Below are positions 1-56,960 of a stretch of 56,960 bases of DNA, piece by piece. This stretch comes from Jiella sonneratiae. GTDB lineage: Bacteria > Pseudomonadota > Alphaproteobacteria > Rhizobiales > Rhizobiaceae. A program made the translations under genes and the position numbers. Where the stretch lies: assembly GCF_017353515.1 (NCBI RefSeq), contig NZ_JAFMPY010000031.1, positions 1-56,960 of the forward strand, given 5' to 3'. The notes under the pieces were generated by a model, which saw nothing but the letters and a program-made list of their open reading frames with translations, ran no database searches and was not told where the DNA came from. Every line of letters begins with the position of its first letter. The first letter of the stretch is position 1.

Positions 1-1
1 C

Positions 2-1081
2 TCAGGCCGCCTTCGCGGCGGTGCCGCCCGCCGCGGCGCCGGCCGGGTCGAAGACGAGGACTTGCGCGGGATCGAAGGCGAAGCGCACCCGCGCGCCGGA
101 ATCGATCCGCCTGACGCCGTGCACCACCGCGACGATCGGCGCTTCGGCGAGGCGGGCGTGGAGGAAGGTCTCCGAACCCGTCACCTCGGTGAGGAACACC
201 GTCGCGTCGAAGCCTGCCGCCGTGTCGGGCGAGCCGATTTCCAGGCGGTGCGGCCGGATGCCGATCCTGTAGGGCCCGTCGGGAAGGCCGGCATGGGCGG
301 GGGCTGCCCGAAAGTCGACGCCGCCGGCGCCGGCAAAGCGCGGCCCCTTCTTGGTGACGGCGAGGACGTTGAGCGGCGGGTCGGAGAAGGTGGTGGCGGT
401 GACGAGGTCGTGCGGCGCGCGGTAGACCGCCGGCGTCTCGCCGAACTGGGTGACGCGGCCCTTCGACAGCGTCGCCGTCCGGCCGCCGAGGAGCAGCGCC
501 TCCTGCGGCTCGGTGGTGGCGTAGACGAAGATCGCGCCGGTCTCGGCGAAGATCTTCGGCAGTTCCTCGCGCAGTTCTTCCCGCAGCTTGTAGTCGAGAT
601 TGGCGAGCGGCTCGTCGAGGAGCACGAGATCGGCGTTCTTGACGAGAGCCCGGGCGAGGGCGGTGCGCTGCTGCTGGCCGCCGGAAAGGTTGAGCGGGGT
701 GCGACCCAGATAGGGCGACATCTTCAAGAGGTCGGCGGCCTTCTTCACCGCCGCGTCGATCTCCGGCTTCGGCCGGCCGGCGACGCGCATCGGCGAGGCG
801 ATGTTCTCGTAGACGGTCAGCGTCGGGTAGTTGATGAACTGCTGGTAGACCATCGCGACGTTGCGCCGGCGCACGGGAACCCCCGTCACGTCGCTGCCGT
901 CCATCACCACCCTGCCGGCGGTCGGCGCGTCGAGGCCGGCCATCAGCCGCATCAGCGAGGTCTTGCCGGCGAGCGTCGGGCCGAGCAGCACGTTCAGCGA
1001 GGCGCGCTGAAGCTGCATCGACACGTCGACGACGTGGTCCTCGCCCCCGACCTTCCGGCTGACATTGATGAGTTCGAGCAA
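2..1081 (-). CDS. glpS: Glycerol ABC transporter ATPase, GlpS-like
   Basis: This is the nucleotide-binding subunit of a carbohydrate ABC importer, cytoplasmic face, 359 residues. Visible motifs are Walker A GPTLAGKTS, a Q-loop around YQQFINYPTL, signature LSGGQQQR, Walker B VLLDEP, and a C-terminal regulatory domain from about residue 235 as in UgpC/MalK proteins. The switch region reads YATTEPQEAL, so the usual H-loop histidine is absent. From memory this is typical of rhizobial GlpS. The start is TTG at 1081, chosen because GGGAGG lies about 6 bases upstream and no ATG fits. It lies 41 bp after glpD on the same strand, matching the rhizobial order glpD-glpS-glpT-glpP-glpQ. The rest of the operon would lie beyond the left edge. 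The glycerol assignment rests mainly on this linkage. Confidence 0.85.
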   Translation of the reverse strand: MLELINVSRKVGGEDHVVDVSMQLQRASLNVLLGPTLAGKTSLMRLMAGLDAPTAGRVVMDGSDVTGVPVRRRNVAMVYQQFINYPTLTVYENIASPMRVAGRPKPEIDAAVKKAADLLKMSPYLGRTPLNLSGGQQQRTALARALVKNADLVLLDEPLANLDYKLREELREELPKIFAETGAIFVYATTEPQEALLLGGRTATLSKGRVTQFGETPAVYRAPHDLVTATTFSDPPLNVLAVTKKGPRFAGAGGVDFRAAPAHAGLPDGPYRIGIRPHRLEIGSPDTAAGFDATVFLTEVTGSETFLHARLAEAPIVAVVHGVRRIDSGARVRFAFDPAQVLVFDPAGAAAGGTAAKAA

Positions 1082-1122
1082 TCCGTCCTCCCAAACGGTC
1101 GACAGCGTTGCCGGCGGGCCTG

Positions 1123-2622
1123 TCAGGCCGCCGCCATCTGTCTTTCCGTCGCCTTTTCAACATATGCGGCCAGCCGCTCGACCTCGGCGGCGGAAAACCG
1201 CAGGCCGAGCTTCGAGCGGCGCCACAAGACGTCCTCGGCGCTGCGCGCCCATTCCCGTTCGATCAGGAAATCGACCTCGGCGGCATGCAGCCCGTGTCCG
1301 AAGGACTCGCCCATCCGGCCGGCCTCGACGAAGCCCGCGGCGTGGGTTCCATAGGCCCGCACCAGCCGGCGGATCGTCGCCTTGGAAAGCTCCGGGGCCT
1401 TGCGGGCCAACGCCGCCTCCAGCGCCGCGATGCCGTCGACGGGAAAATCACCGCCCGGAAGCGCGGCTTCGCCGGTCCAGGTCGCGCCCTTGTGGCCGAT
1501 CGCCGCCGCGATCTTCTCCATCGCGTCTTCCGCCAGCACCCGGTAGGTGGTGATCTTGCCGCCGAAGCAGTTGAGAAGGCCCGCGCCTTCCCTCCCGCCG
1601 TCCACCTTCAGCACGTAGTCGCGGGTCGCTTCCTGGGCCTTCGACGCGCCGTCGTCGAACAGCGGCCTGACCCCGGAGAAGCTCCAGACGATGTCGTTTC
1701 GGGTGACCGGGCGGGAAAAATACTCGCTCGCCGCCGCGACGAGATAGTCGGTCTCCTCGTCGGTGATCGCGGCGTCCGCCGGATCGCCCTCGAAGTCGCG
1801 GTCGGTGGTGCCGATGAGGGTGAAGTCGTCCTCATAGGGGATGGTGAAGATGATCCGGCCGTCGGAATTCTGGAAGATGTAGGCGCGGTCGTGGTCGTAG
1901 AGCTTCTTCGTGACGATGTGCGAGCCCTGGACGAGGCGGATGTGGTGGGCCTCGTTGCGGCCGATCGCCCCACGCAGGATGATGTCGACCCAGGGGCCGC
2001 CGGTGTTGACGAGGAACCGCGCCGCCGCGTGCGTCTCCTCCCCCGAAGCCTCGTTGCGAAGCGTCAGCTGCCAGAGGCCCGCCTCGCGCCTCGCGGCGAC
2101 GAGCCGGGTGCGCACCATGATGTCGGCGCCCTTCGCCTCGGCGGAGCGGGCATTGAGGACGACGAGGCGGGCGTCGTCGACGCGGGCGTCGGAATATTCG
2201 AAGCCGGTGGTGTATTCGCGCTTCAGCGGCGCCCCGAGGGGGCCTTTCAGGTCGACCCGCGTCGTCGCCTTCAGCTTCCGGCGGCCGCCGATGTGATCGT
2301 ACAGGAAGAGGCCGGTGCGCAGCAGCCATTTCGGCCGCAGACCGCCGTGATGCGGCAGGATGAAGCGCAGCGGCCGGATGATGTGCGGGGCGATCCGCCA
2401 GAGCACCTCGCGCTCCATCAGCGCATGGCGCACGAGGCGGAACTCGTAGTGTTCGAGATAGCGCAATCCGCCGTGGATCAGCTTGGTCGACCAGGACGAC
2501 GTGCCGGAGGCGAGGTCGTTCATCTCGGCGAGGCCGACCGCATAGCCACGCCCGGCAGCGTCGCGGGCGATGCCGCAGCCGTTGATCCCGCCGCCGATGA
2601 CGAAGATGTCGTAGGTCTTCAT
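1123..2622 (-). CDS. glpD: Glycerol-3-phosphate dehydrogenase (FAD, respiratory)
   Basis: GlpD oxidises sn-glycerol 3-phosphate to dihydroxyacetone phosphate at the inner membrane and passes electrons to quinone. The protein has 499 residues, normal for the family. It opens with the FAD Rossmann motif FVIGGGINGCGIARDAAGRG and contains STKLIHGGLRYLE and GVRPLFDDG, characteristic of GlpD, with an alpha-helical C-terminal domain after about residue 390. An ATG at 2622 was preferred over an upstream in-frame ATG because GGGAGG stands just before it and homology begins there (MKTYDIFVIGGG). It is the first gene of the glp operon, 41 bp ahead of the transporter ATPase. Confidence 0.96.
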   Translation of the reverse strand: MKTYDIFVIGGGINGCGIARDAAGRGYAVGLAEMNDLASGTSSWSTKLIHGGLRYLEHYEFRLVRHALMEREVLWRIAPHIIRPLRFILPHHGGLRPKWLLRTGLFLYDHIGGRRKLKATTRVDLKGPLGAPLKREYTTGFEYSDARVDDARLVVLNARSAEAKGADIMVRTRLVAARREAGLWQLTLRNEASGEETHAAARFLVNTGGPWVDIILRGAIGRNEAHHIRLVQGSHIVTKKLYDHDRAYIFQNSDGRIIFTIPYEDDFTLIGTTDRDFEGDPADAAITDEETDYLVAAASEYFSRPVTRNDIVWSFSGVRPLFDDGASKAQEATRDYVLKVDGGREGAGLLNCFGGKITTYRVLAEDAMEKIAAAIGHKGATWTGEAALPGGDFPVDGIAALEAALARKAPELSKATIRRLVRAYGTHAAGFVEAGRMGESFGHGLHAAEVDFLIEREWARSAEDVLWRRSKLGLRFSAAEVERLAAYVEKATERQMAAA

Positions 2623-3079
2623 GGCCTCCCGCTTCGCACTGCAGCATTTCGGTTGCGATTGCGAATGCCGGGAAGTGTAATGCGAAACCGAAGCGAAGGT
2701 CAAACGAAATCGCGCTGGCGCCTGCAGGGCGCGGCGGCGCGCTCGCCGGCCCATTCATGCCGCCGTCAAGGCACAGGGGGGGCCCGAGAACCCCGATCGA
2801 AAATGCGTCGCGGCCGGTCCCGAAGCGCGCAGCTTCGCGATAGGGGAAAGGCACGGCGCCGATCCGTGGCAAAGGCGCCGGTCGCCTGTGGCTGAGAGAG
2901 CGTTCGGAAGGAGCGTGAGGGCGGCCGCTGCCATGGCGGCCCGCAGCACGGGGCCGCGATCTGGGGCGTCGTCGCATAGGCCGGCCGGCCGGAACTCGTC
3001 CGCGCCGGCGACCCTCGGGGAAGGGGCAGGGCAGGGACAGGGGCAGGGCGACGGCGATCGCCGGCGCCCGGTCCGATGG
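2623..3079. other. Intergenic region between glpD and NUDIX gene
   Basis: A 457 bp non-coding stretch. The left part holds the glpD leader and promoter. In the rest I see only GC-rich sequence. A 64-codon minus-strand reading frame (2755-2949) begins with a signal-like segment but has no convincing ribosome binding site or family match, so it is not called. Confidence 0.6.
2675..2703 (-). promoter_or_regulatory. Probable glpD promoter
   Basis: On the minus strand TTGACC (2703-2698) and TTACAC (2680-2675) are separated by exactly 17 bp, a good housekeeping-type promoter. It would start transcription about 45 bases before the glpD ATG. The surrounding DNA repeats CGAAA/CGAAG several times (2682-2710). 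Such TTTCG half-sites are seen in operators of DeoR-family GlpR repressors, so glycerol control here is plausible but inferred. Confidence 0.45.
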
Positions 3080-3496
3080 TCAGAGCAGGGTCTGGATCGT
3101 CCGCAGGAGTTCCTGAAGCTCGGGCTCGGCGACGAGGTCCGCCGCCCGATCGGCCGCGTGCCACTCGCGGTGCCGCTGTTCCATCTCCGGCCATTCCTCG
3201 GTCAGTTCGTCGACCGGCAGCGGAAACACCACGACGCGGCACGGCACCGCCCCGCCGGGAACGCGCTTGTCGTAGTCGTACTGGCCGATGGGCTTCTTGC
3301 CCGGCTTGCCGACGACGCCGGCCTCCTCGAAGGCTTCGATCCCGGCAGCCCGGTGCGGCCGCTTGCCGCGCATCGGCCAGCCTTTCGGGATGACCCAGCG
3401 GCCGGTGTCACGCGAGGTGACGAGCAGGACGTCGACGGTTTCCCGGTTCTTCCGGAACGGCAGCGCGCCGAACTGCTGCCGGCGCTTGGTCTTCAT
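3080..3496 (-). CDS. NUDIX hydrolase, DIPP-like
   Basis: A small (138 residues) cytoplasmic NUDIX-fold hydrolase, expected to split a nucleoside diphosphate linked to another moiety. It resembles the alphaproteobacterial group near diphosphoinositol-polyphosphate phosphohydrolases, with WVIPKGWPM preceding the NUDIX helix. The NUDIX box (about residues 39-61) keeps the EAFEEAGV core. At two consensus positions it has Lys for the first Glu and Ile for the Arg. The metal-binding EExG core is intact, so activity is likely but the substrate is unknown. It stands alone, on the opposite strand to the following signalling gene. Confidence 0.85.
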   Translation of the reverse strand: MKTKRRQQFGALPFRKNRETVDVLLVTSRDTGRWVIPKGWPMRGKRPHRAAGIEAFEEAGVVGKPGKKPIGQYDYDKRVPGGAVPCRVVVFPLPVDELTEEWPEMEQRHREWHAADRAADLVAEPELQELLRTIQTLL

Positions 3497-3780
3497 GATA
3501 AGTCGCTCGAATCAATTGCCGGATGAAGGTTCGCTCATACCACACGGAGCTTGCGCGACAACGTCCAATCGCCTGGGTGACCTCGCAGCAAGCCCTTTCC
3601 GGCTGCCGGGTGTGGCGCCCGCTCGCCGGCATCGAGAGGCGCCCCGCCGAGGGCTTCGCGACCGCTCGCCTCCCCGGCGCGTGACGGGGCGCCGGCCGGG
3701 CCGGACGGCGGGAGGCGGTCTACACGAAGGTTCAATCTATTCATTGCATTCATAGGGCAGTCTCCGAACGGTCCCTTCCG

Positions 3781-5976
3781 ATGCGCGTCCTGCCTCACTT
3801 CACCCTCACCACGTCGATCCTCGCTGCCGTCACCGCCGTGCTCCTCGCCGTCCAGGTGCCGGGCGTCGCCTTCGAGATCGCCGGCCAGCGCAATGCGATC
3901 ATCCGGGCGGCAGAGGACGAAGCGCAGGCCGCCATCGACATGCTCGAAGCCGTCCACGTCCAGTCGATGCTCAATCGCGGCAGGACCGAGGACGGCGATC
4001 CGGCGATCGAGACGCTGAACGGCACCATGGCGCAGTTTTCGGCGGTCACCCGCAATGTCGAGCTCTGGGTCTTCATGGGGCCGAAGGTCGTCAGCTACCA
4101 GCTGGCGAACGGCGAGAGCGAGGTCGAGCGTCCGGTCGACGCCGTCGACGGCGAGGTCGTCGCCTCGGGTGCGCCGCTCAGCCGGTTCGCCGACGACCGC
4201 TTCCGGCTGTCGCGTCCGGTCGTGCTCGGCAAGGGCCACGCCAGCGACCAGAAATGTGCCGGGTGCCATGCCGGCCTGATGGGGATGCGCCCGGGCGAGG
4301 TCATCGGCGGTTACAGCGCCGCGGTGGATCTGACGGCGGCGCTGCAGCAGTGGCGTGCCGGCATACTGGGGCGCGTCGCATGGGCGGCTCTCACGCTCTC
4401 GCTGACGCTGGCGGCGATCTATCTGCTGCTGCGGCTGTTCGCCCTGCGCCCGCTGCGCCGGCTGGCGGCGGCGACGGAGCGCCTGGCGGGCGGCGACACG
4501 CAGGTCGCACTCGACTTCGCGCAGGGCGGCGACGCGATCGGCACGATGGCGCGCTCGCTGCGGACCTTCCGCGACGGCCTGATCGCCAAGCGCCGGCTGG
4601 AAGCCGAGAAGGCGGTCGTCGACAACGAACTGCAGTTTCTGTCCTCCCACGATGCGATGACCGGGCTGGCGAACCGCGCGCAGTTCCACGCCCGGGGCGA
4701 GGAGGCCCTCGGCACGATGGACGCAGAGGGCGCGTGCGTCGCCGTGCTGTGCGTCGACGTCGATCACTTCAAGTTCATCAACGACACGATGGGCCACGGC
4801 GCCGGCGACCGGATTCTCCAGACCGTCGCCGAACGGCTGCGCAAGGCGGCCGGCGGAACCGGCCTTGCCGCCCGGTTCGGCGGCGACGAATTCGCGGTCC
4901 TCATCACCCATCGGCCGGACCGGGAGGCGGTGGAACTCGTCTGCCGCCAGATCGTCGAGGCGTTCGCCGAGCGGGTGGAGATCGACGGACGCGCCTTCTC
5001 CGTCACCGTCAGCGTCGGGGTGGCCCTCGCGCCATGGGACGGCGGCAGCGTCGATGAATTGCTCCGCCATGCCGACATGGCACTCTACCAGACCAAGTCG
5101 GAGGGCCGGAACGGCTTCCGCTTCTACAGCCGCGAGATCAGCGCTTCCATCGAGGAGAGGCGGCAGCTCGAAAGCGACCTGCACGAGGCCTTCGCCGCCG
5201 GCTGCCTGGAGCTTCACTACCAGCCGCTGGTCGACGTCGACAGCAACGCCATCGTCGGGGTCGAGGCGCTGATGCGCTGGAACCATCCGGAGCGGGGATG
5301 GGTCAGCCCGGCGGTCTTCATCCCGATCGCCGAGACCTGCGGCCTGATCGTTCCGATGGGCAAGTGGCTGCTCGAGACCGCCTGTGCGCAGGCCGCCCTG
5401 TGGCCAGGCGTCACCCTGGCGGTGAACGTCTCTCCGGCCCAGTTCCGCGACGGCGACTTCGCCCGTTTCGTCGGCGAGACGCTGGAAAGCACCGGGCTTG
5501 CGCCGTCGCGCCTGGAACTCGAGATCACCGAGGGCATGCTGCTCGACGAAAGCCACAAGCCGCTCGAGACGCTGCAGGCCCTCAAGGCGCACGGTGTCCG
5601 GATCGCCATGGACGATTTCGGCACCGGCTATTCCAGCCTCGGCTATCTGCGCAGCTTTCCCTTCGACAAGATCAAGATCGACCGGTCCTTCGTCGGTATC
5701 CTCGAAACCGACCCCAACGCCGCGGCGATCGTCCGCTCGGTGGTGGCGCTCGGCCGCAGCCTCGGCATGGTGACGACGGCCGAAGGCGTCGAGACCCGGG
5801 AGCAGCTGGCCTTTCTGGCGGACGAGCGATGCGACCAGGCGCAGGGCTACTATCTCGCCCGGCCGCAGGATCCGCTGCGGCTCACCGCCCTGCTCGGAAC
5901 CTGGCCGTCGCGGCGCGCACCCGGCAGCTTAGGCGCAAACGGGGCGACGGCGTTGCATCTGCAGGCGGCCGGATAA
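3781..5976 (+). CDS. Membrane GGDEF-EAL protein with haem c motif
   Basis: A bifunctional-looking cyclic-di-GMP protein of 731 residues. A first membrane segment spans about residues 9-31. A periplasmic domain follows to about 195, then a second membrane segment (about 197-218), a HAMP region (about 219-275), GGDEF (motif at 367-371) and EAL (E495-A496-L497). GGDEF is intact but no RxxD product-inhibition site precedes it. The EAL domain keeps DDFGTGYSSLGYL and looks catalytically competent. The periplasmic part contains C159-A-G-C-H163, a c-type haem attachment motif, followed by GYSAAVDL as in Tll0287/DUF3365-type sensors. It should therefore sense redox state or a diatomic gas. No obvious operon partner. 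Confidence 0.92.
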   Translation: MRVLPHFTLTTSILAAVTAVLLAVQVPGVAFEIAGQRNAIIRAAEDEAQAAIDMLEAVHVQSMLNRGRTEDGDPAIETLNGTMAQFSAVTRNVELWVFMGPKVVSYQLANGESEVERPVDAVDGEVVASGAPLSRFADDRFRLSRPVVLGKGHASDQKCAGCHAGLMGMRPGEVIGGYSAAVDLTAALQQWRAGILGRVAWAALTLSLTLAAIYLLLRLFALRPLRRLAAATERLAGGDTQVALDFAQGGDAIGTMARSLRTFRDGLIAKRRLEAEKAVVDNELQFLSSHDAMTGLANRAQFHARGEEALGTMDAEGACVAVLCVDVDHFKFINDTMGHGAGDRILQTVAERLRKAAGGTGLAARFGGDEFAVLITHRPDREAVELVCRQIVEAFAERVEIDGRAFSVTVSVGVALAPWDGGSVDELLRHADMALYQTKSEGRNGFRFYSREISASIEERRQLESDLHEAFAAGCLELHYQPLVDVDSNAIVGVEALMRWNHPERGWVSPAVFIPIAETCGLIVPMGKWLLETACAQAALWPGVTLAVNVSPAQFRDGDFARFVGETLESTGLAPSRLELEITEGMLLDESHKPLETLQALKAHGVRIAMDDFGTGYSSLGYLRSFPFDKIKIDRSFVGILETDPNAAAIVRSVVALGRSLGMVTTAEGVETREQLAFLADERCDQAQGYYLARPQDPLRLTALLGTWPSRRAPGSLGANGATALHLQAAG

Positions 5977-6030
5977 GAGCGAGCCGGCGGGAAGGCGCCG
6001 GGCGATCCGGCTCCCGGCTGGCCTGACCTT

Positions 6031-6045
6031 GTCAGGCGTCAGGCG

Positions 6046-6051
<6 letters not shown>
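6031..6051. repeat. Three tandem copies of GTCAGGC
   Basis: The 7-mer GTCAGGC occurs three times head to tail. The pdxA2 stop codon lies in the last copy, and on the minus strand each unit carries a TGA. It may be simple slippage; no function is evident. Confidence 0.9.
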
Positions 6052-7047
<996 letters not shown>

Positions 7048-7090
7048 GGTGCTCCTCATGCATCTGGCCGGGTTCTTGACGAGACGCGGA

Positions 7091-7100
7091 TGACTTGTCA
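7091..7100. promoter_or_regulatory. Putative GntR operator, TGACTTGTCA
   Basis: An inverted repeat (TGAC-W-TGTCA form) in the divergent pdxA2/kinase intergenic region, 44 bp upstream of the pdxA2 ATG. The near-identical second site at 7197-7206 is centred 106 bp away, close to ten helical turns. FCD-type GntR regulators bind short palindromes of this kind. The binder is inferred to be the gntR product encoded downstream of the kinase. Confidence 0.5.
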
Positions 7101-7196
7101 ATTGATTTTGGCAGTTCGGTCCAGGAGCCGATGCGACGGCTCTCATTCGTCGCCCCTGAAGGCTCAATCTCGGCAGGTCGGCGGAATTTTTCAACA

Positions 7197-7206
7197 TGAC
7201 ATGTCA
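7197..7206. promoter_or_regulatory. Putative GntR operator, TGACATGTCA
   Basis: A perfect palindrome, extending to 12 bp as ATGACATGTCAT (7196-7207), 51 bp before the kinase start. It shares the TGACWTGTCA core with the site at 7091-7100. It overlaps an alternative in-frame ATG at 7201, which argues that the kinase starts further downstream. Confidence 0.55.
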
Positions 7207-7257
7207 TTCGCTGCCAAGAACGATGAGCCGTCCGGCGCGGGACGAGGGAGAGGCGGC

Positions 7258-8379
7258 GTGAGCGAGGTTCTGATCATTGCGGACGATCTGACCGGCGCGC
7301 TCGATTCGTCCGTCGTCTTCGCCGAACGCGGATTGCGGACCGTGGTGGCGCGGCGCCCCGCCGATCTTGCCGAAGCGCTCGCGGCGGGCGCCGAAGTCGT
7401 CGCGGTGAACACGGGCTCCCGGGAAGTCCCCGCCGAAACGGCGCTCGCCCTGCTGGACCAGGTGTTCGAAGCGGCGGCCGCGGCAAAGATCCCGATCCTC
7501 TTCAAGAAGGTCGATTCGCGGCTGAAGGGGCATGCGGCGGCCGAGACCGGGCGGCTCGCCCGTCTGAGCGGTCGCGGGACGGTCGTCGTCGCGCCGGCGC
7601 TGCCGAGCCTCGGCCGGGTCGTCCGCGCCGGATCGCTGACCGGGCGTGGCCTTCCGGTGCCGGTCGACGTCGCCGCGCTGTTCGACGGTCTGCCCGCAAC
7701 GATCGTCGTGCCGGATACGGCCTGCGAGACGGATTTCGCCGCACTGACGGCGTGGTGCACGCCCGAGACGCTGTTTGCCGGCGCCCGCTCGCTCGCCGCC
7801 GCGCTCGCGAGCCACGTCGCACATTCCCTGCTTTCCCCGGCCGATGGCCGCGTGACACGGCCGCCGACCCTCCGCCTGCCGATGGTGATGGCGGTCGGCT
7901 CCCGCGACCCGATCACCCTGGAGCAGCTCGACCGGCTGACCGGGCGCGGCGACATGGCCGAGATCGAAGCGCCGGACGGCAGGCTCCCGGCGGAGGGGTG
8001 GGGCGACTCGGCCCTGACGCTCGCACGCATGACGCAGGGCGGGGGCGGCGTCGACGCGGCGGCGGCGGGGGCGGAGTTCGCGTGCCGCGTCTGCGCCCTC
8101 GTCGAGGCACGTCGGCCGGCGACGCTCCTTGCCTGCGGCGGCGAGACCGCCGACGCCCTGCTCGGCCGGCTGGGGATCGGCGTGCTTTTTCCGTGCGGCG
8201 AGGCGGAGACCGGCGTGCCGGTCTCGACGGTGCGGTTGCCCGGCGGCCGCACGCTGACGCTCGTCACCAAGTCCGGCGGGTTCGGCGATCCGGGCACGCT
8301 GCTCCGTCTTGTCGAGGCGCTGCAACCCGTGGACAAGTCGAGCGAGGACCGGTTGCGGGAGGATAAAGGTCATGGATGA
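7258..8379 (+). CDS. dtnK: Four-carbon acid sugar kinase (DUF1537)
   Basis: A DUF1537-family kinase that phosphorylates a C4 sugar acid such as D-threonate at O4, making the PdxA2 substrate; cytoplasmic, 373 residues. The N-terminal acid-sugar-binding domain starts with IIADDLTGALDSS and contains FKKVDSRLKGH. The C-terminal nucleotide-binding domain contains KSGGFGDPGTL. GTG 7258 was chosen because GGGAGAGG precedes it and the conserved region starts immediately. An ATG at 7201 would begin inside a putative operator. The stop overlaps the gntR start by 8 bases, so the two are translationally coupled. Symbol by family and context; D-erythronate is an alternative substrate. Confidence 0.85.
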   Translation: MSEVLIIADDLTGALDSSVVFAERGLRTVVARRPADLAEALAAGAEVVAVNTGSREVPAETALALLDQVFEAAAAAKIPILFKKVDSRLKGHAAAETGRLARLSGRGTVVVAPALPSLGRVVRAGSLTGRGLPVPVDVAALFDGLPATIVVPDTACETDFAALTAWCTPETLFAGARSLAAALASHVAHSLLSPADGRVTRPPTLRLPMVMAVGSRDPITLEQLDRLTGRGDMAEIEAPDGRLPAEGWGDSALTLARMTQGGGGVDAAAAGAEFACRVCALVEARRPATLLACGGETADALLGRLGIGVLFPCGEAETGVPVSTVRLPGGRTLTLVTKSGGFGDPGTLLRLVEALQPVDKSSEDRLREDKGHG

Positions 8380-9106
8380 GGGAGGCGCGGCCCGCCAGGA
8401 GCAGGGCAGGCCCCGGGCGACGTTCGCCGACCGGGTCTACCATCTCCTCTACAGCCGCATCAGCAACGGCGAATATCAGGCGAACCAGAAACTGCCGCCG
8501 GAGACCCGGCTCGCCCAAGAATTCGACGTCTCGCGGCCGATCCTGCGGCTGGCGCTGGAACGGCTGCGCTCCGAGGGGCTCGTCTATTCGCGCCAGGGCG
8601 CCGGCAGCTACGTGCGGGCGCCGCAGACGCGGGCGCTCGGCTTCGCCCGGGTCGAGACGATCGCCGACATCCAGCGCTGCTACGAATTCCGCCTGACCCT
8701 CGAGGTCGACGCGGCCGCGATGGCGGCCGTGCGGCGCAACGATGCCAGCCTGCGGGAGATGGACGAGGCGCTGACGCTGCTCAGCCGCGCGACCGGGTCG
8801 CTCACCCACCGCGAGGATGCCGACTACGCCTTTCACCTCGCCGTCACCCGGGCGGCGAACAACCAGTATTACGAGGCCTCGATGCGGGCCCTGCGGGAGC
8901 ACATCCACGTCGGCATGAAGATGCACGGCCAGTCGCTGATGTCGGGTGGCGCGAAGGGCCTCGAGGAAGTCTTCGCCGAGCACACGGCGATCTTCGCCGC
9001 GATCCGCGGCGGGGACGCGGAGGCCGCCCGGCGGGTGATGCGCCAGCACATCACCAATTCGCGCGACCGCCTCTTCGGCGGCGGCCTGATCGACCTGTCG
9101 CGTTGA
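8372..9106 (+). CDS. GntR-family (FCD) transcriptional regulator
   Basis: A 244-residue DNA-binding regulator. The N-terminal winged helix (about residues 15-85) contains TRLAQEFDVSRPILRLALERLRSEGLV. The C-terminal FCD ligand domain keeps Asp/His-type metal-site residues in YAFHLAVTRAANN and HIHVGMK, and ends with an R-x-M-R-x-H-I segment. It is translationally coupled to the kinase gene, with GGAGG before its ATG. It is likely the ligand-responsive repressor of pdxA2 and dtnK through the TGACWTGTCA sites, and perhaps of the convergent transporter operon. Confidence 0.9.
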   Translation: MDEGGAARQEQGRPRATFADRVYHLLYSRISNGEYQANQKLPPETRLAQEFDVSRPILRLALERLRSEGLVYSRQGAGSYVRAPQTRALGFARVETIADIQRCYEFRLTLEVDAAAMAAVRRNDASLREMDEALTLLSRATGSLTHREDADYAFHLAVTRAANNQYYEASMRALREHIHVGMKMHGQSLMSGGAKGLEEVFAEHTAIFAAIRGGDAEAARRVMRQHITNSRDRLFGGGLIDLSR

Positions 9107-9150
9107 CCGGAGCGCGGCCGCGCCGGCTCGTCCCGGGGGCCGCGCCGCGG

Positions 9151-10212
9151 TCAGAGAGGAGCCGGCAGCTCCACCTTCAGCCGCGCCGCATGCGGGGCGA
9201 GGCTCTCGACGATGCCCGGATGCAGCGGCACGCCGTGTTGCAGCGCCTGCCGCCTGCGGTTCAGACCGGCCTCGCCGGGCAGTCGGACCCGCTCGACACC
9301 CGGACGCGGCGGATTGTCGTGACAGGCATCGGCCAGCCAGCCGGTCTGCCTCAGGAAGGCCGCACGGCCGCCGAACGCCTCGGGATCGTAGACCTGGATC
9401 GTCACGGCGGCATTGGTGCCCTTCGGCGCGTCGGCGCGCCCGTAGCCGGCAAGACCCTGCGTCAGCGCTTCGGCGTGAAGGGCCATGCCGTAACCCTTCT
9501 GGCCGTGGTCGTGGCCGCCGGTCGGCAGCAGCGTCCCGCCCTCGGCGATCACCTTTGGATCGCTCGAAGGCCGGCCGGCGCTGTCCATCAGCCAGGCATG
9601 CGGAAACTGCCGGCCCTCGCGCATGAGCCGCTGGCTCATGTTGACGGTGGTGATCGAGGCCGAGATGTCGATGAGGATCGGATCGCCGGGCGTCGGGATG
9701 CCGTGGGCGACGGGGTCGGGCGTATAGACGCCCTTCAGCCCGCCGAACGGCGCGACCTGCGCTCCGGACGGGCTGGAACTGGCGATCGTCGCCATCATGC
9801 CCCGGTCGGTGGCGATCGTCAGATAGGCCGCGAGACAGCCGATGTGATGGCTGTCGCCGATCGCCACCGTCGCCGCGCCGTGGACCATCGCCCGTTCGCA
9901 GGCGAGTTCCAGACCCTTCGCGGTCAGCCAGGCCCCGGGCAGGCGCCTGCCGCGCCAGGTGACCACCGCCCCGCGGTCGGCGATCGTCTCGGGTTCCCCC
10001 GCCGTCGCCATCACGCCGTCGGCGATGCTGTCGAGATACCAGCCTGCGAGCGCAAGGCCGTGGGTGGAGTGGCCGAGGAGATCCGCCTCGACCAGATAGT
10101 GCGCGACGGCGACGGCCTTTTCCCGTTCGAGGCCGGCCGCCACGAACAGCGCCTGCGTCGCGGCGACCAGCGCCTTCGCGTCGTAGCGCGGCGGCGCGGC
10201 GTCAGCGTCCAT
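9151..10212 (-). CDS. Ldh/YlbC-family NAD(P)-dependent oxidoreductase
   Basis: A malate/L-lactate dehydrogenase-fold enzyme (ldh_2 family: AllD, ComC, YiaK, DpkA relatives), 353 residues. It oxidises a 2-hydroxy acid or reduces a 2-oxo acid or imine. Seen are the active-site HSTHG segment near residue 48, the nucleotide-binding GDSHHIG segment, VAHGIPTPGDPILIDISAS, and GGHDHGQKGYGMAL. Its start overlaps the preceding 2-hydroxyacid dehydrogenase gene by 11 bases, so it is the last gene of the tct operon. The substrate is not evident from sequence. Confidence 0.88.
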   Translation of the reverse strand: MDADAAPPRYDAKALVAATQALFVAAGLEREKAVAVAHYLVEADLLGHSTHGLALAGWYLDSIADGVMATAGEPETIADRGAVVTWRGRRLPGAWLTAKGLELACERAMVHGAATVAIGDSHHIGCLAAYLTIATDRGMMATIASSSPSGAQVAPFGGLKGVYTPDPVAHGIPTPGDPILIDISASITTVNMSQRLMREGRQFPHAWLMDSAGRPSSDPKVIAEGGTLLPTGGHDHGQKGYGMALHAEALTQGLAGYGRADAPKGTNAAVTIQVYDPEAFGGRAAFLRQTGWLADACHDNPPRPGVERVRLPGEAGLNRRRQALQHGVPLHPGIVESLAPHAARLKVELPAPL

Positions 10213-11179
10213 GCCGACCCTCGAAGACTTCCGGATTGAGCACCCGGGCCGGTCTGCCGCCGGCCATCAGTTCCTTGATGTCGGCAATGTTCATGAGACC
10301 CATGCGCTCGATGGATTCGGTGGTGTCGGCGCCGGTATGCGGCGTGAACACGACCCTCTCGCAGCGAAAGATCGGATGCGCGACGTCCGGCGGTTCCTGG
10401 CTGTAGGCGTCGATCGCCGCTCCGCCCAGACGCCCGGCCGAAATCGCCGCGGCGAGTGCGTCGAGATCGACCACTTCGCCGCGCGCCAGATTGAGGAGAC
10501 AGGCCGTCGGCTTCATCAGCGCGAGCCGCGCCGCATCGATCAGCGCCGCATTGTCCTTGCCGCCGAAGACGTGCAGCGAGACGTAGTCCGACCGCGCCAG
10601 GAGGTCGTCGAGCGGCACGAGCTCGATGGCGTTCTCGCGGGCGAAAGCGGCGTCCGGACGAAGGTCTGTCGCCAGCACCGACAGGCCGAGCGCGCGGGCC
10701 TTTTGCGCCAGGATCCGCCCGATGTTTCCGAGCCCGACGACGCCGAGCGTCTTGTCGGCGAGTTCGCTCCCGACCTTTCGGTTCCAGCCGCCGCCGACGA
10801 CGTCGCGGTGGCCCGAGGCGATGTTGCGGGCGAAGGCGAACATCATGCCGAGGGCGAGCTCGGCCACGGCGTTGGCGTTGGCGCCCGGCGTGTTGAGCAC
10901 CGGGATGCCGCGGGCGGTGCAGGCGGCGATGTCGATCTTTTCGACCCCGACGCCATGCTTGAGGACCGCCTTGAGGTTCGGCGCCGCATCGAGCGTCGCC
11001 TCGGTCACCGCCACGAGACCCGCGACGATGTAGTCGACGCGCGCCAGGTGATCCGACAGGCCGCCGTCGGGACGGGAGGTGTCGACGCAGCGGATGACCT
11101 CCCAGCCCGATGCTTCGAGCGCTGCGGGAACGCGGCCGTGCCGGCCGAAGCCCGGCGAGGTGGTGGCAAGGACGGTCAT
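10202..11179 (-). CDS. D-isomer-specific 2-hydroxyacid dehydrogenase
   Basis: A NAD(P)-dependent dehydrogenase of the SerA/GhrB superfamily, 325 residues. The Rossmann motif VGLGNIGRILAQKA lies about residues 146-159. The catalytic triad is present as Arg in LNLARGEVVD, Glu in SQEPPD and His in FTPHTGAD. There is no C-terminal ACT domain, unlike long SerA. The start overlaps the stop of the DapA-like gene by 4 bases (ATGA), showing co-translation. It probably interconverts a 2-oxo acid and D-2-hydroxy acid within the same pathway. Confidence 0.92.
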   Translation of the reverse strand: MTVLATTSPGFGRHGRVPAALEASGWEVIRCVDTSRPDGGLSDHLARVDYIVAGLVAVTEATLDAAPNLKAVLKHGVGVEKIDIAACTARGIPVLNTPGANANAVAELALGMMFAFARNIASGHRDVVGGGWNRKVGSELADKTLGVVGLGNIGRILAQKARALGLSVLATDLRPDAAFARENAIELVPLDDLLARSDYVSLHVFGGKDNAALIDAARLALMKPTACLLNLARGEVVDLDALAAAISAGRLGGAAIDAYSQEPPDVAHPIFRCERVVFTPHTGADTTESIERMGLMNIADIKELMAGGRPARVLNPEVFEGRHGR

Positions 11180-12084
11180 TGCGCGGCCTCGGCGGAGCGG
11201 GTGAGGCCGTGCGCCTCGAGGATACGGCCGATCGCGGCATCCTGCTCCGGGGTCGGCAGCAGCGCCGGCTGGCGGCTGGCACCGACGCTCGGGTCCATCA
11301 GGTAGAGCGCCCGCTTGACGAGGGCGGGGGGATAACCAAGCGCGTAGAGGTCGGTCCGCAGCGCCGTGAAGCGCTCCTGCTGGCGCGCCGCCTCTTGCGC
11401 GTCGCCTTCGTTGTGGGCCCGGCAGATCGCGGCGAGGACCTCCGGCATGACGTTGCCGAGGCCCGAGATGCAGCCCTTGGCGCCGTTCTCGAACGACCAG
11501 AGCACGAGGGAGTCGGGGCCGGAATAGACGTCGAACCGGTCGCTCGCGGCCTTCGATACCGCGAGATAGGCTTCCAGCGTCTCTTTGGCGCCGCCGCTGT
11601 CCTTGATGCCGGCGATGTTGCCGTGCCGCGCCAGCGTCGCGGCGGTCTTAGGCTCGATGTGGTTCTGCGTGCGGGCCGGGATGTCGTAGAGATAGACCGG
11701 GGTCGAGACGCTGTCGGCGACCGTCGAAAAGTGGCGCACCAGCCCGTCCTGGGTACAGGCGATGAAATAGGGGGTGATGACCGCGATGCCGTCGACCCCG
11801 ATCCGGTCGAATTCCTTCGCGAGCAGCACGGTTTCGTGGGTCGCGGGCATTCCGGCGTTGACGATGACGCGCGCCTTCCCGCCGACCTCGGCGACGACTT
11901 CCTCGGTGAGCCGCACCTTCTCGTCGAACGTCAGGGCCGTGAAGTCGCCGTTGGTGCCGGCGCACATGATGTTGTTGCCGGCCTGCACCTGACGCCGGAC
12001 CTGGCGGCGCGTCGCCTCGTAGTCGATGGCTTCGTCGTCGCGAAAGCAGGTGACCAGGGCGACGAAGGTCTCGCAATCGGCCAT
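11176..12084 (-). CDS. DapA/NAL-family aldolase or dehydratase
   Basis: A (beta/alpha)8 class I lyase of the dihydrodipicolinate synthase/N-acetylneuraminate lyase family, 302 residues. The Schiff-base lysine is K161 in GIKDSGG, with Y133 in YLYDIP. The substrate-carboxylate loop reads GTNGDF instead of GTTGE, which argues against a housekeeping DapA. A catabolic 2-keto-3-deoxy sugar acid aldolase or similar is more likely. ATG 12084 has GGAG five bases upstream. An alternative ATG at 12102 shares a base with the tctA stop (TAATG) and cannot be excluded. Confidence 0.9.
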   Translation of the reverse strand: MADCETFVALVTCFRDDEAIDYEATRRQVRRQVQAGNNIMCAGTNGDFTALTFDEKVRLTEEVVAEVGGKARVIVNAGMPATHETVLLAKEFDRIGVDGIAVITPYFIACTQDGLVRHFSTVADSVSTPVYLYDIPARTQNHIEPKTAATLARHGNIAGIKDSGGAKETLEAYLAVSKAASDRFDVYSGPDSLVLWSFENGAKGCISGLGNVMPEVLAAICRAHNEGDAQEAARQQERFTALRTDLYALGYPPALVKRALYLMDPSVGASRQPALLPTPEQDAAIGRILEAHGLTRSAEAAQ

Positions 12085-12101
12085 GAATTCTCCAATGCTC
12101 A

Positions 12102-13589
12102 TTATTGTGCCGGTGTGGCGATGGTGGTCTGGCCGCGGAACTGCCGCAGCAGGGGCAGCAGGATCGACAGTGCGGCGAGGGCGAGGAACAGCAGGCAGAT
12201 CGGCGTCGAGACGAAGGCGATGACGTCGTCGCCGCTCTGCAGCAGGCCGCGCCGGAGATTGGCTTCGGCCATCGGCCCGAGGATCAGCGCGATGCAGAGC
12301 GCCGCCTGCGAGAAGCCGAACTTCTGCATGCCGTAGCCCAGCACCCCGAAACCGACCATCGTGTAGAGGTCGACGACGTTCAGGTTGATCGCGAAGGAGC
12401 CGATGAAGCAGAAGGCGACGATCGACATCGTCAGGATGCGCTTCGGGATCATCAGGATGCGCGAGAACAGGCCGATGCCGAGCATGCCGAAGACGAACAT
12501 GAAGATGGTGGCGACGAAGGTGCCGGCGAACATGCCGACGATGACGTCCGGCCGGCTCTGGAACAGCATCGGCCCGGGCGCCAGCCCCTGGATCATCAGG
12601 CCGCCCATCAGAACCGCGGTCACCACGTCGCCCGGCACGCCGAGCGCCAGGAGAGGGATCAGCGCCGCGGCGCAGACGGCGTTGTTGGCGCTTTCGGTCG
12701 CCGCGACGCCGGGCATGTGCCCGGTCCCGAACTTTTCCGGGGTCTTCGAGCTTCGGCGCGCCTCGCTGTAGGCGATCCACGAGGCGGTGCCCGAGCCGGT
12801 GCCGGGAATGATGCCGATGATGGTTCCGATGATCGAGCCGCGGATCAGCGCCGGCACCGATTCCTTCATGTCGGCAAGGCTCGGCCAGCGGCCGGAGACC
12901 TTCATCGCCGGGCCCTCGTCGGCGAAGATCTTCTCCATCTGGACGAAGACTTCCGACAGGGCGAAGAGGCCGATGAGCGCCGGGGTGAAGGCGAAGCCGG
13001 AGGCAAATCCCGAGACGCCGAAGGTGTAGCGCAGGGCGCCCGAAATCGGATCGGCGCCGACGGTGGAGATCAGCACGCCGGCGAGGCCGGCGATCGCGCC
13101 TTTGAGGACGTCGCCGGAGAGCGAGGCGATGATGGTGAGGCCGAAGAGCGCGAGGGCGAAATATTCGGCCGGGCCGAACTGCAGCGCGAAGGAGGCGAGC
13201 TGCGGCGCGAGGGTCGCGAGGACGACGGCCGCGAAGATGCCGCCGATGAAGGAGGCGATCGTCGCCATGCCGAGCGCCTTGCCGGCCTGGCCCTTCTGGG
13301 CCAGCGGATAGCCGTCGAGGACCGTCGCGGCCGAGGAAGGCGTGCCGGGCGTGCGCAGCAGGATGGCGGAGATGCAGCCGCCGTAGATGCCGCCGATATA
13401 GATGCCGATCAGCATGTTGAGGCCGAGGATCGGCTGCATCCCGAAGGTGAGCGGGATGAGCAGCGCGACCCCCATCGTGGCGGTGAGGCCGGGAAGGGCG
13501 CCGATGATCAGGCCGCCGATCGTCCCGAGCGCGATGACCCAGAGGACGTTCGGTGCAAAGACCGGCAGGACGTATTGCAGGGCATCCAT
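12102..13589 (-). CDS. tctA: Tripartite tricarboxylate transporter permease TctA
   Basis: The large membrane subunit of a TTT-family secondary importer, 495 residues with about 11-12 predicted helices. Family segments seen are GALPGLTATMGVALLIPLTF, GGISAILL-like YGGCISAILLRTPGTPSSAATVLDGYPLA, and IPGTGSGTASWIAYSEA. It uses ion gradients to import a carboxylate delivered by TctC. It is encoded after tctB and tctC and directly before the DapA-like gene, so the imported acid is presumably the substrate of the downstream enzymes. Confidence 0.95.
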   Translation of the reverse strand: MDALQYVLPVFAPNVLWVIALGTIGGLIIGALPGLTATMGVALLIPLTFGMQPILGLNMLIGIYIGGIYGGCISAILLRTPGTPSSAATVLDGYPLAQKGQAGKALGMATIASFIGGIFAAVVLATLAPQLASFALQFGPAEYFALALFGLTIIASLSGDVLKGAIAGLAGVLISTVGADPISGALRYTFGVSGFASGFAFTPALIGLFALSEVFVQMEKIFADEGPAMKVSGRWPSLADMKESVPALIRGSIIGTIIGIIPGTGSGTASWIAYSEARRSSKTPEKFGTGHMPGVAATESANNAVCAAALIPLLALGVPGDVVTAVLMGGLMIQGLAPGPMLFQSRPDVIVGMFAGTFVATIFMFVFGMLGIGLFSRILMIPKRILTMSIVAFCFIGSFAINLNVVDLYTMVGFGVLGYGMQKFGFSQAALCIALILGPMAEANLRRGLLQSGDDVIAFVSTPICLLFLALAALSILLPLLRQFRGQTTIATPAQ

Positions 13590-13678
13590 GTTGCTGTGCG
13601 CCGTTACCGAGAGGATCCTTCGCCGCCGGCCGCCCGCCGATCCGGGGCAGGCGGCCTTTCGCGGCGGCGGCGCCCCGG

Positions 13679-13693
13679 CGCCCCTTGGGGGCG
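13679..13693. other. Stem-loop between tctC and tctA
   Basis: CGCCCC-TTG-GGGGCG forms a perfect 6-bp GC stem within the 126 bp gap after the tctC stop. Such hairpins between binding-protein and permease genes commonly protect the abundant binding-protein mRNA. No T-tract follows, so full termination is unlikely. Confidence 0.4.
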
Positions 13694-13715
13694 GGAAGCG
13701 CCGACGAATGACCGC

Positions 13716-14687
13716 CTACTTCGCGTTCATTCCATACATGCCGAGATCGCGGATGACCGCTTCGGCTTCCTTGCTGTCCTTGCGGGCGAGCTTTTCGTAG
13801 CCTTCGGCGTCGCGATATTCGACGAACTCGCCCATGTCCTTCATGCGCTTCAGGAATTCGGGGTCGTTGAAGGTTTCCTCAAAGGCCTGCTGCAGGGTCT
13901 TCTTGACGTCGTCGGGCATGCCCTTCGGGCCGATGATGCCCTTCCATGAGGACCAGGTGAAGTCGATGCCCTTCTCGACCGCCGTCGGCGTGTCGGGATA
14001 GTCGGGGATCCGCTTGTCCTCCATGATGAAGATCGGCGTCACCGCTTTGGCGTCGACCTGGGCCTTCGCCTCGGCCGGCGTCGAGATCGTCGCGTCGATG
14101 TGGCCGCCGACGCAGGCGGTCATCGCCTCCGAGGCGCCCCCGAACGGCACGTCCGCGATCTTGATGCCGGCCTTTTCGGCAAAGGCCTGCATGGCGATCT
14201 GGTTGGCGCCGCCGGCGCCGGAATTGCCGACCTGGACCTTGCCGGGATTTTCCTTCGCATAGGCGAGGAATTCGTCGAAGTTCTTGAACGGCGCGCCGGA
14301 GCAGCCGAGCAGGATCTGCAGGTTGCGGCCCATCAGGGCGATGAATTCGACGTCGTCGAGCTTGTAGTCGGTGCCGCCGTAATGCGGCAGGAGGGCGAGG
14401 GGGCCCTGCGACCCGGTGCCGAGCGTGTAGCCGTCGGGCCGGGCATGGAGGACCGCGCTGGTGCCGATGGCGCCGCCGCCGCCCGGCTGGTTGCGGATGA
14501 TCATCGTGCTGCCGTCGAGATGCTTCTGGAACACCTCGGCCATGATGCGGGCCGACAGGTCGGTGCCGCCGCCGGCCGAATAGGGGACGACGACCTGGAT
14601 CGGCCGCGCCGGATAGTCCTGTGCCGCGGCCACGCCGGCACCGCCGCACAATGCGGCGGCGATCACTGCTGTCAGAACGAGTTTCAT
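13716..14687 (-). CDS. tctC: TTT solute-binding protein TctC (Bug family)
   Basis: A periplasmic binding protein of 323 residues. A signal peptide ends at about AAAQ|DYPARPI (cleavage near residue 22). Typical Bug motifs follow: YPARPIQVVVPYSAGGGTDLSARIM, NQPGGGGAIG, GYTLGTGSQG and VGNSGAGGANQIA. It binds a carboxylated substrate and hands it to TctAB. It lies 37 bp after tctB and is followed by a stem-loop and then tctA. Confidence 0.95.
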   Translation of the reverse strand: MKLVLTAVIAAALCGGAGVAAAQDYPARPIQVVVPYSAGGGTDLSARIMAEVFQKHLDGSTMIIRNQPGGGGAIGTSAVLHARPDGYTLGTGSQGPLALLPHYGGTDYKLDDVEFIALMGRNLQILLGCSGAPFKNFDEFLAYAKENPGKVQVGNSGAGGANQIAMQAFAEKAGIKIADVPFGGASEAMTACVGGHIDATISTPAEAKAQVDAKAVTPIFIMEDKRIPDYPDTPTAVEKGIDFTWSSWKGIIGPKGMPDDVKKTLQQAFEETFNDPEFLKRMKDMGEFVEYRDAEGYEKLARKDSKEAEAVIRDLGMYGMNAK

Positions 14688-14724
14688 CGCTGTATTCCTC
14701 CCTGGAGATGACGAGATCGTGCCG

Positions 14725-15219
14725 TCAGGGCAGCCACACGCCGAGATAGCGGGTGAAGCCCCAGTAGACGGCTGCGGTGATGATCAGCGGCAGGACGATC
14801 AGGCGAATCCAGTTGCGTTCGCCGAGAAGCGCCATGCCGGCAACGAAGACGACGGCGGTGGTCGCCAGATAGCCGACGGGCATGAAGAATGCCGCATAGG
14901 CGACGAGCAGGAGCGCGAAGACCGCCATCCGCCGCAGGGTTGTCCCGGACGGTGCCCCGCCCGCCGCGTCGTTGGGATCGGACGGCGTCGTGGCGGCGGC
15001 GAGGTCCTGCGGCACCGCCGATCGCTGCGCGACGGCCGAGCGGAGCATCAGCGCCAGGGTGAGGACGACGATCCCGCCGATCATCAGCCACGGCACGAAG
15101 TTCGGACCGGCCGAGGTGCCGGTCGCGACCGCCGGAATCCGCAGCGTCCGCCAGCCGGCGAAGGCGCAGAAGGCGAGGATGCCCGCGCCGATCCAGATGT
15201 CGGTCCGTCTCGACGGCAC
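14725..15219 (-). CDS. tctB: TTT small permease subunit TctB
   Basis: A small membrane protein of 164 residues with four hydrophobic segments, beginning TDIWIGAGILAFCAFAGW and ending in a paired helical hairpin. This is the DUF1468/TctB layout. GTG 15219 was chosen because GGGAGGAA lies 5-12 bases upstream and family homology begins there; longer upstream frames are not supported. It is the first gene of the operon. The order tctB-tctC-tctA differs from the more usual tctC-tctB-tctA. Confidence 0.85.
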   Translation of the reverse strand: MPSRRTDIWIGAGILAFCAFAGWRTLRIPAVATGTSAGPNFVPWLMIGGIVVLTLALMLRSAVAQRSAVPQDLAAATTPSDPNDAAGGAPSGTTLRRMAVFALLLVAYAAFFMPVGYLATTAVVFVAGMALLGERNWIRLIVLPLIITAAVYWGFTRYLGVWLP

Positions 15220-15644
15220 GGCTTCCTCCCACTGCTCCGCGGGGCCGGTCCGGACGACCGCCCCGCCGGGCAAGGAATTCCAAATTCGTAATCCTGTCAA
15301 CAAAGAATCGACCTTTTGCACCAGATATCCCAATCTGAGGCGCCGTCGAAGAAAAAATGACTGTTGAAACAATGCGATAAAAAGGAAAGTCCTGGCATCG
15401 AAATCGACGCAGCTGCGCCGTCGTGACCGACATCTCGCCCTCGGACGCCTCCGAAACCGGCAGCTTCTCGGCCTCGGCGGGCGGTTTCGTTGACAAGTGT
15501 ACGAGCCGCCCCGTAGATAGGCGGACCGCACCGCCGGCACCTTCCCGTCCGTCTTTCGAGAGATGATCGGGCATTGCCGGGAGACCGAAATTGTAAGCTT
15601 GTCGCGCCGCGTGGCTGGAGCCCGAGGCGTCGGGAGACACGACC
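15220..15644. other. Divergent intergenic region, tctB / Fe-ADH
   Basis: 425 bp with AT-richer DNA at about 15290-15400, unusual for this window, presumably holding the promoters of both the leftward tct operon and the rightward Fe-ADH gene. A minus-strand TTGACA lies at about 15295-15300 but lacks a clear -10. No copy of the TGACWTGTCA motif was found here, so the GntR protein may not control this pair. Confidence 0.5.
15490..15519 (+). promoter_or_regulatory. Possible promoter for the Fe-ADH gene
   Basis: TTGACA (15490-15495) and TAGATA (15514-15519) are 18 bp apart on the plus strand. Transcription would start about 120 bases before the Fe-ADH ATG. The -35 is perfect, the -10 is moderate. 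Confidence 0.35.
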
Positions 15645-16769
15645 ATGACCACGATCGATCGCCCGCTTGAGATGCTCCGGCCCGCCATGCTGCGCTTCGG
15701 CGCCGGCCAGGTCTCGACCCTGGCCGACTGGCTGCGCGACGAGGGATGCCGGCGCGCCTTCGTCGTGTCGGACGCCTTCAACGCCGCCCGGATCGACGTT
15801 CTCGCCCTGACGGAGCCCGGCATCTTCGGCACCGTGAAGCCCGAGCCGGACGTCCCCAATCTCGAAGCGGCCGTCGCCGCCGCCCGGGCCTTCGGACCGG
15901 ACGTCGTGATCGGCTTCGGCGGCGGCAGCGCCATGGATCTCGCCAAGCTCGTCGCCGTGCTCCTGGGCAGCGACAGGCGGATCGAGGACATCGTCGGGCC
16001 GGGCCGGGCCCCGCGGCGCAATCTGCGGCTCGTCCAGGTGCCGACCACCGCCGGCACGGGAAGCGAGGTCGGCACCCGGGCGCTGGTGACGGATCCGTCG
16101 AGCCGCAACAAGCTCGCGGTCGAAAGCCGCCACATGCTGGCCGATCTCGCGATCGTCGATCCCGGCCTGACGATCTCGGTGCCGCCGGCGGTCACCGCCG
16201 CGACCGGCGTCGACGCCATGGCGCACTGCGTCGAGGCCTTCACCAGCCGCCGCTCGCATCCGATCGTCGACGCCTATGCGCTTCAGGGGATCGACCTCGT
16301 CGGGCGGTATCTCGCCCGCGCCGTGCAAGACGGCTCCGACATCGAAGCCCGGGCCGGCCTGTCGCTCGCCTCCTTCTACGGCGGCGTCTGCCTCGGCCCG
16401 GTGAACACCACCGCCGGGCACGCGATCTCCTATCCGCTCGGCACGCGCCACGACATCGCCCACGGCGTCGCGAATGCGCTGATCTTCCCGCACGCGCTCG
16501 CGGCCAACGCGTCGAGCGTGCCGGACAAGACCGCGGCGATCGGGCGGTCGCTGGGGTTCGACGCGCGCGACGAAGCGGCGACCCTCGAGGGCGCCTTCGC
16601 CTTCTGCCAGGGGCTCGGTCTCGACATGCGGCTCGCCGCCCACGGCGTGCCGCGGGACGATCTCGCCGCGATGGCTGCCGAAGCGCACAAGATCCGCCGT
16701 CTGCTCGACCACAATCCGAAGCAGCTGGCGGAAGCCGACATCCTGCGGATCTACGAGGCGGCGTTCTGA
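15645..16769 (+). CDS. Iron-containing (type III) alcohol dehydrogenase
   Basis: A NAD(P)-dependent Fe-ADH of 374 residues. The nucleotide-binding GFGGGSAMDLAK is followed by PTTAGTGSEV. The metal ligands can be placed as Asp and His in GVDAMAHCVEA, His in AGHAISYPLG and His in HDIAHG, all present. Relatives act on 4-hydroxybutyrate, maleylacetate, 1,3-propanediol and lactaldehyde, so the substrate cannot be fixed. It is divergent from the tct operon and may belong to the same sugar-acid pathway, oxidising or reducing an aldehyde product of the DapA-like lyase. Confidence 0.92.
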   Translation: MTTIDRPLEMLRPAMLRFGAGQVSTLADWLRDEGCRRAFVVSDAFNAARIDVLALTEPGIFGTVKPEPDVPNLEAAVAAARAFGPDVVIGFGGGSAMDLAKLVAVLLGSDRRIEDIVGPGRAPRRNLRLVQVPTTAGTGSEVGTRALVTDPSSRNKLAVESRHMLADLAIVDPGLTISVPPAVTAATGVDAMAHCVEAFTSRRSHPIVDAYALQGIDLVGRYLARAVQDGSDIEARAGLSLASFYGGVCLGPVNTTAGHAISYPLGTRHDIAHGVANALIFPHALAANASSVPDKTAAIGRSLGFDARDEAATLEGAFAFCQGLGLDMRLAAHGVPRDDLAAMAAEAHKIRRLLDHNPKQLAEADILRIYEAAF

Positions 16770-17100
16770 CCCTGAACGCGGCGCACTAAGCGGCCGCGCA
16801 TCCGAGGCGTATCAAAAGAGGCCGGGACGTTCGGCGGCCGTCCGGGCCCGGCCGTTGCAGCCGGCGTTGCCGCGCAGCCCCACCGGCCCTCGCGGTGCTG
16901 ACGTTCCGTCGGCCGGGTGCAGGAAGAAGACTTGCTCTTCCTTGACGAAGAGCCCGCTTCCTGTCGCCAAGCTGTTTCCAGCCGTGTAAGCCTTGCCGAC
17001 CGTCCGCCAATATTAGTGAAGTTTTGATACCTTCTCTGGAAGAAAGGGTACGCGACCAGTCCTGCCGTTTGCGGCGGTCAAATCCCGAGAGCTTTGCAAG
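16770..17100. other. Intergenic region, Fe-ADH to chemoreceptor
   Basis: 331 bp. It contains GC-rich dyads near 16835-16860, and a short hairpin with GGAAGA/TCTTCC arms near 16920-16940 with no T-tract. AT-richer DNA at about 17010-17040 may hold the chemoreceptor promoter. No gene seen. Confidence 0.5.
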
Positions 17101-19050
17101 ATGAATCTGACGATCCCACGGAAACTCGGCGTCCTGATCGCCGTCGCGGTGCTGACGACGACGGCGGCCATTGCCGGACAACTTCTTTCGCTGCGTTCCC
17201 AGATCTGGAACGAGCGCGAGCATCTTCTGGCGTCGCAGGTCGACGTCGTGATGACCATGATCGGTTCGATCTCCGACGAGGTCGACAAGGGGGCGATCAA
17301 CAAAGAAGAGGGCCAGCGCCGCGCGGCGGACTCGCTGCGCAGCATGCGTTTCGGCAGCGGCAACTACTTCTTCGTGGTGAGCGAGAAGGGCCAGATGCTC
17401 GTCCACCCGAAACCCAAGGTCGAAGGGTCGCAAAACTGGGACAACCAGGATTCCGACGGCGTCTACATGACCCGCAAGCAGATCGCCGCCGCGCAGGCCG
17501 GCGGTGGCTTCACCGAATACCGGTCGTCGCGGCTCGGCGAGGAGCAGCCGGTCCCGAAACTCTCCTACTCGGCGCTGTTCAAGCCCTGGGGCTGGGTCGT
17601 CAGCACCGGCGTCTATGTCGACGACGTCGAGGCGCAGTTCCAGGCCGCGCTTTACAAGTCGCTTCTCTGGCTGGGCGGCATCCTTCTCGTCCTGATCGGC
17701 TGCGCCTGGCCGCTCGCCCGGTCGATCTCGCGCCCGATCAAGGCGATGACGGGGGCGATGCGCCGGCTTGCCGCCGGCGAAAAGTCGGTCGAGGTGCCCG
17801 CCCGCGGCCGGCGCGACGAGATCGGCGCCATGGCCGAGGCGGTCGAGACCTTCAAGGATCAGGCGGTCGAGCGCGACCGGCTCGCCGGCGAGGCGGAGGC
17901 CGCACGCGCCGGCCAGGACGAGGCCAAGCAGCGCCAGGCAGCCCTCGACAATGCCAAGGGCGAGGACCTTCGCGCCTTCGTCGGGATGGTCGAGACCGGC
18001 TTCGACCGGCTTTCGGCCGGCGACCTCACCGTCCGCATGACGGGGGCCGTGGCGCCCGAGTTCGAGCCGATCCGGGCAAAGTTCAACAGCTCGGTCGCGG
18101 CGCTGGAAGGCGCGATCGGCCAAGTCCTCTCGTCGGTCGGTTCGATCCGCACCGGGCTTTCCGAGATCACCGTCGCCTCCAACGACCTTGCCCAGCGCAC
18201 CGAGCAGCAGGCGGCGAGCCTCGAAGAGACCGTCGCCGCCCTCGGCGAGGTGACGAGCGCGGTCAACCAGACCGCGGACGGCGCCGGCCATGCGCAGACC
18301 GTCGCGACGTCGGCACGCCGCAAGGCGGAAAAGGGCGGCGCGATCGTCGCCGAGGCCGTCGAGGCGATGAGCCAGATCGAGGCATCCTCGCAGCAGATCA
18401 ACCAGATCATCGGGGTGATCGACGAGATCGCCTTCCAGACCAACCTGCTCGCCCTCAACGCCGGCGTCGAGGCGGCGCGGGCCGGCGAGGCCGGCAAGGG
18501 CTTCGCGGTGGTGGCGCAGGAAGTCCGCGCGCTGGCCCAGCGCTCGGCCGAGGCCGCCAAGGAGATCAAGGGTCTGATCCAGACCTCCAGCGAGCAGGTG
18601 TCGGCGGGCGTCGACCTCGTCACGGCGTCCGGCAAGTCGCTGGAAGAGATCGTCGCCGAGGTGTCGTCGATGACCGACGTCATCGGACGGATCGCCGATT
18701 CGGCCCGCGAACAGGCGACGAGCCTGCGCGAGGTGTCGGGTGCGGCGGATCAGATGGACAAGGTGACCCAGCAGAACGCCGCGATGGTGGAAGAGTCGAC
18801 CGCGGCGGCCCAGACGCTCGCCAAGGAGACCGAGGAACTCGCCGGCGTGATGGCGCAGTTCAAGACGGCGGCGGAGGCCTCCGCGACGGCATCCGGCAGA
18901 ATGCCGGCCGGCCGGCCGACGGCAAGGTCCGCCTCCCGCTCCGCATCGGCCCGCGGGACCTCCGGCTCCGTGCCGCAGCTGCGCGCCACGGGTGCCGGCG
19001 GGGCAGCCCGCAAGGCCGAGGCCGCCGACGACAACTGGGAAGAATTCTGA
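17101..19050 (+). CDS. Methyl-accepting chemotaxis protein, sCache type
   Basis: A transmembrane chemoreceptor of 649 residues. The N-terminal helix (about 8-28) is followed by a periplasmic single Cache domain (about 35-185, with GNYFFVVSEKGQMLVHP and GWVVSTGVYVDDV). Then come a second helix (about 188-208), HAMP, and the cytoplasmic coiled-coil signalling domain with the hairpin EIAFQTNLLALN and EAARAGEAGKGF. Single Cache domains of this form usually bind small carboxylates, fitting the acid-catabolism setting. The protein ends in NWEEF, a tether for the CheR methyltransferase. Monocistronic, with a terminator after it. Confidence 0.95.
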   Translation: MNLTIPRKLGVLIAVAVLTTTAAIAGQLLSLRSQIWNEREHLLASQVDVVMTMIGSISDEVDKGAINKEEGQRRAADSLRSMRFGSGNYFFVVSEKGQMLVHPKPKVEGSQNWDNQDSDGVYMTRKQIAAAQAGGGFTEYRSSRLGEEQPVPKLSYSALFKPWGWVVSTGVYVDDVEAQFQAALYKSLLWLGGILLVLIGCAWPLARSISRPIKAMTGAMRRLAAGEKSVEVPARGRRDEIGAMAEAVETFKDQAVERDRLAGEAEAARAGQDEAKQRQAALDNAKGEDLRAFVGMVETGFDRLSAGDLTVRMTGAVAPEFEPIRAKFNSSVAALEGAIGQVLSSVGSIRTGLSEITVASNDLAQRTEQQAASLEETVAALGEVTSAVNQTADGAGHAQTVATSARRKAEKGGAIVAEAVEAMSQIEASSQQINQIIGVIDEIAFQTNLLALNAGVEAARAGEAGKGFAVVAQEVRALAQRSAEAAKEIKGLIQTSSEQVSAGVDLVTASGKSLEEIVAEVSSMTDVIGRIADSAREQATSLREVSGAADQMDKVTQQNAAMVEESTAAAQTLAKETEELAGVMAQFKTAAEASATASGRMPAGRPTARSASRSASARGTSGSVPQLRATGAGGAARKAEAADDNWEEF

Positions 19051-19080
19051 GCCCCGGCCAACTCGTATCGACAGTGAGGG

Positions 19081-19115
19081 AAGGGCCCGTCGCGCAACCG
19101 CGGCGGGCCCTTTCT
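19081..19115 (+). terminator. Intrinsic terminator after the MCP gene
   Basis: The arms AAGGGCCCG (19081-19089) and CGGGCCCTT (19104-19112) form a 9-bp stem around a 14-base loop, ending in TTT. It lies 30 bases after the stop codon. Confidence 0.7.
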
Positions 19116-19216
19116 GCGTCTGTTGCCGTGACTGGCCTCGGCCGGGATTTGGGGGCACTGCTGCCGCCGCCGCTCCGGCGTTTTGCGTGCCTCTCGGTCG
19201 TTCTGGCGAGAACCGG

Positions 19217-19867
19217 CTACTGGTCCTGCTTCACCGTCGCAGGCTCGAACGCCTCGAAACGGCTGAGCTCCAGCCCGTTGCCGACCGGCAGGCAGAGGCT
19301 CGCCATCTGCGGCAGGGCACGCAGGGCGGCGACGTATTCCGCCGTGTCCGCCCGGCCGGGCCGGACGTTGTCCGTGACGATGATCGCGCCGGGATTGAGC
19401 TTGGGGTGGAAGGCGCGCAGGCAGGGCAGATAGAGGTGGTTGGCGAGGTCGACGAGGACGAAGTCGATGCCCGCCGGCATGTCCTCGATCAGCCGGACGG
19501 CGTCGCCGACGCGAAAGTCGACGAAATCGGCGAGACCCGCCTTCTCGGCCATCTCGCGGGCGAATGCCGACTTGTAGTCGGCAATCTCCATGGTCACGAG
19601 ACGGCCGCCCGCCGCGCGCGCGGCCTCCGCCAGCCAGATCCCGGAATAGCCGTAGGAGGTGCCGAGCTCGAGGATCGTCGGCCGCACGAGGCTGCGCGCC
19701 AGCGTGTTGACGAAGCGGCCGGTCTCCGCGCCGATGGCGAAGAGGCGGCGATCCCGCTCGCCCTCCTTCGGGCGCGGCAGCCGTCCCTGGTGGCGCGTCC
19801 GCTCCTCCCGTTCCTGCCGCATCATCTCGTGATAGGCGTCGAGAACGGACGTGACCTTGCTGTCCAT
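19217..19867 (-). CDS. SAM-dependent O-methyltransferase-like protein
   Basis: A class I SAM methyltransferase of 216 residues. Motif I is ILELGTSYGYSGIWLAEAA (about residues 65-83), the acidic strand 2 end is LVTMEIADYK, and the motif IV region is GIDFVLVDLANHLYLP. It is related to bacterial catechol-type O-methyltransferases, but the usual second acidic metal ligand region is weak, so the acceptor is unknown. GGAGACG precedes its ATG. It follows the haem oxygenase gene on the same strand, 74 bp away, and may be the last gene of the haem-uptake unit. Confidence 0.82.
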   Translation of the reverse strand: MDSKVTSVLDAYHEMMRQEREERTRHQGRLPRPKEGERDRRLFAIGAETGRFVNTLARSLVRPTILELGTSYGYSGIWLAEAARAAGGRLVTMEIADYKSAFAREMAEKAGLADFVDFRVGDAVRLIEDMPAGIDFVLVDLANHLYLPCLRAFHPKLNPGAIIVTDNVRPGRADTAEYVAALRALPQMASLCLPVGNGLELSRFEAFEPATVKQDQ

Positions 19868-19941
19868 CCGGCGTCTCCGATCTCCGATGGCGGGTTGCGG
19901 CCGTCGTCCGGCCGGCGCGGCGCGGAGCGGCGGCCCGCTGC

Positions 19942-20571
19942 TCAGGCGGCCTTCAGATCCATCTCGGCGCGGTCGAGCACGAAGGCGAAGGCATGCCGGG
20001 CGCCGTCGACCACCCGGTCTTCATCGCCTGCGGACAATTCCACGCCGTCGAGGGCATGGGTGAAGGTCCGCCACTGCAGGCCGCGGCCTTCCGGCGCCGC
20101 GCGCAGATGCCGCGCGCCCCAGCTTTCGGAGAGCCCCAGAGCGCCGGCCGCCTTCAGAAGGAAGGCTGCGCCGAGGTTGGAGCCTTCGGCGACATAGAGC
20201 CAGCCGAGGGCCGGCGCGAGGTCGTGCGCCTCCGGTCCCGCGCGGTCGCTCGGCGGCGGCGGCGCCTCGCCGAGATCCATCAGGTCCGCGGCGACGAGTT
20301 CGAGCCGCCGGCGCTGGGCGAGGTCGGGGAAGATGCCGGCGAGGCCGGGATCGCGGTAGAGCGGCGCGACCTCGCGGTGGAACAGATACTGCAGGCGCAG
20401 ATAGCGGACGTAGCGCTCGCGGCTTGAGAAGGGCGATGCGGCCATCATCTGCCGGTCGAGCCGTTCGTGGATGGCGCCGGTCGCCTGCTTGAGACGTTTC
20501 GAGCGGCCGTCGGCGGCTGGAGCGTCGGTGTCCGGATGGGTGGTCGCGATTGTCATGCGTCGGGTCTTCAT
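19942..20571 (-). CDS. Biliverdin-producing haem oxygenase
   Basis: A cytoplasmic haem oxygenase of 209 residues that opens haem to biliverdin, CO and Fe2+. The proximal ligand is the His in TGAIHERLDRQMM, and the distal helix has the glycine-rich GWLYVAEGSNLGAAFLL. This BphO/PigA-like form is common in proteobacteria. No bacteriophytochrome gene is nearby. A haem receptor lies directly upstream on the same strand, so the role is iron recovery from haem. The start could also be the ATG five codons later. Confidence 0.93.
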   Translation of the reverse strand: MKTRRMTIATTHPDTDAPAADGRSKRLKQATGAIHERLDRQMMAASPFSSRERYVRYLRLQYLFHREVAPLYRDPGLAGIFPDLAQRRRLELVAADLMDLGEAPPPPSDRAGPEAHDLAPALGWLYVAEGSNLGAAFLLKAAGALGLSESWGARHLRAAPEGRGLQWRTFTHALDGVELSAGDEDRVVDGARHAFAFVLDRAEMDLKAA

Positions 20572-20707
20572 GGGTTTCGGTTCCCCCGGCTGCCTGGCCG
20601 GGTTTTCGTCATTCGGGGCCGGGCAGGCGCGAGGAACGCGGTGAAGGCGGGGGCTGGCACTCGGGCCGCCCCGCCTGCGGTTCGTTCGGCCCCGACCCCG
20701 ATACGCC

Positions 20708-22882
20708 TCAGAACTTGTAGGCCGCGGTCAGCTTGAAGGTGCGGCCCGGCTCCGAATAGAACGCATCCGGCTGCGACAGCGAGGTCGACGTCGAAGGGAT
20801 GTGCAGGGCATTGTAGTAGGTCTGATCGAAGACGTTGTACAAGCCCGCCGTCAGTTTCAGCCCCTCGACCTGTTCCGGCGACCACGATGCCCGAAGGTCG
20901 AGCAGGCCGTAGGCGGAGGTGTAGCCCTTGTCGAGGTCGACGTCGTCGCGCTTGCCCGCCAAAGTCCAGGTCATGCCCGCACTCCACGTCTTCGCCTCGT
21001 AGGCGAGGTCGAAGATGCCGCGATAGGGCGGGATGGAATCGATGATCTCGTCGGTGTCGGTGTCCTTGCCCTTGATCATCGCCAGCGCCACCGAGGCCGT
21101 CCAGCCGGGGTAGAACTGCCAGTGGGCGTTGGCCTCAAGCCCGTAGATCTGGACGTGGGCGCGGTTGATGTATTTGAAGACGCCGTAGGGATAGCCGCTG
21201 AGGCCGAGCTCGGCAGCGGTGAAGGTCTCGGTGTCGATGAAGTTCTTGTAGTAGGTGTCGAACACCGCGGCGCCGCCGCCGAGATAGTCGTCGCCGATCT
21301 TGGTGCCGATCTCGAAGCCGTTGCTGGTTTCCGGCTCGAGATTCGGATCGCCGAGCGACAGATAGGTGGCGGGCGAGCCGTAGGTGGTGAACAATTCGTC
21401 GGAGGTCGGCGCGCGGAAGCCCTGCGCCCACTGTGCGTAGACCCGGCCGCCGTCCCAGTCGTAGGCGGCGCGCAGCTTTCCGGAGACGGCGGAGTCGCTG
21501 TTCTCGTCGAAGTCCTGCGCGGCGTCGTTTTCGTCGTAGCTGGCCGTTTCCTGCGGTTCGTGGTCGTACCAGTCGAAGCGCACGCCCGGCGTCAGGCTGA
21601 AGCCACCGCCGAGCTGGATGTCGTCCTCGAGGAAGCCGCCGAAGGTGCGGCTGTCGACGTCCGGCTGATAGGACTGGTTCACGTGGTAGAACGAGCACGA
21701 ATAGCTGTAGACGACGCTGCAGGCATCGTCGCCCATGAGATATTGCGAGCTGGTGCCGACGAAGACGTCCGCGCCGGTCCGGAAGTCGTGGGTGAGACCG
21801 AAGAGCGCCACTTCCTTGCGGGCGTCGACATGGCCGCCGAAGCCCTTCTTCTCCAGCGTGTCGAAGCGCTCGTAATCCCCGGCCGGCGTGGTCAGCCGGA
21901 CCGAGCGGTCGTCGAGGCTCACCTTCGAGTCGAGCCAGTAGCCGAGGACGTGGGCCTCGTCGAGAATGGCCGAAGGGTCGTCCGCCTGATAGTCGTAGGT
22001 CAGCGACAGGCGGGTGCGTTCCCGCCGCTCGATCGCTTCGTAGTCGGAATAGGTGCTGCCGATCTCGGTCTCGGCGTCGACGTCGTTCTTGCGCGAATAA
22101 TGCTCGGCGGTGAAGCCGAAGCGATGGCCGCCGTCGACCTCCTGGTAGATCTTTCCGAGCCAGTTGTCGCGGTGGTAGTCGAGCGGGTTCGGCTCGGTCC
22201 GGGTCGCCCCGGTTCCGCCGACGTCGCCCTGGTTGTCGACCTCGTGGCCCCAGCGATAGCCTCCCTGGAACAGCACCGAGGTGCCGCCGCGACGGGCGGC
22301 GACGGCCTGGCTGACGTCGACGTCCTCGTCTCTCGAATCGTATGAGAGCGTCGTCAGGCCGCCCCAGTTGCGGCCGGGTTCGATGAGGTCGTCCGGGTCG
22401 AGGGTGCGCAGGCCGAGGACGCCGCCGAGTGCGCCGGAACCGTAGCGGCTGGAATCGCCGCCTTTCAGGATGTCGATCTGCGACAGGCTGTCGAAGTCGA
22501 AGGTGCTGATGCCGCCCACCGCGCCGTAGACCGGCTCGTTCAGCCAGGGGATCGGCACCCCGTCGATCGTCGTCAGGACACGGGCGGCGTCGAGACCGCG
22601 GATGTTGACGCTGTCGTTCGCGGCGTTGAAGTCGACGCTCGGATCGATGCGCTGCCCGAGCTCTTCCAGGCTCTGGACCTGTTTGTCGTCCAGCTCCTTC
22701 TTGTCGACCGTGGTGACGGTCGCGCCGGTGATCTTCGCGGGCTTGCCGTTCTTGATGACGACGGTGTCGAGCTGGATCGTCCCGTCCGCGGTCGTCTCCT
22801 GGGCGAGCGCCGCCGGCACGAGGACGAATGGAATGACGACGCCCGACGCAAGTCGGGCGAGCAGGCGCCTTTGGCGAGCCAT
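20708..22882 (-). CDS. TonB-dependent haem/haemoglobin receptor
   Basis: An outer-membrane receptor of 724 residues. A signal peptide is cleaved near ALA|QETT (residue 27). The plug domain covers about 40-150 with VNIRGLDAARVLTTIDGVPIP. A 22-strand barrel follows and ends in the C-terminal Phe of AAYKF. The QGFRAPTSDELF and DPNLEPETS segments match the FRAP/NPNL boxes of haem receptors, although DPNL replaces NPNL. A loop with Cys residues (DACSVVYSYSCSFY) probably forms a disulphide. It is first in an operon with haem oxygenase. The iron-box-like site upstream indicates derepression under iron limitation. Confidence 0.94.
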   Translation of the reverse strand: MARQRRLLARLASGVVIPFVLVPAALAQETTADGTIQLDTVVIKNGKPAKITGATVTTVDKKELDDKQVQSLEELGQRIDPSVDFNAANDSVNIRGLDAARVLTTIDGVPIPWLNEPVYGAVGGISTFDFDSLSQIDILKGGDSSRYGSGALGGVLGLRTLDPDDLIEPGRNWGGLTTLSYDSRDEDVDVSQAVAARRGGTSVLFQGGYRWGHEVDNQGDVGGTGATRTEPNPLDYHRDNWLGKIYQEVDGGHRFGFTAEHYSRKNDVDAETEIGSTYSDYEAIERRERTRLSLTYDYQADDPSAILDEAHVLGYWLDSKVSLDDRSVRLTTPAGDYERFDTLEKKGFGGHVDARKEVALFGLTHDFRTGADVFVGTSSQYLMGDDACSVVYSYSCSFYHVNQSYQPDVDSRTFGGFLEDDIQLGGGFSLTPGVRFDWYDHEPQETASYDENDAAQDFDENSDSAVSGKLRAAYDWDGGRVYAQWAQGFRAPTSDELFTTYGSPATYLSLGDPNLEPETSNGFEIGTKIGDDYLGGGAAVFDTYYKNFIDTETFTAAELGLSGYPYGVFKYINRAHVQIYGLEANAHWQFYPGWTASVALAMIKGKDTDTDEIIDSIPPYRGIFDLAYEAKTWSAGMTWTLAGKRDDVDLDKGYTSAYGLLDLRASWSPEQVEGLKLTAGLYNVFDQTYYNALHIPSTSTSLSQPDAFYSEPGRTFKLTAAYKF

Positions 22883-23394
22883 GGTGAACCCCTCGATGTG
22901 TGAAGAAGGGACCTGGCTGGCGCCGCGTGCACGCGGTCTGGCTCGCTACCGTCCTTTGCCGCGCCCGACCCCCTCGGTCCGCGCTGCATTGCGATGATCG
23001 CTAATGAATATGACTCCGAAAGTCAAATTTTAATTCATTGAAAGCATTGAACTAAATCGACTGATTCTAAACTGTGGCGGAAATGCGAAGACTGCCGGGC
23101 CTGTCGTCCGGCCACGCCGCGTTCCGTCCGGTCTCCGGCGATGCCAAGGCGCCGGCGCCCGCCCGGCCCGTGACGTTCGATGACAAAACGACACGCCGGG
23201 CATGCAAAGTCCGATCCAAGGACGATCTTCACCGCCTAACACCCCATCGTCGCCCATGGCTGCCGGACGGCCGGTTCCGGCCAGGGTGGCCGCCGTCTCC
23301 GGCGCCCGGGGAAACCGGTTCCGTGCCGCCGCCATGCGGGGCCGGGTTGGCCTTCGGGCGCCGGATCGCCGTATTCACCCACCCTCACGACGCC
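22883..23394. other. Divergent control region, haem receptor / HlyD gene
   Basis: 512 bp. At about 22995-23070 is a distinctly AT-rich island holding the IRO-type palindrome and a TTCTAAA half-site (23064-23070) that recalls Irr elements. The segment 23075-23394 is open in the HlyD frame but has no good start signal. It is taken as non-coding, which leaves the HlyD start uncertain. Confidence 0.5.
23011..23025. promoter_or_regulatory. RirA-type iron-responsive operator (IRO box)
   Basis: TGACTCCGAAAGTCA is an inverted repeat (TGACT/AGTCA) fitting the RirA consensus TGA-N9-TCA. It is embedded in AT-rich DNA 128 bp upstream of the haem receptor. Its position between divergent genes would allow iron control of both. 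The consensus is from knowledge of rhizobial RirA; binding is inferred. Confidence 0.55.
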
Positions 23395-24741
23395 ATGCAC
23401 GAGATGTCCCTTCCTTCCGCCACCGAGCCGCCGTCCCTCAAGCGCCAGGAGAATGTCGAGCCGACATGCCCAGCGGTGCGGGAGGCGGCGGCCGGCGCGC
23501 CGGCCTCGCCGTCCGACCGGACCGGGCGGGCCGGCCATGGCTCCGGGCCGAAGGGCACGCTGCTCGTCGGCGGCCGTCCGGCCTCACGCCCCCGCCGCCT
23601 GGGACGGGCGGCATCCGTGGCGGTCGCCGGCGTCTGCGTCGCGGCGGCCTTCGTGCTCGGCCTTCGCTATCTGGTACCGCATCCTGCGAAAGGAGAGGTC
23701 GTCCACCCCGGCACCCTCGTCGTCGACCGCCGCGGCCCGGGCACGCTCGACGCCATCGACAAGAGCACCGTGGGTGCGACGATCCAGGGCAGGATCGCCG
23801 GGATCGGCGTCGATCGCGGCGACAAGGTCGCGAAAGGCGACGTCGTCGCGGAACTCGAAGCCGGCGATCTGAAGAACCAGCTCGCCGTGTCGAAGGCCGC
23901 CGCGGCGGCGGCATCGGCGGCGGTCGAAAAGGCGAGGGTCGACCGGCAGCGCCGGCGGGCGACGCTCGACAACGCCCGGCAGACCCATGCGAGGCAGGCG
24001 TCTCTCAGGCAAACGGGATCGACGACGCAGGCGAACCTCGATGCGGCGCGGGCGTCGCTGCACGAGGCCGAGGCCGACCTCGCAGCCGCGGGAGCGGCGA
24101 TCGACCAGGCAGAGGCCCAGCAGCAGTCGGCCGAGGCGACGGTCGCGGTGGACGAGGCGCGGCTCGCCCAGACGGTGATCAGGGCGCCGATGGACGGGAT
24201 CGTCATCTCCCGGGATCGAAACGTCGGCGACATCGTCACGCCCGGATCGTCGATCATGCAGATCGTCGACCCTTCGACGATCATCCTGACCGCCCGCTTC
24301 GACGAGAGCGTCATCTCCTCCGTCGAAGCAGGGCAGGAGGCCGACGTCAGCTTCGCCTCCGAGGGCGACCGTGTCATTGCCGGCAAGGTGCTGCGGATCG
24401 GCCGCGAGGTCGATACGGAGACGCGCGAATTCACCGCCGACGTCGTTCCGACGGAGCTGCCGCCGAACTGGGCGATCGGCCAGCGCGGCACCGCGACGAT
24501 CACGGTGGCGGTCAAGACCGACGTCATCGCCGTCGCCACCGAGGACATCGTGCGAAGGGACGGCGCGGCGGGCCTTTGGGTGGTCGAAGAGGGCCGCGCG
24601 TCGTGGCGGCCGGTGACGCTCGGACAGATCGGCGGCGGCAGGGTCGAGATCGAGCACGGACTTTTCGACGGCGACGTGGTGCTCGCGCCGGGCCGGGTCT
24701 TCGACTGGATGCGGGTCCGCGAAGCGGAGATCCGACCGTGA
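23395..24741 (+). CDS. HlyD-family membrane fusion protein
   Basis: The periplasmic adaptor of an ABC exporter, 448 residues from ATG 23395. A basic N-terminus precedes one membrane helix (VAVAGVCVAAAFVLGLRYLV, about 69-88). Then come a lipoyl half (ATIQGRIAGIGVDRGDKVAKGD), an Ala-rich coiled-coil hairpin (about 160-250), the second lipoyl half (IRAPMDGIVISRDRNVGD) and beta-barrel domains. It ends at a GTGA overlap with the permease gene. Neither ATG 23395 nor ATG 23404 has a clear ribosome binding site and the frame is open to 23074, so the start is tentative. The set resembles DevBCA. Confidence 0.85.
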   Translation: MHEMSLPSATEPPSLKRQENVEPTCPAVREAAAGAPASPSDRTGRAGHGSGPKGTLLVGGRPASRPRRLGRAASVAVAGVCVAAAFVLGLRYLVPHPAKGEVVHPGTLVVDRRGPGTLDAIDKSTVGATIQGRIAGIGVDRGDKVAKGDVVAELEAGDLKNQLAVSKAAAAAASAAVEKARVDRQRRRATLDNARQTHARQASLRQTGSTTQANLDAARASLHEAEADLAAAGAAIDQAEAQQQSAEATVAVDEARLAQTVIRAPMDGIVISRDRNVGDIVTPGSSIMQIVDPSTIILTARFDESVISSVEAGQEADVSFASEGDRVIAGKVLRIGREVDTETREFTADVVPTELPPNWAIGQRGTATITVAVKTDVIAVATEDIVRRDGAAGLWVVEEGRASWRPVTLGQIGGGRVEIEHGLFDGDVVLAPGRVFDWMRVREAEIRP

Positions 24742-25889
24742 ACCTCGCCATGAAGGACATCGGCAGCAACCTCTCGCGGTTCCTGTTGACCCTCGTCGGG
24801 GTGGGCTTTCTGATCACCGCCGCGATCGGCATGGTCGGGCTCTATCGCGGCATCATCTCCGACGCCCTTCTGATCATCGACAACATCGGCGCCGATTTGT
24901 GGGTCGTGCAGGGCGGCCATGCCGGGCCCTTCGCGGAATCCTCGGCGATCTCGCCGACGATGGACCGCCGGGTCGACGGGGTGGCCGGCGTCGCCGGGGC
25001 GCGGCGCTTCGTGCAGTCGAGCCAGCAGTTCGAATTCGAGGGGCGCGACGTGAGAGCCTCGGTCACCGGTCTCGACTTTCCCGAGGATGTCGGCGGCTGG
25101 CTGCGCGTCGTGCGCGGACGTCATCTGGCGAGCGCGCATTTCGAGGCGATCGCCGATGTCAGCCTCGGTCTCGCCCTCGGCGACGAGATCCGGCTCGGCC
25201 GGGACGACTACGCGATCGTCGGCATCACCCGCGGCATGGTCGATGCGCAGGGCGACGGCCTGCTCTTCGTCACGGTCAACGATGCCATGACCATCGCCTC
25301 GCGCCGCAACAGCGAGGAAATCCTTCTCGCGCGGAATGGCATGGCCGAAACGGCGGACGCGGCGTCTGCCTCGAATGCCGGCAGGATCGCCGCGGTCGTC
25401 GTCGGCCTCGATCCGGCCGCAGATCCGGAACGCGTGCGGGCAGTCATCGGCAGATGGGGCGACGTCGACGTTCTCAGCCGCGATGATCAGCACGCGCTGC
25501 TGCTCGACCAGCGCCTGTGGCGCCTGCGCATCCAGATTCTCGCCTTTACCGGCGTGCTGCTCGTCGTCATGGCGATCGTGATCTCGTTGATCATCTACAC
25601 GATGACCCTCGAGAAGCTGCACCAGATCGCCATGCTGAAGCTCATCGGCGCCCGCAATTCGGTGATCGTCTCGATGATCGTCCAGCAGGCGGCGATGATC
25701 GGCCTCGGCGGATTTGCCGTCGGGCTTGGCTTCGCCGAAGCGATCTTCCCGTTGTTTCCGCGCAAGGTGGCGATCCTGCCGGGGGACCTTTTCTCCCTCG
25801 TCCTTGCCGTCGTGGTCATTTCGGGCGTCGCCAGCTCCTTCGGCATCGCACGGGCGATGAAGGTGCGGGCGCAGGAGGTCCTGGCGTGA
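24738..25889 (+). CDS. FtsX/MacB-like ABC permease (DevC/HrtB type)
   Basis: An inner-membrane permease of 383 residues. It has one helix near the N-terminus (FLLTLVGVGFLITAAIGMVGLY), a periplasmic domain of about 220 residues, and three C-terminal helices in the FtsX domain (LAFTGVLLVVMAIVISLIIYTMTLEKLHQIAMLKLIGA and following). This is the 1+3 helix plan of MacB, DevC and HrtB. The GTG start lies inside the GTGA junction with the hlyD gene; ATG 24750 is an alternative. Located opposite a haem receptor, a haem-export role as for HrtB is possible but unproven. Confidence 0.88.
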   Translation: MNLAMKDIGSNLSRFLLTLVGVGFLITAAIGMVGLYRGIISDALLIIDNIGADLWVVQGGHAGPFAESSAISPTMDRRVDGVAGVAGARRFVQSSQQFEFEGRDVRASVTGLDFPEDVGGWLRVVRGRHLASAHFEAIADVSLGLALGDEIRLGRDDYAIVGITRGMVDAQGDGLLFVTVNDAMTIASRRNSEEILLARNGMAETADAASASNAGRIAAVVVGLDPAADPERVRAVIGRWGDVDVLSRDDQHALLLDQRLWRLRIQILAFTGVLLVVMAIVISLIIYTMTLEKLHQIAMLKLIGARNSVIVSMIVQQAAMIGLGGFAVGLGFAEAIFPLFPRKVAILPGDLFSLVLAVVVISGVASSFGIARAMKVRAQEVLA

Positions 25890-26623
25890 CGAGGTCTCCG
25901 ATCCTTTCGGTCCGCGACGCGGCGAGGCACTATCAGAGCGGCGAGACGGTGATCCGCGCGCTCGACGGCGTGTCGTTCGACGTCTTTCCGGGAGAACTCG
26001 TCGGCATCGTCGGACCGAGCGGCTCCGGCAAGAGCACGATGCTCCTGATCGCCGGACTGCTGGAACTGCCGACCGGCGGCTGCGTCGCCTTCGAGGGAGA
26101 GATCGTGTCGCGGCCCGGCGGCAGCATTGCGGGGCTTCGGGATTTTCGTCGCCGCAAGATCGGCTTCGTCTTCCAGAAGGCGAATCTGATCCCGTTCCTG
26201 ACCGCCGCCGAGAACGTCGCGCTGGTCCTTCAGATCGACGACGTCCCGGCGGCAGCGGCGCGGCTTCATGCCGAAAGGCTGCTTGCCGCGCTCGGCCTCG
26301 GCGAGAGGCTCGACAACCGCCCGGCACGGCTTTCGGGCGGCGAGCAGCAGCGCGTCGCGATCGCGCGGGCCCTCGCCAACGATCCGCCGCTGCTTCTCGC
26401 CGACGAACCGACGGCGGCGCTCGACAGCGTGCGTGGCCGGCAGGTGATGGAACTGTTCCGGACGATCGCCGACGTCCGGCAGGCGGGAATCGTCGTCGTC
26501 ACCCACGACAATCGGTCGCTCGACCTCTTCGACCGCCTCGTCGAATTTTCCGACGGCAGGATCGTGGCGGTTACCGACAACCGGCCCGCCGCCCGGCCCG
26601 CCTCCCGGCCCGGCGCGGCGTGA
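25886..26623 (+). CDS. ABC exporter ATPase (MacB/DevA/HrtA type)
   Basis: The ATPase of the HlyD/permease exporter, 245 residues. Walker A is GPSGSGKST, Q-loop FVFQKANLIPFL, signature LSGGEQQRVAIARAL, Walker B LLLADEPTAALD, and the H-loop histidine is present in VVVTHDNR. All catalytic elements are intact. The GTG start overlaps the permease stop (GTGA). It is the last gene of the rightward operon and converges on the sensor kinase gene. Confidence 0.93.
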   Translation: MTRSPILSVRDAARHYQSGETVIRALDGVSFDVFPGELVGIVGPSGSGKSTMLLIAGLLELPTGGCVAFEGEIVSRPGGSIAGLRDFRRRKIGFVFQKANLIPFLTAAENVALVLQIDDVPAAAARLHAERLLAALGLGERLDNRPARLSGGEQQRVAIARALANDPPLLLADEPTAALDSVRGRQVMELFRTIADVRQAGIVVVTHDNRSLDLFDRLVEFSDGRIVAVTDNRPAARPASRPGAA

Positions 26624-26690
26624 GCCTCGGCCGAACCGGGGACCGGTCGAAGGCTCTTGCCGGGCGCGGCAGGCCGGGGATGGCGAAGCA

Positions 26691-28037
26691 TCAGGCGGCG
26701 ACGAAGAGCGGCAGGCGGACGTCGAACCGCGCGCCGCCCGAAGCTGCTGCGCCGACACTGAGAGTGCCGCGATGGGCCTCGACGAGGCCGCGCACCACGG
26801 CGAGCCCGAGGCCGGCGCCGCCGGTCGCCCGGCTGCGCGAGGCTTCCATCCGCACGAACGGCTCGAAGATGATGTCGCGGATCGCCTCGGGGACGCCCGG
26901 GCCCTCGTCCTCGACTAAAAGCACCAGGAAGCCGGCCTCAACGCCGAGCCCGACATGCGCGGCACCGCCGTATTTGACGGCGTTGTCGACGAGATTGAAG
27001 ACGATCCGGCGCAGCGCCAGCCGGTCGCCGAGGACAGAGGCATTCCGCGCTTGCGGAGCGACTGCCAGCGTCACGGCGGCACCGTCCGATCGCTTGTGGG
27101 CCACCTCGTCCGCGACGATGCTCTCGAAGTCGACGAGTTCCTCGGCGAGTTCCTCGGCGCCGGTCCGGCTGGTCAAGAGCGCGTCGTCGAGCAGGCGGAT
27201 CATGTCGGCGATGTCGGCGATCGCCCCTTCGCGCTCCGGGCCGGCCGGGATCGCGTCGACGCGCAGCCGCAGCCGCGTCGCGAAGGTGCGCACGTCGTGC
27301 GAGATGCCGCCCACCATCGCCATGCGCGCGCGCAGGAGATTGGAAAGCCGGGTCTGAAGCCGGTCGAAGGCGTCGTAGAGCTGGCGGATTTCCGGCGCGC
27401 TCGCCCGCGGCGGTACCAGCGCGAGCGGGCGGGCGGACAGGTCCATCCGGTCGGCCGCCGCCGCGAGGCGGCGGATCGGCCGCGTCTCGCGGTGCATGAC
27501 GAGCAGTGCGGCAAAGGCGATGAGCGTGCCGAGAAGCCCGGCTCCGAAGCCGACCGGCAGGCCGAGCGGCGTCAGAGGGAGGCGCTCCTGCCAGGTAAGG
27601 ACGAGCGTTTCGCCGGTTTCGAGGCCGATGCGGACGCGCAGGGTGTCGCGGGCGTCGAGAAAGGGGCGCGGAATGGCCCGGGCGCGTCCGGAGCCCGAAC
27701 TCACCGCCACGGGGCGGGGGGCGAGGCTCGCTTCGAGGTCTTGCCGCAGGCGGGCGGCAGCGGCCGGAAGCCCGGCGTCGCCGGGCGGACCCGGCGCCTC
27801 GTCGTCGAGAGCGGCGTCGAGCGCATCGGACCGGACGGCGGCGAGGACCCTCGCGCGGGCTGCGGGACCGCTTGCTTCGAGAAGGGCGACGATCGCGCCG
27901 ATCCGCGCCGGGTCGAGGCCCGCCAGTTCGCCGTCGCCGGCCCTGCCCGCATAGACCAGACCGAGCGCGCTGAGCCAGACCGCCAGGAGGGCGCTGACGA
28001 AGATCAGCGCGATGCGCGTCGCGAGGCTCAGCGGCAT
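26691..28037 (-). CDS. Sensor histidine kinase
   Basis: A transmembrane kinase of 448 residues. Two membrane helices (about 7-29 and about 165-190) flank a periplasmic domain of about 135 residues with no recognised fold. HAMP follows, then the dimerisation helix with the phospho-accepting His in GGISHDVRTFATRLRLRVD, the N-box FNLVDNAVKYGG, the G1 box DEGPGVPEA and G2 box GGAGLGLAVVRG. The usual Pro after HDxRT is replaced by Phe. The gene starts 2 bp after the response-regulator stop. It may sense an envelope or haem signal, judged only from location. Confidence 0.92.
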   Translation of the reverse strand: MPLSLATRIALIFVSALLAVWLSALGLVYAGRAGDGELAGLDPARIGAIVALLEASGPAARARVLAAVRSDALDAALDDEAPGPPGDAGLPAAAARLRQDLEASLAPRPVAVSSGSGRARAIPRPFLDARDTLRVRIGLETGETLVLTWQERLPLTPLGLPVGFGAGLLGTLIAFAALLVMHRETRPIRRLAAAADRMDLSARPLALVPPRASAPEIRQLYDAFDRLQTRLSNLLRARMAMVGGISHDVRTFATRLRLRVDAIPAGPEREGAIADIADMIRLLDDALLTSRTGAEELAEELVDFESIVADEVAHKRSDGAAVTLAVAPQARNASVLGDRLALRRIVFNLVDNAVKYGGAAHVGLGVEAGFLVLLVEDEGPGVPEAIRDIIFEPFVRMEASRSRATGGAGLGLAVVRGLVEAHRGTLSVGAAASGGARFDVRLPLFVAA

Positions 28038-28039
28038 CC

Positions 28040-28756
28040 TCACGTCAGCGGCCGGACATGCGCGGTGAAGAGATAGCCGCCGTTCCGGACGGTGGTGATG
28101 AGGTTGCAGCCGGGGCTTGCCGCGTCGAGCTTCTTGCGCAGCCGCGAAACCAGCATGTCGACCGTCCGGTCGAAGGGATCGGCATCCCGGCCGCGGGTGA
28201 AGTCGAGAATCTGGTCGCGGGTGAGGACCCGGCGCGGCCGCTGGACGAAGCAGGCCAAGAGGTCGAACTCGCCGGTCGTCAGGGCGACGGGGTCGCCCTC
28301 GGTGGTCGCGATCTCGCGGGCGTCGAGATCGGCGACGAAGGCCGCGAAGGCGAAGCGCCGCGACGGCGGCGCCGGCATCTGTCCGCCGCCGCGGCGCAGC
28401 ACCGCCCGCACCCGCGCCAGGAGTTCCCGCGGGCCGAAGGGTTTGACCAGATAGTCGTCGGCGCCCATCTCGAGGCCGATGACGCGGTCGATCTCGTCGC
28501 CCTTGGCGGTCAGCATCAGGATCGGCAGCGTATCCCGGCTGCGGATGCGCCGGCAGATCGACAGCCCGTCCTCGCCCGGCAGCATGAGATCGAGGATGAG
28601 CAGGTCGGGCCGGCTGCGGGCGAGCTGGGCGTCCATCGCCGCCGCGTCGGCGACGGCGTCGACGCCGAATCCCTCGCGGGCGAGCATCTCGCTCACGAGC
28701 CGCCGGATCTCGTCGTCGTCCTCGACGACGAGGATCTTGCTGGTCGTCAGGCTCAT
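28040..28756 (-). CDS. OmpR-family response regulator
   Basis: A two-domain regulator of 238 residues. The receiver has the acidic pair EDDDE, phospho-acceptor Asp in LILDLMLPGEDG, Thr in MLTAKG and Lys in YLVKPFGP. The C-terminal winged helix contains LTTGEFDLLACFVQRPRRVLTRDQIL and DMLVSRLRKKLD. ATG 28756 was chosen by homology start, with a moderate AGGA site upstream. It is directly upstream of its cognate kinase, and two small secreted-protein genes lie upstream on the same strand and may be co-transcribed or regulated. Confidence 0.94.
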   Translation of the reverse strand: MSLTTSKILVVEDDDEIRRLVSEMLAREGFGVDAVADAAAMDAQLARSRPDLLILDLMLPGEDGLSICRRIRSRDTLPILMLTAKGDEIDRVIGLEMGADDYLVKPFGPRELLARVRAVLRRGGGQMPAPPSRRFAFAAFVADLDAREIATTEGDPVALTTGEFDLLACFVQRPRRVLTRDQILDFTRGRDADPFDRTVDMLVSRLRKKLDAASPGCNLITTVRNGGYLFTAHVRPLT

Positions 28757-28860
28757 GCGTTTCCTTTCCGCGCGTCCTTTCCGCGCGCGAGGTGCGCCAC
28801 GCCCGGCGGCCGGCTCCGTCATTCTGCCGGCCGGACGCCCGCAACCCGCGATGGCCCCGC

Positions 28861-29175
28861 CTATTGCGGCAGGGCGCCCCGGGCGGCTGCCTTGTCCCGC
28901 ATGGCCTTGGCCCGTTCGAGCGACTGCCCGCAAGCCGGGCTCAGCTGCTTCCGATTCCGGTCGAGGCAGGCGAGGATGCGGCCGCCGCCGGGCGAAACAC
29001 CGCGGCAGAGCCGATCATAATCGGCCCGGCAGAGACTGACGAGACGGCGGACCTCGTTGCGCATCTCGGGCGAGGCCTCGGCGCGCGCGGTGCCCGGAAC
29101 CGCTGTCGCGACGACGAGGATGGCGATCGCGGCGATCGTCGATGCCGCAAGAACCGGAACTCGGTTTTCGAGCAT
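28861..29175 (-). CDS. Small periplasmic cysteine-rich protein
   Basis: A 104-residue protein with a signal peptide (cleavage near ARA|EAS, residue 32). The mature part has one cysteine-rich GLG1-type repeat: LCRADYDRLC, then GGGRILACL, then LSPACGQSL. Four cysteines are available for two disulphides. Single-repeat proteins of this sort are frequent in rhizobial envelopes and lack an assigned function. It lies 104 bp upstream of the response regulator gene and 62 bp downstream of another small secreted-protein gene on the same strand. An envelope-stress or metal role is possible but unsupported. Confidence 0.8.
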   Translation of the reverse strand: MLENRVPVLAASTIAAIAILVVATAVPGTARAEASPEMRNEVRRLVSLCRADYDRLCRGVSPGGGRILACLDRNRKQLSPACGQSLERAKAMRDKAAARGALPQ

Positions 29176-29237
29176 GGCTCGTGTTTCCCTGATGAAGAGC
29201 GTGTGCGGAAGCCGGACCTGCCGGCCTCCGCGGGACG

Positions 29238-29540
29238 TCAGCGCCGGATCGTGCCCTGACGGGTGACGGTGGCGCCGCGGGGGCCGGTGGTCGTCCGGCT
29301 CGCGCTGCATGCGCCGCCGGCGCAGGAGACGCTTCCCTGTCTCGAAACCGAATTTCCATAAGGGCCGGTGCGGGTGACCTGGCGCGAACAGCTGCCATTG
29401 TAGCAGCTGCCGGAGCCGTCGATCGTGGCGGTGCCGCGCGGCCCGGTCACGGTGCCGTGGCGCGTCCAGGCGCCGGCTTCGGCGACGAAGCCGAGCGAAA
29501 GGGCGGCCGTCGTCGTGAAGGCCAGGAGCAGTCGGGTCAT
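29238..29540 (-). CDS. Small secreted Ser/Gly/Thr-rich repeat protein
   Basis: A 100-residue protein with a signal peptide (MTRLLLAFTTTAALSLGF, cleaved near AGA|W). The mature part repeats a TGPRG/TGPYG unit three times (TVTGPRGTATI, RTGPYGNSV, TTGPRGATV), separated by two short loops CYNGSC and CAGGAC that could each form a disulphide. This looks like a small repetitive beta structure. I do not recognise a functional family. ATG 29540 has GGAG 7 bases upstream, preferred over a longer frame from 29585. It is first of four same-strand genes ending in the histidine kinase. Confidence 0.72.
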   Translation of the reverse strand: MTRLLLAFTTTAALSLGFVAEAGAWTRHGTVTGPRGTATIDGSGSCYNGSCSRQVTRTGPYGNSVSRQGSVSCAGGACSASRTTTGPRGATVTRQGTIRR

Positions 29541-29727
29541 CAGTCGTCTCCTTGGTTCGGCGGACCTCCCTCGGAGGGCCGTCATGGGCAGGAGACTGCC
29601 CGGCCGAGTTGGATGGCGTGTGTGCGGCAGGACGGCGAATGTCTCGGATCGTCACGAGATGTAACGGCGCGGTCCCGCCGGCCCGTCGCCACGATGGTCG
29701 CCCCGGGGCTCCGGTCCGTCCCGCGCG

Positions 29728-31014
29728 TCAGACCTTGAGCCGGCGCAGCCCGGGCGAGAGGAGCGCGAGGGCGACCGCGAAGACGAGGATCGACGCGCCC
29801 ATCGCGGCATAGGTCGCGCGGATGCCGATCACCGCCGACAGGGCGGCGGCACCGGCCGTGCCGAGGGGCATCAGGCCGCGATTGAGGAACAGGGTGCTCA
29901 TCACCCGCCCGCGATATTCGTCGCTCACCATCATCTGCATGATCGTGTTCAGCGTCGTGTTGTAGCTGATGTAGGCCGCCCCGGCGAAGATCAGGATCAC
30001 CGGCGCCGCGAGGTCGACGGTATTGAGGGCGAGCACGATCAGGGCGGTGCCGAACAGGACGAGCAGGAGGAGCAGCACGCGGCCCTGCCGCAGGAGCTCG
30101 GTGAAGCCGCCGATGGCGAGCGCCCCGACGACCGAGCCGGCGCCCGCCGCCGAGGTCAGGACGCCGAGGCCGACCGGGCCCCAGTGGAGCGCGTCGTGGG
30201 CGAACAGAGCGAGCAGCATGATGAAGGGCTGGCCGAGAAAGACCGGCAGCAGCGACACGAGGACGAGCAGCACGAGCAGCCGGCGCGTCGCGACGTAGCG
30301 CAGCCCTGCGGCGATCGAGCCGGCGAGGCTTTCGCTGTGCCGGACCCGGCGCTCGAAGGGCGGCAGGTCCATCGCCGTCAGGGTGAGCAGCACGGCGAGG
30401 TAGCTCACCGCGTTGACGGCGAAGCAGGTGGCGAGGCCGAACCGCGCGATCAGGATGCCGGCCAGCATCGGGCCGAGCACCTTGGTCGAATTGATCGTCA
30501 CCGAATTGAGCGCCACGGCGTTGGGCACGTCCTTCGGCGGCACCAGCGTCGGGATCAGCGAGTGGCGGGCCGGAAGGTTGAAGGCCATGACGCCGCCTCT
30601 GCCCGCCGCGAGGAGGCAGAGCGCCCAGACCGGCGTCGTGCCGGCGATCGTCATGGCGGTCAGGACGATCGCCAGGATCATGGCGACGCTCTGCACCCGC
30701 AGGAGCAGCCGCCGGCGTTCCGTCCGGTCGGCGATTGCGCCGCCGACCAGCGTCAGGGCGAGGATCGGGACGGCGCGGCTGAGATTGACGAGGGCGAGGT
30801 CGAGGGCGGAGCCGGTCTGTGCCACGATCAGCCAGTTGAGCGCCACCTGGTCGAGCCAGTCGCCGCTGTTCGACACCAGCGTCCCGATCCACAGCAGGCG
30901 GTAGTTGCGATGCCTGAGGGCGGTGAAGAACCGGCTGCCGCCGGGAGCCAGCTGCTCCCCAACGCTGCTCCCGAAGCGCACGTCGATGACCCCCCGTGTC
31001 GTGCGGATCGGCAC
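29728..31014 (-). CDS. MFS exporter, EntS-like (MFS_3)
   Basis: A 12-helix major facilitator protein of 428 residues. The N-terminus carries RHRNYRLLWIGTLVSNSGDWLDQVALNWLI, typical of MFS_3 (enterobactin exporter EntS-like) members, with the motif A loop GGAIADRTERRRLLL between helices 2 and 3. GTG 31014 has GAGGA 6 bases upstream. It lies 95 bp after the prpB-like gene on the same strand and might be co-transcribed with it. Such proteins export siderophores, drugs or metabolites; the substrate is unknown. Confidence 0.88.
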   Translation of the reverse strand: MPIRTTRGVIDVRFGSSVGEQLAPGGSRFFTALRHRNYRLLWIGTLVSNSGDWLDQVALNWLIVAQTGSALDLALVNLSRAVPILALTLVGGAIADRTERRRLLLRVQSVAMILAIVLTAMTIAGTTPVWALCLLAAGRGGVMAFNLPARHSLIPTLVPPKDVPNAVALNSVTINSTKVLGPMLAGILIARFGLATCFAVNAVSYLAVLLTLTAMDLPPFERRVRHSESLAGSIAAGLRYVATRRLLVLLVLVSLLPVFLGQPFIMLLALFAHDALHWGPVGLGVLTSAAGAGSVVGALAIGGFTELLRQGRVLLLLLVLFGTALIVLALNTVDLAAPVILIFAGAAYISYNTTLNTIMQMMVSDEYRGRVMSTLFLNRGLMPLGTAGAAALSAVIGIRATYAAMGASILVFAVALALLSPGLRRLKV

Positions 31015-31109
31015 GATCGTTCCTCGGACGCGCCGAGGCACTGCCTGTTTTTCCGGCCGGTGCCTGCCGGCCGGCAGACGGCGATCCCCGCGCCGCCGGC
31101 GGATTCCCG

Positions 31110-32021
31110 TCAGTCGATCGGCGGCGGCGCGACGGAGGCGGCGATGCTGGCGTCCAGCGCCTCGAAGTCGTGGTAGCCGATGGTCTCGTAGAGCTCGACG
31201 CGGGTCTGCATGCGCGGCAGCAGCGACTTCGTGCTGCCTTCCGCGGCGAGGGTGGCGTAGAGCTCCTTCTGCGCCTTGGCGGCGACGCGCAGCGCGCTCA
31301 CCGGCCAGATCACCATCCTGCAGCCCCAGGAGGAAAACTCCTCGAGGGTGATGTGGGGCGTGCGCCCGAACTCGGTCATGTTGGCGAGGATCGGCGCGTC
31401 GACCCGGCTGGCGAATTCGCGGAACATCTCCGCCGAGGTGAGGGCCTCGGGAAAGATCGCGTCGGCGCCGGCCTCGAGATACAGCCTGGCGCGGGCGACG
31501 GCGGCGTCCATGCCCTCGTTGGCGACCGCGTCGGTGCGGGCGATGACGTAGAGATGGCGCCGCGCCCGGGCGGCGGCGGCGACCTTCGCGGCCATGTCCT
31601 CGGGGCTGGCGAGCCGCTTGCCGTTGAGGTGGCCGCACTTCTTGGGCAGGATCTGGTCCTCGATGTGGACGGCGCCGGCGCCCGCATCCTCGAACGAACG
31701 CACCATGTGCATGACGTTGAGCGCTTCGCCGTATCCGGTGTCGCCGTCGACGAGGAGCGGCAGCATCGAGGCCCGCGCCACCTGCCGGATGTAGAAGCTC
31801 ATGTCCTCGACGGTGAGGATGCCGAGATCGGGAAGGCCCATCGACGCCGAGACGGCGGCCCCCGAGAGATAGAGCGCCTCGAAGCCCGCCTCGCGCGCCT
31901 GGAGCGCCGCCATGCCGTTGTGCGCACCGGGTATCGCGAGCGCGCCGGGGCGTTCGACGAGGGCGCGGAAGCGCTTGCCCGCCGGCTCTTCGGGCCAATC
32001 GGAGGCAACGAGATAGGTCAT
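31110..32021 (-). CDS. prpB: Methylisocitrate lyase-like PEP mutase/ICL enzyme
   Basis: A (beta/alpha)8 lyase of 303 residues in the isocitrate lyase/PEP mutase superfamily. The catalytic loop is PKKCGH, and metal-site residues are in LVDGDTGYGE and VHIEDQ. These mark a C-C lyase such as 2-methylisocitrate lyase (giving pyruvate and succinate), 2,3-dimethylmalate lyase or an oxaloacetate decarboxylase. No prpC or prpR is nearby. Two PrpD-family genes lie in the divergent operon, so it may cleave a substituted malate formed there. It follows the double-HTH LysR gene by 195 bp. Confidence 0.88.
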   Translation of the reverse strand: MTYLVASDWPEEPAGKRFRALVERPGALAIPGAHNGMAALQAREAGFEALYLSGAAVSASMGLPDLGILTVEDMSFYIRQVARASMLPLLVDGDTGYGEALNVMHMVRSFEDAGAGAVHIEDQILPKKCGHLNGKRLASPEDMAAKVAAAARARRHLYVIARTDAVANEGMDAAVARARLYLEAGADAIFPEALTSAEMFREFASRVDAPILANMTEFGRTPHITLEEFSSWGCRMVIWPVSALRVAAKAQKELYATLAAEGSTKSLLPRMQTRVELYETIGYHDFEALDASIAASVAPPPID

Positions 32022-32152
32022 GATGGATCAGGCCTGTTCGGTCAGTGGCTTTCTGGCCGGCAGAACATGCAGTTGCCGGACGGCTTGTCCATTCACCTTG
32101 CTGCTCGGCGCGATAAGAAATGCTTCACCGGCCCGTGCCGTCGCGCGGTGCC

Positions 32153-32206
32153 GGGATCCGGGGCTGTGGCCCGATTCTGGGGGCACGGGGCTGGGATCCG
32201 GGGCTG
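32153..32206. repeat. Two direct copies of GGGATCCGGGGCTG
   Basis: Copies at 32153-32166 and 32193-32206, exactly 40 bp apart, between the LysR and prpB-like genes. No hairpin or coding function was recognised. Confidence 0.85.
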
Positions 32207-32216
32207 GGGCGAGCGG

Positions 32217-33500
32217 TCAGTTGCAGGTCTGCGCCATCTCTGCCGCCGCCGCCTCCGGCTCGCCCGGCGGCATCGGCTGCGTGCCCGGCGGCCGCGACCT
32301 GTCGCGCAGGAGCTCCATGAACCGGGCCTGCGGAGCGGTCGGCACCCAGTTGGCGCGGGCGGTGATCCCGTCGGGCGGGCGGGAGATGCTCAGGCCGTAG
32401 TTCAGGGCCTCGAAATCCGCCGTCTGGGGATCGTCGGCGATCTCGCGGGAGGTGAGCAGGGTCAGGCGATCGCTGTTTCGCATCAGGGAGAGCTGGATCG
32501 CGATGGAGCTGGCGTTCACGCTGATCTGCGGCTTTTTCGCCGTATTCTCGAAGATCCGGTCGAAGGCGGCCCGCCGCTGCGTGCCGACATGCGGCACGAT
32601 CCAGTCGAATTCGACGAGATCGGCGGTGGCGATATCGTCACGGCAGGCGAGGGGATGGCCGCACCGCGCCACCACCCGGTAGCAGTCGCGGTAGAGCACC
32701 TCCTCGGTGACGTCGTCGATATTCGCCGGACACTTCATCGGCCCGAACATCAGGTCGACCTCGCCGTGCCGCAGCCGGGAGAGCAGGCTGACATAGCTGC
32801 CGTCGACGATCTCGACGGTCGCCGCCGGATAGGCGTGGAGAAAGTCGTTGACGGCGAGCGCCAGAACGTGGCCGGCAGCCAGGGGCTGCGAACCGATGAC
32901 GATGCGCGAGCGGGCCTCGCCTCTGAGGGCGCCGACTTCCTGGACAGCCGCCTCGATCTCCGAAAAGGCCAGCACCAGGCGCCGCGCCAGTTCCCGGCCG
33001 GCGGGGTTGGTGGTCATGCCGGCCGCGGTCCGCTCGTAGATCGTCTTGCCGACGATCTTCTCCAGTTCCCGGGCGTTGCGGTGGAGCGCCGTGCGCGAGA
33101 CCAGCAGCCGCTTGGAGGCTTCGTCGAAGGAGTGCGCCCGCGCGACTTCGATCAGCGAGCGGATCTGCGAGGCCGTCAGCATCGAGGCGATGCGCGGCGC
33201 GGCGGACACGTCCCCTCCGAGAGCTGCCACCGACGCGTTCATCTCGGCGAACAGACGCTCGACCCGCCGCAGGACGAGGCGGCCGGCATCCGTCAGGTAT
33301 GAGCCGGTGGAGCGCCGGTCGAGCAGCGGGCAGCCGAACCAGGCCTCGACCTTGGCGATCGACTGGGTCACCGCCGGCTGCGACACGCAGACGAGCTCGG
33401 CGGCCTGACTCACGCTGTTGCACTGCGCAACGGCGTCGAAAGCCCGGAGCCCCCGCAGATTCGGCATGGGCAGCGGCTCAGTCCGTCCCCGTTCCGGCAT
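32217..33500 (-). CDS. LysR-family regulator with two HTH domains
   Basis: A 427-residue regulator, about 125 longer than an ordinary LysR protein. A first winged helix (about residues 14-76) contains SVSQAAELVCVSQPAVTQSI. After a linker a second one (about 107-168) contains SFDEASKRLLVSRTALHRNA. A periplasmic-binding-like effector domain occupies about 194-400. Both HTH units look complete. The C-terminus is Pro/Glu-rich. ATG 33500 is taken; ATG 33467 is possible. It diverges from the 12 kb catabolic operon by 176 bp and is the natural candidate to control it and, downstream, the prpB-like gene. Confidence 0.88.
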   Translation of the reverse strand: MPERGRTEPLPMPNLRGLRAFDAVAQCNSVSQAAELVCVSQPAVTQSIAKVEAWFGCPLLDRRSTGSYLTDAGRLVLRRVERLFAEMNASVAALGGDVSAAPRIASMLTASQIRSLIEVARAHSFDEASKRLLVSRTALHRNARELEKIVGKTIYERTAAGMTTNPAGRELARRLVLAFSEIEAAVQEVGALRGEARSRIVIGSQPLAAGHVLALAVNDFLHAYPAATVEIVDGSYVSLLSRLRHGEVDLMFGPMKCPANIDDVTEEVLYRDCYRVVARCGHPLACRDDIATADLVEFDWIVPHVGTQRRAAFDRIFENTAKKPQISVNASSIAIQLSLMRNSDRLTLLTSREIADDPQTADFEALNYGLSISRPPDGITARANWVPTAPQARFMELLRDRSRPPGTQPMPPGEPEAAAAEMAQTCN

Positions 33501-33531
33501 TTCCGATCCCGCAATACTTATCGCTCTTGGA

Positions 33532-33550
33532 CCGGTTTGAATTTCACCGG
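33532..33550. promoter_or_regulatory. Inverted repeat, possible LysR operator
   Basis: CCGGT and ACCGG arms flank an AT-rich 9-base centre in the gap between the divergent LysR gene and the catabolic operon. Size, symmetry and place fit a LysR-type recognition site. With two HTH domains per subunit, longer compound sites would be expected. Confidence 0.4.
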
Positions 33551-33647
33551 CCGGGCGGAATCCTGCACCTTCCACCCAACGAGGGCAACAGGGCAGTGCG
33601 GGGGAGAGACCGCGCCCGTCGCCGACGGATCAGGGTGGGAGGAAGCC

Positions 33648-33689
33648 ATGTCTTTGTCGCAAGCTGCGGCGGCACCATGCCGCCGGTGA
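33648..33689 (+). CDS. Possible 13-codon leader ORF or frameshifted start
   Basis: An ATG at 33648 with the best ribosome binding site in the area (GGGAGG, 6 bases upstream) reads only 13 codons (MSLSQAAAAPCRR) to a TGA at 33687. It overlaps the start of the binding-protein gene in another frame. Either it is a short upstream ORF coupled to the next gene, or the true start of that gene is here and one base is lost or gained between. It is too short to judge by composition. Confidence 0.35.
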   Translation: MSLSQAAAAPCRR

Positions 33690-34678
33690 GCGCTGCCGCT
33701 CCCGCGGCTTCGGGCGCCGACGTGCTGCGGGTCGGCTGCTATCCGACCGCCAAGTCGCTGCCGCTGCGGATCGGCATCGAGAAGGGCTTCTTCGCCGCCT
33801 GCGGCCTCGACGTGTCGTTGAGCTATGAGAACAATTCCCGCCTCCAGCGCGACCGACTCGCCTCCGGCGACTTCGACGTCATCCACATCGCCGTCGACAA
33901 TGCGGTCTCGATGCTCGAGGAGGACGGGCTCGACGTCGTCGTCGTGCTGGGCGGCGACAGCGGCATGAACGAATTCTTCGTCCAGCCCGACATCGACGGC
34001 TTTGCCGGCATCCGCGGCCGGCGCGTCGTGGTGGACGCCGTCGACACGGCCTATGCGCTGCAGGCGGTCAAGATCCTCGCCGACCACGGGCTCGCCGCCG
34101 GCCGCGACTACACGCTCGATCCGGTCGGCCGGGGCGCGCTGCGGCTCGAAGCCATGCAGGCCGACCCCTCCGCTGCGGCCGCCGTGCTCAATCCGCCCTA
34201 TTCGCTCGAGGCGGAGGATCTCGGCTTCCGCTCGCTCGGCCGCACCGTCGAACTTCTCGGCGGCTATCAGGCCGGCGGCGCCTTCGTGCTGCGTGATTGG
34301 GCGCGGGCCAACGAAGACCGGCTGGTGCGCTACCTTGCCGCCTATCTCGAGGCGCTGCGCTGGATGCGGCTGCCCGGCAACCGCGCCCACTGCGTGGGCG
34401 TGCTCTGCGAACAGCTGCAGCTTTCGGCCGACGTCGCCGCCCGCTCGCTGGCGCAGCTTCTCGACCCGGACTTCGGCTTCGCCGCCGACGCCGAGATCGA
34501 CCCGGCGGGCTTCGAAAAGGTTCTCGAGCTGCGCCGAATGACGGCTAGCACGCCGGCACGGACCCCGGCCCGCGCCGCCTCGGGCGACATGATCGATCTC
34601 CGCTACTACCGCATGGCTCTCGCGCGCCTTTCGCCGCCGTCGGCCGAGCCAACCACGAACAGGCAGAACGGCATATGA
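33677..34678 (+). CDS. Substrate-binding (NMT1/THI5-like) protein without signal peptide
   Basis: A 333-residue periplasmic-binding-fold protein of the nitrate/taurine/THI5 type. It begins VLRVGCYPTAKSLPLRIGIEKGFFAACGLDV and continues with LASGDFDVIHIAVDNAVSM and a C-terminal lobe. No hydrophobic signal peptide lies in front of the fold, and no ABC permease or ATPase is nearby. It could be a cytosolic enzyme- or sensor-like member, or its 5' end may be disturbed: the strong ribosome binding site belongs to an out-of-frame ATG at 33648. It overlaps the next gene by 4 bases (ATGA), as first main gene of the catabolic operon. Confidence 0.78.
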   Translation: MPPVSAAAPAASGADVLRVGCYPTAKSLPLRIGIEKGFFAACGLDVSLSYENNSRLQRDRLASGDFDVIHIAVDNAVSMLEEDGLDVVVVLGGDSGMNEFFVQPDIDGFAGIRGRRVVVDAVDTAYALQAVKILADHGLAAGRDYTLDPVGRGALRLEAMQADPSAAAAVLNPPYSLEAEDLGFRSLGRTVELLGGYQAGGAFVLRDWARANEDRLVRYLAAYLEALRWMRLPGNRAHCVGVLCEQLQLSADVAARSLAQLLDPDFGFAADAEIDPAGFEKVLELRRMTASTPARTPARAASGDMIDLRYYRMALARLSPPSAEPTTNRQNGI

Positions 34679-35715
34679 AGACGACGCTGATCGCGGTCGG
34701 AGACGTCAACCTGATGGGCGTCACCGACCCGGCGACCCCCTTCCGGAAAGTGATGCCCGAGTTTCAGTCCGCCGATCTGGTGTTCTGCAATCTCGAATGC
34801 CTGCTCGCCGGCGGCAGCGGCGGGACCTGGGAGACCGAGGGCTTCTTCGCCGATCCTCACGTGGCGACCGAATGCCTCGCCTCCGCCGGGATCGCCGCCG
34901 TCGGGATGGCCAACAACGTCACCTACGGCGCCGAGCCGATCATGGCCTCGCTCGCCCGGCTCGACCGGCAGGGCATCCCCCACACCGGGGCCGGGGCCGA
35001 CCGCAAGGCCGCGGCGCAGCCGGCGATCGTCGAGCGCAAGGGCGTCCGCTTCGGCTTCCTGCAGCGCAGCTCGGTCTACTGGGCGACCAATCACGAAGCC
35101 ACCGACACGGCGCCCGGCATCGCCGCCCTGCGGGGCCACACCGCCTATCAGGTGCCGATGTACAAGGTGAAGCGGGAGATCCCGCCGCTCAACCGGCCCG
35201 GCATTCCCCCCTACATCGTCACCTGGGCCGACCGCGACTATCTGGCGGCCTTCGAACGGGACGTCGCGGCGCTGCGCGAGCGCGCCGACGTCGTCGTCGC
35301 CTCCTTCCATTGGGGCTTCAAGAAGGACGTCCTCGCCTACATGAGCGAGATCGCCCACGCCGCGATCGACGCCGGCGCCGACGCGGTCGTCGGGCACGGG
35401 CCGCACTATTCGCTGGGCATCGAGGTCTACAGGGGCAAGCCGATCTTCTACGGCCTCGGCAGCTTCTCCTTCCAGACCGGCCATGGCGGCTTCGTGCACG
35501 ACGCCTGGGTCGGGATGATGGCGAAGTTCGGTTTCGACGGCACGCGTCTCGACCGGGCCTCCTTCGAATTCGTCCGCCGCAACGCCGAGAACGAGACCTA
35601 TGTCTGCGAGCTCGACGCCGAGCAGGCGGAACTCGGCGACATCGTCGGCCGCAGCCGCGCCATGGGCGCGGAACTCGTCCGCGACGGCAACGAGATGGTG
35701 GTGACGCTGCCATGA
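34675..35715 (+). CDS. CapA-like metallophosphoesterase-fold protein
   Basis: A 346-residue member of the PGA_cap/CapA family (calcineurin-like fold). Metal and active-site segments are IAVGDVNLMG, NLECLLAG, GMANNVTYG, VVASFHWGF and VGHGPHYSLG. Named members help make or release poly-gamma-glutamate, but this one has no membrane anchor or signal peptide and sits in a catabolic operon. A cytoplasmic hydrolase or amidase-like role is more likely than capsule synthesis. It overlaps both neighbours by 4 bases, indicating tight co-translation with the binding protein and the first PrpD-like gene. Confidence 0.85.
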   Translation: MKTTLIAVGDVNLMGVTDPATPFRKVMPEFQSADLVFCNLECLLAGGSGGTWETEGFFADPHVATECLASAGIAAVGMANNVTYGAEPIMASLARLDRQGIPHTGAGADRKAAAQPAIVERKGVRFGFLQRSSVYWATNHEATDTAPGIAALRGHTAYQVPMYKVKREIPPLNRPGIPPYIVTWADRDYLAAFERDVAALRERADVVVASFHWGFKKDVLAYMSEIAHAAIDAGADAVVGHGPHYSLGIEVYRGKPIFYGLGSFSFQTGHGGFVHDAWVGMMAKFGFDGTRLDRASFEFVRRNAENETYVCELDAEQAELGDIVGRSRAMGAELVRDGNEMVVTLP

Positions 35716-37094
35716 CGGGGCCGACATTCTCCACCGCGGAGGACGGCCGCAGCGGGGGCGAGAGCGCCGCGCTGGCCCGCTATGCCGCCGGCCTCGGCTT
35801 CGACGACCTGCCCGAGGCCGTCGTCGACCGCGCCAAGGAATGCCTCACCGACACGGTCGGCATCGCGCTGCGCGGCCGCGACATGCCGTGGAGCCGGATC
35901 GCCCTCGACTTCGTCCGTTCCGAAGCCTCGAAGGGCGGCTCGCGGGTGATCGGCCGGGACGACGTGACGACGGCCCCGCAAGAGGCGGCCTTCGTCAACG
36001 GCATCTTCGCCCACGCCCTCGAACTCGACAGCCTCAGGAAGCCCGGTGCGGGCGTCCACCCCGGGGCGATCGTCGCCGCCGCGGCGCTGGCCGCCGCCCA
36101 GGATAAAGGAGTCGGCGGGCGCGAGCTTCTCGCCGCGATCGTCGCCGGCTTCGAGGTGCTTCTGCGGATCGGGGTCGCGACGCGGCATTCCGCCGAGCCG
36201 CGCGGTTTTCACGCGCCCGGGCTGACGGGACCGTTCGGGGCGGCCGCGGCTGCGGGGCGCATCTACGGGCTTTCGCCGGAGCGCATGACCATGGCCTTCG
36301 GCATTGCCGGCTCGACGGCCGGCGGGCTGATGCAGTTTTCGGCCGAGGGCAGGGGCGCGATGGTCAAGCGCTTCCACATCGGAAGGGCCGCTGAGAGCGG
36401 CGTCCTCGCGGCGCGTCTCGCCGCGATGGGCTACGAGGGGCCTTCCGAGATTCTGGAAGGCCGGAAGGGGTTCCTCGCCACCTACTGCCAGAGCCACGAC
36501 GTCGCGGCGCTGACCGACGGCCTCGGGACGCGTTTCGAGACGCTCAATCTCTGCCTCAAGCGCTATCCCTGCCACATCACCGCGCATACGCCGGTCTATG
36601 CCGTCGAATGCCTGCGCCGCGAGACGGGGCTGGCGGCCGGGCAGGTCGCCTCCGTCAAGGTGGTCGGGACCGACCGCATGGCCGGCAGCAACGCCGATCA
36701 GGCGCCGGGCGATCCGGCCCTTGCCAACTACAGCATCCCGTTCTGCGTCGCCGCAGCCCTGACCGGCGAGCCGGACGATCCGGCGAGCTTCGATGCCGGC
36801 CGGCTCGAGGAGCCGGCGCTGCGCGACCTCTGCCGCCGCATCGAGGTGGTCAGCGACGGGCGCAGCAGCCATTCCGACTGGACGACGACGACCATCGTCT
36901 CCTGCCGGGACGGTTCGATCCACGAACGCACCGTCGAGGAATTTCCCGGCACCCCCGCTATGCCGCTGAGCGGCGCCGCCCTGAAACGACGCTTCGAGAT
37001 CATGTCCATCGGCCGGGATCCGCAGACGACGCGCGATCTCTTCGCCCGCCTGTCGACCATCGAAAGGGAAACGTCGGTGGACTGGATCCACTGA
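35712..37094 (+). CDS. MmgE/PrpD-family protein, copy 1
   Basis: A 460-residue protein of the 2-methylcitrate dehydratase/cis-aconitate decarboxylase/iminodisuccinate epimerase fold. The helical domain has LTDTVGIALRGRD and ALELDSLRKPGAGVHPGA. The canonical second Asp of LDD-type motifs is Ser here, while the His of HPG is kept. The lid domain has MVKRFHIGRAAESG. It is clearly different in sequence from the adjacent second copy. It presumably dehydrates, hydrates or isomerises a tricarboxylate or substituted malate. Confidence 0.88.
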   Translation: MTGPTFSTAEDGRSGGESAALARYAAGLGFDDLPEAVVDRAKECLTDTVGIALRGRDMPWSRIALDFVRSEASKGGSRVIGRDDVTTAPQEAAFVNGIFAHALELDSLRKPGAGVHPGAIVAAAALAAAQDKGVGGRELLAAIVAGFEVLLRIGVATRHSAEPRGFHAPGLTGPFGAAAAAGRIYGLSPERMTMAFGIAGSTAGGLMQFSAEGRGAMVKRFHIGRAAESGVLAARLAAMGYEGPSEILEGRKGFLATYCQSHDVAALTDGLGTRFETLNLCLKRYPCHITAHTPVYAVECLRRETGLAAGQVASVKVVGTDRMAGSNADQAPGDPALANYSIPFCVAAALTGEPDDPASFDAGRLEEPALRDLCRRIEVVSDGRSSHSDWTTTTIVSCRDGSIHERTVEEFPGTPAMPLSGAALKRRFEIMSIGRDPQTTRDLFARLSTIERETSVDWIH

Positions 37095-37108
37095 CGAGAC
37101 GAGAACCC

Positions 37109-38506
37109 ATGGCGCATTCAAACGACACATCGAACCCCCACACCGCGGCCGTCGCCCGCTTCGTCTCGGACTTTCGCTACGAGATGATCCCGGCCGAGGT
37201 CCTGGCGCGCATCAAGCTCCTGGTGCTCGATTCGCTCGGCTGCGCCATCTACGGCGCCGAGCTGCCGTGGAGCCGCATCCTGCGCGAGACCCTCGGCGCG
37301 GTCGACACCACCGGCACCGCCTCGGTCTGGGGCACGGCCGAGCGTCTCTCGCCGCCGCATGCGGTGCTGGTCAACGGCGCGCTGGTGCAGAGCTTCGAGC
37401 TCGACGACGTCCACCGGGTCGGCGTCCTGCATGTCGGCGCCGTCACCCTGTCGCCGATCTTCGCGGTTCTGGAGCGCAATCCCGAGATCAGCGGCCGCGA
37501 CTTCCTCGCCGCCGTCGTCGCCGGATACGAGATCGGCCCGCGCGTCGGCATCTGCATGGGCCAGGAGCACATCGGCCAGGGCTGGCACTCGGGGGCGACG
37601 CTCGGGGTCTTCTCCGCCGCCGCCGGCGCCGCTGCGGCCCTCAGGCTCGACCACGACAAGACCGTCAACGCGCTCGGCATCGCCGGCACCCAGTCGGCCG
37701 GCCTCATGGCCGCCCAGTACGGGGCGATGGTCAAGCGCATGCATGCCGGCCGGGCGGCGCAGAGCGGCTATTACGGCGCGATCCTCGCCGAGCGCGGCTT
37801 CACCGGCATCCGCAACGTCTTCGAGAGCGACTATGGCGGCTTCTGCTCGACCTTCTCGCGCTCCCACGACCGCTACGATCTCGCGGCCCTCTCGGACGGT
37901 CTCGGCGAGCGCTTCGAGACCATGCAGATCGCGCTGAAATTCTATTCCTGCGTCGGCAGCAACCATACGACGCTGGACGGCATCCGCATGATAAAGGCGC
38001 GGCGACCCTTCACCCTCGACGAACTGGAGAAGATCGTCGTCTACGGCTCGCAGGTGACGGTCGATCACGTCGGCTGGCCCTACAGGCCCGAAGGCCTGAC
38101 TTCGGCGCAGCTGAACCTTCCCTATTGCGTCGCGACGCTGCTTCTGGAAGGCGACGCCTTCGTCGCGCAGTTCACCGAGGACAAGGTGGACGATCCCGAA
38201 CGCATCGCGCTGTCGCGCCGCGTCGAGGTCATCGAGGATCCCGAGATCACCGCGCTGGGATCGCGCTTCCGGCACAAGGTCCGGGTCGAGGTTCACCTGA
38301 AGAACGGCGAGGTCCACGAAGAGACGGTCGAGGCGCCGCGCGGCAGCGAGAAGTTCTTCGCCAGCGAAGCCGACGTCGTCGAGAAATTCCGCAAACTTGC
38401 AGGCACCCGCATGACCGGCTCGCAGCTCGAACGTGTGATCGATCTGGTGATGGGTGCCGAGACCATGACCGCGGCGGGCGATCTCGCCAGGGCGCTCTGC
38501 GTCTGA
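37109..38506 (+). CDS. MmgE/PrpD-family protein, copy 2
   Basis: A 465-residue paralogue of the preceding gene, starting 14 bp after it. Segments include LLVLDSLGCAIYGAELPWSR, SFELDDVHRVGVLHVGA and MVKRMHAGRAAQSGYYGA. Here the Asp pair is present but HVG replaces HPG, the opposite of copy 1. The two may be separate enzymes for successive steps or parts of a heteromer. In fungi and bacteria this fold also decarboxylates cis-aconitate, so decarboxylation is an alternative to hydration. Confidence 0.88.
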   Translation: MAHSNDTSNPHTAAVARFVSDFRYEMIPAEVLARIKLLVLDSLGCAIYGAELPWSRILRETLGAVDTTGTASVWGTAERLSPPHAVLVNGALVQSFELDDVHRVGVLHVGAVTLSPIFAVLERNPEISGRDFLAAVVAGYEIGPRVGICMGQEHIGQGWHSGATLGVFSAAAGAAAALRLDHDKTVNALGIAGTQSAGLMAAQYGAMVKRMHAGRAAQSGYYGAILAERGFTGIRNVFESDYGGFCSTFSRSHDRYDLAALSDGLGERFETMQIALKFYSCVGSNHTTLDGIRMIKARRPFTLDELEKIVVYGSQVTVDHVGWPYRPEGLTSAQLNLPYCVATLLLEGDAFVAQFTEDKVDDPERIALSRRVEVIEDPEITALGSRFRHKVRVEVHLKNGEVHEETVEAPRGSEKFFASEADVVEKFRKLAGTRMTGSQLERVIDLVMGAETMTAAGDLARALCV

Positions 38507-38528
38507 GCGGGCAGAAGGAGTACGAACC

Positions 38529-39401
38529 ATGCGTATCTGTCGTTTCGGGGATGATCGGCTCGGCATCGTGATCGACGGTCTCGTCCACGACGTCACGCCG
38601 CTGCAGGCCGAGATCAGGGCGTCGGCGTCCTACGTGATGAAGGGCGACGCGGTCGTCGCGGCGCTGCCGGAGTGGCGCGAACGCTTCCTCTCGGAAGCCG
38701 GCAAGGTCGCCGGCGTCCCGGTCGAAAGCGTCGATCTCCTCGCGCCCGTCGCGCGTCCGAGCAAGACGATGGCGGCGCCGACCAACTATCCCTCGCACAT
38801 CGCCGAGATGGCGCCCGCCCGCGAGGCCAACAAGTCCAAGCACAGCGGCGACATCGGCAAGGACGGGATCTTCCTCAAGGCGAACTCGGCGATCGTCGGC
38901 CCGTCGGAAGGGGTTCCCCTGCGCTTCCCCGAGCGGCGCACCGACCACGAGCTCGAATTCGTCGTCGTGATCGGCAAGGAAGGCAGCGACATCGCCGAGG
39001 CAGACGCGCTCGATCACGTCGCCGGCTACTGCCTCGGCCTCGACATGGTGGTACGCGGCCCCGAGGACCGCAGCTTCCGCAAGTCCTGCGACGGCTACGC
39101 GGTGCTCGGGCCGTGGCTGGTGACGGCCGACGAACTCACCGATCCCGGCAAGGTGCCGCTCATGCTGAAGGTCAACGGCGAGGTTCGCCAGGAGACCAAC
39201 ACCGAGCAGCTGGTCTACGGCGTCAGGCGCCTGATCGCCTTCGCCTCGTCCTTCTACACGCTCTATCCGGGCGACGTCTTCTACACGGGCACCTGCGACG
39301 GCGTCGCGCGGGTGTTCCCGGGCGACGTCATCACCGTCGAGAGCCCGATGATCGGCACCATGAACGTGCCCGTCCGGGCCCATGCGACCGGGCGTTCCTG
39401 A
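38529..39401 (+). CDS. Fumarylacetoacetate hydrolase-family protein
   Basis: A 290-residue FAH-fold enzyme, 22 bp after prpD copy 2. The C-terminal catalytic domain contains APTNYPSHI, the metal-site pair in HELEFVVVIG, DMVVRGPEDRSFRKSCDGYAVLGPW, and TGTCDGVARVFPGDVI. Family members hydrolyse C-C bonds of acylpyruvates (fumarylpyruvate, fumarylacetoacetate), or act as hydratases or decarboxylases after meta cleavage of catechols. This is a strong clue that the operon handles an aromatic ring-cleavage product. Confidence 0.92.
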   Translation: MRICRFGDDRLGIVIDGLVHDVTPLQAEIRASASYVMKGDAVVAALPEWRERFLSEAGKVAGVPVESVDLLAPVARPSKTMAAPTNYPSHIAEMAPAREANKSKHSGDIGKDGIFLKANSAIVGPSEGVPLRFPERRTDHELEFVVVIGKEGSDIAEADALDHVAGYCLGLDMVVRGPEDRSFRKSCDGYAVLGPWLVTADELTDPGKVPLMLKVNGEVRQETNTEQLVYGVRRLIAFASSFYTLYPGDVFYTGTCDGVARVFPGDVITVESPMIGTMNVPVRAHATGRS

Positions 39402-39431
39402 CGCCCGACGACCAAGGAAAGGTTTTCAGAC

Positions 39432-40232
39432 ATGCTGCTTTGGACCAACGGCCGCAAGATCTATTACGACGTCGTCGGGCCCGCTGACGCGCCGGTCGTC
39501 TATTTCGCTCACTCGCTCGCCGCCGACAGCGGCATGTGGTCCGACCAGGTGCCGGCGTTCCTGGCGGCGGGCTACCGCGTGCTGCGGGCCGACATGCGCG
39601 GCCACGGCGGCAGCGACGTTGCGCCGGGCAACTACCGCATGGAGCAGCTCATCGCCGACGCCGTGCTGCTGCTCGACCATCTGGAGATCGCGAAGGTCCA
39701 TTTCTGCGGGCTCTCGATCGGCGGCATGATCGCCCAGGGGCTCGGCATCCTGCATCCCGAACGCGTCGCCTCGCTCGTCCTCTGCGACACGCAATCGCAG
39801 TCGCCGGCCGACGCCAGGGAGCGCTGGGGCAAGCGGACGATCGTCATCCAGGACGCCAACTCGATGGCGCCGCTCGCCGAGGCGACGATGGGCCGCTGGC
39901 TGAGCGCCGAGTTCAAGCAGCGCCACCCCAATCTCTGGCAGCAGGTCCACGACACCGTCGCGGCGACCCCCGTCCAGGGCTACATCGGCTGCGCGGCGGC
40001 GATCCAGGACTTCGACTGGACGCCGCGGCTGCCCGAAATCGCCGCGCCGGCGCTGGTCCTCTACGGCACCGAGGACCCGGCGGCGCATCCGCAGGACAAC
40101 CAAAAGATCGCCGACGCGCTGCAGAACGGCGAACTCCTTGCACTCGAAGGCGCCCGCCACCTGCCGAACATGGAGGATCCGGACCGCTTCAACCGCATCG
40201 TCATCGACTGGTGCAACCGGTGGAGGGGCTAG
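39432..40232 (+). CDS. Alpha/beta hydrolase, PcaD/enol-lactonase-like
   Basis: A 266-residue alpha/beta hydrolase with nucleophile S95 in CGLSIGGMIAQG, oxyanion segment FAHSLAADSGMW, acid Asp in YGTEDPAAHP and His in ARHLPNMEDP, so the triad is complete. It resembles 3-oxoadipate enol-lactonases and the N-formylmaleamate deformylase NicD of nicotinate degradation. It would hydrolyse a lactone, ester or amide intermediate after ring opening. Thirty bp separate it from the FAH gene and four from the VOC gene. Confidence 0.9.
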   Translation: MLLWTNGRKIYYDVVGPADAPVVYFAHSLAADSGMWSDQVPAFLAAGYRVLRADMRGHGGSDVAPGNYRMEQLIADAVLLLDHLEIAKVHFCGLSIGGMIAQGLGILHPERVASLVLCDTQSQSPADARERWGKRTIVIQDANSMAPLAEATMGRWLSAEFKQRHPNLWQQVHDTVAATPVQGYIGCAAAIQDFDWTPRLPEIAAPALVLYGTEDPAAHPQDNQKIADALQNGELLALEGARHLPNMEDPDRFNRIVIDWCNRWRG

Positions 40233-40236
40233 AGCC

Positions 40237-41127
40237 ATGACGCGAGTGACGCGCATCAGCCACGCCACCTTCACGACGCCCGATCTCGACCGTCTGACCG
40301 ACTATTACGTCGAGGTTCTCGGGCTCTCCCTCGCCGCGCGCGACAAGGACCGCGCCTTCCTGGCGACGGTCACCGGCCAGCAGGCGCTGGTGCTGGAAAA
40401 GGGCGAGGTTCCGTTCTGCACGAAGATCGCCTTCCAGATCGCGCCGGGCCGGGAGCTGGGCGAGGTCGCGAAGGGGCTTGCCGAGCGGCACGGGATCGAT
40501 GCGGAGCGGCGCAGCGACGCCATGCCCGGCGTTGCCGAGATCCTCTCCTTCGCCGATCCGAAGGGCACGACGATCGAGCTCTTCTCCGACGCCGAGCCGG
40601 TGGCGTTCGACCGCACGCCCAAGGGCTTCGTGCCGCTGAAACTCGGCCACATCGCCTTCAAGGCGACCGAGCTCCAGCCTCTCGTGCGCTTCTACGAGGA
40701 GGTGCTGGGCTTTAGGGTCTCCGACTGGCGCGAGGACTTCTTCGTCTGGATGCGCTGCGGGCCGGATCACCACACCGCCAATTTCGTGCGCGGCGACAAG
40801 CCGAAGATGCATCACGTCGCCTTCGAGCTGAAGGACCAGGCCGAGATCATCCGGGCCTGCGATTTCCTCGGCAAGAACGGGTTCCCGCTGATCTACGGGC
40901 CCGGCCGGCACGTGATCGGCGACAACATCTTCACCTATCACCGCAATCCCGACGGCCAGATCGTCGAGCTCTACACCGAGCTCGCCCGGATCGATTCCGA
41001 GGAGCTCGGCTATTTCGTGCCGCGGCCGTGGCGGGAAGACCACCCCTACGAGCCGAAGACCTGGGGGCCGGGCACCGTGGGCAATCTGTGGGGACCGTCC
41101 GCCCCGCCCGACTTCAGGGACGGATGA
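40237..41127 (+). CDS. Two-module VOC protein, extradiol dioxygenase-like
   Basis: A 296-residue protein with two vicinal-oxygen-chelate modules: an N-terminal one starting ISHATFTTPDLDRLTDYYVEVLGL and a C-terminal one starting LGHIAFKATELQPLVRFYEEVLGF. The C-terminal module shows the extradiol 2-His-1-Glu metal set: H138, H192 or H193 (MHHVAFEL) and E244 (QIVELYTE). This is the type I extradiol dioxygenase layout. It would open a ring diol produced by the adjacent flavin hydroxylase, although non-oxygenase VOC enzymes cannot be excluded. Confidence 0.85.
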   Translation: MTRVTRISHATFTTPDLDRLTDYYVEVLGLSLAARDKDRAFLATVTGQQALVLEKGEVPFCTKIAFQIAPGRELGEVAKGLAERHGIDAERRSDAMPGVAEILSFADPKGTTIELFSDAEPVAFDRTPKGFVPLKLGHIAFKATELQPLVRFYEEVLGFRVSDWREDFFVWMRCGPDHHTANFVRGDKPKMHHVAFELKDQAEIIRACDFLGKNGFPLIYGPGRHVIGDNIFTYHRNPDGQIVELYTELARIDSEELGYFVPRPWREDHPYEPKTWGPGTVGNLWGPSAPPDFRDG

Positions 41128-41176
41128 GCGACATCGACGCCATGACATCGGCCGGAACCGAACCGGAGGAGAGAAC

Positions 41177-42406
41177 ATGAATGCGACGTGCAAATTCGCG
41201 ATCGTCGGCGGCGGGCTCGCCGGCCTGGCGGCCGCCAACGCCCTGAAGATGGTCGGTCTTCAGGCCGAGGTCTTCGAGACCGCGCCGGAGCTCGGCGAGA
41301 TCGGCGCCTCGGTCAACATCAGCCCGCAGGCCGTCAAGGCGCTCCGGGCGATCGGCGTCGGCGAGGCGATCGCCGCCGTCGGCCACGAATCGCCGGGGCC
41401 CTACACCCGCGCCATGCAGACCGGCGAGTTCCTGCAGGCGACCGACCGGCTGGCGGTCAAGGACAAGTACGGCGCGCCCTACTACTCCTTCCACCGGGCG
41501 GACCTGATCGACGCGCTGGCGAAGACGCTCGATCCCGCCCGCATCCATCTCGGCCACCGCCTGTCGGGCCTCGTCGAGGCCGACGATCACGTCACGCTGA
41601 ATTTCCAGAACGGCGCGAGCGTCGACGCCGACTACGTCATCGGCGCCGACGGCGTGAAGTCGGCGGTCCGCGAAGCGCTCTATGGCGAGGACAGGCCGGC
41701 CTATACGGGCCAGATGGTGTGGCGGGCGCTGCTGAAGACCGAGGACGTTCCCGAAGAGGCGATCGAGCCGCGCGGCCACACCCAGTGGGTCGGCCCCGGC
41801 AGGCATCTCATCGCCTACAAGATCCGGCAGGGCAAGCTGGTCAACGTCGTCTCCCAGGTCGACACCGACGAATGGGTCGAGGAGGGGTGGTCGATCAAGG
41901 GCGATCCCGCCGACATGCGGGCGAGCTTTCCCGGCGCCGAGCCGCGGCTCGCCAAGCTGCTCGACTGCGTGGGCGAGTGCACGAAGTGGGGGCTCTTCAC
42001 CCGTCCGATCAACGACAACTGGGGGCGCGGCCGCATCCAGATGATCGGCGACGCCGCCCACGCGATGCTGCCGAGCGCCGGGCAGGGCGCCGCCATGGCC
42101 TTCGAGGACGCCTACATCCTCGGCCGCTGGCTGGGCGCTGTCGAGGACCCGGTGGAAGCTTTCGCCGAATTCCGGCGGATCCGCATCCCGCGCGTCCACG
42201 GCGTGCAGCGCCTGTCGCTCGCCAACAAGGACTTCAAGCACATGAAGGACAGCGCCAGGCAGAAGGAGGCGATCAAGGCGGGCACCGGCAGCGTGCACGG
42301 CAAGATCGACTGGGTCTGGGGCTTCGATCCCGCCGCCGAATGGGATCGCATGCCCGACGTGCCGCCCGTCTACGCCGATCCGGCGCCGGCCGCGGCCGCG
42401 TCCTGA
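41177..42406 (+). CDS. FAD-dependent aromatic hydroxylase
   Basis: A 409-residue group A flavoprotein monooxygenase. FAD motifs are the N-terminal AIVGGGLAGLAAANAL, the middle GADGVKSAVRE and the C-terminal MIGDAAHAMLPSAGQGAAMAFEDA. Relatives are salicylate 1-hydroxylase, 3-hydroxybenzoate 6-hydroxylase and 6-hydroxynicotinate 3-monooxygenase. It probably uses NADH and O2 to hydroxylate an aromatic or pyridine carboxylic acid, giving the diol for the VOC dioxygenase encoded just upstream. GGAGG lies 6-10 bases before its ATG. Confidence 0.93.
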   Translation: MNATCKFAIVGGGLAGLAAANALKMVGLQAEVFETAPELGEIGASVNISPQAVKALRAIGVGEAIAAVGHESPGPYTRAMQTGEFLQATDRLAVKDKYGAPYYSFHRADLIDALAKTLDPARIHLGHRLSGLVEADDHVTLNFQNGASVDADYVIGADGVKSAVREALYGEDRPAYTGQMVWRALLKTEDVPEEAIEPRGHTQWVGPGRHLIAYKIRQGKLVNVVSQVDTDEWVEEGWSIKGDPADMRASFPGAEPRLAKLLDCVGECTKWGLFTRPINDNWGRGRIQMIGDAAHAMLPSAGQGAAMAFEDAYILGRWLGAVEDPVEAFAEFRRIRIPRVHGVQRLSLANKDFKHMKDSARQKEAIKAGTGSVHGKIDWVWGFDPAAEWDRMPDVPPVYADPAPAAAAS

Positions 42407-42486
42407 GCGCACGGGCGGCCATCGGACACCAAGAGAGCAGATGCCAGCAAGCGACCCGAAGGTCGGGTCAAACCAGGGAGGAAAGC

Positions 42487-43530
42487 ATGAAAATCACAAC
42501 CTCAGCCGCCCGCCGATTGGCGGTCTCGTGCCTCGCCGTCGGCTGTTGGGCCTTCGGCCCCGCGGCCGCGAAGGCCGAGAGCGTCGCCGACTTCTACGAC
42601 GGCGAGACGGTGACCCTCGTCTCGGGCTTTTCGGCCAGCGGCGAGAACGACACCTACTTCCGCCTGTGGGGCGCCAATCTCGGATCGTTCATTCCGGGCA
42701 ATCCGACCGTGCTCAACACCAACCTGACCGGCGCCGGCACCCTGATCGCCGCGAACTACATGTACAACCAAGCCGAGGCCGACGGCACCTCGATGGGCAT
42801 GTTCACCGTCGAGGCAGCCATCGAGCCGCTGCTCGGCAATCAGGCGGCGCAGTTCGACCCGACGAAGTTCAGCTGGATCGGCAGCATCTCCCGCGACGAG
42901 CAGTTCTGCGCGGTGAAGGCCGAGGGCGACGGCCCGAAGACCTTCGACGAGATCCTGAAGAACGAGGTGCTGTTCGGCACCAGCGCGCCGGCCTCCGACA
43001 CCTACCGCCAGACGGCGATCCTCAAGAACGTCCTCGGCGCCAAGATCAAGCTCGTCTCGGGCTATCACGGCATGCCGGGCGTGCTGCTCGCCCTCGAACG
43101 GGGTGAGGTGAACGGCGCCTGCGGCATCACCTCGGGGGCGCTGGAGACCAATCTTGCCGCCGAATACAAGGCCGGCAAGCTCAAGCTCGTGCTGCAGACC
43201 TCCGGTGACCCGACGAAGGAATTCGGCGACGTGCCGAGCGTCTTCGACTACGCCAAGACCGACGACCAGCGCGAACTATTGAAGTTCTTCTTCAATTCGA
43301 TGGCGATGGGCCGGCCGATCACGGCGCCGCCGGCAATTCCCGCCGATCGGCTGGAAGCCCTGCGGACGGCCTTCATGAAGAGTGTCCAGGACGAGAAGTT
43401 CCTGTCGGACGCCAAGCGCCTCCATGTCGAGGTGAAGCCGCTCTCCGGCGAGCAGATCGAGCAGCGCATGCAGGAGATCGCCAACCACTCGCCGGAGTTC
43501 TTCGAGCGGGTGAAGGAAGCCTACAAATAG
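42487..43530 (+). CDS. TctC-like solute-binding protein
   Basis: A 347-residue periplasmic binding protein of the tripartite tricarboxylate family. The signal peptide is cleaved near AAAKA|ESVAD (residue 30). The mature protein starts FYDGETVTLVSGFSASGENDTYFRLWG, a divergent form of the Bug signature, and contains GTSAPASDTYRQ. Three cysteines lie in the mature protein. GGGAGG precedes its ATG. It should capture the aromatic or acid substrate of this operon for the TctAB fusion encoded next. Confidence 0.9.
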   Translation: MKITTSAARRLAVSCLAVGCWAFGPAAAKAESVADFYDGETVTLVSGFSASGENDTYFRLWGANLGSFIPGNPTVLNTNLTGAGTLIAANYMYNQAEADGTSMGMFTVEAAIEPLLGNQAAQFDPTKFSWIGSISRDEQFCAVKAEGDGPKTFDEILKNEVLFGTSAPASDTYRQTAILKNVLGAKIKLVSGYHGMPGVLLALERGEVNGACGITSGALETNLAAEYKAGKLKLVLQTSGDPTKEFGDVPSVFDYAKTDDQRELLKFFFNSMAMGRPITAPPAIPADRLEALRTAFMKSVQDEKFLSDAKRLHVEVKPLSGEQIEQRMQEIANHSPEFFERVKEAYK

Positions 43531-43687
43531 GCTGGCGCCGCGCTTCGGCGGGTCCGGAGCCGGCCGGGCACGACGTCATCGTGCCCAAGCCAATGATGCC
43601 TCCAAGAACAGCGGAACAGAGCCGTGCCAGTTTCTTCTGGCCCGGCCGTTCTGCGGGCGCAGCCCCAGGGCTGCCAAGGATCAGACC

Positions 43688-45751
43688 ATGGACATGAGCA
43701 TGCTCGACGCGGCGACGACGGCGCTGCTGACGATACTCGATCCGTCGCGGTTGCTGCTTTTGGCCGTCGGTGTCGTCATGGGGCTGTCGCTCGGCGTCTT
43801 GCCCGGCATCGGCGGCCTCGCCGCGACCGCGCTGCTTCTGCCGTTCACGTTCACCATGGATCCGCATGCCGCCTTCGCGCTGCTGCTCGGCCTCGGCGCC
43901 GCGACGGCGACCGGCGATCCCATCCCGGCCATCCTGTTCGGCGTGCCGGGCGGCGCGGGCTCGGCCGCGACGGTTCTCGACGGCTACCCGATGGCCAAGC
44001 GCGGCGAGGCCGGGCGGGCGCTCAGCGCCGCCTACATGTCCTCGATGATCGGCGGCGTCTTCGGCGCCATGTTGATGGGGCTGACGCTGCCGCTGCTGCG
44101 GCCGCTGATGCTGTTCATCGGCTCGCCGGAACTTTTGGCATTCTCCTGTCTCGGCCTGTCGATGGTCGCGGTCCTGTCGGGCAACGCGCCGCTGCGCGGG
44201 CTGACCGCGGCAGGGCTCGGCCTGATGATCTCGATGATCGGCGCCGATCCGCAGACCGGGACGCTGCGATGGACGATGGGCAGCCTCTATCTCTGGGAAG
44301 GCCTGCCGCTGATTCCCGCGATCCTCGGTCTCTTCGCCATTCCGGAACTCGCCGATCTCGCGATTTCCCGCACCTCGATCGCCGGCGGCGCCCCTTTCGA
44401 CGCCAAGGCCGGCATGCGCGAGGGCGCGATGGACTGCTTCCGGAATTTCTGGCTGGTCGTGCGCTGCAGCTGGATCGGATCGACGCTCGGGGCGGTGCCG
44501 GGGATCGGCGGCTCGGTGATCGACTGGGTCGCCTACGGCCATGCGCTGCGCACCGAGAAGGGCGCGGAGCAGACCTTCGGTTCGGGCGACGTGCGCGGCG
44601 TCATCGCCTCGGAAGCCTCCAACAACTCGCGCGAGGGCGGCGCGCTGGTGCCCACCGTCGCCTTCGGCATTCCCGGCAGCGCCGGCATGGCGATCCTCCT
44701 CGGCGCGTTCCTGATGCACGGCCTGGTGCCGGGGCCCGACATGCTGTCGGTCAATCTCAGCGTCACCTATTCGATGGTCTGGAGCATCGCGATCGCCAAC
44801 ATCCTCGGCGCCGGCATCTGCTATCTCCTCAGCGGCCAGTTCGCCAAGCTCGCGCAGCTGCGCTACACCCTGATCCTGCCGAGCGTCCTCAGCATCATCT
44901 TCATCGGCGCCTTCCAGGGGTCGCAGCAGTGGGGCGACCTCTACACGATGATGATCTTCGGCCTCGTCGGCTGGACGATGAAGATGCTGAAATGGCCGCG
45001 CCCGCCGCTCATTCTCGGCCTCGTCCTCGGCGCGTCGGTGGAGCGCTACCTCTTCATCTCGATCGAGCGCTACGGCATCGAATGGTTTAGCCGCCCGATC
45101 GTGCTCGTGCTCTTCGGCTTCGCCGCCCTCGGCCTGCTCCGGCCGCTGATCCGCGACGCCAGGGCGCACGGCAGCTGGCGGAACATGCTGGCCGACTACG
45201 GTCGCCCGGCATTCCGCGCGACGGATCTCTTCAACCTCCTGTTCATCGCCGTGCTGGTCTTGATGCTCTACGAGGCGGCCGGCTGGAACTTCAAAGCCAA
45301 GATCATCCCGATGGTGGTCGGCATCTCGGCGCTGATCTTCGCGGTGCTCAGCCTGGTCAATCAGGTCTGCCGCCGGCTGGAACGGGAGCGGCGGCACGGC
45401 CTCGCCGACGACGCGAAGGCGAACGTCTCCCGCAAGATCCACATGGATCTCGCCTCTGACACGGCGCATCTCACCAGGAAGCAGGTCTTCACCCGTGCGG
45501 CGAGCTTCTTCGGCTGGCTCACCGGCTTCCTGGTCTCGATGTCGATCATCGGCCTCGTCCCGACGGTGCCGCTGTTCATCGCCGGCTACATGCGCACCGA
45601 AGCGCGCGAACCCTGGCGGATCGTGCTGCCGATGGCGATCGGCATGACCGTCTTCATCGCCGCACTCTTCAACTACTTCCTGCCGATGGCCTGGCCCCCG
45701 ACCTTCCTGGGGCACTGGTTCCCGGCGCTGAAGGTCATCCCGTCGGTGTGA
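43688..45751 (+). CDS. TctA-TctB fusion permease
   Basis: A 687-residue membrane protein. Residues 1 to about 490 are a full TctA permease (GVLPGIGGLAATALLLPFTF, FGVPGGAGSAATVLDGYPMA, VPGIGGSVIDWVAYGHA). From about 510 to the end (ATDLFNLLFIAVLVLMLYEA, IIPMVVGISALIFAVLSLV, then two further helical hairpins) the sequence matches the four-helix TctB plan. No separate tctB exists in this operon, which supports a functional fusion. It lies 157 bp after tctC and ends before a strong terminator. It imports the substrate captured by the upstream TctC protein. Confidence 0.85.
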   Translation: MDMSMLDAATTALLTILDPSRLLLLAVGVVMGLSLGVLPGIGGLAATALLLPFTFTMDPHAAFALLLGLGAATATGDPIPAILFGVPGGAGSAATVLDGYPMAKRGEAGRALSAAYMSSMIGGVFGAMLMGLTLPLLRPLMLFIGSPELLAFSCLGLSMVAVLSGNAPLRGLTAAGLGLMISMIGADPQTGTLRWTMGSLYLWEGLPLIPAILGLFAIPELADLAISRTSIAGGAPFDAKAGMREGAMDCFRNFWLVVRCSWIGSTLGAVPGIGGSVIDWVAYGHALRTEKGAEQTFGSGDVRGVIASEASNNSREGGALVPTVAFGIPGSAGMAILLGAFLMHGLVPGPDMLSVNLSVTYSMVWSIAIANILGAGICYLLSGQFAKLAQLRYTLILPSVLSIIFIGAFQGSQQWGDLYTMMIFGLVGWTMKMLKWPRPPLILGLVLGASVERYLFISIERYGIEWFSRPIVLVLFGFAALGLLRPLIRDARAHGSWRNMLADYGRPAFRATDLFNLLFIAVLVLMLYEAAGWNFKAKIIPMVVGISALIFAVLSLVNQVCRRLERERRHGLADDAKANVSRKIHMDLASDTAHLTRKQVFTRAASFFGWLTGFLVSMSIIGLVPTVPLFIAGYMRTEAREPWRIVLPMAIGMTVFIAALFNYFLPMAWPPTFLGHWFPALKVIPSV

Positions 45752-45805
45752 GCCGGCGGGACCCTCGGCGGCGGTGGCCGCCGCCGAGGCCGGAGATCAA
45801 AATCG

Positions 45806-45845
45806 AAAGCCGCCCTTCCGGACCGGGAGGGCGGCTTTTCTCTTT
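45806..45845 (+). terminator. Strong intrinsic terminator of the catabolic operon
   Basis: AAAGCCGCCCT (45806-45816) pairs perfectly with AGGGCGGCTTT (45828-45838). Two or three more pairs can form inside, and TTTTCTCTTTT follows on the plus strand. It ends the rightward operon 55 bases after the permease stop. Confidence 0.9.
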
Positions 45846-45961
45846 TCATGACATGGAAAGGCCGGGCCGGGCGATGTGCCTCGGCCCGGCCGAGCGGGAG
45901 ACGGAGGTCGAATAGGGCCGGGGAAGTGCCGGGAAAGGGGAAGCGGGGAGCCCCCGCGTCC

Positions 45962-46007
45962 GAGCCGGCGGGCGGGCCGGTCGGCCGGCCGGCCCGCCCG
46001 CCGGTTC
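45962..46007. other. Long GC hairpin after the TRAP/HD operon
   Basis: A 16-bp perfect inverted repeat (45965-45980 with 45989-46004), extendable by three more pairs including one G-T, around an 8-base loop. It abuts the stop codon of the HD-domain gene on the minus strand. No T-run follows, so it may be an RNA-stabilising or Rho-assisted 3' end. Confidence 0.7.
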
Positions 46008-46659
46008 AGGCGGTCTTGTTCGGCGCGGTCCAGTCGTCGGTCTCTGCGAGCATCGCGCCGGCTTCCGCGACCATCCAGAAGGTATGGTCGGCCCAGCGCA
46101 GGATGGTGTTCTCGAGGCTGCGAGTCAGAAGCTCGCCTTCCGCCGAGTGGGCGGCGGCCATGTGGGCGACCTCCTCCGGCAGGCCGGCGGTCAGGCAGAT
46201 GTGGATGCCGTAGCCCGGGTGGCGCATCGACGGATAGCCGCTCTTGCGCGGGTTCGCCTTCCAGCGGGCGATGTTGTCCGGATCGAACTCCCAGACCTTG
46301 CCGATGTCGTGGCAGAGCGCGCCGGCGATCAGCAGATCCCGGTCGTAGACGAAGTCCGGAAACAGCGTATCCATCTCCTCGGCGATCTTCAGCGCCATCC
46401 GCGCCACCGAGCGGATGTGGTCGGCCTGGGTACCGTGGCGCAGCGGCAGGCCGTCGTAGTTGCCGGACGGCTTCATATCGCCGATCCGGGCGAAGCCCGC
46501 CGAGGCGACGGCCGCGGCCCAGGCGTCAAGCACCTTGGCGCGAAGCGCCGCGTCGCCGATCCAGGCGATCTCGGGCATCTCGTCCAGGATGGCGGCGCGC
46601 ATCGTATCGTCGACGGCGATGTCCCTGTCGCGCAGGCGGAGGACGGTGGTGCCGGTCAT
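46006..46659 (-). CDS. HD-domain metal-dependent phosphohydrolase
   Basis: A 217-residue HD-superfamily protein with metal-binding histidines in QADHIRSVARMA, GALCHDIGKVWEF (the HD doublet), MRHPGYGIHI and AAAHSAEGE, so a complete site is likely. No regulatory domain is attached. It is the last gene of the TRAP operon, 18 bp after dctM, and probably hydrolyses a phosphorylated or otherwise activated metabolite linked to the imported compound. The substrate is unknown; nucleotidase activity is the family default. Confidence 0.87.
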   Translation of the reverse strand: MTGTTVLRLRDRDIAVDDTMRAAILDEMPEIAWIGDAALRAKVLDAWAAAVASAGFARIGDMKPSGNYDGLPLRHGTQADHIRSVARMALKIAEEMDTLFPDFVYDRDLLIAGALCHDIGKVWEFDPDNIARWKANPRKSGYPSMRHPGYGIHICLTAGLPEEVAHMAAAHSAEGELLTRSLENTILRWADHTFWMVAEAGAMLAETDDWTAPNKTA

Positions 46660-46677
46660 GGCGAAGCTCCTGTCTTG

Positions 46678-47964
46678 TTAGTCGCTCAGCGCCGAAGGCA
46701 GCCAAAGCGCGATCTGCGGGAAGACGAGTAGAAGGCCGATCATCGCGATCAGGCAGAGCACGAAGGGGGCGACGCCGATCATCACGTCGTCGATCGTCCC
46801 GCGCCGGCGCACGCCCTGCACCACGAAGAGGTTCATGCCGATCGGCGGCGTCACCAGCGCCGTCTCGCACAGAAGCACGATCAGGATGCCGAACCAGACC
46901 GGGTCGAAACCGGCGTCCTTGACCAGCGGCGCGATGATCGGAACCGTGACGATCATCATCGCCAGCGGGTCCATGAACATGCCGAGGACGAGGTAGAGCG
47001 CGATCACCGAGAGGATCAGGCCGGTGGGGCCGAGATCCATGCCGGCGATCGCCCCGTTCATCGCCGAGATCAGGCCGAGCGCCGCGAGCACGAAGTTCAG
47101 GAACCAGGCCGTCATGACGATCAGCATGATCATGCCCGTCGAGCGCATCGTGCCGTCGAGGGCGGCGAGGATCATCGGCACCGTCAGCCGCCGGTGCAGC
47201 GCCGCGAGGACGAGCGCCGCGACGACGCCGAGCGAGGCGCTTTCCGTCGGGGTCGCGATGCCGGCATAGATCGAGCCGATGACGATGACGAAGATGGCGA
47301 AGGGCGGCAGGAGGCCCCAGAGGCTGCGCCAGCGCTCGCCCCAGTCGACCGCGATGCGATGGCCGCCGATCGCGGGCCTGAGGAGGCAGACGAGGAGGAT
47401 CGTCAGGGAGAAACCGGTTCCGAGCACGAGGCCCGGCAGGAAGCCGGCGAGATAGAGCTTGGGGACCGAGGTCTCGGTGAGCCAGCCGAAGATGATGAGG
47501 TTGATCGACGGGGGGATGAGGATGCCCAGCGTGCCGCCGGCGGCGATCGACCCGAAGAACAGCCTCTCGCCGTAGCCGTAGCGCTCGACCATCGGCGCGC
47601 CGACGACGCTGATCGTCGCGGCCGTGGCGACGCTGGAGCCGGAGGTGGCGGCGAACGCCATGCTGGCACCGATATTGGCGTGCATCAGCCCGCCCGGCAG
47701 CCAGGAGAGCCATCGGCTCATCGCGTCGTAGAGCCGGTCGGCGATGCCGGAGCGGAGCAGGATCTCGCCGAGCAGGATGAACAGCGGCACGCTGACGAGG
47801 AGGGCGTTGGAGGAGGAGACCCAGCCGAGTTCGCCCATCGCCAGGCGCAGGTCGACCGGCGAGAAGATCTGGTCGAGCCCCAGCCCGAGCAGCGCCAGCG
47901 CGGCGGCGACGGGCAGCCCGATCGCCAGGAACAGGAACAGGAGGCCGATGGCGACGGGGATCAT
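46678..47964 (-). CDS. dctM: TRAP transporter large permease DctM
   Basis: A 428-residue membrane protein with about 12 helices. Family segments include the N-terminal IGLPVAAALALLGLG, FAATSGSSVATAATISVVGAPM, GTLGILIPPSINLIIFG and ALVTPPIGMNLFVVQGV. It forms the ion-coupled channel of a TRAP importer with the DctQ encoded upstream; their genes overlap by 4 bases. ATG 47964 was chosen over a longer frame by homology and that overlap. Confidence 0.95.
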   Translation of the reverse strand: MIPVAIGLLFLFLAIGLPVAAALALLGLGLDQIFSPVDLRLAMGELGWVSSSNALLVSVPLFILLGEILLRSGIADRLYDAMSRWLSWLPGGLMHANIGASMAFAATSGSSVATAATISVVGAPMVERYGYGERLFFGSIAAGGTLGILIPPSINLIIFGWLTETSVPKLYLAGFLPGLVLGTGFSLTILLVCLLRPAIGGHRIAVDWGERWRSLWGLLPPFAIFVIVIGSIYAGIATPTESASLGVVAALVLAALHRRLTVPMILAALDGTMRSTGMIMLIVMTAWFLNFVLAALGLISAMNGAIAGMDLGPTGLILSVIALYLVLGMFMDPLAMMIVTVPIIAPLVKDAGFDPVWFGILIVLLCETALVTPPIGMNLFVVQGVRRRGTIDDVMIGVAPFVLCLIAMIGLLLVFPQIALWLPSALSD

Positions 47965-48545
47965 GACTCGGCTTCCATCCTGCTGCGCGCGTCGAGCGCG
48001 GCCTCGCTCGCCTCGTCCTCGGCGCTCGGCGGCGCGGCGATGCGGGTGACCTCGGCGAGATCCCGGCGCAGCAGGGCGGCCGCGGCCGTCGCCGTCCGGT
48101 AGGCGGCGATGAAGGTGAACCACCCGATACCCGCGACCCACAGCCCCTGCGGGACGGCGAGCGGGGTAGCCAGGGTGGTGTTCGAGTGGGTGTCGAGGGC
48201 AAGCGTCGTCGCGAACGTCGTCCAGGCCGCCAGCGTCAAAAGGAAGCCGACGACCGCGAGGCTCGCCATGGCGAGGACGTCGAAGAAGGCGCGGGGCAGG
48301 GGCGGCAGGCGCTGGCTGACGACGTCGACCCGGACATGGGCGCGCTCGAAGACGACGTGGGCGAAGGACCAGGCGGCGCCGACCGCCAGCGCGTAGGAGG
48401 AGAGCTCCGTGCCGACGCTGAAGATGACGAGCCGCGACATTCTCAGCGACACCTCGACGGCGACGAGGAGGGCCGCGGCGAGGAGCATTCCGCCCCCCAG
48501 CCGCGACATGACGAGCGAAATTTGCCGCAGCGTCGTCTCAAGCAT
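47961..48545 (-). CDS. dctQ: TRAP transporter small permease DctQ
   Basis: A 194-residue, four-helix small TRAP subunit. It contains FSVGTELSSYALAVGAAWSFAHVVFERAHVRVDVV, the typical DctQ region between helices 2 and 3, and a charged C-terminal tail of about 35 residues. The gene starts 6 bp after the dctP stop and overlaps dctM by 4 bases. Confidence 0.93.
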   Translation of the reverse strand: MLETTLRQISLVMSRLGGGMLLAAALLVAVEVSLRMSRLVIFSVGTELSSYALAVGAAWSFAHVVFERAHVRVDVVSQRLPPLPRAFFDVLAMASLAVVGFLLTLAAWTTFATTLALDTHSNTTLATPLAVPQGLWVAGIGWFTFIAAYRTATAAAALLRRDLAEVTRIAAPPSAEDEASEAALDARSRMEAES

Positions 48546-48551
48546 CGCCGC

Positions 48552-49613
48552 TTACTCGACCGGGGCGTCGACGCCGAGCAGCGTGCCCACCTTGGCGTTC
48601 CAGTCCTTGGCGCAGTCCGCGCCGCAGCGCGACGCCCAGCCCTTGAGGACCCCCTCCACCAGCTTCTTGGCCAGCGCCTGGTCGGCGTCGGAAAGCTCGA
48701 CCAGCGTCATCTTCTTGTCGGCCGGGATGCCGTTCTTGCACTCGCCCATGCCGGTGTTGCAGTTGATGCCGTCCTGGATGTCGGCGGCCGCCTGCTTCCA
48801 TTGACGGTCCTCCATCTTGGCGAACTCGTCGGTGAGGAACGCCTGCACCTTCGGATCGAGGCGGTTCCAGTTGGCGAGGTTGGCGGCGAAGAAGGTCGTC
48901 GCCCAGCCCATCGGCACCTTCACCAGCGAATCCGTCACTTCCCACCAGCGGGCGGTGTTGCCGGCGGAGGTGGCGGTGACGGCGCAGTCGGCGACGCCGC
49001 GCTGCATCGCCGGCACGACTTCCGCGAAGGGAATGTTGACGGCAGCCGCCCCGGCGGCCTCGACGAGGTCGGACATGCCGCGGTTGTAGGTCCTGACCTT
49101 CTTGCCCTTCAGGTCGGCGAGGCCTTTGATGTCGCCCTTGCAGTAGATCACCTGCAGGGCGATCGGCGACATCGACAGCAGCTTCACCTTGAACTTGTCT
49201 TCGAGGATCTTCGCCAGCGTCGGACGGTAGGCGTCGGCGACCTTGCGCTGCATGTCGATGTCCGCCGTCAGGCCCGGCAGGTCGAGCGCGTCGAAATGCG
49301 CGTCCTCGCCGGCCATGTAGCTGAGCGTGCCCTCGGAGATGTCGAACATGCCGAGCTGCAGCAGGCGGAGCACCTCCGGCCCCTGCAGGCCCAGGTCGTC
49401 GAGCGAGCCGAAGGTGGTGGTGACCGCGCCGTTGGAATCCTCGGTGATCTGCTTGGTGAAGAACGGCTCCTGGATGAACTTGAACATGTTCTGGGTGCGG
49501 TTGCCGCCCGACACCTTCAGATTCACGTCGGGCAGGTCCTGAGCGGACACGGCTCCCGCAGACAAAGCGATCGCGACCGCGGCCAGAAGGCCGCCGAGCA
49601 TGGACCTCGACAT
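48552..49613 (-). CDS. dctP: TRAP solute-binding protein DctP, cysteine-rich
   Basis: A periplasmic binding protein of 353 residues with signal peptide cleavage near VSA|QDLP (residue 25). It keeps the DctP pattern (VIYCKGDIKGLADLKGKKVRTYNRG, AMQRGVADCAVTATSAGN, with the conserved Arg that clamps the carboxylate in KVRTYNRG). It has an unusual set of cysteines, including four to five in the C-terminal region (INCNTGMGECKNG, RCGADCAKD), so disulphides are likely. First gene of the leftward TRAP operon, divergent from a LysR regulator. Confidence 0.93.
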   Translation of the reverse strand: MSRSMLGGLLAAVAIALSAGAVSAQDLPDVNLKVSGGNRTQNMFKFIQEPFFTKQITEDSNGAVTTTFGSLDDLGLQGPEVLRLLQLGMFDISEGTLSYMAGEDAHFDALDLPGLTADIDMQRKVADAYRPTLAKILEDKFKVKLLSMSPIALQVIYCKGDIKGLADLKGKKVRTYNRGMSDLVEAAGAAAVNIPFAEVVPAMQRGVADCAVTATSAGNTARWWEVTDSLVKVPMGWATTFFAANLANWNRLDPKVQAFLTDEFAKMEDRQWKQAAADIQDGINCNTGMGECKNGIPADKKMTLVELSDADQALAKKLVEGVLKGWASRCGADCAKDWNAKVGTLLGVDAPVE

Positions 49614-49724
49614 GATATTCCTCCCATGGTGCGCCGCCGGGAAGCGGGCGCGGATTGGTTCGCCGACCGGCTATCCGGTCGGAGGCCGGTCCTCCCCGAC
49701 GGATGGCACGCTATTCTCTTTGAA

Positions 49725-49750
49725 TAATCTGAGCAAATTTGATTATCTGA
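49725..49750. promoter_or_regulatory. Direct repeats and promoter-like DNA between dctP and lysR
   Basis: TAATCTGA (49725-49732) and TTATCTGA (49743-49750) repeat at 18 bp, around the palindrome CAAATTTG (49734-49741), in an AT-rich island of otherwise GC-rich DNA. On the plus strand TTGAAT (49720-49725) and TTATCT (49743-49748) are 17 bp apart and could drive the lysR gene. A LysR protein probably binds here and controls both directions. Confidence 0.45.
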
Positions 49751-49776
49751 GGGGGATTGATTGGGAATTTCTAAGA

Positions 49777-50679
49777 ATGAGGATCACCCTCGCGCAGATC
49801 GAGGCCTTCCACAGCGTCGCCCGGCTCGGCACGGTGCACGAGGCGTCGCGGCAGTTGAACCTCGCCCAGCCGACCGTGTCGCTGCGGCTGCGGGATCTCG
49901 AACAGGCGCTCGGCCTGCAGCTTTTCGAGAGGAAGGGACGTGGACTGCAACTGACCCAGGAGGGTCGGGAGATGGTGGAGCACGCCCAGGCGATCCTCGG
50001 CGAGATCGGCAAGCTGAAGGGGCGCGTCGACCATCAGGAGATCGGCGGGCTGGTGCGGCTGGGGGTGTCGGAATCCTTCGCCGTCAGCGGGCTGCCGGCA
50101 TTGCTCAAGCTCGCCTCGCAGGAATATCCGGCCCTGCGCGTCGAACTGGTCATCGGACCGAGCCCCGACCTCGTGGCGGACCTCGCCGACCACCGGCTCG
50201 ATCTCGCCATCGCCATCAATCCGGCCGACGATCCGCGCCTCCAGATCGTCCCCTTCGGCGTCCAGCCGGCGACGTGGGTCGCCGCTCCGGCCCTGAACCT
50301 TCCCGCGCTCGTGCGACCGGCGGACCTGCTGCACCATACCGTGCTCGTCAGCCCCAGCCCGTCGCCGAACTGGCGCCAGACGATGTCCTGGTTCGGCGCG
50401 GCCGGGCTCGAGCCGCTGCATCTGTCGAAGTGCCACACCGTGCCGAGCGTGATCGCGCATCTGGTCGAGGCCGGCCTCGGCGTCGCAATCCTGCCGTCGC
50501 GCCTGATCGAGGCGTCCGTCCGGATGGGAACGCTGATCGCGCTCGAAAGCCGACCGCAGATCGAGAAGTCCTTCCTCTGCGCCGTGCGCCGGGCCGACGA
50601 CCGCGATCTCGGCTTGGATGCGCTGATCGCCGTCACGCGGCGGGTCCTTGCCGACCTCGATCTGCTCGAGACGAACTGA
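49777..50679 (+). CDS. LysR-family transcriptional regulator
   Basis: A normal-length (300 residues) LysR regulator. HTH at about residues 5-62 (GTVHEASRQLNLAQPTVSLRLRDLEQALGLQLFER), effector domain from about 90 onward with VRLGVSESFAVSGLPALL. ATG 49777 is set by homology although no clear ribosome binding site precedes it. It is divergent from the dctP-dctQ-dctM-HD operon and 121 bp upstream of a dehydratase/TRAP set on its own strand, so it may regulate both. Confidence 0.94.
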   Translation: MRITLAQIEAFHSVARLGTVHEASRQLNLAQPTVSLRLRDLEQALGLQLFERKGRGLQLTQEGREMVEHAQAILGEIGKLKGRVDHQEIGGLVRLGVSESFAVSGLPALLKLASQEYPALRVELVIGPSPDLVADLADHRLDLAIAINPADDPRLQIVPFGVQPATWVAAPALNLPALVRPADLLHHTVLVSPSPSPNWRQTMSWFGAAGLEPLHLSKCHTVPSVIAHLVEAGLGVAILPSRLIEASVRMGTLIALESRPQIEKSFLCAVRRADDRDLGLDALIAVTRRVLADLDLLETN

Positions 50680-50800
50680 TTGCCCGAAGGCTGCGCAATG
50701 CTATCGATTTGAATTTCCGATCGAAACTCGCTCGAAATCCCAATTAGTCGCGCAAGACGCAATGATTTAGTCTCCACCCGATCCACCTTGGGAAAGCTTC

Positions 50801-51946
50801 GTGCCTGCCACCGACCGCATCGTCAGCATCGACGGCTTCGAGATCGCCTGCGACCTTCCGGAACCGGCCGGCAACGCGCTTCGCACCTTCACCCGGCGCA
50901 GCGCCCTGCTGGTCCGGCTGACGACGGCCGGCGGCCTCGTCGGCTGGGGCGAGACCTGGGCATTCGCGGCACCCGCGTCGGCCTTCATCCGCACCGTCCT
51001 GGCGCCGGCGGTGATCGGAGCCGACGTCACGGCGCCGCGTCGGCTCCATGCCGAGGCGATGCGCCGGGTCGTTCCGGACCGCCGCGGCCTCGCCGTCATG
51101 GCCGTCAGCGCCATCGACATCGCGGCATGGGACGCCTTCGCGCGCACCGCCGGTGAGCCGTTGTCGCGGGTGCTCGGGGGCGCGCTGCGCGACAGGCTGA
51201 CGCCTTATGCCAGCGGTCCGCTGCTGCCGCCGGACGGCGATCGCCATCGCGGGCTTGCCGCTGCCGTCGAAAGCTACGCCCGCCAGAACTACCGGGCGGT
51301 CAAGCTCAGGGTCGGCATCGGGCCGGCGGCCGACGAGGTGGCCATCCGCCGGGCGCGCGAGATCCTCGGTCCCGATCGCGATCTGATGATCGACCTCAAC
51401 GAAGCCTCCACCGTCCACGACGCGCTGACGCTCGCCCGCCGGATCGACGATCTCGACCTGCGCTGGATCGAGGAGCCGGTGAGGCACGACGACCTGCCGT
51501 CATATCGGGAACTGGCCGCAAGGTTGACGGTGCCGCTGGCGGGCGGCGAATCCTTCTGCGGCCTGCAGGCGTTCCGCGACCCCGTGGCCGAGCGGAGCCT
51601 GTCGATCCTCCAGCCGGACATCGCGCTGTGCGGCGGCATCACCGAGACGCTGAAGATCGCGGCGCTTGCCGAGGCGTCCGGTCTCGCGCTGATCCCGCAT
51701 GTCTGGGGGGCGGCGGTCAACGTGCTGGCGGCGATGCAGGTCGCGGCGGTCCTTCCGGACGCGCCGGGGCGGCCGCTGCCGCAGCTCGAATGCGACATGA
51801 GCCACAACCCGATGCGCGACGCGATCTTCGCGCCGCGTCCAGACCCCGACGGCACGCTCGCCGTGCCGGACGGGCCGGGGCTGGGGATCGAGATCGACAC
51901 GGAGCGTCTCGAGCCCTTCGTCACCGACCACTGGACGGTCGCCTGA
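50801..51946 (+). CDS. Enolase-superfamily (mandelate racemase-like) enzyme
   Basis: A 381-residue member of the mandelate racemase/muconate-lactonising enzyme group. N-terminal capping domain to about 115, then the barrel. The base motif on strand 2 is KLR (VKLRVG) rather than the common KxK. Metal ligands lie in LMIDLNEA, WIEEPV and LAGGES, and the Asp/His dyad in QPDIALCGG and IPHVWG. It probably dehydrates or epimerises a sugar acid or hydroxy acid imported by the adjacent TRAP system. Start is GTG 50801 with GGGAAAG upstream. It precedes dctP by about 50 bp. Confidence 0.9.
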   Translation: MPATDRIVSIDGFEIACDLPEPAGNALRTFTRRSALLVRLTTAGGLVGWGETWAFAAPASAFIRTVLAPAVIGADVTAPRRLHAEAMRRVVPDRRGLAVMAVSAIDIAAWDAFARTAGEPLSRVLGGALRDRLTPYASGPLLPPDGDRHRGLAAAVESYARQNYRAVKLRVGIGPAADEVAIRRAREILGPDRDLMIDLNEASTVHDALTLARRIDDLDLRWIEEPVRHDDLPSYRELAARLTVPLAGGESFCGLQAFRDPVAERSLSILQPDIALCGGITETLKIAALAEASGLALIPHVWGAAVNVLAAMQVAAVLPDAPGRPLPQLECDMSHNPMRDAIFAPRPDPDGTLAVPDGPGLGIEIDTERLEPFVTDHWTVA

Positions 51947-51995
51947 GCGCGGCCGGCCCAAAAGACAGACCGAACCACCACAGGGAGGAATGACA

Positions 51996-52970
51996 ATGCT
52001 GAGACGGACCATTCTGCGCGCAGGCGTGATGCTGGCGCTGCTGCCGATGCCGGCGCTCGCCCAGGAAACGACGATCAATGTCGGCATGGTCGGCGGCCCG
52101 CAGGCGCCCGAAGTCGTCGCCATGGGTCAGTTCGCCGACGAGATCGCCGACAAGACCGGCGGCCGCATCGCCGTCAGGGTCCAGAGCGGCGGCGCGCTCG
52201 GCGGCGATCGCGACGTCATCGAGGGCCTGCAGCTCGGCACCGTCGACATGGCCGTGCCGTCGACCTCGGTGGTGGCGAATTTCGACCCGGACCTGAAGAT
52301 CTTCGACATCCCGTTCCTGTTCCGCGATTTCGACCACGCCGACGCGGTGCTGAACGGGCCGATCGGCCAGAAGCTGCTCGACGAGATGCCCGATCACGGG
52401 CTGGTCGGCCTGGCCTTCGGCGGCATGGGCTTTCGCGAGCTGACGAATTCGGTGCGGCCGGTGAAGACGGCGGACGACGTCGCCGGCCTGAAGATCCGCA
52501 CCCAGCAGAACGACCTGCACATCAGGGTGTGGAGCGCGCTTGGCGTGCTGCCGACGCCGATGGCGATCCCCGAAGTCTACACCGCTCTGCAGCAGGGCGT
52601 CGTCGACGGTCAGGAAAATCCGATCGGGGCGATCGTCAACAACCGCTTCGGCGAGGTGCAGAAATACGTCTCGATGACCGATCACGCCTTCACGCCGCTG
52701 GTGGTGCTGATTTCGCCGTCGACCTGGGGCAATCTCTCCGACGGTGACAAGGAGATCTTCCGCCAGGCAGCGGCGAACGCCATGAAGCGCAACCGCAAGG
52801 AAGCCGAGGCGTCGATCGAGAGCGGCCTGAAGACGCTTCAGGGCCAGGGCGTCACCGTCATCCGCGACGTCGACAAGCAGTCGTTCCGCGACAAGCTGTC
52901 GGGCCTCTTCGACCAGCTTTCGGAAGAGTTCGGCGCCGACAAGCTGGCGGCGATCCGCGACACCAAATGA
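51996..52970 (+). CDS. dctP: TRAP solute-binding protein DctP
   Basis: A 324-residue periplasmic binding protein, signal peptide cleaved near ALA|QETT (residue 21). Typical DctP segments are VQSGGALGGDRDVIEGLQLGTVDMAVPSTS, LKIFDIPFLFRDFDHA, LKIRTQQNDLHIRVWSALG with the carboxylate-binding Arg, and VVDGQENPIGAI. An ATG at 51990 sits only one base from GGAGG; the ATG at 51996 has a 7-base spacing and is chosen. It matches the sialate/sugar-acid DctP type and is followed by dctQ with a 4-base overlap. Confidence 0.95.
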   Translation: MLRRTILRAGVMLALLPMPALAQETTINVGMVGGPQAPEVVAMGQFADEIADKTGGRIAVRVQSGGALGGDRDVIEGLQLGTVDMAVPSTSVVANFDPDLKIFDIPFLFRDFDHADAVLNGPIGQKLLDEMPDHGLVGLAFGGMGFRELTNSVRPVKTADDVAGLKIRTQQNDLHIRVWSALGVLPTPMAIPEVYTALQQGVVDGQENPIGAIVNNRFGEVQKYVSMTDHAFTPLVVLISPSTWGNLSDGDKEIFRQAAANAMKRNRKEAEASIESGLKTLQGQGVTVIRDVDKQSFRDKLSGLFDQLSEEFGADKLAAIRDTK

Positions 52971-53485
52971 GCTTGTCGCGACCGATCGGCTCGGCCCTGA
53001 AAGGGGTCGAGCGCGCCGTGACGGCGGCAGCGGTCTGGGCCGGAAGCCTGATGCTCGTCGTCGCGGTCCTGACCGGCATGTGGCAGGTGATCGCGCGCTT
53101 CGTGCTGTTCCAGACCGCCGCCTGGTCCGAACCGCTGATCCAGACCTCGCTGGTCTGGATGGCGTATCTCGCGCTCGCCGGCGCCATGCGGGCGGGCACG
53201 CTGATCTCCGTCGACGTGCTCCTCGAAGTGACCCGCGGCCCGGCCCGCCGGGCGTTGCGTCTGGCGGGCGCGGCGGCGGTCTTCGGGCTCCTCGCCGTGC
53301 TGGTCTGGTTCGGCGCGGAGCTCTGCTGGCGCGTCAGGTTCCAGACGCTCGCCGGCCTCGGCATTCCCGCAAGCTACGCCTATGCGGCGCTGCCGGTGGG
53401 TTCGGCGATCTCCATCCTGGCGCTCGCCGCCCATCTCCTCGATCCGGCACCGCCCGCCGGCGAGGCGCCCGACACCAACGTCTGA
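52967..53485 (+). CDS. dctQ: TRAP transporter small permease DctQ
   Basis: A 172-residue four-helix subunit, with TAAWSEPLIQTSLVWMAYLALAGAMRAGTLISVDVLL as the conserved central region and two further helices. Its ATG overlaps the dctP stop (ATGA), and dctM begins 9 bp after its stop, so the three subunits are co-translated. Confidence 0.94.
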   Translation: MSLSRPIGSALKGVERAVTAAAVWAGSLMLVVAVLTGMWQVIARFVLFQTAAWSEPLIQTSLVWMAYLALAGAMRAGTLISVDVLLEVTRGPARRALRLAGAAAVFGLLAVLVWFGAELCWRVRFQTLAGLGIPASYAYAALPVGSAISILALAAHLLDPAPPAGEAPDTNV

Positions 53486-53494
53486 GGACCGGAC

Positions 53495-54775
53495 ATGCTC
53501 GCCGCGATGATCCTGACGATGGTCGTCCTGCTGATCCTGGCCGTGCCGGTGGCAGTGGCGATCGGCCTGGCCGGGCTGCTCGGCACCGCCGCCTTCGCGA
53601 ATCTGCCGCTGATCGTCGTGCCGCAGCAGGCCTTCATCGCCCTCGACAAGTTCCCGCTCGCGGCGATCCCCTTCTTCATCCTCGCCGGCAACGTCATGGC
53701 CGCCGGCGGGATCTCGTCGCGCATCGTCGATCTCGTCGACAGCCTGCTCGGCGGGACGCGGGGCGGGCTGCCGATGTCCTGCGTCGTGGTCTGCATGATC
53801 TTCGCCGCGGTCTCCGGTTCCAGTGTCGCGACCACCTATGCGATCGGCGCGATCCTGATCCCGGCGATGGTCCGGCAGGGCTATCCCATAGGCTTCGCGG
53901 CGTCGCTGCAGGCGACGTCGGCGGAGCTCGGCGTGCTGATACCGCCCTCGATCCCGATGATCCTCTACGGCGTCTCCGCTTCTGCGCCCGTTGGAGACCT
54001 GTTCATCGCCGGCATCGGGCCGGGCCTTCTCGTGGCGGCGGCGCTGATCGTCTATATCGGCGTCTGGAGCCGGATGACCGATACCGGCGGCATGCCGGCG
54101 GCCGAGCGCAAGCCGTTCCTTGCCAGCCTGAGACGGGCGGCGCTGGCGCTGCTGATGCCGGTCATCGTGCTCGGCGGCATCTATGGCGGCGTCTTCACCC
54201 CGACCGAGGCCTCGGTGGTCGCGGTCGCCTATGCCCTCCTCGTCAGCCTTCTCGTCTACCGCGAACTGTCGCTGCGCGACCTCGCCGAGGTCGTGCGCCG
54301 CTCGGCGGTCTCATCGGCGATCATCTTCTTCATCATCTCGATGGCCGGGCTGTTCTCCTTCGTCATCACCCGGGCCGGCATTCCCGCCGACATCGGCGCC
54401 TGGATCGCGGAAACCTTCACCGGGCCGATGACCTTCCTCCTTGCCGTCAACGTGCTTCTCTTCGTCATCGGCATGTTCGTCGAGACATCGGCCTCGATCG
54501 TCGTCATCGCGCCGATCCTCGCGCCGGTGGCCGCGAGCTACGGCATCCATCCGGTGCATTTCGGCCTGATCATGATCACCAACCTCGCCCTCGGCATGAT
54601 CACGCCGCCCTTCGGCGTCAACCTGTTCGCCGCCTGCGCGGTGGCCGGCATCGGGCTGGAGCGGATGATCCGCCACCTCTTGCCGCTGGTGGCCGTCATC
54701 CTCGTCTGCCTGGCGCTGGTGACCTACGTGCCGTGGATCACCAGCCTGCCGCTGGCGCTGCTCGGGGGCCGGTAG
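53495..54775 (+). CDS. dctM: TRAP transporter large permease DctM
   Basis: A 426-residue, roughly 12-helix large TRAP subunit. Key segments are LAVPVAVAIGLAGLLG, FILAGNVMAAGGISSRIVD, FAAVSGSSVATTYAIGAILIPAM, LGVLIPPSIPMILYG and MITPPFGVNLFAACAV. It completes the second TRAP system, last gene of the lysR-dehydratase-dctPQM run, convergent with purB. Confidence 0.95.
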   Translation: MLAAMILTMVVLLILAVPVAVAIGLAGLLGTAAFANLPLIVVPQQAFIALDKFPLAAIPFFILAGNVMAAGGISSRIVDLVDSLLGGTRGGLPMSCVVVCMIFAAVSGSSVATTYAIGAILIPAMVRQGYPIGFAASLQATSAELGVLIPPSIPMILYGVSASAPVGDLFIAGIGPGLLVAAALIVYIGVWSRMTDTGGMPAAERKPFLASLRRAALALLMPVIVLGGIYGGVFTPTEASVVAVAYALLVSLLVYRELSLRDLAEVVRRSAVSSAIIFFIISMAGLFSFVITRAGIPADIGAWIAETFTGPMTFLLAVNVLLFVIGMFVETSASIVVIAPILAPVAASYGIHPVHFGLIMITNLALGMITPPFGVNLFAACAVAGIGLERMIRHLLPLVAVILVCLALVTYVPWITSLPLALLGGR

Positions 54776-54832
54776 GCGCAGCCACGGTCCGCCGCGCAGC
54801 GTGGCGGAGAGAAGGGCCGGCGGGGGAAGGCG

Positions 54833-54851
54833 GCACGGCAGTCTGCCGTGC
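54833..54851. terminator. Possible bidirectional terminator, dctM / purB
   Basis: GCACGGCAG and CTGCCGTGC are separated by one base (functional loop GTC), a near-perfect hairpin in the 150 bp gap between two convergent genes. No T-run on either side, so Rho-independent activity is doubtful. Confidence 0.4.
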
Positions 54852-54925
54852 GGCGCCCGGGCCGGGCAGCGGCGATCACCGCCCGGACGAGGCGCCGCGA
54901 CGGCACGGGGCCGAAGCGGCCGGGA

Positions 54926-56257
54926 TCAACCTTCCCGGCCGAACACCCGGCGGAAGATCGTGCCGACATGCTTGACGTGATAGCCGAGATCGAAGCGCCT
55001 GCGGATCTCCTCCTCGGAGAGCGCCTTGCGCACATCCGCGTCCTTCAGCAGTTCCTCGAGGAAGTCCACCGTCGCCGAGCCGGCGACGTGATAGCTCTCC
55101 CAGACCTTCATGGCGTTGCGCTGGACGAGGCGGTAGGCGTCCTCGCGCGACACGCCGGCCTGGGTGAGGGCGAGGAGGATGCGCTGGGAGTGAACGAGGC
55201 CGCCGAGCCGGTCCATGTTGGCGGCCATCCGCTCGGGATAGACGAGCAGCTTGTCGACGACGCCGGTGAGCCTTGCGAGGGCGAAGTCGAGGGTGATCGT
55301 CGCGTCCGGCGCGATGTAGCGCTCGACCGAGGAGTGCGAGATGTCCCGCTCGTGCCACAGCGCGACGTTCTCCATCGCGGGAAGGGCATAGGAGCGGACC
55401 ATGCGGGCGAGGCCCGTGAGGTTCTCCGTCAGCACCGGATTGCGCTTGTGGGGCATCGCCGAGGAGCCCTTCTGGCCCGGCGAGAAATATTCCTCCGCCT
55501 CCAGCACCTCGGTGCGCTGCAGGTGGCGGATCTCCGTCGCCAGCCGCTCGACCGACGACGCGACGACGCCGAGGGTGGCGAAGAACATCGCGTGGCGGTC
55601 GCGCGGGATCACCTGCGTCGAGACCGGCTCGGGCTTCAGCCCCATGGCCCGGGCGACATGCTCTTCGACATGGGGATCGACGTTGGCGAAGGTGCCGACG
55701 GCGCCGGAAATGGCGCAGGTCGCGACCTCGGCCCTCGCCGCGACCAGCCGCTCGCGGCAGCGCTGGAACTCGGCATGGGCGAGTGCCAGCTTGACGCCGA
55801 AGGTGGTCGGCTCGGCATGGATCCCGTGCGACCGGCCGATGGTGACGGTGTCGCGGTGTTCGAAGGCGCGGCGCTCCAGCGCGGCCAGAAGGGCGTCGAG
55901 ATCGGCGAGGAGGAGGTCCGCGGCGCGCGTCAGCTGGACCGCGAGACAGGTGTCGAGGATGTCCGAGGAGGTCATCCCCTGATGGACGAAGCGCGCCTCC
56001 GGCCCGACGATCTCCGACAGATGGGTGAGGAAGGCGATGACGTCGTGCTTGGTCTCGCGCTCGATTTCGTCGATGCGCTCGACGTCGAAGCTCGCCGCGC
56101 CGCCCTTTTCCCAGATGATCTTCGCGGCTTCCTTCGGGATCACCCCGAGTTCGGCCAGCGCGTCGCAGGCATGCGCCTCGATCTCGAACCAGATGCGGAA
56201 CTTCGTCTCCGGCGACCAGATGGCGACCATGTCGGGGCGGGCGTAGCGGGGGATCAT
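54926..56257 (-). CDS. purB: Adenylosuccinate lyase
   Basis: PurB catalyses two beta-eliminations of fumarate in purine synthesis (SAICAR to AICAR, adenylosuccinate to AMP); cytosolic homotetramer. The protein has 443 residues and begins MIPRYARPDMVAIWSPETKF as usual in the bacterial short form. The fumarase/lyase signature GSSAMPHKRNPV is intact, as are TSSDILDTCLA and the catalytic-His segment GRSHGIHAEPTTFG. It is the only clear housekeeping gene in the right half and marks the edge of the catabolic island next to an insertion sequence. Confidence 0.97.
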   Translation of the reverse strand: MIPRYARPDMVAIWSPETKFRIWFEIEAHACDALAELGVIPKEAAKIIWEKGGAASFDVERIDEIERETKHDVIAFLTHLSEIVGPEARFVHQGMTSSDILDTCLAVQLTRAADLLLADLDALLAALERRAFEHRDTVTIGRSHGIHAEPTTFGVKLALAHAEFQRCRERLVAARAEVATCAISGAVGTFANVDPHVEEHVARAMGLKPEPVSTQVIPRDRHAMFFATLGVVASSVERLATEIRHLQRTEVLEAEEYFSPGQKGSSAMPHKRNPVLTENLTGLARMVRSYALPAMENVALWHERDISHSSVERYIAPDATITLDFALARLTGVVDKLLVYPERMAANMDRLGGLVHSQRILLALTQAGVSREDAYRLVQRNAMKVWESYHVAGSATVDFLEELLKDADVRKALSEEEIRRRFDLGYHVKHVGTIFRRVFGREG

Positions 56258-56678
56258 CGAAAACGGTCCGGGCGTCGATTGCGGGAAGACCGCCGTCTAA
56301 CAGAGCGGGGGGAAAGCCTCAATCGTTCAGCCCAGGCGGAGAGGGGCCGGCGCGCCGAAGACGCGCGGCGTCGCGCGATCGATCGACCGAGACCTCGTCG
56401 TGGCGAGGCGCTTCCTCTCCCGCGCCGTCGTCCTCGGCCTCGCGCCGACAAAATTCACCCGTCCGGCCAGATCCTTCGATGCGGATGCTGACTTGAGCCC
56501 GAACGATTGCCAAGACGGACGATATAGGTGCCGATTCCACCACGTCGTCATCCTCGGGCTTGTCCCGAGGATCTACTGCGGGTTGATTGCTGGGCGCTTC
56601 GCGGTCGAGAGCCAAACTGCAGGGATTCTGTCGTCGAGCCGGCAGTAGATCCTCGGGACAAGCCCACTGCTGTCCGGT
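56258..56678. other. Intergenic region, purB to IS end
   Basis: 421 bp without a credible gene. The purB promoter is presumably near 56258-56330. From about 56540 it contains a palindromic intergenic repeat that appears interrupted by the insertion sequence. Short frames here translate to the DPRDKPEDDD-type peptide that such alphaproteobacterial repeats produce by chance. Confidence 0.6.
56556..56665. repeat. 24-bp perfect inverted repeat (palindromic intergenic element)
   Basis: Arms at 56556-56579 and 56642-56665 are exact reverse complements over 24 bp with a 62-base spacer. The left arm overlaps a smaller hairpin (CCTCGGG-CTTGT-CCCGAGG, 56552-56570). The matching hairpin in the right arm stops after CCTCGGGACAAGCCC, at the point where insertion-sequence DNA seems to start. 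The element resembles the widespread alphaproteobacterial intergenic repeats. Confidence 0.85.
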
Positions 56679-56960
56679 TTAAGCATGGCTGAGATCGAGG
56701 GTCATTTGCCTGGGGTCGAAGACAGGCGGTTTATTGGGCGCGCCGAGAGTGTCGATGGGCCGCCTTTGCATGAGGTTGAGGCGGACGAGGCGGCGGAAGG
56801 TGCTGGGTTGCGGGATGGCGCGCTGGGCTTCTTGGGCGAGTTTGAGGAGCAGGAAGGCGATCAGGGCGACGAAGATCTGGATGCGCACGGCGTTCTCGCT
56901 CTCGCCGAAGAAATGGCCGATCTTCAGGTTCTGCTTGATCCATTTGAAGAAGAGTTCGAT
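56666..56960 (-). mobile_element. IS4-family insertion sequence, 3' end
   Basis: The window ends inside this element. It contains the last 93 codons of a DDE transposase, whose stop is 13 bases from the presumed IS end near 56666 (ACTGCTGTCCGGTTTAAGC). The end is inferred from the point where the palindromic repeat loses its symmetry. The other terminus is outside the window. Confidence 0.6.
56679..56960 (-). CDS. IS4-family transposase, C-terminal part (cut by window)
   Basis: The C-terminal 93 residues of a DDE transposase, running off the right edge. It reads IELFFKWIKQNLKIGHFFG then ESENAVRIQIFVALIAFLLLKLAQ, the highly conserved end of IS4-type enzymes. The Glu of IELFF is the third catalytic acid. 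The last stretch (about 45 residues) is a less conserved tail. No frameshift is seen in the visible part. It catalyses movement of its own element. Confidence 0.88.
   Translation of the reverse strand: MELFFKWIKQNLKIGHFFGESENAVRIQIFVALIAFLLLKLAQEAQRAIPQPSTFRRLVRLNLMQRRPIDTLGAPNKPPVFDPRQMTLDLSHA

Follow-up and report, generated by a model that had tools for sequence, protein, structure and literature searches.

Does the operon described here carry a single catabolic pathway, in which ring cleavage supplies the substrate for steps of PrpD and PrpB type, or two pathways that have come to share one promoter? The window, that is the whole stretch of 56,960 nucleotides of Jiella sonneratiae DNA that was analysed, had been read in a first-pass annotation as holding a tightly coupled one-strand row of genes closed by a strong terminator, and that description holds in both respects. 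The row is real: frames, Pfam matches and spacing agree on ten genes at 33.6-45.75 kb, all on the plus strand and all with intact open reading frames, in the order NMT1/SsuA-like binding protein (SBP), CapA, PrpD1, PrpD2, FAH-family hydrolase (FAH), alpha/beta hydrolase (ABH), extradiol-type enzyme (VOC), flavin hydroxylase (FMO), TctC and fused TctAB. The features of the locus are:

29731..31005, minus strand: MFS transporter (MFS_3), third gene of the divergent unit, placed there by position only
31110..32021, minus strand: PrpB-type methylisocitrate lyase, PEP mutase/ICL superfamily (PF13714, TIGR02317)
32217..33575, minus strand: LysR-type regulator with two tandem HTH segments (HTH_1 in two stretches plus substrate domain; self-alignment)
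33635..34678, plus strand: NMT1/SsuA-like binding protein, SBP (PF13379, 1.4e-9)
34675..35715, plus strand: CapA (PGA_cap) family protein (PF09587, 4.8e-52)
35712..37094, plus strand: PrpD1, MmgE/PrpD family (Pfam), five cis-aconitate-decarboxylase-type residues kept
37109..38506, plus strand: PrpD2, MmgE/PrpD family (Pfam), a distinct conserved subtype with V at the H277 position
38529..39401, plus strand: FAH-family hydrolase (PF01557, 2.9e-47; nearest solved structure maleylpyruvate hydrolase 6jvv, 2.6e-46)
39432..40232, plus strand: alpha/beta hydrolase, PcaD-like (TIGR02427; 2xua)
40237..41127, plus strand: predicted extradiol dioxygenase of type I with two VOC domains; metal-binding and acid/base residues conserved
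41177..42406, plus strand: group A flavin hydroxylase, 409 aa (PF01494)
42487..43530, plus strand: possible divergent TTT-type periplasmic binding protein "TctC" (weak assignment)
43688..45751, plus strand: fused TctA-TctB tripartite tricarboxylate permease (PF01970, 5e-121; PF07331, 1e-9)
45805..45839, plus strand: intrinsic terminator (16-pair stem, loop of 3, T-rich tail)

Layout of the operon and its flanks

Spacing across the ten genes ranges from -4 to 157 bp (SBP/CapA -4, CapA/PrpD1 -4, PrpD1/PrpD2 14, PrpD2/FAH 22, FAH/ABH 30, ABH/VOC 4, VOC/FMO 49, FMO/TctC 80 and TctC/TctAB 157 bp), and the Pfam matches comprise NMT1_2, PGA_cap, MmgE_PrpD N and C in both PrpD proteins, FAA_hydrolase, Abhydrolase, Glyoxalase, FAD_binding_3 and TctA-TctB. 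The ring-cleavage genes are not tacked on at one end; PrpD2 precedes them and the importer follows, and the gaps are 4-80 bp. The terminator scan picked up eight sites where shuffles would give 6.4 (sd 2.4), a count no higher than chance, and the site closing the operon has by far the longest stem among them; a scan for sigma-70-like promoters found none (0.8 expected). The TRAP binding protein encoded downstream was found in none of nine same-genus genomes at E<=1e-80, and an empty insertion site therefore could not be defined.

The LysR, PrpB and MFS genes lie outside 33648..45751 and diverge from the operon, with the regulator gene between it and PrpB on the opposite strand. The PrpB-type lyase invoked in the first-pass annotation is thus present next door: it passes TIGR02317 (416.1 bits, cut-off 354.4) and misses a second PrpB model, NF008455 (330.8 bits, cut-off 353). 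Its nearest solved structures are 4iqd and 1mum, and it is the sole match in its own genome at E<=1e-40. Neither PrpC nor TcuA was found among the 18 proteins typed at 29.7-50.7 kb.

The start of SBP is ambiguous (33596, 33635 or 33677), and an in-frame start further upstream would add a short V-A-S-C stretch, which makes the label "leaderless" given to it earlier uncertain; the operon holds no ABC permease or ATPase to go with it. Among the parts of the TTT importer, TctA and TctB score above cut-off. The protein in the TctC position goes unmatched in NCBIfam and, up to E = 10, in Pfam; among solved structures it comes closest to a TTT binding protein, at E = 0.02, so that position is the main ground for its label.

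Assignment of the PrpD and ring-cleavage enzymes

MmgE/PrpD proteins are, to our knowledge, mostly without assigned substrates, and a single genome may have many of them: seven matches to the family occur in that of Jiella sonneratiae. PrpD1 and PrpD2 both exceed the gathering scores of PF03972 and PF19305. They had been described as methylcitrate-type enzymes, a description that the curated models do not support as far as 2-methylcitrate dehydratase is concerned: against TIGR02330, NF006943 and NF042438 (cut-offs 458-950 bits) PrpD1 reaches at most 36.4 and PrpD2 at most 53.7 bits. Both resemble IDS epimerase and cis-aconitate decarboxylase more closely than they do 2-methylcitrate dehydratase. 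The residues that we take to form the active site of the latter (H103, H159, K207, K272, H277) are all kept in PrpD1, and PrpD2 lacks H277; these shared residues do not fix the reaction.

The aromatic ring-cleavage set that was said to be coupled to the PrpD-type proteins and the TTT permease withstood closer study. In alignment to HPCD, the VOC protein has the His-His-Glu metal site and the His/His/Tyr acid-base residues, which places it by sequence among the type I enzymes; the ligands H, H and E, two His and one Tyr are kept in 22/22 aligned sequences (a relative of 27% identity, L025, was omitted), and we presume that these positions have the roles they have in HPCD. The protein falls well short of TIGR02295, the model for homoprotocatechuate 2,3-dioxygenase (HpaD) (163.9 bits against 321.4). 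Similarly, ABH scores 237 bits against the cut-off of 255.85 for the 3-oxoadipate enol-lactonase PcaD model TIGR02427, and the models nearest to FMO, NF006021 for 3-hydroxybenzoate 6-monooxygenase (219.6/459 bits) and TIGR03219 for salicylate 1-monooxygenase (202.1/446.35 bits), are both missed. The FAH/ABH/VOC/FMO module is ordinary aromatic catabolism.

Distribution of the two halves among relatives

Parts of the CapA/PrpD1/PrpD2/PrpB/TTT module are found again in other genomes of the class. Orthologues of PrpD2 are 65-70% identical in six genomes, with PrpD1 within 20 kb in 5/6. PrpB is directly beside PrpD2 in two of these relatives (51-56% identity; G025 and G1366, loci L080 and L081) and adjoins a TcuA in two more (64-67%; G1057 and G1130), lying in G1130 one gene away from a PrpF-family gene; the closest match to PrpB has only 40% identity in G829 and 37% in G1134. 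Four genomes have a TcuA-type dehydrogenase, either adjoining PrpB or at most 10 kb from PrpD2; in the five loci tested it passes NF006130 (421-567 bits, cut-off 369) and in none TIGR02485 (177-282 bits, cut-off 372.55). In L075, L080 and L081 the PrpD half comes with a TTT permease. G974 has a PrpD1 relative (44%) and no PrpD2 at E<=1e-130. On plasmids, where nine records matched PrpD1 and 61 matched PrpD2, a PrpB-like match (35-43%) lies within 8 kb of a PrpD relative in three (L062, L063, L064) of the five neighbourhoods examined, one of which (L062) is without annotation. Relatives of CapA are 53% identical in G829 and 49% in G1057, and in the Shinella locus L063 a CapA (28%) adjoins a PrpD; the plasmid collection has no CapA match at E<=1e-30. 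Twin PrpD and CapA, once proposed as distinguishing marks of this operon, thus occur in other loci as well. Counting the own genome, PrpD1 was found in 4/385 class genomes (E<=1e-75), PrpD2 in 3/199 of the own family (E<=1e-120) and CapA in 4/8 chosen genomes (E<=1e-15); in the order of G1057, a sample outside which the own genome falls, PrpD2 was found in 3/11 (E<=1e-130).

A different association marks the ring-cleavage half. An FAH match lies within 8 kb of the VOC relative in 19/22 loci (9/11 genome, 8/8 plasmid and 2/3 contig loci), which are not independent, eight of the 11 genome loci being from one genus. FAH lies near FMO relatives in 1/8 loci and near PrpD2 relatives in 0/6. One VOC locus (L043) also has matches to the operon's ABH (32%) and, weakly, FMO (23%). 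With the own genome counted, VOC occurs in 12/397 order genomes (E<=1e-50) and 8/398 phylum genomes (E<=1e-60), all eight being also in the order-level set; the plasmid collection gave 21 records of at most 48% identity, eight of which were examined as loci, and a scan of genome contigs gave three loci (27-33%). For FMO the counts are 13/61 relatives at E<=1e-60 (best non-self 40%), 6/318 class genomes at E<=1e-75, both including the own genome, and two plasmid records at E<=1e-60. A count of 0/146 at E<=1e-90 in the genus of G252 (own genome excluded, no positive control) should be read with caution, since the best relative elsewhere reaches 3.6e-82 and the threshold was hardly able to find one. 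Even the best relatives found are distant, at 51% for VOC and 40% for FMO.

The two halves are apart in every relative fetched. The six PrpD2-orthologue loci hold no FMO, VOC or FAH match, and only generic ABH matches (30% in L080, 28% in L089), and the Jiella sonneratiae locus is the only one among the genomes examined that joins both modules. Conservation of the full block, for which a neighbourhood survey of ten co-occurring families had been proposed, is thus rejected for these genomes; with the combination found only here, a single operon is all that links the two modules. The claim of an undescribed pathway fares unevenly: the combination was not found in the literature searched, and the splitting in all relatives fetched comes close to the refutation that the annotation itself had named. 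Among the matches listed for MmgE/PrpD together with extradiol, TTT, CapA, TcuA or aromatic genes (open-licence PMC text, titles and abstract starts) no such set is described, which is weak evidence.

A proposed composite route, its alternatives and known systems

What was observed is the gene content, the spacing, the terminator, the conserved catalytic residues and the recurring module parts; the kind of substrate, the order of steps, the replacement of TcuA and the roles of CapA and the binding protein are inferred. Our reading, to which we give about an even chance, is a composite catabolic locus for a (hydroxy)aromatic or heteroaromatic acid, in which the products of ring cleavage pass on to steps of PrpD and PrpB type. 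Import of the acid would fall to the fused TctAB permease and the probable binding protein; hydroxylation by FMO would yield a di- or trihydroxy compound, whose ring VOC could then open by extradiol cleavage; FAH may split the acylpyruvate-like product, by analogy with what is reported for HcdC and maleylpyruvate hydrolase, and the PcaD-like ABH would open a lactone, ester or amide. PrpD1 and PrpD2 might isomerise or hydrate (or decarboxylate) the resulting unsaturated di- or tricarboxylate, the hydration being a proposal only since neither passes the 2-methylcitrate dehydratase models, and the neighbouring PrpB-type lyase would cleave their product to pyruvate and a dicarboxylate such as succinate. 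A ready-made PrpD1-PrpD2-PrpB(-CapA) polycarboxylate module would have been joined to a likewise ready-made ring-cleavage module, which would here take the place of the TcuA that accompanies the polycarboxylate module in relatives. More tentatively, and as something we would not bet on, the finish could be of the methylaconitate/methylisocitrate type, with two specialised MmgE/PrpD proteins and PrpB turning an unsaturated polycarboxylate into pyruvate and succinate.

The strongest alternative is that two independent pathways share one promoter, the PrpD/PrpB/CapA genes serving an imported tricarboxylate-like acid and FAH-ABH-VOC-FMO an unrelated aromatic, after a recent fusion without metabolic continuity. 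The separation of the halves in all relatives fetched agrees with this, as do the PrpD half's own likely substrate source elsewhere, TcuA, and the TTT permeases that go with it in three loci; on the other hand, TcuA is missing among the 18 proteins typed here, and the ring-cleavage genes stand inside the row, flanked by PrpD2 and the importer, instead of at an end. We consider such a fusion possible, at rather less than even chances. Of the two kinds of substrate first named, an aromatic or a pyridine carboxylate, the pyridine has no specific support. A NicC-like action of FMO on a hydroxypyridine carboxylate with NicD-like deformylation by ABH, yielding aconitate-type acids (reportedly proposed as products for citrazinate and isonicotinate), appears improbable: FMO's nearest solved relatives are tropone 2-monooxygenase and 6-hydroxynicotinate 3-monooxygenase (8rqh, 5eow), but tropone 2-monooxygenase and vanillate hydroxylase match about as well as the latter, with salicylate hydroxylases somewhat lower, ABH is PcaD-like, and the operon lacks a NicX-type dioxygenase, an amidase and a molybdenum hydroxylase. 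No cluster of this make-up was found in the literature searched for isonicotinate/citrazinate (among the matches listed, titles and abstract starts) or dipicolinate pathways. Equally hard to credit is an A-ring degradation of flavonoid or phenylpropanoid type, on the pattern of fde/ifc or hcd, in which PrpD/PrpB would serve the side chain: the published clusters, as far as their accessible descriptions go, likewise contain an FAD monooxygenase together with a dioxygenase that is of type I or has the glyoxalase fold (PMC11069340, PMC6222606), and MhpA-type hydroxylases are found near two VOC relatives, in one case with a cupin, but FMO scores only 79.7 bits against the MhpA-type model, far below its 3-hydroxybenzoate and salicylate hydroxylase scores, the operon has no cupin, and the TTT permease suggests a small carboxylate.

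If the more tentative reading with a methylaconitate/methylisocitrate-type finish is true, the locus would encode an undescribed aromatic degradation route that does not end in the usual acetyl-CoA/succinyl-CoA or pyruvate/oxaloacetate steps. By tying two conserved PrpD subtypes and PrpB to ring cleavage, the locus provides a concrete hypothesis for MmgE/PrpD function, and the PrpD1-PrpD2-PrpB-TcuA association in relatives offers a separate way of approaching the same lower pathway.

Known systems resemble the locus in parts. The methylcitrate cycle combines prpC (2-methylcitrate synthase) with prpB and prpD, and has an AcnD/PrpF variant; the likeness lies in a PrpB that passes its model beside MmgE/PrpD proteins, whereas here the PrpD proteins fail the dehydratase models and PrpC is absent from the typed proteins. 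Tricarballylate utilisation (tcuA-type) loci are similar in that TcuA-type genes have relatives of PrpD1, PrpD2 and PrpB in their vicinity or as direct neighbours; among the proteins typed here no TcuA occurs, and ring-cleavage genes are found in its stead. The homoprotocatechuate (hpa/hpc) pathway is echoed by an HpaD-like VOC and an HpaG-like FAH (122.8 bits), both far under their cut-offs (321.4 and 276.4), but the operon has no dehydrogenase, and the position of HPCD Arg243 is Tyr in the operon's VOC and Trp in the 21 aligned relatives. Compared by description, the clusters for naringenin (fde) and isoflavones (ifc) resemble the locus in pairing an FAD monooxygenase with a ring-cleavage enzyme of glyoxalase type (FdeC), and ifc also in an alpha/beta hydrolase, while differing in their cupin genes and, in the accessible text, in mentioning no PrpD/PrpB module (PMC11303751, PMC11069340). 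An operon of hcd type would have an FMO, a type I extradiol enzyme and an FAA hydrolase side by side, and would make and hydrolyse a trihydroxyaryl ring-fission product. In hcdABC of Pseudomonas mandelii 7HK4, as partially accessible, the tested operon consists of an FAD hydroxylase, a type I extradiol dioxygenase and an FAA-family hydrolase; HcdA is of ~62 kDa and compared there with MhpA-type enzymes, and the three genes described include no PrpD, PrpB, CapA or TTT genes, yet the same three families, likened by description and not by sequence, stand on one strand here, with ABH parting FAH from VOC (PMC6222606). The parts are familiar; the joining of the ring-cleavage and PrpD modules was seen in none of the relatives examined.

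Gene row and flanks

All ten genes described in the first-pass annotation are open, on the same strand and in the order given there, at about 33.6 to 45.75 kb: NMT1-like binding protein, CapA, PrpD1, PrpD2, FAH, a PcaD-like alpha/beta hydrolase (ABH), an extradiol-type dioxygenase (VOC), a group A flavin hydroxylase (FMO), a TctC-like protein and a fused TctAB. Adjacent genes overlap by 4 bp or are separated by 4-157 bp. Where the NMT1-like protein starts, and whether it has a leader, is a soft call, and the TctC-like label is likewise soft, no family model having matched. The locus runs past the originally described range, with LysR, PrpB-type and, after the latter, MFS genes on the opposite strand.

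32217-33575, minus strand: LysR regulator, between the ten-gene row and the PrpB-type gene
45805-45839: terminator, 16-pair stem, after the ten-gene row

The strong terminator claimed for the row end was recovered, its stem being by far the longest in our scan, in which the total of terminator-like sites (8 vs. 6.4 expected in shuffles) is not above chance. In the LysR regulator the helix-turn-helix segment occurs twice in tandem (72 residues can be aligned); two weak relatives (loci L070 and L054) align only from residue 99, over the second segment. Past the terminator lie an HD-domain protein and a TRAP transporter (DctM, DctQ, DctP; 46006-49613, minus strand) and a second, divergent LysR gene (49600-50679, plus strand); none of nine genomes of the same genus gave a match to the window DctP at E<=1e-80.

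The polycarboxylate enzymes and their relatives

The PrpB-type cleavage step proposed at first pass is matched by the PEP mutase/ICL protein encoded on the other strand and set apart from the row by the LysR gene: it passes the curated PrpB (methylisocitrate lyase) model TIGR02317 (416.1 vs. cut-off 354.4 bits) and falls below the second model, NF008455 (330.8 vs. cut-off 353 bits). No second copy was found in the own genome at E<=1e-40. PrpD1 and PrpD2 share only 31% identity. Of the solved proteins, iminodisuccinate epimerase and cis-aconitate decarboxylase come closest to both, while 2-methylcitrate dehydratase does not figure among the matches listed for PrpD1 and ranks last among those for PrpD2. 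Five positions, H277 included, we take to be those of the decarboxylase: all are kept in PrpD1, while the H277 position is Val in PrpD2. The position is conserved in each type, as Val in 7/7 PrpD2-type sequences and as His in 7/8 PrpD1-type sequences (the exception being Shinella L063). The own genome has seven PrpD matches in all, four of the further MmgE/PrpD genes lying within 21 kb on contig C19 (7545-28497; L001, L004, L005, L006) and a fifth on contig C24.

PrpD2 orthologues (65-70% identity) occur in six genomes (G1057, G829, G1134, G1130, G025, G1366), with PrpD1 (39-47%) within 20 kb in all except G1134; the two adjoin in L069, L071 and L076 and lie about 9-10 kb apart in two other genomes. 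PrpB (51-56%) directly adjoins PrpD2 in G025 and G1366, the G025 gene showing one in-frame TGA in the search match vs. an open frame of 299 codons in the locus listing. In G1057 and G1130 a 64-67% PrpB sits on a different contig with a TcuA-type gene as its neighbour, and in G1130 a PrpF-family gene comes next; the best PrpB relatives of G829 and G1134 reach only 40% and 37%. Genome G974 has a PrpD1 relative (44%) and no PrpD2 at E<=1e-130. Among plasmid loci read for PrpD relatives, three of five have a PrpB-like gene (35-43%) within 8 kb. TctA matches lie near PrpD2 in L075, L080 and L081, and generic ABH matches (28-30%) in L080 and L089; FMO, VOC and FAH matches are found in none of the six PrpD2-orthologue loci.

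Genes that by eye resemble AtuA-family and DUF4387 genes lie near the PrpD pair in G1130 (L076, 5463-7202) and G1057 (L069, 17083-18807), the AtuA-like gene having no NCBIfam match; annotated AtuA, DUF4387 and PrpD genes adjoin in Diaphorobacter L061. This neighbourhood may represent another uncharacterised acid pathway.

CapA relatives were found in three of seven other genomes searched (G829, 53%; G1057, 49%; G1134, weak), all apart from the PrpD pair. That of G1057 is split over the ends of two contigs and may be a single gene; a single gene separates one of its pieces from a PEP-mutase-family gene, after which comes an aconitase-type subunit. A more distant CapA adjoins PrpD and aconitase on a Shinella plasmid, where one stretch (L063, record 101442-120734) holds CapA, MmgE/PrpD, AcnA, PcaC, PEP mutase and TTT genes together with 4-carboxy-4-hydroxy-2-oxoadipate aldolase, possibly a sister tricarboxylate pathway.

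The ring-cleavage enzymes

The window VOC protein aligns to homoprotocatechuate 2,3-dioxygenase (HPCD) across both domains. When it was aligned with 21 relatives (from 11 genome loci, 8 plasmid loci and 2 contigs; L025, at 27%, excluded), the positions that we take from HPCD as metal ligands (His, His, Glu) and acid/base residues (His, His, Tyr) are kept in all 22. HPCD Arg243 is a residue that contacts the carboxylate of the substrate; at its position the window protein has Tyr and the other 21 have Trp, which makes homoprotocatechuate an unlikely substrate. The protein scores far under the HpaD cut-off. The closest match of FAH is maleylpyruvate hydrolase and that of ABH 3-oxoadipate enol-lactonase (just under that model's cut-off), while FMO is closest to tropone 2-monooxygenase, 6-hydroxynicotinate 3-monooxygenase and vanillate/salicylate hydroxylases, none of which clearly stands out.

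VOC relatives were read in 22 loci (11 from genomes, 8 taken from the 21 plasmid hits and 3 on contigs; matches at E<=1e-8), which are not independent, since 8 of the 11 genome loci come from one genus. FAH matches occur in 19 (not in L024, L046 or L056), never more than 8 kb from VOC and in 18 loci no more than 5 kb, in many on the opposite strand; as a rough control, FAH is found in 1/8 FMO-relative loci (L092) and 0/6 PrpD2-orthologue loci. PrpD, CapA and PrpB matches at E<=1e-8 are found in none of the 22. Of these loci, L043 also has ABH (32%) and weak FMO (23%) matches, and L040 a match to the window binding protein (32%). The eight FMO-relative loci lack a window VOC match, and one (L058) has a TctA match (31%).

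Union of the two modules and known systems

Among the loci fetched, the window unites two modules that are elsewhere separate. The genes, order, strand and terminator of the first-pass annotation stand, and its interpretation does so in part: the PrpB-type step has a candidate enzyme, while the ten-gene combination is not kept as a block among the genomes examined. In relatives the PrpD1/PrpD2/PrpB set is accompanied by a tricarballylate-type dehydrogenase (over the NF006130 cut-off and under the second TcuA model, TIGR02485, in 5/5 loci tested), which would yield an aconitate-like acid; no TcuA is present among 18 proteins typed at the window locus, where the ring-cleavage set is placed between PrpD2 and the importer genes. 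On the simplest reading, ring cleavage would supply an unsaturated polycarboxylate to the PrpD/PrpB steps, and we give such coupling about even odds. That two unrelated pathways share one common promoter is a less likely alternative.

Curated PrpD models speak against a methylcitrate cycle, and HpaD and HpaG models against a homoprotocatechuate cluster; the locus also differs from gentisate and nic systems in lacking their ring-cleavage enzymes, as we take those families to be. A literature search of open-licence PMC papers found no described cluster of the same make-up. Within the data examined the combination is a new one, though its parts are known. The tested hcdABC operon pairs flavin hydroxylase, type I extradiol dioxygenase and FAA-family hydrolase, with hydrolysis of the trihydroxyphenyl propionate ring-fission product reported (PMC6222606).
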